Assembly: GCA_963921825.1 (NCBI GenBank)
Contig: OY997591.1
Coordinates: 36,849,825 to 36,913,824, forward strand
Reading direction: 5' to 3'
Length of the DNA: 64,000 nt
From: Erodium maritimum
Lineage: Eukaryota; Streptophyta; Magnoliopsida; Geraniales; Geraniaceae
In this document: one piece after another, positions 1-64,000 of the stretch
Numbering within the stretch: the first letter of the stretch is position 1
Layout of the letters: the number at the start of each line of letters is the position of its first letter
Program-made: the position numbers and the translations under genes
The notes under the pieces: generated by a model
What the model was told of the DNA's origin: nothing
Database searches by the model: none
Seen by the model: only the letters and a program-made list of their open reading frames with translations

Positions 1-513
1 CAAATTTGTCCTAGTTAATTAGAGCATTTTCCCCTACATTTTTACTTTGTTTGTGCCTCGTTTTTTTGTGTGTTTCGTAATAAATGCGCATAACCTCGTT
101 CTTAGTCGATATTTTTCAACTGTTCAAAATATATATATGATTGGTCTTGTTTTGTAGGCCTTGAAAAAAGGAATTTATTGGCTCAAGAACGAGGTCGATC
201 GGAGGCCAAACGGAGCAGGAATGAGCGACGAAAGTTTAGAATTTTAAAATTTGGAGAAGCTGCTCCAGCCAGATCTGGTACTTCGCGGCGCACCAAGTAT
301 TGTGTGCGCGCACGTCTCTCATCCGTTAGATCGTTGACCTAGGCGGAGACCATTTCAAGCCGTCAGATCTGGCGCAATGACTTTCCCCTGCGGCCGTTTG
401 TCTGTTGACCATGAGATCCAACGCCTTTTCTTGCCGGTTGCAGCATGTCTCTCGCAGGCTCGTCCGCACCGAATCACTCTTGACAACTTGCGCGCCTCTG
501 CTCCTTCTCCGCG
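1..513. repeat. Degenerate LTR-like repeat fragment left of the Gypsy element
   Basis: No gene is visible. The first 250 bases or so resemble a second stretch at about 33930-34150: both have a TTTGTTTGTG start, an AACCTCGTTC block, a TTGGTCT-GTTTT-TAGGCCT block and then a CAAGAACGAG-like block. This looks like two old copies of one retroelement segment, probably LTR or leader. From about 260 to 513 the sequence is GC-rich and unmatched elsewhere in the window. At about 514 it changes abruptly into the Gypsy LTR. Confidence 0.45.
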
Positions 514-1413
514 TTGTAAAGCGTCGTGGTTGGAAAACGGGGTCGAAATTTGGAACGAGTGCAAAATAAAAAGAAAATTAAAAAAAAAGGGAAAAGAGCA
601 TTTGGGCTGGATTGGGCCGGTCAGAGGACCTGGCCCAGCTCGCTGACACAGGCCAAGCCCACGCCAATCGAAGCCCGGCCCAAACCCACGCGGCCCAAAC
701 CCTAACTTGCATCGTCTTCTTCCTCGCGCAGCCGCACGCGTCCCGAGACAAAAAACGCAGCCCCTCTTCCTCTCTTCTCTCTCGATCTCCTTATCTTCCT
801 CTTCCTCTCTATCGAACAAGAAACCGTCTCGCCTTCGCCGTATCCCTTGCCCTCGAGTGCGAATCGAACGGAATCGAGGCTCGACGACAAAACCCTCTTC
901 GCCCTTCATCTTCCCGACCTCGAATAGCGCCGGCAACGGAGGAAAGCAACACGGTTCGAGCTCCCTCTCGCCCTTTCAGCTTCTTCGACCTCTCACCGCC
1001 TGAAAACCCACCGTGAGAAGCTCGATTGGACGATCTTCGCCGCCCAAAACCCCGAGCTTCGTCGCAGCCCTCAACGCCGGCGAGTGAGAGAGCTTCGCTC
1101 TCGCCAGATCTGAGACGGAGGGGTGTTAAACCGCACGTCTGGCCCCACCTTCATCGCCATGGCCACGCCGGAGCCCCGACGCCCCCCCGGCCAGCTCTGC
1201 TCGCCCCTTCGAGCGTCCCTGACGCCGTCGACGGTGGCCAGAGCAAACCCTAGCCTCACCGTCCTCGTCTCCAGCTCAGACCGGGCCTGACGGACATGGG
1301 CCTTGGACTAGACGAGCCTCGGCCCAAGACTCGAGCCTCGGGCCAGATCCAGGCTGGGCTTGGGCCAGGCCCAAGTCTTTGGACTAGGTTCTGACTCAGC
1401 TTCGGACCGTGTC

Positions 1414-1523
1414 TGGGTCGGCTCTGGAGCCGGGTCCGGGTCCGTTCTGGGTCCAGTCGGGTCTGGGTTTTGGACCGGGTTGGATCCGGGTCGGATTCGG
1501 GTCTGGTTCTCGGATCCGGGTCG
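1414..1523 (+). repeat. GGG-rich degenerate repeat inside the Gypsy LTR
   Basis: The tract has many GGG runs spaced by 2-9 bases (GGGTCCGGGTCC-type units), enough for several four-run G-quadruplex combinations on the plus strand. The same tract is kept in the 3' LTR at 9971-10099. Adjacent short ORFs such as that at 1360 arise from this low-complexity repeat and are not genes. Confidence 0.6.
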
Positions 1524-2916
1524 GACAAATTTAATAAACTAATTAATTGATTTTAATATTTTAAAATGGATATTTAAAGGACTAATTGGACAAATTAAAG
1601 GACTTTTAGACTGTACCGGGACTGATTGTAAACTTTACCTACTGACCTCAGACTTCGACTTCGCCCGAGAAGACCGGAGTTAGGCTCGGACGTCAGCAGC
1701 TAGGAGACGTAGCTGTTGTGATCATCTTGAGGTAGGGAACGTAGCGAATACCAGTCTAATTACGAAAAGTTACTAGCATGCATGATTAGGGAATAATAAT
1801 AAATGGAAAGGTCCTAGTTGGCATATACGATGTGATTCACTAGAATAGACGCTTTCGATTATTAAATAATCGGACGAGTCATAGTAACATGTAAGATGTG
1901 ATTCACTAGAATACATGCTTTCAATACTTGGGAAATTGTCGTGCTGGTAGAATGGCCATGTCGAGCCTTAGGGTTGCGTGCTGATTGAGATGCATGATGC
2001 GTGTTATAACCGCTGTGTGAGAGTCTAAATAAGATTCTACTCGGTGAAGCATGTTGTGACTGTGTGTGGGAAAGTGTGTCGTGTTTTGATACGAGGTGAT
2101 TCTTTGGTTGTGATATGATCGGATGAGAGATATACCGATTATGTGTTATGGTGAGTTGGCCGGTTGGTATACTGAGGTGAACTATAGCATTGTGATGTGT
2201 GTTATACTCTTGATGTGTGTTCCAAGAGGAGGCGTAACCTGTGTGATGCCTCCACCGATGGATAGTTCTGGTGCTTGTTATTGAGGCCAAGGATGGCGTG
2301 ACAGATACCCCGATTCTCCGTGACGGGAAGGTGTACGACCGAGGTATGTGTCGGTCCAGTATGCGTGAGGCCCTGATTCTGCGTGACAGGAAGACGTCCG
2401 ACTGAGGGATTTTTGGTCTGGGATGTTACCCCGATTCTACGTGACGGGAAGATGTTGGGACTGAGGCTTCGTGTTCCGGTACGACATAAATGGACGGGCT
2501 ATGATAGCCGGAGATGTTGGAAATGGTTGTACTAAGTTATGTGTGGTTCTGTTGTGTGTGTTGTGCGTGCTGATTGGCTTTGTGCGTTGTTTTAACTGTG
2601 ATTATGGTCTTGTTAGAGTGTTTGGTGACTCTAGGTGCTATTATACCTGATTTCTGTGTTGCCGTGCGAGTTCGCACGTGTGTTCAGTTGCGAGATAACC
2701 GTAGGCGTTGTCCACTGAGAATTGTTAGGTGATGAGTGTCAAGAGCAAAGTTGAGAAGAGTGTATGTGATCGGTTCATTGCGAGTTTGATTTACGGGTTG
2801 TGCCTGAGTGAAGGTCAAGCGTTGTCTTGGAGTAATTGTTTAATTTGACTTTTAATTGTTATGCTTACTAGTATGCCCTAATTGGACGGTTATTCGTGGT
2901 AGTGAACTGATGTTCA

Positions 2917-4574
2917 TGTTGGGTCTCGATGGAGGGTATGAACACATACTTGCAGCGGAAATAACTCGAGACCATGTCATAGAACACTACCAAATATTAG
3001 ATACACAAGAGAATAAAAAATATGGATGTTTCCTTACCAACTAGTTCAAGAAAATGAAGAGAACACCAAAGAAACGATGATCGGCTTGAGTCTCCAAGAC
3101 GCCTACGTATCCAATTGGAATCAAAGCCACATAGTTCTTCTTTAGATGACTCAAGAACACAACAAGAGGGAGGAAAAATGCCAAACCCGAAATTGTAGGG
3201 TGAGAGGGAGAGAAGTTGTGTTTTTCTTCTTGTCTTGTCTTGACTTAAACCATCAACAACCATCAAGGACAAGTAAGGTGTGAAGCATGGTGTGAAGTAA
3301 GACAAGTATGGTGCTAAGTATGGAAAGACAAGATGGGTTAGGTGGTGAGTCACCAACACCTTAATCCTTGTCTTGCTAACTTAGTACTAATTAATCAAGA
3401 CTTGATTAATTAGTTCCTTGGGCCTTGGTTGCATGGGCCTTTCATGGGCCTCTTGGAATATGGCCCATGACCATTCCCAACGAGGTCCCGTGACGTGCTC
3501 ATCGCCTCCAAGCCTTCCATACCGGAAATGTCCAACATTATCCGACGCGATCAATCCCAAGACTCCAAGCCTTGTCTTGATCCGTAATGTCCTATTCACT
3601 TACGGGCACATGACCCAAAACCCTGTTTTGGTCATGTCCCGAGACAACTCTCTTTTGGTCATTCTCCATAACTGTGTCAATGAGTTTCATCCTTCGGTGT
3701 GACCCTTAGGTTTATGCATGTCGATAGATCAACGTAAAATCCCATTTTACTTGATCCTATATAAGTGGCAACTAACGAGACTTTAGTATTTCCTGACACT
3801 ACATAGCGAATCGAACCAATCGATTCTAACCTTTCCGTCGTCCCTGTCACTATCCTTTTATCTCCGATATCCTGATTGAGATAAGACATAGAGCCGTCAT
3901 CCTTATTATTCTCAATCACTGTTCCTTGATATGTGAGATGACTGAATATATGATACCCAGTATCATGTGCATGGCCATGCTATTCTTTCAGTCACTCTCG
4001 ATCAAGCGCCCAAGAACCGATATCTTTCCCATACCTCAGTATGAGGGATAAATCCCTTAGCCGTCTTTCGTGTCACTCATGCAGCCCGTCCCCAAGCCAA
4101 TCCTGGCCGTTATGGAAGCCCTGTTACGGACAACGTTAGGCTCAGGTCAAACTTAGTTGTTGACTGCATAGTGATCACAAAGACTCATTGGTCTAAGGAT
4201 ACATGACAAGCTACAACACTGAATATGTTCATGACTCAATCTATGGCACATATTCAGGGTGGGTCGTCCAATATCATGTCCCACATGATATCTATGATCA
4301 GACTCCGGAATCCCATTCCAATGACTAACAGAACGTAAGCCATGAAGAGCCATATTTCATACTAGTCGCTTCTAGTGAAGCTTTATTGACTAGGGACCCA
4401 TCGAGTGTGATCCATCTTGATCTATGGTTCTATTCGCATGGTGGGCATAGATCAGAAATCACATCGATATATTACTCCAACACATAAGTAATATAAAGCC
4501 GTTTTAATCTTATTGCTAATGATGATATATACATTTGGATACTTATGATTGAACTACGGGCACTAAGACTAACA
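2917..4574 (-). mobile_element. Solo Copia LTR inserted in the Gypsy 5' LTR
   Basis: The sequence begins TGTTGGGTCTCGATGG and ends CTAAGACTAACA (1658 bp, TG...CA), which is the reverse complement of the LTR family that recurs at 42834, 50192 and 58800. It is flanked by the 5-bp duplication GTTCA at 2912-2916 and 4575-4579. The uninterrupted Gypsy copy (11478-11490) shows the empty site. No Copia coding sequence accompanies it, so it is a solo LTR made by LTR-LTR recombination. Confidence 0.95.
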
Positions 4575-5755
4575 GTTCATAACCCTAACTACTTTTCCTA
4601 CTGAGCGAAAGCTCACCCCCTTTCCTTGTTGTGTTTCAGGTCTTGAGCGGGATTTGTACTAGCTGAATGCTCGATGGTTGGGAGCTAACGAGGGTCCTAG
4701 GCTAGCTTGTCTAGAGACATACTGTGTTTTTGGATTAAACTTTAACTCTGGATTTAAGAGCTGTTGAATCTTTTATCGGATTGTGGTGACAATTTATTAT
4801 TACTTTAAACCTTATTTCATTGTAAGTTGTTTTAATTATTATCGTTTTAAGTTCACGTCTCGAGTCCGGTCAAAACCGGATTTGGGGCGTGAGCCGCGTG
4901 ACAATTTAGCCTGGTTTCATTTCGAAATGGTTTTTCAAAACCTCGAACTGTACGTCACTTAGGTGGGTAGAGTTGGGTCGCTAGGTTACCGTGTGTCGGT
5001 CACGCAAGTCGGAGATGTCCTACGCATAGAAACGAGACGGAGAGAGTCTCGGGTTGGTGGTTTGACCGGTCTAAGTACTGTGTGTCCTTTGTGAACCTGT
5101 GTGGTTGTTGGTTTGAGTTAAACTGTTTTCCAAGTATGGACTTGGTCGGGCGGTAAAGGTGGAATTACCGAGGCCCGAGTGTGTAACTGAGATAATTTGC
5201 TGTGTGTTGTATTTGTGATGAAGTGCTTTGTGCAGATTGTGTTTGGTTGTCCCGCATAAGCGGAGGGTTCACTTATTTTACGAACGGGTCATGCCCGATT
5301 TTCTGCAGAAACTGAAGTGTATGTACCATCACGATTCAGCTATAGGGGTCACCGTAGCTGGACGTGAACGAGGGAATACCAAGTGGTTACAACGTCATTC
5401 GGGGACGCTTGAACCGGGTTGTAACGACGCGGTGTCAACAAGAATGTTATGTTAGAAGGAGAACGTGTTAAGAAATTGTGAAATTGCTTTGGAATATAAG
5501 TGGTAGTCTGTGTGACTTAAGTGTTAAATTGTTGTGAAAGTGAAACTATGTGTAACCCCGCTGTGTGTATATATGATTTGTGTGACGCACTAGTGTGCTG
5601 ACTTATCTGTTGTGTGCTATTGGGTGACTATTATTATATTAAGTATATTATTACTATGAGTGGTACTGTGTGTGGCGTTAGTTATTCTAAGCGCGTTGTC
5701 TTTTTGAGTTAAGAATCTGAAACCGTGTGCGTCATCCGTGCAGAGGATTTACGTT

Positions 5756-6619
5756 ATGGCGCCGAGCTATGCTCTGCGAGGTACGAGGAGACGGCCAGCT
5801 AGGGGCCGGGGACAGTCGTCGACTATTGAGCCGACATGGGCGACTAGGGCCCAGGGTGCACCCGCTAAGGGGCACGAGAGGGTCGAGACAGCCCAGACGG
5901 CAGCTCTGGAAGAGCTGACCCGCACTGTTCAGGGTTTGGCAGCAGCCTTTGCCCGTAGAGAGGCTGCAACTCCGACACTGGAGGCTACACCTGCTGCCAC
6001 TGCAGCGACTATCGAGGGACCTGCGCAGGTCGACAACTACACCGCGCAGGCGCTGCGAGACTTCCACAGGTTGGGTATACCTGTGTTTACCGGGGAGCCA
6101 GACCCCGAGGTAGCCGAGAGATGGCTAGAGTGGATCACCCGCAACCTGGACACGTCTGGGATATTGGGTGGAAGGATCCGAGTTTCTTTCTCAGCCTTCC
6201 ATCTGGTGGGAGAGGCCTACCACTAGTGGCGGCGCGAGGAGGCGCGAGTGGGAGACGACTTCGTGATGTTCCGTCAGCGTTTTGTCGAGCAGTATTTTCC
6301 ACAGGCTGTTTTGGATGACAGGCGTCAGCAGTTCCTAGAGCTGCGACAAGAGGGACTGTCGCTGTCTGAGTACGAGGCAAGGTTCACCTACTTGTCCTGT
6401 TTTGCTCAAGAGATGGTACAGACAGAGGTTCTCAGGTGCCGACGTTTTGAGGAAGGACTCTGCCCCGCGATCGCGGACCGGGTCGCTGTTTTGAGGACCC
6501 AGGTATATACTGACCTGGTGGATCAGTCCTTTGATGTGGAGCGACGCTTCCGTGAGACAACTAGGACTTGGGTGGTCAGACCGAGGTCGAGCAGCTCTCT
6601 GAGGCCATCTGAGACTTAG
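5756..6619 (+). pseudogene. Gypsy gag (capsid-like) pseudogene
   Basis: The ATG at 5756 opens a protein starting MAPSYALRGTRRR, followed by an Ala/Thr-rich stretch and a retrotransposon gag domain. Recognisable blocks are FHRLGIPVFTGEPDPEVAERW, then after the break FVEQYFP, FLELRQEGLSLSEYEARF and FEEGL, in the usual order for plant Gypsy gag. A TAG at about 6224 stops the frame after about 156 codons, and the domain continues in a shifted frame (6248-6619). The zinc knuckles lie downstream in another segment; the first has a TGA at 6764 inside it. The family role is the virus-like-particle shell protein that packages element RNA. This copy is broken. Confidence 0.8.
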
Positions 6620-6730
6620 GATCCGAGGAGGTAGAGGACCTCGAGATCGTTTCAGACTCAGACCCAGTCGAGAGGATCGCGACAGGTTGGGTCGGTGGCT
6701 TAAGTTAGACTGTCCATGAGAGGGCGCACG

Positions 6731-6886
6731 TGCTACGAATGTGGGCGACCGGGTCACATGGCTTGAGACTGTCCGGGGAGCAGCGGATCAGTGGACCGTC
6801 CAGCGGGTAGACCTGAGGAGAGGTCGAGTGTCGGGCCACCGCTTTGTCATCAGTGTGGTCAGTCAGGACACTTCATCTCCACGTGC
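6731..6886 (+). pseudogene. Two CCHC zinc knuckles of Gypsy gag
   Basis: Both knuckles fit CX2CX4HX4C and are in one frame: CYECGRPGHMA-stop-DC at 6731-6772 and CHQCGQSGHFISTC at 6845-6886. The stop codon at 6764 lies between the histidine and the last cysteine of the first knuckle. In the family these bind element RNA. Confidence 0.75.
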
Positions 6887-8094
6887 CCCGATCGACTTTT
6901 GGAGGTGTCGGCCCTACGACCACAATAATCGCAGACTGGGCAGCCACCGTAGTTTCAGCAGCCTCAGGCTCAGACGCATAGAGCTCCGAGACAGGCAGCG
7001 AGCAGCGCAGCAGGTGGCACTTCCACTCCCTCCGAGAGGCGGACCCCCGGCACGGCATGGTCGAGTGTATGTTGTCACCGAGTCACGGGTGGAAAGACAG
7101 GACTCTGATCATGGGATCGCTCTTGGTTTCGAGCACGTTTTGAATTAGAGGACATGGCGGAGCACGAGACTAGTGAGAGTCCGGGAGTTGTTTTGTTTTG
7201 ACTACAGAGGCGTAATTTTTTTTAAGACTTGTATTTGACTCGTTTGGACTTTATTGCGTTTAATTATTGGAACAGCTATTGAACTTTTGCATCGTTTAAG
7301 TCGTTAATCTGTTGTGTCTTAGTTCGCACCCCGAGTTCGGCCAAGTACGAATGTTGGGACGGAATTTAAAACGGTGTACCTTGGCACGCTAGCTGGGGGT
7401 GCGGCGGTGCCGACTAGTGTCAGTCGTGAGTGAGGAAGTTAAGAAGACCGAATTGTGAGGTACCAAGCGTTCTTTGATTGTTATCAGCGACTAGTACCCG
7501 AGCGGCGGAGGACCGCAGGAATACCAGTACCCAGCCAGAACGGCCAGGGGAGATGGCCGAGTGCCGATGAGATCAGAGTGGCGCAGTGGAAGCGGGGTGG
7601 ACCCATAACCCACAGGCATCGCATGCTTCTGTTCTTCCTTACACTTGAGGAGACGTGAGGGCCTAAGAGTAGAACCTTGATGCGGTCCTGGAGTCTTGAC
7701 ACCCCTGCTAAGTACGTCGTGATTTGACGAGTGTGTGTCGTACGTGTGAGATTAGAGTAACTACCCGCTCTTTTCTTAGTAACCTTTGCGTGTTGAACTT
7801 GGCGATTTTCGAGGTCATCCTAAGGATGGACTGACTCTCAAGACGCGGGCGTCGATCGATTGTGACCGGCGACTGATGGCAGTACGATCAGGCAATACGA
7901 CAGTCGCGTATGGACGGGCAGTAGGTGCGAAGTTTGGATCAATGCACATCAATTGTAAACAAGTAAAGATCAAATGTCAGTGTTCCGCGGGAACTAGTAC
8001 GACCCCCTTCGAAAACACTGTAGAAGTAAGAGCACCGTTTGTTGGAGTTCGGAAATAGTTAGCCGAGTGCGACTACACAACGCTTCCAGGCCAG

Positions 8095-8300
8095 TATTAT
8101 TATGGCACCGTACGAAGCATTGTATGGTAGGTCGAGTTAGTTGCCCAAGCGGCGCACAGTTGAGGGTTCAGTGACGACCCCTGTTGGCCCTGAGTTGTTC
8201 GAGAAACGATCGAGAAGTGGCGTAAATTGTGAACGTTTGAGAATCGCGCAGAGTAGACGCGGAAGCGCGAGGATAAGTTACGCATGAGATATCCAAACCC
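8095..8300 (+). pseudogene. Integrase C-terminal remnant of the Gypsy element
   Basis: MAPYEALYGR is encoded at 8102-8131. This motif is characteristic of the integrase region of plant Ty3/Gypsy pol, just before the GPELV-like block, and a related GPELFEKRS follows. Stops interrupt it. Weak traces of the C-terminal pol tail continue to about 9000. Confidence 0.7.
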
Positions 8301-9027
8301 GTTCGGACCCTGGGAAAACGGTATTTGTGGTGTCTTCGGTTTTGTGATTTCTTTGGATGGATCGGCCTGTAAATTGGTTCGATTGGTAGTATGTGAACGA
8401 GAGTCAACGGCAAGCGCGATATCACTGGTTGGGTCACCTTCGACGATCGATATGATGGTGTGTCACCTCTAGAGTGTCGTCATAGTAAAGAATGACGAGT
8501 TGGAGTCTCAAGGTGCGCACGCTTTCCGACAAGATGTTGATAAGATGTACTGACGCTCCGGACCGTGCAGTAAGTGTGAGATCCAACGTCGAGTTGTTTT
8601 AATTGTGTGTAGTTCCTTGTATTATCGTGTGTGGTTGGTCGTGACGTAACCATGCTTGGAGTCCGGTGACGATTGTCCGAGTAACGGGACATGACACTTC
8701 TTTTGTTTGGTTGAGAGTGCGATACTTGGTCAAGTGAAGTGAGTAGTCGAGGAGAAGTGTCGGTGAGTTGGATCCATTTTAAGTGCGATGTGAGAATAGT
8801 TCTGGTACGATACCTATACCAACGGACGGTTCCGGTATAGGATATCTCGACCAAACTGCTTGTGTCGGTGCGACGTCTCTATCGATGGAGGATTCCGGTA
8901 TCGACTAACTGGTTTAAGTGTTTCCATGTGCTTGAGGATTAATGGACTGAGAGTTTTACTCGGTTGTTCCCTGAGATAGGGTCAAGTGGAGCGCGCTCGT
9001 TTTAAATGTCTAGGACGAAATTCATTT

Positions 9028-9040
9028 AAGGGGGGTAGAC
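9028..9040 (+). other. Polypurine tract of the Gypsy element
   Basis: AAGGGGGGTAGAC abuts the TGTAAAGACC start of the 3' LTR. In LTR retrotransposons this purine run primes plus-strand DNA synthesis. Confidence 0.75.
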
Positions 9041-11804
9041 TGTAAAGACCGCTCCGGTTTAAAAGTATCTTTATTTAATTTTTTGTTTGTTGTAAAGCGT
9101 CGTGGTTGGAAAACGGGGTCGAAATTTGGAACGAGTGCAAAATAAAAAGAAAATAAAAAAAGGGAAAAGAGCATTTGTGCTGGACTGGGCCGGTCAGAGG
9201 ACCGGGCCCAGCTCGCTGACACGGGCCAAGCCCGCACCACGCGAAGCCAGGCCCAAACCCACACGGCCCAAACCCTAACCCTGCATAGTCTTCTTCCTCG
9301 CGCAGTCGCACGCGTCCCGAGAAAAAAACACAGTCGCTCTTCCTCTCTTCTCTCTCGACCTCCTTCTCTTCCTCTTCCTCTCTCTCGCACCTGAAACCGT
9401 CTCGCCTACTCCGTATCCCTCGCCCTCGAGTACGAATCGAACGGAATCGAGTCTCGACGACAAAACCCTCTTCGCAGTTCATCTTCCCAACCTCGAACAG
9501 CGCCGGCGACGGAGGAAAGCAACACGGTTCGAGCTCCCTCTCGCCCTTTTATCTTCTTCGACCTCTCACCGCCTGAAAACCCACTGTGAGAAGCTCGAGT
9601 GGACGAGCTTCGCCGCCTGAAACACCGAGCTTCGTCGCAGCCCACAACGCCGGCTAGCGAGAGAGCTTTGCCCTCGCCAGATCTGAGAAAGAGGGGTGTT
9701 AAACCGCGCGTCTGCCACCACCATCATCGCCATGGCCACGCCGGAGCCCCGGCGCCCCTCCCGGCCAACTCTGTTCGCCCCTTCGAGCGTCCCTGACGCC
9801 GTCGACGGCGGCCGGAGCAAACCCTAGCCTCGCCGTCCTCGTCTCCAGCTCAGACCGGCCCTGACGAACATGGGCCTTGGACTAGACGGGCCTCGGCCCA
9901 GGACTCGAGCCTCGGGCCAGATCTAGGCTGGGCTTGGGCCAGGCCCAAGTCTCTGGACTAGGTTCTGACTCGGGTTCGGACCGGGTCTGGGTTGGGTTTG
10001 GAGCCGGGTCCGGGTCGGTTCTGGGTCCTGTCGGGTATGGGTTTTGGACCGGGTCGGATCCGGGTCGCATTCGGGTCTGGTTCTCGGATCCGGGTCGGAC
10101 AAATTTAATAAATTAATTAATTACTTTTAATATTTTAAAATGGATATTTAAAGGACTAATTGGACAAATCAAAGGACTTTTGGACTGTACCGGGACTGAT
10201 TGGAAACTTTACCTGTTGACCTCAGATTTGGACTTCGCCCGAGAAGACTGGAGTTAGGCCCGGACGTCAACAGCTAGGAGACGTAGCTGTTGTGATCATC
10301 TTGAGGTAGGGAACGTAGTGAATACCGGTTTAATTACGGAAAGTTACTAGCATGCATGATAAGGGAATAATAATAAACGGAAAGGTCCTAGTTGGCATAT
10401 AGGACGTGATTCACTAGAATAGCCGCTTTCGGTTATTAAATAACCGGACGAGTCATAGTAACATGTAGGATGTGATTCACTAGAATACATGTTTTCAATA
10501 CTTGGGAAATTGTCGTGCTGGTAGAATGGTCATGTCGAGCCTTAGGGTTGCGTGCTGATTGAGATGCATGATGCGTGTTATACCCGCTGTGTGAGAGTCT
10601 AAATAAGATTATACTCGGTGAAGCATGTTGTGACTGTGTGTGGGAAAGTGTGCCGTGTTTTCAGATGAGGTGATTCTTTGGTTGTGATATGATCGGGTGA
10701 GAGATAGACCGATTGTGTGTTATGGTGAGTTGGTCAGTTGGTATACCGATGTCAACTATAACATTGTGATGCGTGTTATACTTTTGATGTGTGTTCCAAG
10801 AGGAGGCGTAACCTGTGCGATGCCTCCACCGAGGGATAGTTCTGGTGCTTGTTATTGAGGCCAAGGATGGCGTGATGATACCCCGATTCTCCGTGACGGG
10901 AAGGTGTACGACCGAGGTATGTGCCGGTCCAGTATGCGTGAGGCCCTGATTCTACGTGACAGGAAGACGTCCGACTGAGGGATTTCCGGTCTGGGATGTT
11001 ACCCCGATTCTACGTAACGGGAAGATGTCGGGACTGAGGATTCGTGTTCCGGTACGACATAAATGGACATGCTGTGATAGTCGGAGATGTTTGAAATGGT
11101 TGTACTAAGTTATGTGTGGTTCTGTTGTGTGTGTTGTGCGTGCTGATTGGCTTTGTGCGTTGTTTTAAGTGCGATTATGGTCTTGTGAGAGTGTTTGGTG
11201 ACTCTAGGTGCTATTATACCTGATTTATGTGTTGTCGTGCGAGTTCGCACGTGTGTTCGGTTGCGAGATAACCGTGGGCGTTGTCCACTGAGAATTGTTA
11301 GGTGATGAGTGTCAAGAGCAAAGTTGAGAAGAGTGTATGTGTTCGGTTCATTGCTAGTTTGATTTACGGGTTGTGCCTGAGTGAAGGTCAAGCGTTGTCT
11401 TGGAGTAATTGTTTAATTTGACTTTTAATTTTTATGCTTACTAGTATGCCCTAATTGGACGGTTACTCGTGGTAGTGAACTGATGGTCATAACCTTAACT
11501 ACTTTTCCTACTGAGCGAAAGCTCACCCCCTTTCCTTGTTGTGTTTCAGGCCTTGAGCGTGATTTGTACTAGTTGGATGCTCGATGGTTTGGAGCTAACG
11601 AGGGTCCTAGGCTAGCTTGTCTAGAGACGTACTGTGTTTTTGAATTAAACTTTAACTCTGGATTTAAGAGCTGTTGAATCTTTTATCGGATTGTGGTGAC
11701 AATTTATTATAACTTTAAACCTTATTTCATTTTAAGTTGTTTTAATTATTATCGTTTTAAGTTCACGTCTCGAGTCCGGTCAAAACCGGATTTGGGGCGT
11801 GACA
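9041..11804 (+). mobile_element. Gypsy 3' LTR (2764 bp)
   Basis: It starts TGTAAAGACC directly after the polypurine tract and ends GGGGCGTGACA, so it is a canonical TG...CA LTR. It matches 514-4903 apart from the nested LTR there. The many short ORFs in it are not conserved as proteins between the two copies. A target duplication cannot be tested because the 5' LTR has lost its outer end. Confidence 0.9.
9971..10099 (+). repeat. GGG-rich tract in the Gypsy 3' LTR
   Basis: This is the counterpart of 1414-1523. It has GGG runs spaced by 2-9 bases and keeps its G-run spacing despite base changes between the LTR copies. Confidence 0.6.
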
Positions 11805-12839
11805 GGTTTTAACCGTATGCCTCTATATATATATAGATAGAGAGAGAATTAAGTACATTCCATATCAGATTGTTTAGAATCAAAGATCAAAATACAATCT
11901 TTTTTTTATTTCTCTCTTTTCTCTCTCTTGTTCTTCAAGTTCTTTAAGTGTTCTTGAGAGTTCTTCATCTTAAGAGCATTTTCTACCACCGAAGGCCATA
12001 ACTAAGACGATCCAAGGAGGTTTCAAGCATCCATGAGCCTCCCACCATCTCCAACTTCTCCATTTTCATGTGTTGAAGTTTTGGAGAGTTAGAGATGATG
12101 GGTTTTCAAGCTAGGGGAGTTTTCGATTGAGTTTCTCAACCCAATCCTAGTTCTAATCTCTACCCTTCTCTAATATTGTTGTAAAAATTGTTTTTTTTTG
12201 TATGCATGAGTAGGAATTGGATTCCATGACCTTGGATTCATGTCCTTGGTCATGGGTGTTGTGTAGATGATGATTTCCTTTGAATTGATGCATGGTTAAT
12301 TTGATGTTAGTGGTGTTTATGGCATGATTTGGGGTTTTTGAGCTTAATAGCATCCACTTGCTTGTATGGGTATTTGTCTATATTTAAGCTAATTGATGTT
12401 CAAGCATGATTTTCTTACTTTGTGTTCGTAATTTCATGATTTTAAAACCCGATTTCATGTGCTAGCTATTTCATCTCTCGGGTGTATATCAAGTTCTAGG
12501 TTAGAGTTCGTAAAAATGAAAAGTTTAGCCATTTAGTGAACTTATTTAGAATTTTCGATATTTTTGTGTCTTGATTTCCTATTGACGGGATAGAAATATG
12601 CTAGGATGTGGTTTCTCGATTCTCTTATGTGTTTCAAGCCGACCGAACGATTTGGGGATTTTCCCTAATTGTTGAGTGCGCTATGTGGATTGATGTTTGG
12701 AGCGATCCATGATTCGATCTAGCATGAGACGAGATTTCACTTTTATAGATTTTACTTACACGTGAGTATTACTAGAACGAGGTTCTATTTAGTTCTACTT
12801 GATTATCGAGCTCATCTTGATCGGTGGTGTTGGATGTTC
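11805..12839. other. Unassigned AT-rich segment
   Basis: It starts with short TA and GA repeats (11823-11846) and a CT-rich stretch (11898-11935), followed by ordinary AT-rich DNA. No coding frame of note is seen. The CT-rich, TTCTTCAAG-containing part is reminiscent of the transcribed 3' portion of plant LTRs, but no partner copy is in the window, so I do not assign it. Confidence 0.3.
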
Positions 12840-14015
12840 GCTCTAGAAGAAGATTCCCTATGGAAGAAAACAGTTTGTGCTAAGTTTGACTAGGATGTGT
12901 TGGATTAGGACTTAGGAAGGGTGGAGCTGGATGACCGGACCTCGTGGTTGCCCATATTCAGGTGTTGGCGAAGGAGGAAAAAATTTGCTTTCTTTTAGGG
13001 AGTTTGGGCCTTAAATGGAGTTTGGGATCGAGTAATCGAGTTCGTTTTTTCGGCTTGATGCTTGGGTTGAGGAAGTTCCGTTTAAGGATAGGTTCTGTCG
13101 CCTGTTCCACAATTATGAGGATCATTCCAGCAATGTCGCGGCCTTTTGGGTAGTTGAAAGGTGGGTGCTAAGGTTTACCCACAATAGAAGAGGTCGAGTC
13201 CTTCATTTACAGAGGGAGTTGGAGTATTTATTGCGACCTATTTTGATCTCTCAAGAGGTGGAGGACTCATGTGCATGGGTGGCGAGTGAGAAGGGGTATT
13301 CGGCTAATCTTTTGGATTCTCTTGGTTCTCTGCAATTATGGGTTAAGGTGTTATAGATGTCGGGCGCCCTTTAACAAGGTAGCGGCATGCGCTTTGTTGG
13401 GTGTCAGGGGGAGATTCTTACATCAATGCTCTTGGAGGAGAGGGGAGTGAATACCCCCTTGTAGAAATATTGGTGTCCCTTATGTGGGTTGGCTTTTGAG
13501 GAGTGTAATCATCTCCTTCTTCAGTGTCAATTTGTGTGGAGGATTTGCGTCGGAGTATTAAGTTGGTGGGGGTTTCAGTGGGTTGCCCCTGGGGATGTGA
13601 CAAAGGTGTTCTCGGAGAGGCAATTCTTGTCTCCTTGGTTTTTCAAGAAGTTGTGGAATCCGATTTGTACCCTTGTTGTATGGGAGGTGTGGTTGGCGAG
13701 GAATAGACTAGTTTTTATGGAGGGGGTTCCGATGCTGGAATATGTGTGGCAAAGGTTCAAGTAGCTGTTTGGGGGTAGGGAAAGTGGTTCAGCCAACTCT
13801 TTTCAAGGCTTCGGTAACGGAGTAAAAAAGATTGTCTTTGATTTGTTGTTAGAGTTTCCTTGGTTTCAAATAGAAGGTATGATTCTCCTTTTTAGTTTTG
13901 TTTTTGTTGCTTTTAAACTTTTTGGTGTATGTGTGTATTGGTTGGAGTCTATAAGTCATACAATATTCCTTTCATGTCGTAGGAGGAACTTCTATAAAAC
14001 TTAATTGATTAAATA
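12840..14015 (+). pseudogene. LINE ORF2 3'-end remnant (zf-RVT region)
   Basis: Broken plus-strand frames carry blocks typical of the C-terminal part of plant L1-type ORF2. These include EEDSLWKKTVCAKF at about 12846, the pattern CNHLLLQCQFVWRIC near 13505 (HL..C...W of the zinc-binding region), and WEVWLARNRLVFMEG near 13683. There are several frameshifts and stops. The remnant ends near AATTGATTAAATAAAAAAC (about 14000), which fits a 3' A-rich tail. Upstream ORF2 domains are absent, so this is a 5'-truncated, old insertion just upstream of the cyclase gene. Confidence 0.7.
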
Positions 14016-14346
14016 AAAAACTAAGAACGAGTGAGCAACGATAACGCAGGTTCATTACATATGGATGTTCCCCTTATATAAGAGAATAAATAGATTTGTT
14101 TTGAAATCATGTGGCCAGCTCTTTGCTTTCGCACATGCGTACTTCATTTGACCAATACTAGTTGTGTTAGTTTTCTTACTGTATTTAGTTTAAGATCTTC
14201 ATAGATGAAGACCAATTACACACAAATACATTAAAAATACGCACTATCTTTTTTTTTATGACTGGTTACTTATAAATGATCAAATTTTCTTTATAAAAAT
14301 AGATATCGCTATCAACTATTTTGTCCTTGTCGGATTCGTTAGAGGC
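14016..14346 (+). promoter_or_regulatory. Probable upstream promoter region of the cyclase gene
   Basis: These 330 bases separate the LINE remnant from the TATA box and are AT-rich. At 14108-14170 is a segment (CACATGCGTACTTCATTT...TAGTTGTGTT) that has an imperfect second copy near the end of intron 1 (16098-16170). No specific transcription-factor site is claimed. Confidence 0.45.
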
Positions 14347-14353
14347 TATATAA
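14347..14353 (+). promoter_or_regulatory. TATA box of the OSC gene
   Basis: TATATAA in the context GGCTATATAAGAAGC lies about 180 bp upstream of the start codon. The intervening transcript would include CTTGTTTCTCAAAAG|GT (14429) and an AG at 14524-14525 just before GTATGTGG, so a short 5'-UTR intron (about 14429-14525) is plausible. Confidence 0.6.
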
Positions 14354-14527
14354 GAAGCATGGGAGAGAGGGTCTGCATATGCAATCAGCTCTTGCTCCTC
14401 TCCAAATTTCTGTCTTGTTTCTCAAAAGGTATAAGCAAGTCATATATATTAATGGTAATTCTGTTATTGAGTTATGGTAGTAAATATACATGATAAGCAG
14501 AATTTTTGAATTAATTAAGTAAAAGGT

Positions 14528-17500
14528 ATGTGGAAGCTGAGAATAGCAGAAAGAGGAAATGATCCGAATGTGTACAGCACCAACAACTTTGTTGGGAGGC
14601 AGATATGGGAGTTTGATCCGGAAGCCGGCACTCCTGAAGATCGGGCAGAGGTCGAGCAGGCTCGCCGTCATTTCTTTGACAATCGTTTCAAGGTGAAGAC
14701 CAACTCCGACCTCCTTTGGCGGATGCAGGTATCTACTTTTATCTTCACTAATAACTAGGATTTTGTTTGTTTAGATTTTGCTTCTTTCATTGCTGGGTCC
14801 CCAAGTAATTATTGTCTACTTCAGTGTGTTTAGATTTTGCTTGTTGTTTTTCAATCCACTTCAATATCCAGTTATCACTTCGTAATCTATGTGACCTTTA
14901 GTTTTCACTTCCTAGCTCAAAAATTTTGTTGTTTACAATTCATAACCCGGAGGTGACACGTTATTACAAAAAGTAACTGTTTTTTATAGGTTAGAAATTG
15001 TTAAAAAAAACATACCACATTTAGGTTAAGAATCGTAAAAAAAAACATTTTTTAGCTAGGAAGTGATAACTGAAGATCACATAGGTAAGGAAGTGATAAC
15101 GAAAGATCAGATGAGTTAGGAATCGACGTTATCCCTAAATTTGACATATATATACACTTTCTGTAGTACATCTTTTTTCTATACTTACTTTTTCTGGATT
15201 TTGAAGCTATAATATGTACCAATTTGTTAGTTATTTTATCTTCCTCGTCTTCAATATACTGCTTATTAATGCATACAAAAGGAGTGATCAGTGGCGAACC
15301 TATTAAGGTCCCTGGGGCACGTGCCCCCCCTGAAATTTAGAAGATTTTTTTTTATATTTCTTACCGTATAATATAATATAATATTTTATTCAAAGTTCCC
15401 CACATCAGATTAGAATAAATGATTTGTTACCTAGTAATTTTTTTTTTCGGTCCATAAAACTCTATTTTTCTTATAATTTTTTGGACTTGTTTAATATATA
15501 AATTTTTGGTTTTTATTATATAAAATTTTTACTTTCATAATTTTTTGTATTTTATCTTATTTAAGTTTCTTAATTTGTTAAAATCTTAATTGAAGTTATT
15601 TTTATTTTAAAATTCAAGATTATTATTAATTTAAAAGTTGTGAATTTAGTTATTGTTTGAAATTTTAGAGTATAAAATTATAATATAATAGTAAGATAAT
15701 TCAAAAAAGATCTTGAGTCCACAATATTATTTGATAAGAAGAAAAAGAAATCGAGTAAAAGACCAATGAATATCGCATAGGTCGAAAAATATATATTTGA
15801 TTGTGTTGACAATATTTTCAAAATATAAATATTTGTCGTCATATTTTTTAATAAGTACTAAATTTTATCTTTTTGTACGATACTAACATTTTAATGTCAT
15901 ATGTTGTTATTTTAACGTCAATTTTTACCGCTACAAAAAAAATATCGATACCCCCTCATCGAGAAATATAATTCCACCAGTGGGAGTGATGATATATAGT
16001 AATAAAATACAGATACAGAAAGTCAACTCAAAGATTTGTTCGAGTACCAAGAAGGTTGTGATCGAAGTTTTTTAATTATCATACACATTTTTTTTAAATA
16101 TGTGACCGACCGGCTTCCATGCACATGCGTGCGTACTTCATTTCAAAAATATTAGTTGTGTTTTTTTATTAATGTAGTAGCAATGCTTTAAACGTTGTGA
16201 TATAGTGAATTTCATACCTGGGTGTATATCTTGTCTGATTTTCAGTTTCTGAAAGAGAAAAAGTTCGAACAAAAAATATCTAGAGTGACAATTGGAGTTG
16301 ACGAAGACATAACGTACGAACAAGCAACGACGGCAATGCGAAGAGCAGCTCATTATTACTCGGCTTTGCAAGCCAGTGATGGCCACTGGCCTGCCGAGCA
16401 AGCTGGTTGTTTGTTTTTCATGCCTCCCCTGGTCAGCACTCGATAATTACTTTAATCAATATACACCACTCTTATTAATTAATTATTATTACAAGGTTTT
16501 AGTAATTGATTGATGATTAATACGTTTTTGTTACAGCTCATTTGTCTCTACATTACTGGACATCTCAACACGATTGTTACGCCAGAACATAATAAGGAAA
16601 TCTTACGATATATTTACTGTCATCAGGTATATTTTTTTTGAGTAATATGAGGTAATATTATAAATTAAACGTGTTTTTACAAATGACTAACACAAAAAAA
16701 TGAAATTGAAATTAACAATAGAACATAAAATAAAGTCGCTATAAATAACAATTACACGGGTAAGTTTTTACAATCGATTCAATACAATAACAATACATTA
16801 ATGTTGTAATTATGTTTTCAATATTATTATATTGATTGAGTTTTATCATTTGTCATATACCATTTAACATTTTGGGAATTAAAATTTCAATTTGAGTATG
16901 TCAGAAAGAACTCTCGAGCAAAGCTTAAATTTTAGAATTGCACACTTGTATCTTTAAGATGGGAAAAGTGAGTGATATTATTTTTTGGGTAACCTCAAAA
17001 ACATACTTTTGAACGACTTTTGTTAGTACAAATATGTTATGAAGACTTTTTTTTCTTTCTAAAACATGTTTATACCTTTCGTTTATTACCAAAAAATAGC
17101 GACTTATGTTTATTTTTTTTTCCATTACCTTGGACAGAAAAAGAACATGTGATCGGCACATGGTCTTTATATTTATCATAAAAACCGAAAAAATTCCAAT
17201 TTCTCTTATTTAAATAACATTCGGAAAAAAATGAACACTGTGTATGACAATTGAACATGTGATTGACAGAATGAGGACGGTGGATGGGGTATACACATAG
17301 CGGGGCACAGCTCGATGTTCTGTACGGTTCTTAGCTACATCGCCATGCGAATACTCGGACAAGGAGTGGAGGGCGGCGAGGACAATGCATGTGCGAGAGG
17401 GCGGCAATGGATACTTGATCACGGCGGTGCCACCTCCATCCCTTCGTGGGGCAAGTTGTGGCTGTCCATCTTAGGTGTGTTGGACTGGTCGTGCAGCCAC

Positions 17501-19816
17501 CCGATGCCCCCTGAGTTCTGGCTCCTCCCCGACTTCATTCCTCTCCACCCCGACCAGATGCTATGCTACTGCCGCGTCACCTATAAGGCCATGTCCTATC
17601 TTTATGGTAAGAGATTCGTGGGTCCCATCACCCCTCTCGTCCTCCAGCTCCGGGACGAGCTCCTCCTCCAGCCCTACCACTCCATCAATTGGAAGAGCTT
17701 CCGCCACGTGTGCGCCAAAGAGGACTTGTACTACCCGCGCGGCATGGTGCAACACTTGATGTGGGACACGTTGTACACGTGCACGGAGCCGCTCCTCACC
17801 CGGTGGCCCCTGAACAAGTTGGTTCGGGCTCGGGCGCTGGAGAACCTGGCAAAGCACGTGCACTACGAGGACGAGAACAGCCGGTACATAACGATCGGGT
17901 GCGTGGAGAAGCCGCTATTCATGTTGTGTTGTTGGGCGGAGGACCCCACCAGCGAGTACGTGAAGAAGCACGTGGCTCGAGTAGCCGACTACCTGTGGGT
18001 CGGGGAGGACGGGATGAAGATGCAGAGCTTCGGGAGCCAGAGCTGGGATGCCTCGTTCGCTCTCCAAGCCATGCTCGCCACCAACCTGGTGCAGTCCCAA
18101 GACAAGGAGGACATGGTCGTCATGGAGAGGACGCTCCAGAGAGGTCATTTCTTCCTCAAGGAGTCCCAGGTCAAGAACGAGCTTCCCGGTGATTTTAGGA
18201 GCATGTACCGTCACACTACCAAAGGCTCATGGACTTTCTCCGACCAAGATCATGGATGGGCTGTTTCTGATTGCACTGCTGAAGCCTTAACGGTACCATC
18301 TTACTATTCTATATCAAACGATCATATAAAAGTTGCGAGTTTTATTACAAATCAGAATCAACGTTTAAATGGAGTGCATCAGGCACAGAGCCTGGCCACT
18401 GAAGAACATGCATAAAACGAGCTTTTCTGACTAGCTAGTGGCAAGCCTTGTTCGCAGTTCTTTTTACAAATAACTACGATCATATACACTTTATTACCAC
18501 TCATAATTAATATAAACTTACTTACTCTTTTTTTGCAGTGTTGCCTGATTTTATCAACAATGCCACCACATATTGTTGGCCACCATTTGAAATCTGACCG
18601 CTTATATGATGCTGTCAATGTTATACTTTATTTACAGGTGACACATTATTCGTTTGCATATTCATTCGACTGCTTACATATATACAAGGCTAGCTAGTTA
18701 TATTTATTTGTATTTAATGTAGAGTAAAAACGGAGGATTACCAGCCTGGGAGCCAGCAGGAACCCAAAAATGGATGGAAGTGAGTTTCCAATAATTAATT
18801 ATGAATTGTATTTAGTCTACATTATGAATACCTGATCGATGGATGATCAGATCCTTAATCCAACGGAGTTTCTTGCGGATCTTGTGGTGGAGACGGAATA
18901 TGTTGAGTGCACATCATCTGCAATTCATGCTCTAGTTTTGTTCAACAAGATGTACCCGGAACACAGAAACAAGGAAATTCAAAACTCAATTGGAAATGCT
19001 ACGCGCTACATTGAGAGCATACAAAATCCGGATGGATCATGGTATGTATATCTTCGTCAAAACTACAAACTATTAATCTGGGCCTTTAGATCGTGGAATT
19101 AAACGCTCGGATTTAATGTATATCTTTGTAATTAATGCATATCTTGTAATTGATTGAATTTCGGTGGGCAGACTGAGATTAGTTTTAGGTTGAATTTCGG
19201 TGGGCAGACTGAGATTAGTTTTAGGTTTGTACCTGAAAATAGGTTTGTATTTGATATAGATGAAATTGTTGTATCGCAGGTTTGGAAATTGGGGGATATG
19301 CTTCACGTACGGAACATGGTTCGCGATAAGAGGGTTGACGATAGCTGGAAAGACATACAACAAGTGTGAAGCGGTGCGTAGAGGTGTTGATTTTTTGCTC
19401 CGCATACAAATAGACAATGGTGGTTGGGGAGAGAGTTATCGCTCTTCTCCTGAGAAACAGTACGTGCCTCTTGAAGACAACAGATCCAATTTGGTACAGA
19501 CGTCATGGGCTCTTCTGGCTCTCATTCTTTCTGGACAGGCTAAAAGAGACCCCGAACCTATTCATCGGGGCATCAGACTTGTAATTAATTCACAGATGGA
19601 AAATGGGGATTATCCTCAAGAGGTAAACACCATTCTTCTTCTTCATTAATATATGGAATTGATATTGGACTGATTTTGTGCATGCAGGATGTATTAGGGA
19701 CGTTCATGAAGAACTGTATGTTACACTATGCAGCTTACAATAACATCTTTCCTTTATGGGCTCTAGCGGAATATCGTAACCGCGTTTTGTCGTCTTCCTC
19801 CCAAACCTTTTTCTAA
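14528..19816 (+). CDS. Oxidosqualene cyclase, lupeol-synthase-like (9 coding exons, 772 aa)
   Basis: Exons: 14528-14728, 16246-16431, 16537-16626, 17270-18292, 18539-18637, 18723-18779, 18851-19041, 19280-19622, 19688-19816. All introns are GT-AG and the frame is unbroken (772 codons plus TAA; family about 760). The start [13 protein letters not shown] is the standard OSC N-terminus. Visible features are QW-type repeats ([11 protein letters not shown] about 109-119, QNEDGGWG 159-166, [19 protein letters not shown]), MLCYCR at 256-261, and the catalytic DCTAE at 493-497, whose Asp protonates the epoxide. The enzyme cyclises 2,3-oxidosqualene at the ER membrane. Family knowledge links MLCYCR to lupeol synthases and MWCYCR to beta-amyrin synthases, so lupeol is the best product guess, but mixed products are common. 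Oddities are the large fused exon 4, its GC-rich patch, and a stretch about 8 residues longer than usual near 433-450. OSC identity is very secure; product is moderate. Confidence 0.93.
15289..15982. mobile_element. Non-autonomous hAT-type transposon in OSC intron 1
   Basis: A perfect 8-bp target duplication GGAGTGAT occurs at 15281-15288 and 15983-15990. The element starts CAGTGGCGAACC and ends TTCCACCAGTG; the ends are imperfect inverted repeats. The subterminal GGGGCACGTGCCCCCCC block is common in plant hAT-like elements. The 694-bp interior is AT-rich with no transposase, so it relies on an enzyme supplied elsewhere. The 8-bp duplication and CA-start ends point to the hAT superfamily. Confidence 0.85.
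16098..16180 (+). repeat. Imperfect copy of a promoter-region segment at the end of intron 1
   Basis: CACATGCGTGCGTACTTCAT...TATTAGTTGTGTTT here matches CACATGCGTACTTCATTT...TACTAGTTGTGTTAG at about 14130-14177, with a 4-bp insertion and scattered changes. The two lie about 2 kb apart, either side of exon 1. Confidence 0.5.
17270..18292 (+). other. Fused 1023-bp exon 4 of the OSC gene
   Basis: It encodes residues 160-500 (NEDGGWG to DCTAEALT) without an intron. Plant OSC genes usually have about 17-18 exons, with several introns in this part. The upstream and downstream introns are kept. Codons 17696-17914 end in G or C in 67 of 73 cases (92%), while exon 5 has 10 of 33 (30%). The GC-rich character fades after about 18200, before the exon ends. 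Its antisense and alternate frames are open for up to 167 codons because of this composition; they are not genes. Confidence 0.9.
19154..19225 (+). repeat. Perfect 2 x 36-bp tandem duplication in OSC intron 7
   Basis: The unit starting TTGAATTTCGGTGGGCAGAC occurs at 19154-19189 and is repeated exactly at 19190-19225, upstream of the exon 8 acceptor at 19279. It is probably a recent slippage or repair event. Confidence 0.95.
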
Positions 19817-20116
19817 TCCCTTCCTTACTTTACCTATATTACTCTATTACTACCACCAACAATTCATATTCATTGCAACCTAAGTAACAACAAGACGTAG
19901 TTTATGTGCCTAAAGTTGGTCAAATAATGAACTTAGTGTATTGTTATCTATATTTATATGTAATGATTTTTTAAAACAAATAATATGTGTTGCAATTTAT
20001 TTGTAGAATTAATTAACGTTATGCAATCACTAACGACTTTCTTGGCGTTTCTATAATTTGTCTCACTTATCCATACAACACAAAGGGAGGGCACCAAGCC
20101 ACGCCGTGAAAGATTA
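19817..20116. other. OSC 3' flank before the LINE
   Basis: AT-rich sequence follows the stop codon; AATAAT-type motifs near 19925 and 19980 could serve as polyadenylation signals. No coding feature is seen. CAAGCCACGCCGTGAAAGATTA at 20095-20116 is a candidate decayed target duplication of the LINE that follows. Confidence 0.4.
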
Positions 20117-20154
20117 AGTTCTAACTAATCATTAAAAATACAGTCTCACGTAAC

Positions 20155-20664
20155 TTGACTAGCGAACAAATACCAGGATCTATGGGGGCTGGTAGTCGTC
20201 TCAAATCAATAGTGGTTTCTACTCAACACCCTATCATTAACTCTCAAGAAACGTTAAGGAGACAAGATCTAGAGGGCCACAAATTTTTTGTCCACAACAT
20301 TCCTCCAAAGACTTCAAATATTTCGTTACAGAATCTATTTCGGGAGTGTGGAGACACTGTTAAAGCTGAGACACCAAACAATCCCAACTCCAGGAGCAGA
20401 TGGTTTGGTTTTGTCACTTTTAAAACTCTTGAAGTTGCACTCAAAGGTGTACATATCTTTAATGGGTATTTCCTAAAATAGTACAAATTGTTTGTGGCTT
20501 TGGCTTGGGATAGAAGCAAGGATCAGAAGAAACACAACACAAATTGGAATTGGTGGAAAAAGGTTACCACTTCAGAAGATAATACTACCATTTTGCCAAG
20601 AGGAACTGTAGTTGAAGCCAATAGAAGCTTTTTTGATAGAGGTCATTTGAGCCCGTTACATAAA
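20155..20664 (+). pseudogene. LINE ORF1 N-terminal part with RRM domain
   Basis: The frame encodes GHKFFVHNIPPKTSNISLQ...RWFGFVTFKTLEVALKG..IFNG, an RNA-recognition-motif fold as found in ORF1 of many plant L1-type LINEs. It aligns with WVFVSNIPPNSS...RWFAFIRFQDEEGLLNAIHKFNG at 63661 onward. A stop after FLK at about 20479 breaks the frame; a shifted frame continues VALAWDRSKDQKK. The Copia element interrupts it at 20664/20665. ORF1 proteins bind the element's own RNA. Confidence 0.75.
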
Positions 20665-21068
20665 TGTTATAAAACGATAGGCAATAAAACGAAATAGAGA
20701 TCAAAACCAAAAACGGAGAACACAACGATATAACGTGGAAAACCCCTCCAAACCACGGAGAGGAAAAAACCACGGGCGCCAACCAGCAAAACTTCACTAT
20801 AGGGAGAATGTTTACACAACGCCGGGGATTTACACTGATTCAACTTATCCCTCATGGCAGCTTACATGTGGTATTTATAGGAGTGGTGTAGAGATACTTC
20901 ATACAAAATAGGGAAATAAAAATCTCTACACAATTAAGACCCAGTTTTGGAAACAGGGCCCAAATTCCCTAAATTGATTACTTGCTAATCACGCCAAGAC
21001 AATTCCCTAAATTTTGTTGCTTGGTAACCAAGCCACAAAATAGCTTGAATTTGGATCAACTTTTAACA
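20665..21068 (-). mobile_element. 3' LTR of the Tnt1-like Copia element
   Basis: 404 bp, TG...CA, nearly identical to 25227-25630. The sequence to its right (AACTCCACCTTG, minus strand CAAGGTGGAGTT) is the probable polypurine tract. Confidence 0.95.
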
Positions 21069-21167
21069 AACTCCACCTTGAGACAAATTCCTCCTTGTAG
21101 CATGAAACGGTAGACATCTCCCTGAGCGAACAAAGAAAAAACTTTCGGCGCCAAACAGCCACTAGGG

Positions 21168-24100
21168 CTAAACAGTTATACCAACTAAGCTTGAGCAAAG
21201 CTCAAACTTAGCAACAGGAACTGGCTTTGTCATCATATCAGCAGGATTATCATGAGTACTTATCTTGCAGATCTTTAGATTACCTTGAGCAACAATATCT
21301 CGAACAAAATGATATTTGACATCAATGTGCTTTGTTCTCTCATGAAACATTTGATCCTTAGTAAGGTAGATCGCACTTTGACTTTCACAAAACAGATTAA
21401 TGCAAGAATTATCTCCACAAAGCTCTGCATACAAACCTTTCAACCAAACTGATTCTTTACAAGCTTCAGCAATAGCCATGTATTCAGCCTCAGTAGTAGA
21501 TTGAGCAACAACTGGTTGTAGTGTTGCCCTCCAACTCACAGCACATCCACCAACAGTAAATACATAACCTGTGAGGGACCGCCTCTTATCCAAATCAGCA
21601 GCATAGTCTGAATCCACGTAGCCGGCGAGTCCCTCGTTCATCTTGCCAAATTTCAGACAAGCATTGGATGTTCCACGTAAGTACCTGAAAATCCACTGAA
21701 CAACTTTCCAATGTTCTTTACCAGGATTAGCCATATATCGACTAACCAAACTCATAGCATATGATAAATCAGGTCGAGAAAAAACCATGGCATACATCAA
21801 AGAACCAACAGCACTAGAATATGGAACCTTTGACATGTACTCAAAATCCTCATCAGAACTAGGACATTGCAGTGCTGACAATTTAAAGTGAGGAGCAATA
21901 GGAGTACTAACAGGCTTTGCATCATGCATATTAAAACGATGAAGAACTTTCTTAATGTAACTCTGCTGACTAAGGAATAAGACTTTAGAATTTCCGTCCC
22001 TTGTAATTTCCATACCTAGTATTTTCTTAGCAGCTCCAAGATCCTTCATCTCAAACTCACTACTTAGCTGTGCCTTCAAAGTAGTGATCTCTTTCTTGCT
22101 CTTGGCAACAATCAACATATCATCAACATATAACAACAGGTATATCGGTGATCCATTAACAAATTTAATATAAACGCAGCTATCATACTGAGATCTCTTA
22201 AAACCATGTGCAAGCATAAATGAATCAAACCTCTTATACCACTGCCTTGGGGACTGTTTAAGACCATAAAGTGACCTCTTTAACTTGCAAACGAGGTCCT
22301 CCTTACCAGGCACAAGGAAACCTTCAGGTTGGTCCATGTATATCTCCTCCTCTAATTCTCCATGCAGAAAAGCAGTCTTCACATCTAACTGCTCAAGTTC
22401 AAGATCATGCATAGCCACAATACCAAAGAGTGCACGAATAGAACTATGCTTCACAACCGGAGAGAATACATCATTATAATCAATACCTGGAATCTGGCTG
22501 AAACCTTTTGCTACTAACCTTGCCTTAAAACTTGGAGGCTCATTAGGAGACAAACCTTCCTTTCTTTTGAATATCCACTTGCAGCGGACGACCTTCTTTT
22601 GCTTTGTCAAGCGCACAACATCCCATGTGCCATTTTTGTCAAGCAATTTCATCTCCTCGTGCATGGCAGAAATCCACTTCTCACGGTCAACGAATGCAAT
22701 CGCTTCAGCATATGCAGCAGGTTCACGATCATGCTCCACCTGTTCAGCACAACTCAAAGCATAATGAACAACGTTACATTGTTCAATTAAACGAGGGCGA
22801 GGACCTTTGTTTCTCCTCGGTCTATCAGCAACAATGGAATTATTTGTTTGCTGCAAAACAGGTGGTGTAAGCTGAACGTCAATGTCATCATTTTCATTAT
22901 TTTCATCAACCTCATTTACTTTTTCGCCCAGGTGCTCCACCTGCACGCTTATCCTCTGTTGCTCATCATCAGAAAAATTAGTAACATCAAGAACATCAGA
23001 GGCATCTATAAAGGAACTATCATTGAACATGACAGCCTCATTAAAAACAACATTTCTGCTCAGCAAAATTCTTTTAGTTTCAGGATTCCATAACTTATAT
23101 GCCTTTACTCCTGAGCCATGACCAAGAAACACACACTTGACAGCTCTAGGCTCTAACTTTCCATTATCAACATGTGCATAAGCTGTGCAACAAAAAACTC
23201 TCAATAGTGAGTAATCAGCAGGTGAACCAGACCATACCTCAATGGGAGTTTTCTTATCAAGTGAAATGCTTGGAGACCTGTTTATTAAGTAGCAGGCGGT
23301 GGAGGCTGCTTCAGCCCAAAAACGTCTGCTCATACGAGCATTAGAAAAGCATGCACCGAGCCTTAGAGATGATGGTTCGGTTCATGCGCTCAGCCACACC
23401 ATTCTGTTGAGGCGTGGACGGGATGGTGTGGTGCCTTACAATGCCTTCATTGCTACAATAGTTGTCAAAATCATTTAAACAAAACTCCATGCCATTGTCA
23501 GTACGAAGCACTTTTACCTTCTTCTCGGTTTGCTTCTCCACCATAACTCTCCACTTCTTAAAAGTATCAAACACATCAGATTTATGTTTTAGAAAATAAG
23601 GCCACACTTTTCTAGAGTAATCATCAATAATAGTAAGCATGTAATTTGCACCACCAAGAGAAGTTTTTCGGGAAGGACCCCAAACATCAGCATGATCATA
23701 ATCTAATATCCCTTTAGTGGTATGAACGGAAGAATTGAATTTAACTTTCTTGTGCTTACCAAAAATGCAGTGCTCACAAAACTCCAACTTACTCATGTTG
23801 CAGCCATCAAGTAAATCTCTCTTGATCAACTCTGCCATGCCTTGTTCACTCATATGTCCAAGGCGCTTGTGCCACAAATTAGTTTTACTAGGTTCATCAG
23901 AAATAACAGCAGCAGTAGCAGAACCATTTAAAGTGCTACCTCTAAGAACATATAATCTTGCAGAGTTCATATCACCTATCATGTGAACGAGAGAGCCTTT
24001 TGATACCTTTAGAATTTTCTGTGAGCCGGAGTACTTGTACCCTTCATCGTCAAGAGTGCTGAGAGAGATGAGGTTTCTCGCCATGGTTGGTACGTGTCTC

Positions 24101-25182
24101 ACGTCTGTCAATGTGAGTATCATGCCGTCATGCATCTTGAACTTAACGGAGCCTATGCCCACAATCTCACGTGGGTTGTCATCTCCCATACGCACCACAT
24201 CTCCACTCTGTAAAGACTTATAAGAACTGAACCAGTCTTTGTTACAACAGATATGAAATGAACAGGCAGTATCAAGAATCCATTCATCATAAGCAGAAAC
24301 ACATCCAGCAAACACAACTAAGCAATCACTATCAGAATTATCGTTGGAAACAACGGAGGCCTTACCATCACCATCAGAATTGTTTTTCGGTTTGTACGTA
24401 CCGTTTCTTTTCTCCTTATTCTGAAGCTTATAACAATCTTCAATGGTGTGATTGGTTTTCTTACAATACTTGCAGAACTTGTCACCTCCTTTGGACTTAG
24501 AATGGTCTCTCCCGTTATTGCTCTTATTTTTATTTCCATAGTTGTTGTTCCTCTGCTCGGTCCTCCCACGTACCTGCAGAGCTTCTCCCTTGGAGGATGA
24601 TGATCCTTCTCCCTGTACCATAAGTTTCATCTTTTCCCTCTGTTGAAGGGCCTCATAAACTTCCGGAAGAGTTAGTTCATCGCGGCTCAATAATATGGTA
24701 TCTCGGAAATTTGCAAAAGAACTAGGCAATGAACATAAGAGTAGTAGACCTAGATCTTCATCATCATACTTTACCTCCATGGACTGCAAATCAGAAACGA
24801 TCTCCTTAAAGACCGCTAGGTGATCGAGTAGAGAACCACCATCTTGCAGCTTGTGTGTGACCAACTTCATCTTCACGTGCAACTTACTGGTCAGATCCTT
24901 GGACATGCAGATCGATTCCAGTTTGAGCCAAAGCGCTGCTGCAGTTTTCTCCAGCAGTACTTCCTGCAAAATATTATTTGATAGATGAAGATGAATCAGA
25001 GATAAAGCTTTACGATCCTTACGCTTCTCCTCATCGGTCCACGTCTTCGGATCCTTCTTGTTGAATCCATCTAGCGCATAATCAAGGTCAGGATGAGCTA
25101 GAACGGCCCGCATCTTTACTTGCCACAGAGAAAATCGTGTGGTGTAGTCCAACAACGGTAGATCGAATTTCAATGATGCCAT
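21168..25182 (-). pseudogene. Copia gag-pol polyprotein with one frameshift
   Basis: The start is the ATG at 25182 (MASLKFDLPLLDYTTRFSLW); an upstream in-frame extension runs into the LTR and is not used. In order: gag, CCHC knuckle CKYCKKTNHTIEDC (about residues 237-250), protease WILDTACSFH, integrase zinc region and DDE core ([28 protein letters not shown]), reverse transcriptase with YVDD, and RNase H with [11 protein letters not shown], ending at 21168. The frame breaks once near 23336-23346, inside the integrase just after the [12 protein letters not shown] block, where a short T run appears one base longer than the frame needs. Everything else is open. It encodes the virus-like particle and the enzymes for cDNA synthesis and integration. 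Confidence 0.93.
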
Positions 25183-25211
25183 ATCGTCAGAAAACCTAGA
25201 TTGAACAACCT

Positions 25212-25224
25212 GGCTCTGATACCA
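25212..25224 (-). other. Primer-binding site of the Tnt1-like element
   Basis: The minus strand reads TGGTATCAGAGCC two bases inside the 5' LTR, complementary to the 3' end of plant initiator methionine tRNA, the usual Copia primer. Confidence 0.9.
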
Positions 25225-25226
25225 CT

Positions 25227-25630
25227 TGTTATAAAACGATAGGCAATAAAACGAAATAGAGATCAAAACCAAAAACGGAGAACACAATGATATAACGTGG
25301 AAAACCCCTCCAAACAACGGAGAGGAAAAAACCACGGGCGCCAACCAGCAAAACTTCACTATAGGGAGAATGTTTACACAACGCCGGGGATTTACACTGA
25401 TTCAACTTATCCCTCATGGCAGCTTACAGGTGGTATTTATAGGAGTGGTGTAGAGATACTTCATACAAAATAGGGAAATAAAAATCTCCACACAATTAAG
25501 ACCCAGCTTTGGAAACAGGGCCCAAATTCCCTAAATTGATTACTTGCTAATCACGCCAAGACAATTCCCTAAATTTGGTTGCTTGGTAACCAAGCCACAA
25601 AATAGCTTGAATTTGGATCAACTTTTAACA
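25227..25630 (-). mobile_element. 5' LTR of the Tnt1-like Copia element
   Basis: 404 bp, TG...CA, followed on the right by the ATAAA duplication. It carries the element promoter. Confidence 0.95.
25434..25441 (-). promoter_or_regulatory. TATA box in the Copia 5' LTR
   Basis: The minus strand reads TATAAATA in the context CTCCTATAAATACC. The same box is kept in the other LTR near 20872. It is the likely core promoter for the genomic transcript. Confidence 0.6.
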
Positions 25631-25665
25631 ATAAAGATTACTCGATTGAAGGGATCATGGAAGAC

Positions 25666-27350
25666 TTTTTTTTTATCAGCAAAGCAATATTATAAATCTC
25701 CCTTTTTTCAAAGATTGAAAAAAGAGGACAAAAGTCTCTAGCTACAGAGACAATACAAGGAAGAAAATGCGAAGAAACTTTTAGAACAACAAGGATACCA
25801 AAAGTAGGTAGATTTTTGAAACCTAACCCAATTTGCAAAGAAAAGGGTAGTAAAGTGAAACTTAACCCCTCAATAACAGAGGAAATTCGACTGAAATTTT
25901 CAGCTCTGAAGAGCATCAAGGATGAGTGATCTCTATCAGCTGCTATTACTTGAACCAGATAATTGAGCAGCCTATGGAGTATGATGAATGACCCAATTTG
26001 AAGAAAAAAACAGTTGTATGAGATGTATGATAGATCCAAACAAAGAAAATGCTTAGCCTTTGTGTTTAGGAGTAGCAGAAGTGTAGAAAGCCTGCTGCAA
26101 CTGATGATCTGCCTTTGTAGTTGGTATCAACCCTTACAAAATCTGCTGAAAAGTTGAGCAGAAGAAGGGCCCCTAGAATGACTGTGATCAAGTAATGTGC
26201 TGAGATGCTGAGCAAAAGAGGAGCCCCAGGAATGACTGTGATCAAAGAAAAGAGACTTGAGAAACAAGACAAATGAAGGACTGCATAAGATGAAGACCTG
26301 CACAAAACCAACAAAAGAGCAGAGGCCGAGAAGGCCAACAAACTAAAGCCTAAAAAAGAAACTACCCACTCTCAGAAGAAGAGAAAGAACAAAGACCAAC
26401 AAAAAACCCACACTCAGCAGAACAAGGCACACACACCACCCAACTCACAAAAGGAACCTAGGTCTCACCTCTCCAATCCACCCAAGCCGGCCCAAAACCC
26501 CACCCAAAACCCCCAGAAGTAAGCCAAGACAAGAAAGATAAACCAAACCCCTCAATGAATTGAGAGGCACTGAAGAGGATCAAGCACCCAAAGATGGAAA
26601 GAAAAATGCTTTGCTGGGGAGAAAGCAGACCATTCCCAAGAGAAACTTGTATTCTGAACCTTAGCAAAGATCACTGTAGAATTGAACTCCACATTGTTAA
26701 AAACACTGTCATTTCTAGCAAGCCATATCAACCAACAAGTTAACTTTAGAATGTTTCCCCAAGCTTTTCTGAAGGGTCTTTTGAATAGATAAAACCAGGA
26801 ACCAAAGAGACCTTTTATGTCTCTAGATATAACACACTGAATTCCCAACCAAGAAAAAATTGATCCCCATAGCTCCCAGGAATGTCTACAATGAATTAGG
26901 ATATGAGAAACATCTTCAAAATCCCAATGACAAGAGGGGCAGATCAAGTCATCTAATGCAAATTGCATGCCCCTACTTTCAAGGAAACATCTTGAAGGAA
27001 TTGCCTCTAGACATGCTAGCCAGCAAAAGGCAGTGATCTTGGGGGCCAAACCAGGAGACCAAAGGTGTTTTGTCCAGTAAGAAAAAGCTGATCCTTGAGG
27101 AGCAAGCAAGGAGTACATCCTCTTAACAGTGAAGCCTTTTTCATCATGGCACCAAGACAATTGATCATCCCTCTCAGTAGGATAGACCCCTAAAAGGATA
27201 GAGCAGATCAAACCCCATTCTTCCTCTTCCCAACCTCTTGGAGATCTCCTCAAATTCAAGTCCCATTTTCCATCAGACCATAGATCTTCTATGAGAGCAG
27301 ATTTGGATCCTGATTCAAAGCTGAAAGAGATAGCAACATCATCATTAAGT
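25666..27350 (-). mobile_element. 5'-truncated minus-strand LINE fragment
   Basis: The fragment begins on the left with a T run (25666-25674, the poly-A tail on the other strand) preceded by TTTGCTGAT-like tail sequence, then a long 3' UTR. Coding sequence at 26552-27345 (minus) matches the zinc-binding C-terminus of LINE ORF2: KHLWSPGLAPKITAFCWLA, CPSCHWDFEDVSHILIHC and LTCWLIWLARNDSVFNN. The frame is open for 235 codons and upstream to about 27345, so this copy is younger than its host LINE. No matching target duplication was found either side. Confidence 0.8.
26552..27259 (-). pseudogene. LINE ORF2 C-terminal fragment (zf-RVT)
   Basis: A 235-codon open frame with the zinc-binding pattern CPSCHWDFEDVSHILIHCRHSWELW and the IWLARNDSVFNN block, typical of the end of plant L1-type ORF2. 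Reverse transcriptase and endonuclease are absent because the copy is 5'-truncated. It ends in a normal stop after SIH. Confidence 0.75.
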
Positions 27351-27351
27351 T

Positions 27352-28395
27352 ACTTGGCAACAAAGTGGTGCTAATTTATTTCCAGATGTTTTGGTGGAGT
27401 AGGAAGCTCTGAAAGAGGAGGATGCTTGGTTAAGGACTTGGTTGACTATCATCAAAGATAAAGCACACCTTCGTAAGAAAGGAGGGAAGTTCTCCTGGAT
27501 AGCCATATATGGGATCCCCATTTTGGGCTGGTGTCCTCAAACTATTGAACCTTTCTCTACAGAGTTGGGGACAGTAGTTTGTGTACATCCTTCCACTATG
27601 GCTGGAGTCTCCTTTGATGTTAATTATGTCTTGCTACACTCTGAAGATTATTTAAAGCTTTACAAGGAATCTGGGTTATAATTGGAAGAACAAGAATTTA
27701 ATGTGATGGCCTGCTCTGTTGACATCTTAGTGGTTCCAATCTGTGACATTCCCCCTCTTTATGCTTCTGATTCTTCTACTTCTGAGAATACTAGTTCTGA
27801 AAATTCTTATTCTAAAGAATTTAATGATACACTTACTGGAGAGGAAGCCAGAGAATTAAATGTTGGTACATGAGAAGATCAGTTCAGAGAATTAATGGAG
27901 GTGGCTGGAGAAAAAATTATTAAGGAGAGGGAGGATCTTCTGAACTGTGTGGTCCCAGATCAGCTTGGTCTATAGAGTCTAGAGATTTCTGCTTTGGACT
28001 CCCCTTCACTGAAACAAAATTGTTTGCAGGAGAAGAGTTGTCCTCCTTCCCCTACAAAAACTCCTTCGATTCTCACACTCACCTTCAAAGAGGCCTTGAT
28101 TGTTCCTGATACCCTAGGTGAGGAAAATTCAATTCAAATTACAATTGTTCAGACAACCTTGGGGGAGGAACCAATGAAAAATAGCTTAGCTGGTGAAGAT
28201 GGGACTATCTTGGGGGTACAAGGATAAAAGGGCTCATTGGAAGTTGGATGCATTAATGAGATAGTCATTCCAGCCCTTTTTACTATTGTTTTGGGGTCAC
28301 AAAATCTGATAGCAACCCATTTCTCTCCGATTTTGGAGGGAGATCTTAATTCAAACCAAAATGGTGTAAGTTCTAATTGTTTAACCACTCCCTAA
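27352..28395 (+). pseudogene. LINE ORF1 C-terminal part
   Basis: Plus-strand frames continue ORF1 of the host LINE: EALKEEDAWLRTWLTIIKDKAHLRKKGGKFSWI... is followed by VHPSTMAGVSFDVNYVLLHSEDYLK, then a Ser/Glu-rich low-complexity tail. In-frame stops (about 27681, 27871 and 28227) break it. Confidence 0.6.
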
Positions 28396-28760
28396 CTTAG
28401 CAAAGGCCCCACATTCAAGAAAAGGACAAGTTCAGTAACTGTAGCATATAATACACGATCTAAGACAAATGTCACTCTCTACTGAAAATCCTCTTTCTGC
28501 TACAAAGGTTGGGACAAAAAATTCTCAGAGTTTTAAGTTAGGGGGAGCTGGTACTTGGGATTACTGCAAACCTTTGGGTCTCAAAGCCTACATTGCTGAT
28601 GATTTGGTAGCAGAAAAATTTGATAACTTGGATGTTGAAGTCAACCAAACATTGGAACTTGATGCTAACAGTGAAGATGAATACTATGATCTGGAAGAGA
28701 TTGAAAATGGGCAATTGAACCTCTCCACTCCTACAATTCCCACTCAGATATTGTCCTCAC

Positions 28761-29466
28761 CATGAGGATTCTATCATGGAACATGAGGGGGGCTTTTTCT
28801 AGACAAAAGAGAAGAGCCCTCAGAAACGCGTGTGCCAAGCAACAACTATCAATCGTACTAATTCAAGAATCTAAGCTATCTGTTATTCTAGATTATTTTC
28901 TTTCTGGTTGTGGTTTCTCTTAGGCTTGGGAGGCTATCTTTATTCCTTCTGTGGGTAAGGTTGGTGGGGTTATTACTTTGTGGAATAAGCATTTATTTCA
29001 GATGCATTCTAACTTCATTGATGAACATGTATTATTTTGGGCTGGGAAATATCTACCATCTAATTTGAATTTGACTGTGGTTTATGTATATGCTTCTTGC
29101 TCAGTTTCACTTAGAACTCATTTGTGGTCTGAGATGAATGTGAAAATTATCAATTTATATAGCAATTATTTGGTGCCTGGAGACTTCAATGCTATTTTAT
29201 CTCCAGAAGACAAAACTGGTCCTAGATTTTCTTCACCCAGTTTGAGAGAATTCAGAAATTTTCTAGACAACTTTGGACCGGTAGATCTGCAATTAAATGG
29301 GGGCAATTACACTTGGTTTGGATCAGGAACAAAGGCTTCTAGAATTGATAGATTTTTGGTGACACCTCTCTTCCTGACTACTTTCAACAATTTATCTCAT
29401 ACTTGTTTACCCAGGTGTTTATCTGATCACAAACCTATCCTGCTCAGAAGCATCTTGGTGGACTAG
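28761..29466 (+). pseudogene. LINE ORF2 endonuclease domain
   Basis: The start MRILSWNMRGAFSRQKRRAL is the usual beginning of plant L1 ORF2. Blocks of the APE-type endonuclease follow: LIQESK (catalytic Glu), GDFNAILSPEDK, DNFGPVDLQLNGGNYTW, SRIDRFLV and the terminal LSDHKPI. One stop at 28921 and another near 29464 break the frame. The domain would nick target DNA. Confidence 0.85.
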
Positions 29467-30063
29467 GGTCCAAGACCTTTTAAGTTCATAAATGCCTGGA
29501 TCAGTACCCACAATTTTTTTATGACTCCAGAAACTGTCTGGAACACAATTCAAGTTTGAGGCTCTCCAGCTTACAGACTTTGGTTCAAATTAAAAACTCT
29601 GAGGAATTTGTTTAGGGGTTGGAACATCAATACTTTTGGTTGGTTAGACAAAGATATTGAATCTATCAAATTAGAGATCAAGGGTGTGGATGATCTTTTA
29701 GATATCACGGAGCTAAGTACACAAGAGATTTGTCATAGATCATTCCTTGGTGAAAAAATTATCCAAAAACTTAAACTACAAGCCAAACTTTGGTGTCAAA
29801 AGGCCAAACATACATGGTCCAAGGAGGGGGGCAGATGTACAAAATGTTTCCATCAAGTGGCCAATTATAATCAATCTAGGAAGAAGATTGAACAAATTGT
29901 AGAGGGAGGTAAAAATTTTACAAAGCCTGGGGAGATCAAATTGGTGGCAAAGCAACACTTTTTAGAAGATTTCTTTGTGAGTCTGATGTGTGTATTGATC
30001 TATCATCACTCTCCTTCAGTTCCCTCAAGCTCTTGGATTAGAATTACCTTTCTCAGAAGATGA

Positions 30064-31150
30064 GGTTTGGAGAGGTATTTAGTCTTGCACTGGAGAAAAG
30101 GAACTTGGTCCTGACGGCTTTGCTATGAGATTTTATCAACATTGTTCGGATTTCATTAAGCCTGATATTATGAGCTTTACACAACATTTTTTCTTGGGGG
30201 GTTCACTAGGTAAAGGAATCTATTCTTCCTTCATAACTCTCATCCCCAAAAGTGGCTTTCCTCAAACCCTTCATGAATACAGACCTATCAGTCTCATCAG
30301 TAGCACTTACAAGATCTTCTCCACGGTGTTGCCTGCAAGATTAAAAATTGTGATGAATATCTTGGAACATGATGTACAATCAGGTTTTATTACTGGTAGA
30401 CAAATATTGGATGGAATTTGAATAGCTTCAAAATTAATACATTCCATCAAATTGTCTGGTCAAGAAGTCATTGATTTCAAGGTGCACTTTGAGAAAGCAT
30501 ATGATCATCCATTAGAAGGATGTACTAAATATTTTACAAATTATGGGTTTTGGGTCCATATGGATTTCTTGGATCAAAGAGTGCATCAAAGCTTGGTCCT
30601 CTATACTTATAAATTGTTCTCCATCAGATGATTTTCCTTTATAAAGAGGCTTGAGACAAGGATGCTCCCTATCTCCCTTGCTCTTTGCTTTAATTGCTGA
30701 GAGTCTGCATCAACTCATGATCAAAGGCATTGCCTCAAGAATGTTCTCTGGGATAAGGTGTAATAATCAGGGTCCAGAAATCTCCCACCTACAATTTGCT
30801 GATGATACATTGATTATCATTGAAGCTGGTATTCAACAGGCCAGCAATCTGAAACACACTCTTAACTGTCTACAAAAGGCTATTGGACTAAAGATTAATT
30901 TTCAGAAATCAAAAGTAGTAGTACTAAACTCTTCTTCAATGAGTGTTGAAGATGTTACTAGGATTTGGGGTTGCACTGCTGTGGAACTTCCATTTGATTA
31001 CTTAGGTTTTCAGTTGGGAGCAAATCCTAGAAGGAAGAAAAATTTGGAACTTGTGATCAACAAACTCAAAAAGAAGCTTGGACTGTGGCAAGCTAAATCC
31101 AAATCTTTGGGGGGGGGGGGGGTAGGATCACTCTTATTAAATACTCACTA
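30064..31150 (+). pseudogene. LINE ORF2 reverse transcriptase domain
   Basis: Blocks present in order are GPDGFAMRFYQ, ITLIPKSG, YRPISLISSTYKI, QSGFITGRQILDGI, RQGCSLSPLLFALIAESL and the catalytic LQFADDTLII, then KINFQKSK and FDYLGFQLG. Frameshifts and stops occur at 30421 and between 30480 and 30650. A run of 14 G residues at 31109-31122 ends the good frame. Confidence 0.85.
31109..31122 (+). repeat. Run of 14 G in LINE ORF2
   Basis: A homopolymer in the reverse-transcriptase to C-terminal linker. A frame change occurs here, consistent with slippage. Confidence 0.9.
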
Positions 31151-31649
31151 AGTTCATTACCACTCTATTAAATGTCTCTCTATAAAACCCCTAAAGGTGT
31201 CATCAAGGAAATGGAACAATGGGAAAGAAGGTTTTTGTGGAATGGTCACATCACTAAAAAGGTTCTCCATATAGTCAAGTGGAATATTATTTTTAGGCCA
31301 AAATCTGCAGGGGGTTTAGGAATCAAAAATCTGCATATTATGAATAAAGCTTTATTGGCCAGATGGTGGCGGAGATTTGCATTGGAGAAAGAATCCCTCT
31401 TGAAACAACTACTGTGTGCAAAATATGGTTGGGACCCTACTTCTTGGGATTTATCTAAATTTATGTTACAAGATGGGCGATCTTTTCTGAGACATATTGA
31501 ATCTCTTTTACTGTGTCCGAAATTTTCCAATGCCTTTGGGGCTGTGGGCTTACATTAGACTGTGATTTCTGGGACTACTCTACAATTTTGGGAGGATGCC
31601 TAGCTTCTGGATTCTCCACTCAAATACTAATTTCAAAGATTATATCATC

Positions 31650-32485
31650 TCAGTGTGCATAAGAGATTGTTAGTAACAAACTTTTGGATTGAGGGAGATT
31701 GGATCTTGATTCTTAGAAGAGACTTGAGGGGGTGGGAAGTGGATAAATTCTCATTCTTGTGGGACCACCTCAATAATTTTCACTTGGCTAGTAGTGGAGA
31801 AGATTTTGTGTCATGGCATATTGATCACAAGGGTTTCTTAGTCCACAAAATGTATGAAGCACTAGATGATGCCACAGATCAAATTCTTGAGTGGTATGCT
31901 CTTCTATGGTGACCTTTAGTTCCACCAAAGATTGCAGCATTTGCTTGGTTAGTATGTATGCAAGTTGTTCCTACAAAATGCTATTTACTAGCCAAAGGTA
32001 TTTATACAGAGAATATCTGGTGTCCTTTATGTCATGAGGAACCCGAGGAGATTGATCATCTGTTCCTGAGTTGTTCAATGGCTAAAGTTGATTGGAATTG
32101 TTGTTTAGATTGGTGGGGAATCAAGACTACTACTCCTGAAACTATTTTGCAATGGTTTTTTTTATCCTGGAATCAGTTGGGGAATTGGAAGCACAAGAAG
32201 CATTGTGATTTCCTCTTATATATCAAATTGAGGAGAATTTGGATTTGCAGAAATAATGATATCTTCAACAACATAAGCCACTGCACTGAATTCCTTTTTC
32301 AACAGATCCAAAATGACTCCTACCAGATTCTTTGGGCTAATTTCAAGAGAGGGCATACCTACTCCTTCCTCTCTTGGATCAGTGACCCTTTTGATTGTAT
32401 TTCAATTACTTGTGGTTTAAGGGCTTTGGGGGGGGGGGGGGGGGGGTCTTTGGGGACTGTGGTGAGTCTTAGGTTGGTGAGGTAG
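31650..32485 (+). pseudogene. LINE ORF2 C-terminal zinc-binding region
   Basis: The frames include VPPKIAAFAWLVCMQVVPTK, CPLCHEEPEEIDHLFLSC and LRRIWICRNNDIFNN, the zf-RVT region at the end of plant L1-type ORF2. A stop at about 31912 splits it. A run of 19 G lies near the end (32428-32446). Confidence 0.8.
32428..32446 (+). repeat. Run of 19 G at the end of LINE ORF2
   Basis: A second long G homopolymer in the same element; it would be highly slippage-prone. Confidence 0.9.
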
Positions 32486-33192
32486 AGACTTACAATTGGG
32501 GTTGCAGTGTAGGATTTTCTCTTTGAGTGTGGGTCTCCTCTTTTTCCTCTTTTCTTATCTCCATTGTGTCTTGTGTGGGGTAGTACTTGACTTTGAGTAT
32601 TTAGTTTTTTTGGTTTTTGGTTGTTTCCTTCCTACATTGGCTAGTTAGGGATTTATTGCAGTTAATCTTGGATTTAATAGGTGAAGATTTGGTTGGTCAT
32701 TGGAGAACTGGTGGTTGTTTGGTCTAGGGATTTTGGTGAAACTAGAGCTGATTTGAAAAATCATTGACAATATTACCTACAGATCATCTTTAAAGGTCTG
32801 CTACTGTAAAGGTTTGAAGTTATGGGGACAACTTTGGTTGTAGGGTGATGATAACACTAGTTTTAGTGTATAAGTGATCTGGGGGGTTTGGATCACTGTG
32901 TTGTTAATATTTGTGAGGACTTGGGAGTTCATATTGTTGTTGGATTGTTGTATTAGAGGGGTAGTTTTTGCATGGGGTGGGGTGTTTCAGATATTAGGGT
33001 CACATTTGAATCTTTAGAGAGGTAGCTTGGGTTACAAGCTTTAGTGGTTGGAGTTTCTTGCATTGCATGCTTACTTGTATGAGCTCTTTGTAGCCTCAGT
33101 TGGTTATAATTTCACCTTGAGGGATCTTTCCTTGGCCAAGTCTTTTACTTTAAAAGCTTGGCTTATAAAACAAAAATTGCTAATAAAAAAAA

Positions 33193-33889
33193 CAAGCTCC
33201 GCTATGAGGATTATAATTAGCCACAATTAGTCAAAAGATACTATGATTATCACTTTAAGTTGACTAAGGGAGTCTTAAGTACCCAAATTTTTAAATAGAT
33301 TGAATAACAAGTAACCGGATTCAACAATTCTTAGCATATAAAGCTCCAAGTATCCATGATTGTCGTAAAACGCGAACGGAAATTTATACTTTAGGCAAGT
33401 AGGTTACTCGTTCTAAATAAAATTGTGGAATGAAAGTCTTTACCTAGAAAATACTCCTTGTTGTTGCCCAATTCTCATATCTTGACGAGACTAAGGACTA
33501 ATATGAATACTATAGTAACCATGATATTCGATCCACATCGCCAAAGGTGTACAAACACCATCACACAATTTACACAAAATCCCGACTTGTAATGTTCGAG
33601 CCCAAATAATCTATACCTACAGTCCAAAATCACCTATATGGCCTGTATTTAGAAACTACATGTAGTTAAGAACCCTCCTACCGAGATTACACATTTTAGA
33701 TACCATCGCTAATAATTACAATTTTAAGACTATTGTTTACTTAAATGGTTTGAGCCTTACCCTTTGTAATTATAATCCATTTCCAATTATAACCACATTA
33801 ACACAAACTCTACTTGTAACCATTTACGAAGCCCACTAGTTTAGAATTTCTTACAACTAGCTGAGTATAAATTTGATCTACTTTATTTG
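33193..33889. other. Unassigned AT-rich DNA
   Basis: I see no coding frame, repeat partner or RNA gene here. The first ~20 bases may be the right target duplication of the LINE. Confidence 0.3.
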
Positions 33890-34679
33890 AATATTTTTTC
33901 AATATTTTTATCTTTTTTTTATAAGCGAAATTTTTTGTTTGTGTCGTTAAATTTTTTTATTTTTAACGTTTATTAATAATTTCTCTTAACCTCGTTCATT
34001 GTTGATGTTTTTTCAAAATTTCTAAATATATTCATCATTGGTCTCGGTTTTAGGCCTCTAAAAAATAAAAATATCGGCGCAAGAATGAGTTGAATCAGAG
34101 TTCAAATGAAGTGGGAATGAGAAAAAAAGTGAAAAAGAACAAAATGGATGAACCAACCAGCAGGAGGCACGTGACGAGCTGACCAGAAGCATTGACCACG
34201 CTTCGTTGACACTATTGAGCCGCGAGATGGTCCCGGTTGCAATGATTTCCCAAGCAATTGCCTACACCGAATAATTGCTCACACTACGTTTCCTTCTTCA
34301 CCTATTCACGCGAGTTAGAAAAGATACAACTGAATAATTTTCCTGAATAGGAGTTAAGAGGGAAGCAACTTTGGGACGTCGGATCTTCTAACTCTAACTA
34401 CCTTCGACAACGTTTAGGTTATCGGCGTGAAGCTCCCACTCCTCTCTACCCATATCATCCATTAGTTTCGGACGGAGGGGCTTCAAAAGTTAGAAATCAA
34501 ACTCCAAAGTCAGCTAAAAATCCATTTTGGGTTCAAGCAATTTTTGGAGTTTTGAAGCAATTTTTAGTGAGTTTTTGACGAACTAAGCTAGGAATCATCA
34601 TTCATAGAAATGGTTTTACCTCATATAATCTTTTTCTTAGCTCAATGTAGTTTTCAAAGATTGATTTCTTAGATTTAAG
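33890..34679. repeat. Fragment of a retroelement-like repeat, partner of 1-250
   Basis: Positions about 33930-34150 parallel the left edge of the window: TTTGTTTGTG, AACCTCGTTC, TTGGTCTCGGTTTTAGGCCTC, CAAGAATGAG. The rest (34150-34679) has no partner. It is probably the LTR or leader of an old element. Confidence 0.4.
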
Positions 34680-36371
34680 TGTTGGAATTCTAGGGAGCAA
34701 AACACAGCGGAAAATAATTTTTTTTTCCTAGAATAGGCTCAGGATCCATGTAATTCCGAGTAAATCGAAAAACAAAAATTAAAGGAGAGATTACCTCTTG
34801 CAATTTTTCAGCTTGGTTCGAGACATGGACCAACTTGCAGCTCATATGTCTCAGCAATGAACCGTTGGAATCCAAATCCCTCCGGTCATATTGAATAAAT
34901 ATTTGTGTAGAACGTTCACTTCAAAAATCAGCAAGATCGGACTTCAGATGAACCTCCGATCGAGATCTTTCCAGTGGCTGGTCGGACAGAAACTAGGCCG
35001 AAAAATCTGGGCAGATTTTTCTCTTCTTCTTGCAAACTAAGAACACCCAAAAAAAAATGATTTGGTGGATTGAGTGTGACTTGAGACGTTTCCAAAAGGA
35101 TCCGTCCTCTACCGGTATCCACACCAACAAGATATCCCAAATCGCTTGTGTGCTAGCACAAACGAAGAACACTTCTTCCTCTCTTTCTCTCCAACTCGTT
35201 TTCTCTCTACCCTTTGAGAACCATTCTCAACACAATGAAAAATCTAATTTTTCTTTTCTCTCTTGCATGCATATATCTCCCAACAAGACCTCATTATTTT
35301 ATTTGAAAAAACCCAACTCTTGGACTTCCAAATTTGAGAAGTGGCTTTCTAAGGCTTTGCATGACTCCACTATGTCATTTCAAGCAAGCCAACTCTTGGA
35401 CTTTCTTTTATGACAAGTGTCTTATTTTAGGAGTAGTGTTCATGCAAAAATACCCTCTTTGAATTTCAAAAATTAAAGAGCCATTTTTGCATTTGAATTG
35501 CCCAACATAATCTTTATTATATTAGCAATTCGAAAAACGAGTTAATGAATAAATAAATATTATATCACATATAATATATTATCTAATTCACTTGAGGGAC
35601 TTCAAAAGTCCAATTCATTTTAGGCTCGTTATTGTGTGCGACCCTGTAGGCTCATAACACGTGTTGGCAGTGGGGTCGGAATCCTCATTTTGTCCACATG
35701 TCATAGTTAGCCTCTAGCAAGGAATTATGACTACCCAAACGTTTATGATGATCGTAAATCCGACTTAACCCTTACTCGCTAATATGCTAACCCTTCTATC
35801 AACGATATCTCGATCGAATAAGGCATAGGGCCGTCATCCTTATTTTATTCGATCGTTGTTTCTTGATCTTAAGTAGACTGCCAGTGATAACTCTTTATCA
35901 ATTCGCATGACCATGCTTTCTCCTGCAGTCCCACTTATCAAGGGGCCCAAATGATATCTCTCATATTTATATGAGTGACAGATCCCTTATGAGTCAACCA
36001 TATATCTCACATAGATACTTATGCACCCAATCATATCCTTTACAATTGTCTGGTTAAAGACAACGTTTAACTGTGTCAAAGCACACAGCCACCTATGTAG
36101 AAATCATGATGATTATAAGGTCAAAGGACTTAAGTCATATTACGGTACTGAGAAATACTTATGACAATTCCTATGTAGTATTCTCACAGTGGGTCATCCA
36201 ATGCCATTTCCCTAAATGACATCTATGATTTGACTTCATATCCAATATGTATGATCAATAAAACGTGATCATCAGCCAACATCATACTAGTCTTAGTATA
36301 TCAGTAACATCAGAGATCAAGTGAATAATACTCTATTACTTCTAAGAGTTTTACTATCACGTAGAAAATGT
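34680..36371 (-). mobile_element. Divergent Copia LTR, truncated at its right end
   Basis: It starts TGTTGGAATTCTAGG and runs parallel to the LTRs at 52444 and 60896 (CAGCTCAT..ATGTCTC, GAACCGTTG, GGATGAACCTCCGAT-like and ACTGGTCGGACAGAA-like blocks; later CATAGGGCCGTCATCCTTATT and TATGATCA). It is much more diverged than the others, so it is a separate subfamily. The last 60-80 bases, with the CTAACA end, are missing where the T-run of the next element begins. Confidence 0.7.
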
Positions 36372-37982
36372 ATACTTATTCTTTTTTTGAATAAGCTCGA
36401 AAAAAATTATTTAGAAAAAAGACAGATTCAAGAAGAATATAACCAAAGGAAACCATTACAAGGGAGCTCTCAGAGGGAGCTGCGGGAAAAATGGCCAAAA
36501 GTAACAACCAAAACGAGTCACTAAATCAACCATCAATGACCCACTCTTCAACTTCCGAAGTCAAGGTCGGATCATCAAAAGCTTTAGCTAAATGATCTAG
36601 CTGAGCGGCTTGAGCTTGTATAATATGCTTCCCAACGTCCGTAGGATACGCATGGCTCAAGGAGCGAGCTGGTTTGATATTAACAGTATAGTAGTCCCCT
36701 AAACACTTGGGAGACCGACTTTGACGATCCAAAGCTCTAGACGGATACTGCTTCGAGAGGAGACCCTTGTTCATAGGTTTGGTAGGTTGAAGGAGCGCCT
36801 CCTTCCACGGACTACCTTGTTGATCCTTGATTGGATCGCTAAATTCCTCCTGTAGTGACGGATGAACTGCTGGAGGGAACTAGCTCCCAAAACATTCACA
36901 GTAGTAACGGCTGAAACCAGAACCGATGTCAACCCATTAGAACCTGAACCCGACCCATTTAATTTTAGGCCTACTGAAAGATATGGGATATCGGCCAAGA
37001 CCCAGGCCCAAAAAAACCCGACCCATTCTCCTCCAACACCAAATCTATGATTCCTTCTCCACGCAAAATGCTAACCGATTCTTGTTCCGAAGCAATCAAA
37101 TCCCGATTTTCAAAGGCATTCAAGGATACTCCTTGATTCACAGTGATTTCATAATCCAAAGATCCCCCGATCCCAATAGAATCAGACGAAGCCGAAACGG
37201 AAGCTCACCGACTCACTCCAGCGGATGTATCATCAAGCTGCAAAATACCGTTCTAGATTGGTGGTTCAACCACCATGAGTGCCTGGCCATCACAACGCAA
37301 CGAATCCTCTGTAGGAACACCAAAGCCAAATTCGTTGTTTCGCGAAACTGGAATAGAGCCTATGCTTTGTTTTTATGAGACAACCGGGAACGAGGAAGAA
37401 GAATCACTACTCCCAATCCTACGCCGGGCACGAGCGACGAAAAGGATATAACCATTCATCTTATACCCATGAAAGCTCTCAATTGCCTGAGAAACTGACA
37501 CCTCCAACGAAAACCGGATGAAACTGAAGTAATGGCCATGTCTATTTGGTCGGTGCAGAACTGATAACAAATTGATCTCACCAAAAGGACTAAATAAACC
37601 TCTACCCACTCCTCTGATGATTTGAATGGAAAGTCACAGAAACAAATTCAGTAGCCGACCCGACAAAATGTGCCGGTGCTAACTTACGGGAAAGGCGTTG
37701 ACGATTACTGACCTTCTCCCCAGATGACACTGTGACGATTTTGCCACTATCAGACGAAGAAGCCTTCTTCTCACAAATCTTCTTCTCGATCAAATGTGGC
37801 TCATCTAATCCTACGACGGCGGCAACAGGGTCAATGTCTCCTTGACCATCTGGCTCAACAGTAACCTGATGAGGAACTGCAGCACCCATCTCAATCAGTG
37901 CATGACTTTCGACACTGGTTCCATACTACCAGTAGCAGTGGTGAAAGGGCCTTGTTTCCCTTTGCTCTGCCCACGACTTCTC
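36372..37982 (-). pseudogene. LINE-like ORF1 pseudogene with RRM and a 3' tail, no ORF2
   Basis: Minus-strand frames from about 37889 down to 36526 encode TEFVSVTFHSNHQRSG, then in a shifted frame GRGLFSPFGEINLLSVL...HYFSFIRF...VSQAIESFHGYKMNGYILFVARARRR, an RRM with RNP-like motifs, followed by a Ser-rich linker and a C-terminal part ending VEEWVIDG. Only about 150 bases separate that stop from a LINE-like 3' end (TTCGAGCTTATTCAAAAAAAG on the minus strand). No ORF2 exists in this copy. It is either an internally deleted LINE or an ORF1-only derivative. Frameshifts show it is not expressed as one protein. Confidence 0.6.
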
Positions 37983-38019
37983 TGTTAGTCTTAGTGCCCG
38001 TAGTTCAATCATAAATGTC

Positions 38020-38069
<50 letters not shown>

Positions 38070-39253
38070 TGGTATCAGGTACAAACCACCCCTTATTGTG
38101 CAAACTACGAACTCACCAGGTGCTGACACGTGAGCGCGCGCGCTGCTGGTGCGCGCGCACAGTGCTGACACGTGGCGCGCATAGTGCTAATAGTTTGGGC
38201 GCACAGTACTAATAGTTTGGCACTGTGCTAAACTATTAGCACTGTGCGCCCAAACTATTAGCACTGTGCGCGCGCGTGGTCAACACGCTCACGCGCGCGG
38301 GCAGAGGCGCGCCCGAAGCGGCCATGTGTCAGCATCGCGCACTCTCTGCTGACGTCACTTTGACCGCATCCTGTGGCTTAGATTGGTTCGTAGTTTGCAC
38401 AATAAGGATGGTTTTTACTGGATAGCTACCCTATATATATATATATCATTAGAAATAAAATTAATGCAACTTTATATTACTTATGTGTTGGAGTAATATA
38501 TCAATGTGTGTTCTGATCTATGTCCACCATGTGAATAGAACCATAGATCAAGATGGATCACACTCGATGGGTCTCTAGTAAACAAAGCTTCCCTAGAAGC
38601 GACTAGTATGAAAGATGGTTCTTTATTGCTTACGTTCTTGTAGTCATTGGAATGAGATTTCGGAGTCTGATCATAGATATCATGTGGGACATCATATTGG
38701 GCGACCCGACATGAATATGTTCCATGGATCAAGTCATGAACATATACATTGTCATAACATGTCATGTATTCTTAGACTAAGGAGTCTTTGTGATCGCTAT
38801 GCAGTAAACAACTGAGTTTGACCTGAGCCTAATATTGTCAGTAACAGAGCTTCCATAACGGCCAAGATTGTCTTGGGGACGGACTGCATGAGTAACATGA
38901 AAGATGGCTAAAGGATTTATCCCTCATACTACGGTATGGGAAAGATATCGGTTCTCGGCTGCTTGATCGAGAGTGACTGAAAGAATAGCATGGTCATGCA
39001 CATGATATTGGGTATCATATATTCAGTAATCTCACATATCAAGGAACAATGATTAAGAATAATAAGGATGACGGCTCTATGCCTTATCTCAATCAGGATA
39101 TTAGATATAAAAGGATAATTACAGGGACAACGGAAAGGTTAGAATCAAGAAGGTCTATTCGTTATGCAGTGTCTGCCAATACTAAAGTCTCGTTAGTTGC
39201 CACTTAAATAGGATCAAGTAAAATGGAATTTTACGTTGATCTATTGACATGGA
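37983..39253 (+). mobile_element. Left half of the outer solo LTR
   Basis: It starts TGTTAGTCTTAGTGCCCG and runs parallel to the solo LTR at 42834 until GATCTATTGACATGGA at 39253, where a minus-oriented LTR begins. The continuation (ATGCATAAACC...) is found at 61808. The left target duplication is TTCTC (37978-37982), matching TTCTC at 62632-62636. A MITE lies inside it. Confidence 0.85.
38065..38432. mobile_element. Fold-back MITE with ~45-bp inverted ends in a TA repeat
   Basis: The left end (AAGGTTGGTATCAGGTACAAACC...CAAACTACGAAC) is the inverted complement, with a few changes, of the right end (TTCGTAGTTTGCACAATAAGG...GGATAGCTACCCT). The GC-rich centre (38170-38275) contains a further palindrome of CTAATAGTTTGGGCGCACAGT-type units facing CACTGTGCGCCCAAACTATTAG, so the whole element can fold on itself. 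It sits in an AT microsatellite, so a TA duplication fits but cannot be proven. No coding sequence. Confidence 0.8.
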
Positions 39254-39913
39254 TGTTGGAACTCGATGTCGTGGACATGTTAAACATAAAATACAACGGA
39301 AAATTAACCACGAATCAATCGAGGTGAATCTACCAAATATGAAAAACAAGTCTGAATATTCAGCAAAGTTTTGTGTACATCACCTTTGCAAGTGCCTCAT
39401 CTTGCAGCTCGTGTATATCGAAAATAAACCGTTGAAACTCAAATCCCTTCGGTCACATTGAAGATCCATATGAGGAGAACGTCCGATCGTGGATGAACCT
39501 CCGATCGTGGTCTTGAAAGTGACTGGTCGGACAAAACTGTGCTGAAAATCAGCACCCTCTACTTGTCCCAAATTGGTTCAAGAACACCAAACTTTAAATG
39601 GCTTGATCCCCTTGGACGCCTATGTATCCTTAACGGAATCAAAGGCAACGTAGTTCTTGATTTTGTAAACTCAAGAACATGCAACAATGGAGTTGGAGCT
39701 TCTTGGAGGAATTTGCAAAAGTGGGAGAGAATTTGAAGTTGTGCTGAATGTTTCTTCTCTTATTTGCATGTTGTGTGTTGCCAACACCCCTTGCATGTAG
39801 ACTGAACTGGAAGTGGTTATCTCACTTAATCTCCATCAAGTTGCCAAGTGTCCATGCTAGTTTGAATGGTAAACTTAATAAACTAAGCTAGTTTATTAAC
39901 TAGTGGAAAGTGG
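39254..39913 (-). mobile_element. Left-end LTR fragment of the compound minus-strand Copia insertion
   Basis: It starts TGTTGGAACTCGATGTCGTGG like the LTRs at 52444 and 60896 and runs to TAGTGGAAAGTGG, where element C begins. The 5 bases before it (ATGGA) match those after 61807 (ATGCA) but for one base, and fit the point where the outer LTR is split. It is therefore the outer 3' LTR end of the minus-oriented insertion. Confidence 0.75.
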
Positions 39914-40783
39914 TGTTAGTCTTGATGCCCGTAGTTCAATCCTAAATGTCCAAATATATATATCATTGTTAGCAATAAAATTAAAGCGGATTTATATTAC
40001 TTATGTGTTAGAGTAATGTATCGATGTGTGCTTTGATCTATGCCCACCAAGAGAATAGACCCATAGATCGAGATAGATCACACTCGATGGGTCCATAGTC
40101 AACAATGCTTCCCTAGAAGCGACTAGTATGAAAGATGGCTTTTTATGGATTACGTTCTGTTAGTCATTGGAATGGGATTCCAGAGTCTGATCATAGATAT
40201 ATGTGGGACATGATATTGGACGACCCAACATGAATATGTGCCATATATCAAGTCATGAATATATTCATTGTCATAGCTAGTCATGTATTCTTAGACCAAG
40301 GAGTCTTTGTGATCGCTATGCAGTAAACAACTAAGTTTGACCTGAGCCTAATGTTGTCCGTAACAGGGCTTCCATAATGGCCAGGATTGGCTTGGGGACG
40401 GACTGTATGAGTGACACGAAAGAAGGCTAAGGGATTTATCCTTCATACTACGGTATGGGAAAGATATCGGTTCTCGGCCGCTTGATCGAGAGTGACTGAA
40501 AGAATAGTTTGGCCAAGGGTGTGTTCCACCTCCATTTCTGTGTCCTTGAGTTCTCAAAGAGAAGAACTACGTGGCTTTGAATCCCATGTGGATCGTAGGC
40601 ATCTTGGAGACTCAAGCCAATCATTCGTTACCGGGTGTTCTTGTTTTGGTAAGAAATAGTGCTGAATTTTTCTCTTGTGAATCCATTCTTCGTTAGTTGT
40701 TTCATGGCTTTAATTGTCTCGTGGCTTTTATTGATTTTCCGCTGCGAATTGGTTCATCTTCAACCCTACCTCGATACCCAACA
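39914..40783 (+). mobile_element. 5' LTR of element C, internally deleted
   Basis: It starts TGTTAGTCTTGATGCCCG and ends CTCGATACCCAACA next to the primer-binding site. At 870 bp it is about half the 1677 bp of the intact LTR: the sequence jumps at about 40507 from GAAAGAATAG to TTTGGCCAAGGG, skipping about 800 bp. Confidence 0.85.
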
Positions 40784-40784
40784 A

Positions 40785-40795
40785 TGGTATCAGAG
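40785..40795 (+). other. Primer-binding site of element C
   Basis: TGGTATCAGAG lies one base after the 5' LTR and is complementary to the initiator methionine tRNA 3' end. Confidence 0.85.
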
Positions 40796-42321
40796 TCGTG
40801 CTACCTTCGGGATTCACAAGATTGTGTTGAAAGTTTCGGTTTTGACATGTTAATTTGCCAAATTGTTTGATAACATGTTTTAAATTATTATTTATGGATT
40901 TAATGCATGTAAAATGAATTTTTGAAAATTATTTCAAATCTGGATATTTTGAATTTTTTTTTTTGATTTTTCGGGTCTCGGGAGCAAGACTCTCGGGGAG
41001 CCGATACCGGGAACGAACGGGGCTCCGTTGGAAGGAGATAGGCCAATCATGACCATTGGATGGTTGATATGCCAAGGCTAAACCGTTTTGTTAGTTATGA
41101 TGAGTTTGGAACCGTCATGACGAACTCAAAGATCAAATGTTCAAAAGTTTTATTTTTGAACGGTTTCGATAAACCGAGCATCAAAAATTTTCGGAACTTG
41201 GCTATTAATTAAAACTAGAAAATCACATGATGTTTGATAACATTCTTTTTTGATAACACGATGTGTGATGGGATGTTGGCATGGCGGGCATAATAGCCCC
41301 GAGCTCGATTTAATTATTTATCGCTTTTCACGGCCTGCGAGCCGTTAGAGTTAGCATGTAATTATTCTTTCAAGGTGTGGTCATCGAACCACTTATTTGT
41401 AATATTTATTAATTCCTGACCTCCGAGTCTGGTATTAAACTGTAATTTTTTACTCAAGACGAAGAAAGGGAGAAAAGGTCATTTGGTGGCTTTTCGGGTG
41501 TTGACATCGACTTGGAGTTGGTGGAGCTCAAGAAGCTAGTGGGAGTTAGTTTAGGGGTCTATTATGTGCACATTTATCGGTTTATGCTTGGTTTAGTTTA
41601 TGCATGATTAATTCTATGTGTTTTAGAATTCCATGCTTAACTTTATTTACTGAGCATATCACCTCACATGCAAAGATAAAATTGGAATTTTAATCCTTGT
41701 GTTTGAGCCCTTAGAATCGTCATTACATTGGATGTAGTTGACGGGTTCAAAGGAAGAATTACATTGGATGTAATTTGTGGCATCATTGCATTTGGAACGA
41801 AGTTGATGTGCTCATCGCATCTAGGATGTGCCAAAGTTTTAAACATAACTTGACAAGAAAAACGGGTCATGTCCGATACCTCCCAATTATCAACACCTTA
41901 CTACCTCCCTGTCCTATGGGTGTCGTGCGCATTAGCGGAGCATCCATGGGAAAGCGGGGTAGTAGGTTTTGACGACATATGTGGGTGTCGTGCGCATTAG
42001 CGGAGCACCTACATAGTGACGGGCCATAGGTTAAAATTGGTGGACCCGACTACGATTCTCAGCCTGAGGTTGAGCTAGGGTAACAGATAGGGTAAGCCGT
42101 GTACATAAGTACATACCCTAGCCAAGAGTCACATTGGATGTGATTGGATGGAGTCTTACCTACATAGCTAGATTAAGTGGTGAACATTAGTTCAGCTTAA
42201 TCGAGTGAGTCAAGGATCTTGGTTTCAGATTTTAAAGGTTTAGAATCGATTGTTGCTGTTTAAGCTTGATCTTCATAAAATTTATCCAGTTTACTTATTG
42301 AATTTTATTTTTTTAGATCAA
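40796..42321 (+). other. Long untranslated leader of element C
   Basis: About 1.5 kb lies between the primer-binding site and the gag ATG, with no sustained reading frame. The same long leader is present, inverted, in A and B. It includes short near-repeats of TACATTGGATGTA (41720-41775) and a duplicated GTGTCGTGCGCATTAGCGGAG block at 41921 and 41986. Confidence 0.7.
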
Positions 42322-42833
42322 ATGGCAAATTCAGCGAACATTAATAATTTGTCATTAAAACCATTCTTGACAGGGTCAAGCTGAATGGGACAAACTATTT
42401 GGACTGGTATAGAATTTTGAGGATAGTTGTCATGTCTAAACACAAAGAATATGTCCTTGACAAGGCTATACCTCGTGTCTATAAAATGAAGGGGCATCTC
42501 GAACGTCTTAATGGACTGGGTCTTACAATAGAGTTAGAGATGGCAGCAGATAGGTTTCTGCGCTCCCTTCCTCGTGCGTAGGTTGAGTTCATCATGAACT
42601 ATCACATGCACGATATGGACATGACCATATCAGAGTCACATGGCGGGTTTGTAACTACTAGGAAGAATATAAGGGATCTGGGATCCAAGGATATTCTGAT
42701 GGTCAGAAACGAATCCATTTCAATAAGGAAACTAGTAGTGGCAAGGGCAAGGCCCCTGCGCACTTGGCATGAAAGATGAGACACTTGATCGCTCCTAACC
42801 CTCTAGGACCGGGGTCCTTAAGGAAGGCTAAGA
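42322..42833 (+). pseudogene. Copia gag of element C (first part)
   Basis: The ATG at 42322 opens MANSANINNLSLKPFL. An early frame shift leads to WYRILRIVVMSKHKEYVLDKAIP, then MAADRFLRSLPR, FIMNYHMHDMD and DLGSKDILMV, the Copia gag (UBN2-type) pattern. It is cut at 42833 by a solo LTR; the zinc-knuckle region resumes at 44516 as CFYCQKPG with its histidine lost. Confidence 0.8.
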
Positions 42834-44510
42834 TGTTAGTCTTAGTGCCCGTAGTTCAATCCTAAATGTCCAAATGTATAAATCATCGTTAGCAATAAAA
42901 TTAAAGCGGCTTTATATTACTTATGTGTTGGAGTAATGTATCGATGTGTGCTCTGATCTATGCCCACCATGCGAATAGAACCATAGATCGAGATAGATCA
43001 CACTCGATGGGTCCCTAGTCAACAAAGCTTCACTAGAAGCGACTAGTATGAAATATGGCTCTTTATGGCTTACGTTCTGTTAGTCATTGGAATGGGATTC
43101 CGGAGTCTGATCATAGATATCATGTGGGACATGATATTGGACGACCCGCCCTGAATATGTGCCATAGATTAAGTCATGAACATATTCAGTGTTGTAGCTT
43201 GTCATGTATCCTTAGACCAAGGAGTCTTTGTGATCGCTATGTAGTCAACAACTGAGTTTGACCTGAGCCTAACGTTGTCCGTAACAGGGCTTCCATAATA
43301 GCCAGGATTGGCTTGGGGACGGGCTACATGAGTGACACGAAAGACGGCTAAGGGATTTATCCCTCATACTAAGGTATGGGAAAGATATCGGTTCTCGGCC
43401 ACTTGATCGAGAGTGACTGGAAGAATAGCATGGCCATGCACATGATACTGGGTATCATATCTTCAGTCATCTCACATATCAAGGAACGGTGATTGAGAAT
43501 AATAAGGATGACGGCTCTATGCCTTATCTCAATCAGGATATCGGAGATAAAAGGATAATGACAGGGACGACGGAAAGGTTAGAATCGACAGGGTCGATTC
43601 GTTATGTAGTGTCAGGCAATACTAAAGTCTCGTTAGTTGCCACTTAAATAGGATCAAGTAAAATGGGATTTCACGTTGATCTATTGACATGCATAAACCT
43701 AAGGGTCACACCGGAGGATGAAACTCATTGACACATTTATGGAGAATGGCCAAAAGGGAGTTGTCTCGGGACATGACCAAAACTGGGTTTTGGGTCATGT
43801 GCTCGTACGTGAATAGGACTTTACGGATTGAGACAAGGCTTGGAGTCTTGGGATTGATCGCGTCGGATAATGTTGGACATTTCCGGTATGGAAGGCTTGG
43901 AGGCGATGAGCGAATCACGGGACCTCGTTAGAAATGGCCACGGGCCATGTTCCAAGAGGCCCATGCAACCAAGGCCCATGGAACTAATTAATCAAGTCTT
44001 GATTAATTAGTACTAAGTAAGCAAGACAAGGATTAAGGTGTTGGTGATTCACCACCTAACCCAATCTTGTCTTGCCATACTTTGTCCTATTTACACCTTA
44101 CTTGACACCATACTTGTCTCATGCCTTTAGTTGGACAAGTATGAGTTTTGTTATGTTTAAGTCATCTTTTTTCAACATAACAAACACAAGACAAGAATAG
44201 GAAACACATTTTCTCTCCCTCTTCCATGGCCATTTCGGGTTTGGCTAGTTTCCACCTCCATGTTTGTGTTCTTGAGTCCTCAAAGAGAAGAACTACGTGG
44301 CTTTGATTCCCATGTGGATACGTAGGCGTCTTGGAGACTCAAGCCAATCATTCGTTAACCGGTGTTCTTGTTTTGGTAAGAACTAGTGCTGAATTTTTCT
44401 CTTGTTAATCCATTCTTTGTTAGTTGTTTCATGGTTTTAATTGTCTCTTGGTTTTCATTGATTTTCCGCTGCGAGTTGGTTCATCTCCAACCCTACCTCG
44501 AGACCCAACA
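42834..44510 (+). mobile_element. Solo LTR in the gag of element C (1677 bp)
   Basis: TGTTAGTCTTAGTGCCCG to CTCGAGACCCAACA, flanked by TAAGA at 42829-42833 and 44511-44515. The interrupted gag continues on both sides in parallel with the uninterrupted copy in element B. It serves as the full-length reference for this LTR subfamily. Confidence 0.96.
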
Positions 44511-44515
44511 TAAGA

Positions 44516-47500
44516 TGGATGAGAATGTCTGCTTCTATTGCCAGAAGCCTGGTCAACGAAAAGAGATTGCGGGAAAAACCAGGATGATCTAAACAAGGGC
44601 AGTGGGACTGCGCCTTCATCAGGTATTAACTTCATAGAGCTACATCTCTCTACTTCCAAGATTCATGGTATTGGATACCGGGGCTTAATCTCACATATGC
44701 ACTGAAGTGCAATGATTGGAAAGTAGGAGAAGCTTGGAAAGCATAAAATGGACCTCAGAGTTATGGCGACTGCTGTAGGATCCATAAGTCTTGCTTTGCC
44801 AAGAGGCCTAGTTTTGTGCTACATAATGTATAATTATACCTACTTTTAGTAGAAAAATTATATTCGTGTCCATGTTAGACAAGGAAAGATATAATTCTTA
44901 TTTTCAATATTCTATGCAATGATATGTTTTATGTTAATGCTAACATGGTTGGAGGAATGTACATATTAGATATGGGTAACAATGTCTCAAGCTCTATTTA
45001 TAACGTTAATGCCAAGAGGTCTAAATCCGAAGATTTAAACCGAAACTCTTATAAGGGAATGTCATTAGGGTCGTATAAACAAAAACGCATATTAGCACTT
45101 TGGAAGTGCAGACTTTTAAGTTCGTTTGAATTTCATTCGATTGATAGGTGCGAGACTTGTTTGATGGAAAAAATGACTAAAGCGCCCTTCATCGGTTGCA
45201 GTGAAAGGACGGGTGAGTTATTGGGGCTAATACACTCGGGTGTTTGTAGACCAATAAGTTCGCTTGCCAGGAGGGGTTCTAGCTACTTTATCACATTTAC
45301 AGTTGATTACAGTAAATATGGTTATGTCTATTCGATAAGACATAAGTCTGAAACTTTTGATATATTCAAAGAGTTCAAAACTGAAGTAGAAAACCGGCTC
45401 GAGAAAAGTATTAAGACACTTCGATTGGATCGAGGTGGAAAATACTTAAACAGAGAGTTTTTAGATCATCTGGTTGAAAGCATAATTTTTTCAGAATGGA
45501 CTCCTCCCGGAACACCGCAGTTGAATGTTGTGTCCGAGCGGAGAAATCGGACTTTATTGGATATGGTCAGATCCATGATCAGTTGGACTGATCTCCCAAT
45601 CTCTTTCTGGGGTTATGCTCTAGAGACGACCGCATTCATAGTGAATCGAGCTCCAACGAAGGCTGTGGAAGGGACACCATTTTAGAAATGGCATAGGAAG
45701 ATGCCCGCTTTGTCCTTCCTAAAGATTTGTGGTTGCGAGGCTTTATGTGAAACATTTGGTTTCGACTAATCTCGAACCAAGATCTAAGATATGCACCTTC
45801 GTGTGGTATCCAAAAGCAACAAGAGGATACTACTTCTACAAACCCAGTGAGAACATGGTGTTCGTCGCTTGGGCTGGGGTCTTTATGGAAAAGGAGTTTT
45901 GTTTCCAAAGACATCATTGGGAGGACTGTGCATCTCGAAGAAACTCAGGATGGTACAGATCCGTCTGAACCAATTGACAACCTAGTAGAAAGGGAGCCAG
46001 AGATGGTCGTAGAGTAAGAACCAATTCCTGTTACAATTCCGGAAGGTCCAAGGCAATTTGAAAGGATCAGCCGTCCACCTCCAAGATATGGTATCCGGAG
46101 GTGAGAATGAAGTCATGGTAGATCACGATGATCCAGCCACCTTTCAGGAAGTCGTTGATAGGCCCACTCTGAGTTATGGCTGGGAGCCATGAGGGAGGAA
46201 ATGCAATTCATGTCGAACAACCCATTCTGGAAAATGGTTGATCCCATCAATGGTGTGAGGACCATTGGATGCAAATCGATTTTCAAGATGAAGATGGACA
46301 TGGATAACAACCCTCTAACCTACATAGCTCGACTGGTGGGGAAAGGTTATAGGCAGATCCAATGGATTGACTATGAGAAAACCTTCTCCCTAGTGGCTAT
46401 GGTCAAAATCGATCCAAATTCTTCTTGACATAACTGCATATCATAATTACGAGATATGGAAAGTGGATGCAAAACTGTTTTCCTAAATGGAAATTTGACT
46501 GAATACGTTTGTATGTCTCGGCTCAAAGGTTTTGACGATCCGAAGAATAAGGGAAAGATTTATAATTTGTTGAAATCCATTTATGGATTGAAACGAACTT
46601 TTCGGAGTTGGATCCTTCATTTTGATGAAGCTGTAATTGGATCAGGCTTAATCAAGAACGAAGATAAATCTTGCGTTTATAAGAAGGATAGTGGGAGCAA
46701 GATTACCTTTCTGGTTCTCATTGAAAACGACATCCCAACCTTGCACGAGACTAAAGCTTGGTTGAGGAAGTGTTTTTCAATAAAGGACTTAGGCGATGCT
46801 TCCTATGTAGAGATCGCACCAAGAGGGTCTTGGATTTGAGTCAGGGAACCTATGTGAACAGGCATTGAGTAGGTTCTCAATGCTCGATTCAAAGAAAGGA
46901 CTCTTACCCACTAGTCATGAAATTTATCTCAGCAAGACTTAGTGTCCTAAGACACCTGATGAGCTGAAAAGGATGATGCAAACCCATGCGCCTAGGGGTA
47001 GGATCGATCATATATGCCATGACATGTACAAGACTGGACATCTTGTAAGCCTTATGTTGTACCAGTAGACATCAGTCTAACATAGGGGAAAGATGATGGT
47101 GAACTAGTCGTCAAAGGATAAGTAGACACTAGTTGTCCAAGACAAATCCAGATGACTTTAGAAGTCAGTCAAGATATGTGTTTACGCTGAATGGCGGAGC
47201 TTTAGCTGGGAGAGCGTAAAGCAAGATACCATTTCCGAATCTACGATAGAGGCCAAGTACATGGATGCTGTAGAGACAACTAAGGAGGCTATGTGGATTT
47301 GGAAATTCACGGCAGGTTTGTGTGTAATTAAAAACCCATCCAGCCCGGTGAATCCATTTCGCGACAACACAAGTGCCATTGCGCAAGCTAAAAGCCCAAA
47401 TCGTATAACAAATCCGAACATGTACTGCGGCGTAACCACCTCATCAGAGAAATACTGAACTGAGGTGAAGTGAAGATAACATACATTGCAACAGATGATA

Positions 47501-47590
47501 ACATAGCCAACCCTTTGACTAAGGCAGTGTCGCTTCCTAAACATGTTAGACATGTAAAGTCGATGGAGACATATTGGAGTTTAGATTGCA
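44516..47590 (+). pseudogene. Copia pol of element C (integrase, RT, RNase H fragments)
   Basis: Blocks in order: CFYCQKPG (decayed zinc knuckle), the pre-integrase region with CETCLMEKMTKAPF, integrase LIHSGVCRPISS, FTVDYSKYGYVY, LRLDRGGKYLNREF and VSERRNRTLLDMVRSM (45150-45690), reverse transcriptase IGCKSIFKMKMDMD..GKGYRQI and LLKSIYGLKRTFRSW (46190-46840), and RNase H traces with STIEAKYMDAVETTKEA (about 47230). Several shifts and stops; the YVDD core is not recognisable. Confidence 0.85.
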
Positions 47591-47595
47591 ACTAG

Positions 47596-47609
47596 GGCAA
47601 GTGGGAGAT
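47596..47609 (+). other. Polypurine tract of element C
   Basis: GGCAAGTGGGAGAT directly precedes the TGTTAGTC start of the 3' LTR, and is mirrored by ATCTCCCACTTGCC at 54206 in element B. Confidence 0.8.
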
Positions 47610-49070
47610 TGTTAGTCTTAGTGCCCGTAGTTCAATCCTAAATGTCCAAATGTATATATCATCGTTAGCAATAAAATTAAAGCGGCTTTATATTACTTAT
47701 GTGTTGGAGTAATATATTGATGTATGCTCTGATCTATACCCACCATGTGAATAGAACCATAGATCGAGATAGATCACACTCGATGGGTCCCTAGTCAACA
47801 ATGCTTCACTAGAAGCGACTAGTATGAAAGATGGCTCTTTATGGCTTACGTTCTGTTAGTCATTAGAATGGGATTCGGAGTATGATCATAGATTACATGT
47901 GGGACATGATATTGGACGACCCGAAATGAATATGTTCCATAGATCAAGTCATGAACATATTCATTGTCGTAGCTTGTCATGTATCCGCAGACCAAGGATT
48001 CTTTGTGATCGCTATGCAGTAAACAACTGAGTTTGACCTAGCCTAACGTTGTCCATAATAGGGCTTCCATAATGGCCAGGATTTGCTTGGAGACGGACTG
48101 CATGAGTGACACGAAAGACGGCTAAGGGATTTATCCCTCATACGACGACATAGGAAATATATCGGTTCTCGGCCCCTTGATCGAGAGTGACCGAAAGAAT
48201 AGCATAGCAGTGCACATGATACTAGGTACCATATATTCAATCATCTCACATATCAAGGAACAGTGTCAAGCAATACTAAGAGGATAGTGACAGGGACGAC
48301 GAAACGGTTAGAATCGACAGGGTCGATTCGTTATGCAGTGCCAGGCAATACTAAAGCCTCGTTAGTTTCCATTTCAATAGGATCAAGTAAAATGGGATTT
48401 TACGTTGATCTATTGACATGCATAAACCTAAGGGTCACACCGGAGGGTGAAACTCATTGACACATTTATGGAGAATAGCAAGAAGGGAGTTGTCTCAGGA
48501 CATGACCAAAACTAGGTTTTGGGTCATGTGCCCGTTAGTGAATAGGACTTTATGGATCGAGACAGGGCTTGGAGTCTTGGGATTGATCACGTCGGATAAT
48601 GTTGGACATTTCAGGTATGGAAGGCTTGGAGGCGATGAGCGAATCACGGGACCTCATTGGAAATGGCCACGGGACATGCTCCAAGAGGCCCATGAAAGGC
48701 CCGTGGAACTAACTAATCAAGTCTTGATTAATTAGTACTAAGAAAGCATGACAAGGATTAAGGTGTTGGTGATTCACCACCTAACCCCATCTTGTCTAGC
48801 CATACTTTGTCCTATTTACACCTTACTTGTCACCATGTTTGTCCCATGCCTTTAGTTGGACAAGTATTGGGTTTGTTATGTTTAAGTCATCTTTTTTCAA
48901 CATAACAAACACAAGACAAGAATAGGAAACACAACTTCTCCGTCTTCTCCATTGCAATTTCGGCCAAGGCAAGCTCCCACCTCCATTTTTGTGTTCTTGA
49001 GTCCTCAAAGAGAAGAACTACGTGGCTTTGATTCCCATGTGGATACTCAAGCCAATCATTCGTTACCCGG
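47610..49070 (+). mobile_element. 3' LTR of element C, truncated at its right end
   Basis: TGTTAGTCTTAGTGCCCG onward parallels the solo LTR until CATTCGTTACCCGG at 49070. It then switches to the gag-proximal leader of element A. A 16-bp piece (GTAGGCGTCTTGGAGA) is also missing near 49045. The remaining ~150 bp of LTR is absent. Confidence 0.85.
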
Positions 49071-50191
49071 TCAAGTATGGTTTTCAATGACAAACTATCG
49101 TCATTCGCTGATGTGTTAGCCATTTTGATCCACACGACAAAGTGAATTTAATCAGTAAACTGAATAAATCATGAAGATCGAGTTCAAACACCGACAGGAG
49201 ATTCTAAACCTATAGAATCTTGAACCAAGAACCTTGATTCACTCGATTGAGCTGAACTAATGCTCACCACTCAACCGAGCTATGTAGGCCGGACTCCATC
49301 CGATCACATCCAATGTGACTCTTGGCTAGGGTATGTACCTTACTACACGGCTTACCCTATCTGATACCCTAGCTCAACCTCAGGCTGAGAATCGTAGTCG
49401 GGTCCACCAATTTTCAACGATGGCCTATCACTATGTAGGTGCTCCGCTAATGCGCACGACACCCACATATGCTGACCAAACTTGCTACAACGCCTTCCTA
49501 TGGATGCTCCGCTAATGCGCACGACACCCATAGGTCAGTGAAGCAGGAAGTTGTCGATAAATTGGGAGGTATCTGACATGACCCGTTTTTACTTGTCTCG
49601 TCGTGTTTGAACTTTTGGCACATCATCGATGCGATGAGAACGTCAACTACATTCCAAATGTAATGACTTCTCCAATTACATCCAATGTAATTCTTCCTTC
49701 GAACCCGTCTACTACATCCAATGCAAAAACGGTTCAAGGGCTCCTAACAAACGATCTAAAACCAATTTTATCTTTGCATGTGAGGTGATTTGCTTGAAAG
49801 TTTAAATCTAAGCATGCATTCTAACCATACAATCATGCATAATTTAAACCAAGCATCGAGCATAAAGACGTGCACGTCAAAGCCCCCTAAACTATTCCCA
49901 ACCCGGTCTTGAGCAATCTTGACTTCAAGCCGACGACGTGGGCCTCCCACTCGCCTCTTGACGCCCATCTACTCCAAGCCGTTTCCTGCGGTCTCCCACT
50001 CGCCTCTTGAGCTTCTTCGTCTCCAAGCAGGTGATAACGGTTACAATAAAATACACGACTCGCAGGTCGAGAAATAATAATTATTACAAACAAGTGGTAC
50101 GACGACCACACCTTTAAAAGAATAGTTACACGCTAACACTATCGGCACGTAGTCCGAGAAAAGCGATAAAACTACCCGGGGCATAATAACG

Positions 50192-51867
50192 TGTTAGTCT
50201 TAGTGCCCGTAGTTCAATCATAAATGTCCAAATGTATATATCATCATTAGCAATAAGATTAAAGCGGCTTTCTATTACTTATGTGTTGGAGTAATATATC
50301 GATGTGATTTCTGATCTATGCCCACCATGCGAATAGAACCATAGATCGAGATGGATCACACTCGATGGGTCCCTAGTCAATAAAGCTTCACTAGAAGCGA
50401 CTAGTATGAAAGATGGCTCTTCATGGCTTACGTTCTGTTAGTCATTGGAATGGGATTCCGGAGTCTGATCATAGATATCATGTGGGACATGATATTGGAC
50501 GACCCGCCCTGAATATGTGCCATAGATTGAGTCATTAACATATTCAGTGTCGTAGCTTGTCATGTATCCTTAGACCAAGGAGTCTTTGTGATCACTATGC
50601 AGTCAACAACTAAGTTTGACCTGAGCCTAACGTTGTCCGTAACAGGGCTTCCATAACGGCCAGGATTGGCTTGGGGACGGGTTGCATGAGTGACACGAAA
50701 GACGGCTAAGGGATTTATCCCTCATACTGAGGTATGGGAAAGATATCGGTTCTCGGCCGCTTGATCGAGAGTGACTGAAAGAATAGCATGGCCATGCACA
50801 TGATACTAGGTATCATATATTCAGTCATCTCACATATCAAGGAACAGTGATTGAGAATAATAAGGATGACGGCTCTATGCCTTATCTCAATCAGGATATC
50901 GGAGATAAAAGGATAATGACAGGGACGACGGAAAGGTTAGAATCGATTGGTTCGATTCGCTATGTAGTGTCAGGCAATACTAAAGTCTCGTTAGTTGCCA
51001 CTTATATAGGATCAAGTAAAATGGGATTTGACGTTGATCTATCGACATGCATAGACCTAAGGGTCACACCGAAGGATGAAACTCATTGACACATTTATGG
51101 AGAATGGCCAAAAGAGAGTTGTCTCGGGACATGACCAAAACTGGGTTTTGGGTCATGTGCCCGTAAGTGAATAGGACATTACGGATCAAGACAAGCCTTG
51201 GAGTCTTGGGATTGATCGCGTTGGATAATGTTGGACATTTTCGGTATGGAAGGCTTTGAGGCGATGAGCACGTCACGGGACCTCGTTGGGAATGGCCATG
51301 GGCCATGTTCCAAGAGGCCCATGAAAGGCCCATGCAACCAAGGCCCATGGAACTAATTAATCAAGTCTTGATTAATTAGTACTAAGTAAGCAAGACAAGG
51401 ATTAAGGTGTTGGTGATTCACCACCTAACCCATCTTGTCTTGCCATACTTAGCACCATGCTTGTCTTACTTCACACCATGCTTCACACCTTACTTGTCCT
51501 TGATGGTTGTTGATGGTTTAAGTCATCTTTTTCCTACAACAAATCACAAGACAAGAATAGAAACACAACTTCTCTCCCTCTCACACTACAATTTCGAGTT
51601 TGGCACTTTTCCTCCCTCTTGTTGTGTTCTTGAGTCATCTAAAGAAGAACTACGTGGCTTTGATTCCAATTGGATACGTAGGCGTCTTGGAGACTCAAGC
51701 CGATCATCGTTTATTTGGTGTTCTCTTCCTTTTCTTGAACTAGTTGGTAAGGAAACATCCATATTGTTTATTCTCTTGTGTATCTAATATTTGGTAGTGT
51801 TCTATGACATGGTCTCGAGTTATTTCCGCTGCAAGTATGTGTTCATACCCTCCATCGAGACCCAACA
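50192..51867 (+). mobile_element. Solo LTR in the leader of body A (1676 bp)
   Basis: TGTTAGTCTTAGTGCCCG to ATCGAGACCCAACA, flanked by TAACG at 50187-50191 and 51868-51872. The site in body B is empty at the same place (ATAACGTGCACC at about 58635). Confidence 0.96.
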
Positions 51868-52430
51868 TAACGTGCACCATGCATAATCATCACATCATAC
51901 AGCGTGTTATCAAACAACGTGTTATCAAACAACGAGATATGACTGATTTTAGTTAGCTTCCAAGTTTCGAAAATTATTACACGGTTTATCGAAACCGGTT
52001 TCAAAAATGAATTTTCCAAACGTTTAATTTTGTGGTTCACCATGACGGTTCCAAACTCGTCGCAATTCCCCAAATGGTTTAGCCCCGGCGTTCCGACTAT
52101 CCAATAGTCACGACTCGGCCTAGCTCCGTCCAACGGAGCCCCATCCGGTCACGTGATCGGCTCCCCGAGAGTCCCGGTCTCGTGACCCCGAAAATTAAAC
52201 TTTGTCCGAAAAAATCAGATTTGATTTTATTTCGAAAATCACCAATTTCATGCATAAAACCCACATGCAAGAAATTAATCAATCAAGCATACACCCATAT
52301 ATGCAAAAACATGAAATTAAGAAGCTAACATGTATTTTCAAGCACTTTAAAGAAAAAACCAGCAAGCACTCCAAAATTTCCAGCACCAAATCTGAAAAAT
52401 TCAGCTCTTTTTTTTCCCGTTGGTAGCCAA

Positions 52431-52442
52431 GCTCTGATACCA
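52431..52442 (-). other. Primer-binding site of body A
   Basis: The minus strand reads TGGTATCAGAGC next to the LTR at 52444, so this LTR acts as the 5' LTR of body A. Confidence 0.85.
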
Positions 52443-52443
52443 C

Positions 52444-54205
52444 TGTTGGGTCTCGATGTCGTGGACATGTTAAACACAAAATGCAGCGGAAGATTAACCA
52501 CGAATCAATCGAGATGAATCTACCAAATATGAAAAACAAGTCTGAAAATTCAGCAAAGGTTTGTGTACATCACCTTTGCAGATGGCTCATCTTGCAGCTC
52601 ATGTATCTCCAAAATGAACCGTTGAAACGCGAATCCCTTCGTTCACATTGATTACCCATATGTGGAGAACGTTCAATCGAAAAATCAGCTTCATCGGACC
52701 TTGGATGAACCTCCGATTGTGCTCTTGAAAGCGACTGGTCGGACAGAACTGGGCTGAAAATCAGCACCTTCTACTTCTCCCAAATTGGTTCAATAACACC
52801 AAACTTTGAATGGCTTGAGCCCCTTGGACACCTACGTATCCTTAACGGAATCAAAGCCAACGTAGTTCTTGAGTTTACAAACTCAAGAACATGCAACAAT
52901 GGAACTTGAAGCTTCTTGGAGGAGTTTGCAAAGATGAGAGAGAACTACTCTTTGTGCTGAAATTTTCTTCTCTTATTTGCATGTTGTGTCTTGCCAACAT
53001 CCCTTGCATGTAGACTTAAATGGAAGAGGTCACCTCACTTAATGTACATCAAGTTGCCAAGTGTCCATGCTACTTTGCATGGTAGACTTAATAAACTAAG
53101 CTAGTTTATTACCTAGTGGAAAGTGGGTCCAACCCACTTAGTTTAACAAGACCACTTAGTCAACCTTTGACCTTTGGTTCTTGTTGGGCCTAGCCCATGT
53201 GGGCTGGTCATGGGCCTCTCCAAGAGAGCCCATACCGAGCCCACCATGCTAGCCCGTCCACTATGGCAATTCCTGACACGACTCCCTCCAAGCCAATCCA
53301 CTTGCGTTCTTATCGAGTTACAAACTTATGGTGTGATCCTTAGGTCTATGCATGTCGGTAAGATCAACGTAAAATCCCATTTTACTTGATCTTACTAATG
53401 TGGCGACTAACGAGACTCAGTATCGCCTGACCGTGCATAATGAATCCCCCCTGTCGATTCTGACCTTTCCGCCGTCCTTGTCATTATCCCTTATCTCTGA
53501 TATCCTGATTGAGATAAGGTATAGAGTCGTCATCCTTATTATTCTCAATCACTGTTCCTTGATATGTGAGGTGACTGACCTTATGATACCCCGTATCATG
53601 TGCATGGCCATGCTTTTCCTGTCAGTCACTCTCGATCAAGCAGCCGTGAACTAGATATCTTTTCCCATACCACTATATGAGGGATAAATCCCTTAGCCGT
53701 CTGTCATGTAACTCTTGCAGTCATTCCCTATGCCAATCCTAGCCGTTATGGAAGGCCAGTCACGGTGCAACATTATGCTTTCAGGTAAAAATTGGTTGTT
53801 TACTGCATAACAATCATATAGACTCCTCGGTCCCTGACAAGCAACGACTGTGAATATGTTCATGACTTAATCTATGGAACATATTCAGGTCGGGTCGTCC
53901 AACATCATGTTCCACATGATGTGTATGATCAGACTCCGGAAACCTTTCCAATGACCAATAGAACATAAGCCATCAAGAGTCATATTTCATACTAGTCGCT
54001 TCTAACGAAGACTATTGACTAGGGACCTCATCGAGTGCGATCCATCCTGATCTATGGTTCTATTCGCATAGTGGGCATAGATGGGAAACACACACGACAT
54101 ATTACTCAAACACTTAAGTCCTATTAAAAGCCACTTTATTATATAGCCAACGATGATATTGACAATTGGAAATTTATGATTTGACTACGGGCATTGAGGC
54201 TAACA
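52444..54205 (-). mobile_element. LTR shared by Copia bodies A and B (1762 bp)
   Basis: It starts TGTTGGGTCTCGATGTCG and ends GCATTGAGGCTAACA. On its left is a primer-binding site (body A) and on its right a polypurine tract (body B, 54206), so the single LTR is both the 5' LTR of A and the 3' LTR of B. It is the full-length reference for the minus-oriented subfamily. Confidence 0.9.
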
Positions 54206-54230
54206 ATCTCCCACTTGCCCTAGCTCCAAT

Positions 54231-54660
54231 CTATACTCCAATATAATCCCATGGCCTTACATGTCTCTCGTGCTTGGGTAACGAGAACGCTTTGGTCAAT
54301 TGGTCGGCTATGATATCATATGTTGCAATATACGTGATCTTCACATCACCTCTGTTCAGAATCTCTCTGATTAGGTGATATCGCCGTAGTACATTTTTGG
54401 ATTTGTTATGCGATCTGGGCTCTTTAGCTTGAGCAATGCCCCCTGTGTTGTCGCAAAATAGGTTCACCGGGCTGGATGGGTTTTTAATTACACCCAACCC
54501 TGCCGTGAACTTCCTAATCCGTATAGCCTCCTTGGCTGCCCCTGCAGCCGCTATGTACTCGGCCTTTGTCGTGGAGTCAGCGACGGTATCTTGCTTCACG
54601 CTCTTCCAGCTAAAGCACCGCCATTCAGCGTAAACTGTTATCTTGACTGACTTCTAAAGT
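54231..54660 (-). pseudogene. RNase H region of body B
   Basis: The minus frame encodes KQDTVADSTTKAEYIAAAGA, then AIRIRKFTAGLGVIKNPSSP, LFCDNTGGIAQAKEPRSH, YHLIREI and ADQLTKAFSLPKHERHV, the typical end of Copia pol. It is open for 122 codons to a normal stop; the part upstream is shifted. Confidence 0.85.
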
Positions 54661-54791
54661 CATCTGGATCTGTTTGGAAACTAGTGTCAACATACCCATT
54701 AACGAGTAGTTCAGACTCATCTTTCCCTATGGGTCAGACTGATGTCTACTGGTACAACACAAGGCATAGTAGACATCCAGTCTTGTATATG

Positions 54792-55435
54792 TCATGTCAT
54801 ATATGATCGATCCTGCCCCTCCCAGGCGCACAAGATTTGCATCATCCTTTTCAGCTCATCAGATGTTTTAAGAAACTGATTCTTATTGAGATTAATGCCA
54901 TGACGAGCGGGTAAGAATCCTTTCTTTGAATCGAGCATTGAGAACCTACTCAATGCATTGTTCATATCGGTGCTCTGGCTTAATCCCAAGACCCTCTTGC
55001 TATATATCTTAATCCCTAAGATATAAGCAGCCTCGCCTAAGTCTTTCATCGCGAAACACGTCCCCTCCAAGCTTTGGTCTCGTTTAAAGTAGGGGCGTCG
55101 TTTCCGATAAGTAGTATGTCATCGACATACAACACCAGAAAGGAAATCTTAATCCCCTTTGCCTTCTTGTAAATGCAAGGCTCATAGTCAATCCCTTGGA
55201 TCTGCCTATAACCTTTTGCAACATATCGTGCTTTGTAGGTCTGAGGGTTTCCATCCAAGTCCATCTTCACCTTAAAGATCCATTTGCATCTGATGCTCCT
55301 CACACTATCGATGGGATCAACCAGTTCCCAAACATGATTATTCGACATGGATTGCATTTCCTCCCTCATGCCCCCCAACCATAACTTGTAGTCGGGCCCA
55401 TCTACGGCTTGCTGAAAAGGTGGCTGGATCCTCAT
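54792..55435 (-). pseudogene. Reverse transcriptase region of body B, internally deleted
   Basis: Blocks: WLGGMREEMQSMSNNHVWELVD, IRCKWIFKVKMDLDGN, YVAKGYRQIQGIDYE, then directly CIYKKAKGIKISFLVLYVDDILLIGND. The YVDD core is present, but the segment that normally lies between GIDYE and CIYKK (several hundred bases) is missing. The later part is shifted (55070-54792). Confidence 0.85.
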
Positions 55436-55627
55436 GATCCACCATTAGCTCACTGTCACCTCCAGATACAAAACAACCATATCTCGAAGGTGGGTGACTA
55501 ATCTTTCAAGATTCCCTTGGACCTTCGGGAATTGTTATAGGAATTGGTTCCTGCTCTACGACCACTTCAGGCTCCTCTATTGGGTTTTCATATGGTATAG
55601 AGGCGTCGGTACCATCTTGAACTTCTT

Positions 55628-56590
55628 CTACATGTACAACCCTCCCACTGATGTCTTTGAAAACATAATCCCTTTGCACAAAGACCCCATCCTAGTGACG
55701 AACACCTTGTTCTCACTGGGTTTGTAAAAGTAGTATCCACTTGTTTCCTTAGGATACCCCACGAAGGTGCATTTCTTAGCTCTTGGTTCGAGCTTACTGT
55801 GAACTAACCGCTTCACATAAGCCTCACAACCCCAAATCTTTAGGAAGGACAAAACGGGCTTCCTCATGTGCCATTCCTCAAACGGTGTCCCTTCCACAGT
55901 TTTCGTAGGAGCCCAATTCAAAATGAATGCGGCCGTCTCCAGAGCATAACTCCAGAAAGAGTCAGGGAGATCAGTCCAACTGACCATGGATCAGGCCATT
56001 GTCCAACAATGTCCGATTTCTCCATTTGGCTACACCTCTCAACTACGGTGTCCCGGGAGGAGTCAATTCCGAAGGATCCCATTCTCTTTTAGATAATCTA
56101 AAAACTATGTAGTTAAGTATTCTTAATACTTTTCCCGAGCTGGTTTTTTACTTTAGTCTTGAACTCTTTGAATTTATCAAAAAATTTAGACTTATGTCTG
56201 ATCGAATAGACATAATCATATTTACTAGCAACCATCAGTAAATGTGATAAAGTAGCTAAAAACCCCTCCTGGCAAGCGAACTTATTGATCTACACACATC
56301 CGAGTGTATCATCCCAATAATTCACCCACCATTTCACCGCGATCGATGAAGGGCGCTTTAGTTATTTTTCTCAACAAACAAACCTTGCATTTATTATTCG
56401 AACGAAATTTGAATGGACCTCAATGTCGGCACTTGTGAAGTGCTTGATATGCGTTTCTTGATTTTGTGGCCTAAATGACAGTGCCTTAACAAAGTCTGGT
56501 CTAAATTATCGGATTTAGACCTTTTGGTATCAACCTTAAAAGTAGAGCTTGAGGCATTGTTATCCATATCCAATATGTACAATCCTCCGA
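55628..56590 (-). pseudogene. Integrase and pre-integrase region of body B
   Basis: Blocks: GGLYILDMDNNASSS and LLRHCHLGHK (56590-56394), a decayed core, then MVSWTDLPDSFWSYALETAAF, PFEEWHMRKPVLSFLKIWGCEAYVKR and CTFVGYPKETSGYYFY (55987-55628). These belong to Copia integrase and its C-terminal extension. Confidence 0.8.
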
Positions 56591-56980
56591 CCATGTTTGT
56601 TTAAGCATAATTCATATCATTGCATAGAATATTGAAAATCAAATTTACAATATCCACATTATATCCTTCGGTGTCTAACACGAATACATATATAATGATC
56701 CTAACAGGTATGCAATATATATTGTTTAGAACACAACAAGGGTATTTGGATGATGAAGACTCATGGATCCTACAATAGTCACTACAACCCTTATTTGTTG
56801 TCCACTCTGAGGTCCAATTTGTTCTTCTCCAAGCTTCTCCTACCTTCCAACCACTGCACGTTAGTGCGTATGTGAGATTCATCCTCGGTATCCAATACCC
56901 ATGAATCTTTGGAAGTAGAGAGAGGTAGCTCTATTAAGTTAATAACTAATGATGGCGCAGTCCCACTGCCCTTCTTTAGA

Positions 56981-57573
56981 TTATCCTGGTTTTTCCCGAA
57001 TTCTGAGTCCAATGATTAGGCTTCTGGCAGTAGAAGCAGACAATTTCCTCCTCCTTACTCTTCCTTGAGGACCCCGAGTCCGTGGAGGGTTAGGAGCGAT
57101 CATGTGTCTCTTCTTTCTTGCCCAGCGCACAGGGGCCTTGCCCATGCCACTACCAGTTTCCCTCCTGAAACTGGATCCTTTTCTGACCATCAGAATATCC
57201 TTGGATCCTAGTTCCCCGATATTGTTCTCCGCAATTACAAATGTGCCATGTAACTCTGATTTGGTCTTGTCCATATCGTGCATATGATAGCTCACGATGA
57301 ACTCATCATACATACGAGGAAGGGAGCGTAGACCCACGTCTGCTGCCATCTCCGACACCATCTTAAGACCTAGTCAATTAAGATGTTCGAGATGCCCCTT
57401 CATTTTCTGGACATAAGGGATAGTCTTATCAAGGTTATGTCCTTTGCGTTTAGAATTTTGAGGACTATCCTCAAGTTTCTGTTCCAGTCCAGGTAGTTTG
57501 TACCATTAAGCTTGACCCTGTCAAGAATGGGTTTCAGTGACAAACTACCAGTGTTCACTGATGTGTTAGCCAT
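56981..57573 (-). pseudogene. Copia gag of body B
   Basis: The start at 57573 reads MANTSVNTGSLSLKPI, continuing DRVKLNGTNYL. After a frame break come ADVGLRSLPRMYDEFIVSY, MHDMDKTKSELHGTF and ELGSKDILMVRKG, then a degraded zinc knuckle containing CFYCQKP near 57035. It matches the gag of element C. Confidence 0.8.
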
Positions 57574-58799
57574 TTTGATCTACACGACAAATTGAATTTA
57601 ATCAGTAAACTGAATAAATCATGAAGATCGAGTTCAAACACCGACAGTCGATTCTAAACCTATAGAATCTTAAACCAAGAACCTTGATTCACTCGATTGA
57701 GCTGAACTAATGCTCACCACTCATTTGAGCTTTGTAGGCAGGACTCCATCCGATCACATCCAATGTGACTGTTGGCTAGAGTATGTACTTAAGTACATGG
57801 CTTACCCTATATGACACCCTAGCTCAACCTCGGGTTGAGAATCGTAGTCGGGTCCACCAATTTTCAACTATGGCATGTCACTATGTAGGTGCTCCGCTAA
57901 TGTGCACGACACCCACATATGCTGACCAAACTTACTACAACGCCTTCCTATGTATGCTCTGCTAATGCGCACGACACCCATAAGTCGAGGAAGTAGGGAG
58001 TTGTCGATAAATTGGGAGGTATCGGACATGACTAGTTTTTACTTGTCTTGTTGTGTTTGAACTTTTTGTACATCATTGATGCGATGAGAATGTCAACTAC
58101 ATTCCAAATGTAATGACGTCTCTAATTACATCCAATGTAATTCTTCCTTCGAACCCGTCTACTACATCCAATGTAAAGACGGTTCAAGGGCTCACAAACA
58201 AACGATTAAAACCAATTTTATCTTTGCATGTGAGGTGATTTTCTTGAAAGTTTAAATCTAAGCATGCATTCTAACCATACAACCATGCATAATTTCAACC
58301 AAGCATCAAGCATAAAGACGTGCACAACATATCCCCTTAAACTATTCCCAACCCGGTCTTGAGAAATATTGACTTCAAGCCAACGACGTGGGCCTTCCAC
58401 TCGCCTCTTGACGTCCATCTACTCCAAGCCGTTTCCTGCGGTCTCCCACTCGCCTCTTGAGCTTCTTCGTCTCCAAGACGGAGATAACGGTTTCTATAAA
58501 ATACACGACTCGCAGGTCGGGGAATAATAATTATTACAAAAAAGTGGTACGACGACCACACCTTTAAAAGAATAGTTACACGCTAAAACTATAGGCACGC
58601 AGTCCGAGAAAAGTGATAAAACTACCCGGGGCTTAATAACGTGCACCATGGATAATCATCATATCATACAGCGTGTTATCAAACATCGAGATATGACTGA
58701 TTTTAATTAGCTTCCAAGTTTCGAAAATTATTACACGGTTTATGGAAACCGGTTGCAAAAATGAATTTTCTGAACGTTTAATTTTATGGTTCATCATGA

Positions 58800-60486
58800 T
58801 GTTGGGTCTCGAGGTAGGGTTGGAGATGAACCAACTCGCAGCGGAAAATCAAGGAAAACCAAGAGATGATTAAAACCATGAAACAACTAACAAAGAATGG
58901 ATTCACAAGAGAAAAATTCAGCACTAGTTCTTACCAAAACAAGAACACCGGGTAACGAATGATTGGCTTGAGTCTCCAAGACGCCTACGTATCCACATGG
59001 GAATCAAAGCCACGTAGTTCTTCTCTTTGAGGACTCAAGAACACAAAAATGGAGGAGGAAACTAGCCAAACCCGAAATGGCCATGGAAGAGGGAGAGAAA
59101 ATGTGTTTCCTATTCTTGTCTTGTGTTTGTTATGTTGAAAAAAGATGACTTAAACATAACAAAACCCATACTTGTCCAACTAAAGGCATGGGACAAGTAT
59201 GGTGTCAAGTAAGGTGTAAATAGGACAAAGTATGGCAAGACAAGATTGGGTTAGGTGGTGAATCACCAACACCTTAATCCTTGTCTTGCTTACTTAGTAC
59301 TAATTAATCAAGACTTGATTAATTAGTTCCATGGGCCTTGGTTGCATGGGCCTTTCATGGGCCTCTTGGGACATGGCCCGTGGCCATTTCCAACGAGGTC
59401 CCGTGATTCGCTCATCGCCTCCAAGCCTTCCATACCGGAAATGTCCAACATTATCCGACGCGATCAATCCCAAGACTCCAAGCCTTATCTCGATCCGTAA
59501 AGTCCTATTCACTTACGGGCACATGACCCAAAACCCAGTTTTGGTCATGTCCCGAGACAACTCCCTTTTGGCCATTCTCCATAAATGTGTCAATGAGTTT
59601 CATCCTCCGGTGTGACCCTTAGGTTTATGCATGTCAATAGATCAACATAAAATCCCATTTTACTTGATCCTATTTAAGTGGCAACTAACGAGACTTTAGT
59701 ATTGCCCGACATTACATAACGAATCGACCTGTCGATTCAAACCTTTCCGTCGTCCCTGTCATTATCCTTTTATCTCCGATATCCTGATTGAGATAAGGCA
59801 TAGAGCCGTCATCCTTATTATTCTCAATCACCGTTCCTTGATATGTGAGATGACTGAAGATATGATACCCAGTATCATGTGCATGGCCATGCTATTCTTC
59901 CAGTCACTCTCGATCAAGTGGCCGAGAACCGATATCTTTCCCATACCTTAGTATGAGGGATAAATCCCTTAGCCGTCTTTCGTGTCACTCATGTAGCCCG
60001 TCCCCAAGCCAATCCTGGCCGTTATAGAAGCCCTGTTACGGACAACGTTAGGCTCAGGTCAAACTCAGTTGTTGACTACATAGCGATCACAAAGACTCCT
60101 TGGTCTAAGGATACATGACAAGCTACAACACTGAATATGTTCATGACTTAATCTATGGCACATATTCAGGGCGGGTCGTCCAATATCATGTCCCACATGA
60201 TATCTATGATCAGACTCCGGAATCCCATTCCAATGACTAACAGAACGTAAGCCATAAAGAGCCATCTTTCATACTAGTCGCTTCTAGTGAAGCTTTGTTG
60301 ACTAGGGACCCATCGAGTATGATCTATCTCGATCTATGGTTCTATTCGCATGGTGGGCATAGATCAGAGCACACATCGATATATTACTCCAACACATAAG
60401 TAATATAAAGCCGCTTTAATTTTATTGCTAACGATGATATATACATTTGGACATTTAGGATTGAACTACGGGCACTAAGACTAACA
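58800..60486 (-). mobile_element. Solo LTR in the leader of body B (1687 bp)
   Basis: TGTTGGGTCTCGAGGTAGGG to GGCACTAAGACTAACA, flanked by CATGA at 58795-58799 and 60487-60491. It is the same subfamily as 42834 and 50192, opposite orientation. Confidence 0.96.
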
Positions 60487-60882
60487 CATGACGGTTCCAA
60501 ACTCGTCGCAATTCTCCAAATGGTTTAGCCCCGATGTTCCTACTATCCAATAGTCACGACTCGGCCTAGCTCCGTCCAACGAATCCCAATCCGGTCACGG
60601 GATCGGCTCCCCGAGAGTCCCAGTCTCGTGACCCCGAAAATTAAACTTTGTCCCAAAAAATCAGATTTGATTTTATTTCGAAAATCACCAATTTCATGCA
60701 TAAAACCCACATTCAAGAAATTAAATCATGTTATCAATCAAGCATACAACCAAATATGCCAAACAAGAAATTAAGAAGCTAACATGCATTTTAAGCATTT
60801 TAAATAAAAAACCAGCAAGCATCTCAAAATTTTCAGCACCAAAACTGAAAATTTCAGCTCTTGTTTTTCCCATTGAAGCCAT

Positions 60883-60894
60883 GCTCTGATACCA
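60883..60894 (-). other. Primer-binding site of body B
   Basis: The minus strand reads TGGTATCAGAGC one base from the LTR that starts at 60896. Confidence 0.85.
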
Positions 60895-60895
60895 T

Positions 60896-61807
60896 TGTTG
60901 AAACTCGATGTCGTGGACATGTTAAACACAAAATGCAGTGGAAAATTAACCACAAATCAATCAATATGAATCTACCAAATATGAAAAACATGTCTGAAAA
61001 TTCAACAAAAGTTTGTGTACATCACCTTTTCAAGTGCCTCATCTTGAAGCTCGTGTATATCAAAACAGATCCGTTGAAACTCAAATCCCTTTGGTCACAT
61101 TGAAGACCTATATGAGGAGAACTTTCACTCCAAGAATCAGCTTCATCGGACCTTGGATGATCCTCTGATCATGCTCTTGAAAGTTACTGGTCGGACAAAA
61201 CTATGCTGAAAATTAGCACCCTCTACTTGTACCAAATTGGTTCAAGAACACCAAACTTTTAATGGCTTGAGCCCCTTGGACGCCTACGTATCCTTCACGG
61301 AATTAAAGCCAACGTAGACTTCAGTGGAAGTGATCATCTCACTTAATCTCCATCAAGTTGCCAAGTGTCCACGCTAGTTTGCATGGTAGACTTAATAAAC
61401 AAAGCTAGTTTATTAACTAATGGAAAGTGGGTCCAACCCACTTAGTTTATCAAGACTACTTAGTCAACGTTTGACATGTGGTTCTTGTTGGGCCTAGCTC
61501 ATGTGGGCCGGTCATGGGCCTCTTCAAGAGAGCACATACCGAGCCCATCATGCTAACCCGTCCACTATGGCAATTCCAACACGATTCCGTCCAAGCCAAG
61601 CTACATTGCATTCTTATCGAGTTACAAACTTATGGTGTGACCCTTAGGTCTGTGCATGTTGCTAAGATCAACGTAAAATCCCATTTTACTTTATCTTACT
61701 AATGTGGCGACTGACGAGACTCAATATCGCCTGACCGTGCATAACGAATCGCCACTGATATTTCGAATTGGACATTTACGATTGGACTACAGGCATTGAG
61801 ACTAACA
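60896..61807 (-). mobile_element. 5' LTR of body B, internally deleted (912 bp)
   Basis: It starts TGTTGAAACTCGATGTCGTGG and ends GCATTGAGACTAACA. Compared with 52444-54205 it lacks two blocks: one at about 61317, where CAACGTAG joins ACTTCAGTGG (a GTAG match lies at both edges of the missing block), and one at about 61757, before ATATTTCGAATTGG. It is followed by ATGCA, the right target duplication. Confidence 0.85.
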
Positions 61808-62631
61808 ATGCATAAACCTAAGGGTCACACAGGAGGGTGAAACTCATTGACACATTTATGAAGAATGACCAAAAGGGAGTTGTCTCAGGACATGACCAAA
61901 ACTGGGTTTTGGATCATGTGCCTGTAAGTGAATAGGACTTTACGGATCGAGTCAAGGCTTGGAATCTTGTGATTGATCACATCGTATAATGTTGGACATT
62001 TATGGTATGAAAGGCTTGGAGGCAATAGGCACGTCACGGGACCTCGTTGGTAATGGCCACGAGTCATGTTCCAAGAGGTCCATGCAACCAAGGCCTGTGG
62101 AACAAATTAATCAAGTCTTGATTAATTAGTACTAAGTAAGCAAGACAAGGATTAAGGTGTTGGTGATTCACCACCTAACCCCATCTTGTCTAGCCATACT
62201 TTGTCCTACTTACACCTTACTTGTCACCATACTTGTCACATGCTTTTAGTTTGACAAGTTGATGGAGTTTGTTATGTTTAAGTCATATTTTTTCAACATA
62301 ACAAACACAAGACAAGAATAGGAAACACAACTTCTCCCTCTTTTCCCTTGCAATTTCGGCCAAGGCAATCTCCCACCTCCATTTTTGTGTTCTTGAGTCC
62401 TCAAAGAGAAGAACTACGTGGCTTTGATTTCCATGTGGATACGTAGGCGTCTTAAAGACTCAAGCCAATCATTCCTTACCCGGTGTTCTTGTTTTGGTAA
62501 GAAATAGTGCTGAATTTTTCTCTTGTGAATCCATTCTTTGTTAGTTGTTTCATGGTTTTAATCGTCTCTTGGTTTTCTTTGATTTTCCGCTGCAAGTTGG
62601 TTCATCTCCAACCCTACCTCGAGACCCAACA
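61808..62631 (+). mobile_element. Right half of the outer solo LTR
   Basis: It starts ATGCATAAACCTAAGGG, exactly where the left half (37983-39253) stops, and ends CTCGAGACCCAACA. It is followed by TTCTC (62632-62636), equal to the 5 bases before 37983. The two halves add up to about 1.72 kb after removing the MITE, close to other members of the subfamily. Confidence 0.88.
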
Positions 62632-63117
62632 TTCTCTTCCCTTTGAACTACTGCTCATGCCCTCTCTTATTCATAGCAGAAACGACATTGCAATAAAAGG
62701 GCTCCTATATAGCAAAAAGCCACCACTGATCAGAATCTCAAGTCTGGGGAGATTCATTCTCTCTATTATTGTCCCTAGCCAGTTATTGAACAATTCTCAG
62801 GCCTTAACACTGATCAACTACTTCAATATTAGGAAAAATGGAGGCGCTACAGTAACAAAACACTCTCAACTTGCTACAGTTGCCACAACAGTATTTCTGA
62901 AGATCTTCAATCAAGACTATGGTGTTCTTCAGCTGGTTCTTCACCTGTTATGGATAGCTGAATTTTTTGGTGTAGTGTTCAGGATATCTTGTGAGGATAT
63001 CGAACCACCAACAGCTAGCTCTACTACTTTTCAGGTTTTGCTCGCAAGTCACATTGGGGTTTCTATTCATCTAGTTACTATCTTCGATCTCTATGCTACT
63101 CTAGTTTTTCTACAAAA
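62632..63117 (+). other. Probable 5' untranslated part of the right-edge LINE
   Basis: This lies between the outer LTR and the ORF1 start at 63118. One frame is open through it, but it begins inside the LTR and shows no known domain, so it is probably not coding. Confidence 0.4.
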
Positions 63118-64000
63118 ATGTTAACTATTGAAGAACAGAGTGGAAATGCACTGTTACTTTCAACTCCCTCTACGCCCCCACATAATTCTAACACACCTCT
63201 ACAGACATTGAGGTTACAGCCCAACACTACCTCGCCTCTGCTGGCTCAGGGCTCACAACAAATTCCCATAATTGAGGCTCCTTACCAATCACCAACCTCT
63301 GCAGAAGATAGAAGTTATATATTGAAAACTTTCAAGTGCACAAACATGCTGGACAGTGGAAAAATGTTCTTCCAGACCAGACCAGATGGATCAACAAGAT
63401 TACTAAACTCTCATACACGTCCAAGTTCTAAAGATCTCCCCTTGGATGTAACAGCTCGAACTGAAGGCTTAGCCCCAACTTCCTCTTCTATGGGACCTCC
63501 TCCTGGTTTTGAAACAAGAGAAAGAATCAATCACAAAAGGAACAAAGGACCATTGTCTCCCACAACCTTTGAAAGGAAATGGAGAAGGAGACTAGGGCCA
63601 AGACAAACTCCTGTTGGAGATAGAGGTTGGTCTGATATAATCACAGGACAAAAGGAATTTTGGGTTTTTGTTAGTAATATTCCTCCAAATTCTTCTGCAT
63701 TATGGTTAGAGGACCAGTTCAAAGATGCTGGAACAATTCTTGCAGTTGAGGCACCAACCAAACCTAATCTTAGAGGGAGATGGTTTGCCTTCATAAGGTT
63801 TCAGGATGAGGAGGGTTTATTGAATGCAATTCATAAGTTTAATGGGTGGTCTCTCTGTGGAAATAGGGTTTTGGTTGCAAAAGCTTGGAGAAGAGAAACC
63901 AGAAGAAAGGTTTTCAGTACACCATCTGAGAATATGGAATGGAGGGAGAAAAAGAAGACTTGTGATTCTTCGGGAGAAATCAACAAAGCACGGAATTTTT
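63118..64000 (+). CDS. LINE ORF1 with RRM domain, open to the window edge
   Basis: The ATG at 63118 (MLTIEEQSGNALLLSTPSTPP) opens a frame of 294 codons with no stop before the window ends. The first ~180 residues are Ser/Pro/Thr-rich and likely disordered, then GQKEFWVFVSNIPPNSS at about 177 begins an RRM (about 182-258) with RNP1-like RWFAFIRF and a C-terminal VLVAKAWRRETRRK. It is homologous to the broken ORF1 at 20280-20530, but uninterrupted here, so this LINE is younger. In plant L1-type elements ORF1 binds element RNA. Whether ORF2 follows cannot be seen. Confidence 0.75.
   Translation, partial: MLTIEEQSGNALLLSTPSTPPHNSNTPLQTLRLQPNTTSPLLAQGSQQIPIIEAPYQSPTSAEDRSYILKTFKCTNMLDSGKMFFQTRPDGSTRLLNSHTRPSSKDLPLDVTARTEGLAPTSSSMGPPPGFETRERINHKRNKGPLSPTTFERKWRRRLGPRQTPVGDRGWSDIITGQKEFWVFVSNIPPNSSALWLEDQFKDAGTILAVEAPTKPNLRGRWFAFIRFQDEEGLLNAIHKFNGWSLCGNRVLVAKAWRRETRRKVFSTPSENMEWREKKKTCDSSGEINKARNF

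Follow-up and report, generated by a model that had tools for sequence, protein, structure and literature searches.

A bounded GC3-rich tract within a long central exon of an oxidosqualene cyclase gene: a possible case of partial intron loss through an intron-free copy

We describe a complete oxidosqualene cyclase (OSC) gene of nine coding exons, located at positions 14528-19816 on the forward strand of the 64,000-nt stretch of DNA that was analysed (the window), in which the middle of the coding sequence lies in one long exon that contains a tract of raised GC3 with both of its estimated edges inside the exon. We see about an even chance that the middle of this gene was overwritten by an intron-free copy, in an instance of reverse transcriptase (RT)-mediated partial intron loss.

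The exons were rebuilt from splice sites and reading frame (Table 1). All eight introns have GT-AG borders, and the spliced product is 772 amino acids long with no internal stop. Exon 4 and its frame are observed directly, with introns 1-3 upstream of the exon and introns 4-8 downstream: an open frame of 382 codons starts at 17267 and closes with a stop whose last base is 18415, the GC content of the exon is 57.8%, against 25-35% in the eight introns of the gene, and its alignment with the protein of PDB 8j5z contains two small insertions only, of +1 and +7 residues, both of which fall inside the GC3-rich tract. Because the frame is open and the alignment unbroken, chance and hidden introns are excluded, and exon 4 is, as judged from its sequence, a single real exon. 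The first-pass annotation had placed residues 160-500 in one 1023-bp exon, with the surrounding introns kept and the gene still in frame with its key motifs; frame, splice sites and homology confirm the exon and the introns on either side of it, and the motifs DCTAE and MLCYCR are intact.

Table 1. Coding exons of the OSC gene and the GC3-rich tract, in window coordinates.
Feature	Position	Strand	Content	Basis
OSC exon 1	14528..14728	+	aa 1-67	ATG start, GT donor, homology to 8j5z
OSC exon 2	16246..16431	+	aa 68-129	splice sites, homology
OSC exon 3	16537..16626	+	aa 130-159	splice sites, homology
OSC exon 4	17270..18292	+	1023 bp, aa 160-500, no introns	open frame, splice sites, homology
GC3-rich tract within exon 4	17420..18181	+	codons 210-463	change-point scan with permutations
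OSC exon 5	18539..18637	+	aa 501-533	splice sites, homology
OSC exon 6	18723..18779	+	aa 534-552	splice sites, homology
OSC exon 7	18851..19041	+	aa 553-615 and two bases of codon 616	splice sites, homology
OSC exon 8	19280..19622	+	aa 616-730	splice sites, homology
OSC exon 9	19688..19816	+	aa 731-772, stop TAA	splice site, homology, stop codon

Domain content, the DCTAE motif and near full-length homology together identify the predicted protein as a eukaryotic oxidosqualene cyclase. It matches PF13249 with 131.6 bits (cut-off 26.2) and PF13243 with 177.1 bits (cut-off 26.1), the SQHop_cyclase_N and _C domains, and its residues 1-764 align to PDB 8j5z (E = 0, 1183.8 bits), which is annotated as 'Terpene cyclase/mutase family member' and which we take to be a plant protein; human lanosterol synthase aligns to it over residues 101-760. 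The DCTAE motif, at residues 493-497, is encoded in exon 4 yet lies outside the GC3-rich tract. MLCYCR is found at residues 256-261 and MQSFGSQ at 410, and comparison with Table 1 of PMC4346913, where the cycloartenol synthase type is given as MWCHCR and MQGYNGSQ, rules out the cycloartenol type; the gene is best explained as one of the pentacyclic type. The same source ties Leu in MLCYCR, as opposed to Trp in MWCYCR, to lupeol, and reports that the mixed amyrin synthase of pea also has Leu. The Leu by which the lupeol synthase type is recognized is present at 256-261 in our protein and points to lupeol-type chemistry, while MQSFGSQ is compatible with several OSC types.

To locate the GC3-rich tract, codons for Met and Trp were set aside and the others were searched for the single best segment, under a model that assumes steps in composition. 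Of the 233 codons counted in the stretch 210-463, 197 have G or C in third position (0.845), whereas elsewhere in the gene the fraction is 0.421; the log-likelihood improves by 62.4, and 100 permutations yielded at most 13.7. The start can be moved over codons 209-218 and the end over codons 461-466 at a cost of no more than two log units. Both estimated edges are inside exon 4, leaving 50 codons of the exon before the tract and 37 behind it; taking the splice sites of exon 4 as the edges gives a worse fit (gain 41.4). When the scan is restricted to exon 4, the best tract covers codons 213-463 with a gain of 21.4, a value reached in none of 200 permutations (largest 10.5). The two ends of the exon have a GC3 of 24/46 (first 50 codons) and 13/34 (last 37 codons), and differ from the tract with Fisher P values of 5e-6 on the left and 3e-8 on the right, both computed after the edges had been chosen. 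GC1 and GC2 change little across the tract. Some features speak against an all-or-none pattern: the 15-codon bin 265-279 inside the tract is low (8/14), the bin 460-474 is intermediate (9/14), and the remainder of the gene is uneven too, with a GC3 of 0.60 in exon 1. None of the nine other frames measured in the window reaches the GC3 of the tract, the values being 0.34-0.44 in six retroelement frames and 0.57-0.63 in three further frames. The window is rich in retrotransposons, and these, together with the OSC gene, indicate that the DNA is of plant origin.

A composition step within one exon is also what would be seen if a cDNA-like or foreign fragment had been attached to the gene during assembly or in the library. 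Such an artefact appears very improbable to us: the frame, the splice sites, the motifs and the protein alignment are continuous across both edges, and a mis-join would be unlikely to leave two edges in coding register.

The coding parts that lie between introns in Arabidopsis and rice genes keep a GC content that is narrow, similar and constrained (PMC4684703), and a tract of the present composition is for this reason out of place in the interior of a gene. By analogy with those genes, the tract probably acquired its composition while it was not part of a gene body divided by introns. Coding sequence without introns tends towards a higher GC content, and an alternative course is that several separate genomic deletions removed the introns and that GC-biased gene conversion or codon selection later enriched the long exon where it stood. 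The GC steps along Arabidopsis and rice genes, which are tied to introns (PMC4684703), are consistent with this course, as are the increase of both C and G at the fourfold sites of the tract and the two in-frame insertions, which could be deletion scars. Enrichment of this kind would, however, be expected over the whole exon, and neither its first 50 nor its last 37 codons share in it; exon 8, of 343 bp, has no enriched centre (16/32, 17/43 and 10/34); and each of the deletions would have had to preserve the frame. We judge this course to be improbable, and find that whole-exon composition drift after intron loss fits the tract less well than a GC-rich intron-free patch. The GC-poor ends of exon 4 could, on the other hand, be the result of splice-site constraint, a point against the patch. 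In plant OSC genes, junctions presumably fall around codons 221 and 459; that these are near the edges of the tract we do not use as evidence.

Overwriting by an intron-free copy accounts at once for the missing block of introns, the introns kept on both sides of it and the change of composition inside the exon. The conserved length of the protein is in keeping with it. What we infer under this reading are the missing introns, an RT step, a donor, a recombination event and its timing. A spliced OSC transcript would have been reverse transcribed, and the donor would have been either this cDNA or, with greater probability, a retrocopy derived from it whose silent sites had turned GC-rich; a retrocopy with a history of its own is favoured because cDNA of the gene itself would match its GC3. 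The donor would then have recombined with the resident gene through homology in exon sequence, replacing about 762 bp (codons 210-463) and removing every intron in between, and host exon sequence retained before the patch (codons 160-209) and after it (codons 464-500) would have been fused with it into the 1023-bp exon. Recombination with a partial cDNA, as suggested in the first-pass annotation, is plausible and partly supported: the long in-frame middle exon fits RT-mediated loss of adjacent introns, and the GC3-rich tract favours an inserted patch, whose donor may have been a cDNA. Retroelements with reverse transcriptase are found nearby and, being common in the window, are no evidence for the RT step.

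The patch requires a GC-rich donor, and the failure to see one within the window counts against it: apart from the gene itself, tblastn recovered only matches with E values of at least 0.58, and neither a further OSC copy nor a donor sequence was among them. Beyond the window, a scan of a genome contig collection with exon 4 found no plant OSC among 12 loci, all of which have bacterial titles, a scan of viral contigs with the same exon gave no match, and a protein search of plasmids found no plant OSC among 49 records below 60% identity, the 10 listed being bacterial. The tract is 65% identical to 8j5z, where the other segments span 52-75%, and its identity to human lanosterol synthase likewise does not depart from that of the remaining segments; there is on these grounds no sign of an accelerated or distantly derived protein in the tract, and a bacterial origin was rejected because the best bacterial locus is only 39% identical. 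The window yielded neither an Rfam match at the gathering score nor a tRNA.

Nine exons is a low number for a plant OSC gene, published counts being mostly at least 14 and typically 17-18, and reduced structures are already in print. The friedelin synthase of Maytenus (MiFRS) has 15 exons, the Arabidopsis lupeol synthases have 17, the oat beta-amyrin synthase has 18, and the rice OSC genes have 18 in ten cases and 10 in one (PMC6017009, citing Inagaki 2011 for the 10-exon rice gene). At least 14 exons are given for apple OSCs (PMC5089662), 14-21 for those of Rosa (PMC9698161), 12-26 for the OSC models of Artemisia (PMC12293385) and 12-18 introns for those of Momordica (PMC8745088), while in Gentiana straminea GsAS1 has 16 introns and GsAS2 has none (PMC5022052). 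To say that the present gene has fewer introns than usual is thus to compare it with exon counts quoted in papers rather than with an alignment of sister genes, and those counts may take in non-coding exons, whereas our nine are coding exons only. The figure of about 17-18 exons per plant OSC gene, on which the first-pass annotation had relied, stands as typical of the published counts, with the 10-exon rice gene and the intronless GsAS2 as exceptions; the exon structure, which it had held to be the most distinctive feature of the gene, is unusual in its low exon number but less singular than was claimed.

The OSC clade of this gene may simply be intron-poor. The large exon would then have been inherited, its introns lost long ago by any route, in an ordinary member of an intron-poor lineage. 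We regard this as less likely than the patch, though it keeps a fair share of the probability: the rice gene, GsAS2 and the lower end of the Artemisia range show that few-exon OSCs exist, and the protein identity of the tract, in line with the other segments, gives nothing to mark a patch as young, but the counts in PMC6017009 and PMC5022052 are at least 15 exons apart from the 10-exon rice gene and GsAS2, and these two need not share the 1023-bp exon. The rice gene has its reduced exon number in common with ours. GsAS2, a beta-amyrin synthase that is functional in yeast and for which the authors propose retroposition (PMC5022052), likewise lacks introns that its paralogue has; it is, however, without any intron, whereas the present gene has kept eight and misses them in the middle only. 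Our literature search, which was narrow, found no case of OSC intron loss limited to the middle of the gene, and a published case is possible.

A parallel comes from grasses, for which preferential loss of adjacent introns by exact deletion is reported; exon size had no effect there and the losses showed no bias towards the 3' end, which is stated to conflict with the simplest cDNA models (PMC4256211). As in the RT-mediated loss of adjacent introns discussed for grasses, neighbouring introns have apparently gone together here, the frame is kept and the gene is otherwise intron-rich; what the present gene shows in addition is a patch of different composition that begins and ends within an exon. 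The two insertions in exon 4, if they stand at old intron sites, would be a sign of imprecise deletion.

The gene might also be a natural chimera, in which a GC-rich intron-free retrocopy of a mixed-amyrin-type paralogue covers codons 210-463 of a lupeol/beta-amyrin-type gene. We think this unlikely, and we are equally doubtful of what it would imply, namely that much of the product-determining region was swapped while the DCTAE motif and the two termini of the host gene stayed in place. The residue numbering of PMC4346913 was transferred to our protein by hand, starting from position 256, where the registers agree, and allowing for the two insertions; site 137 found no place in this transfer. 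In the table of 22 OSCs in that paper, T263 occurs in five of the six mixed-amyrin rows and in none of the 16 others, and G317 and P373 occur in EjMAS and MdMAS only; all three residues are present inside the tract (at protein positions 263, 317 and 374), matching EjMAS and MdMAS. Downstream of the tract, I614, T617, S677 and E715 (positions 622, 625, 685 and 723) are those of PsMAS, OeLUS and ToLUS, 3 of the 22 rows. Three other residues of the tract do not fit the mixed-amyrin type: H354 (position 355) is of the common type, and F375 (376) and D254 (254) appear in none of the 22 rows. These mosaic residues, at a handful of sites, are only a lead toward a chimeric enzyme.

We have moderate confidence that the event belongs to a type already described, RT-mediated partial intron loss, to which the present gene adds a bounded GC3-rich tract in a middle exon. 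If the patch is real, retro-copies would edit the interior of old genes in addition to making new ones, and here they would have done so in an enzyme family in which residues of the edited region have been linked to the product formed. GC at silent sites could in that case mark further patches in intron-rich gene families.

The scan of the contig collection with exon 4 of the oxidosqualene cyclase (OSC) gene as query matched 12 loci. One of these, on a contig of a Chitinophagales metagenome-assembled genome (L001, positions 5001-5972), encodes a protein that is 39% identical to the exon-4 segment over query residues 1-340 of 341; identity at the remaining 11 loci ranges from 22 to 35%. Intron 7 of the OSC gene contains a 36-bp unit duplicated in tandem, with exact copies (19154-19225).

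A Copia element lies about 850 bp past the OSC stop codon. Its LTRs, of about 404 bp each, are 98.5% identical across 405 aligned bases, and ATAAA is read on both flanks, on the right-hand one to within one base. Two overlapping frames hold the gag and pol domains, and the element is young-looking. A 54-bp unit is present twice at 26140-26245, with 82% matches. The region 26555-31148 carries LINE-like remnants on both strands.

Retroelement features in the window
Feature	Position	Strand	Remarks
Copia LTR retrotransposon	20665-25630	-	LTR pair, flanks, gag and pol domains
zf-RVT	26555-27349	-	Domain match; LINE-like remnants
Endonuclease match	28924-29463	+	Score under its own cut-off; LINE-like remnants
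RVT_1	30645-31148	+	Domain match; LINE-like remnants

Two long frames, 355-975 (-) and 9075-9548 (-), have similar beginnings (KGERELEPCCFPP...) and are apparently one repeated element; the frame at 2997-3380 (-) is similar to that at 51386-51787 (+).
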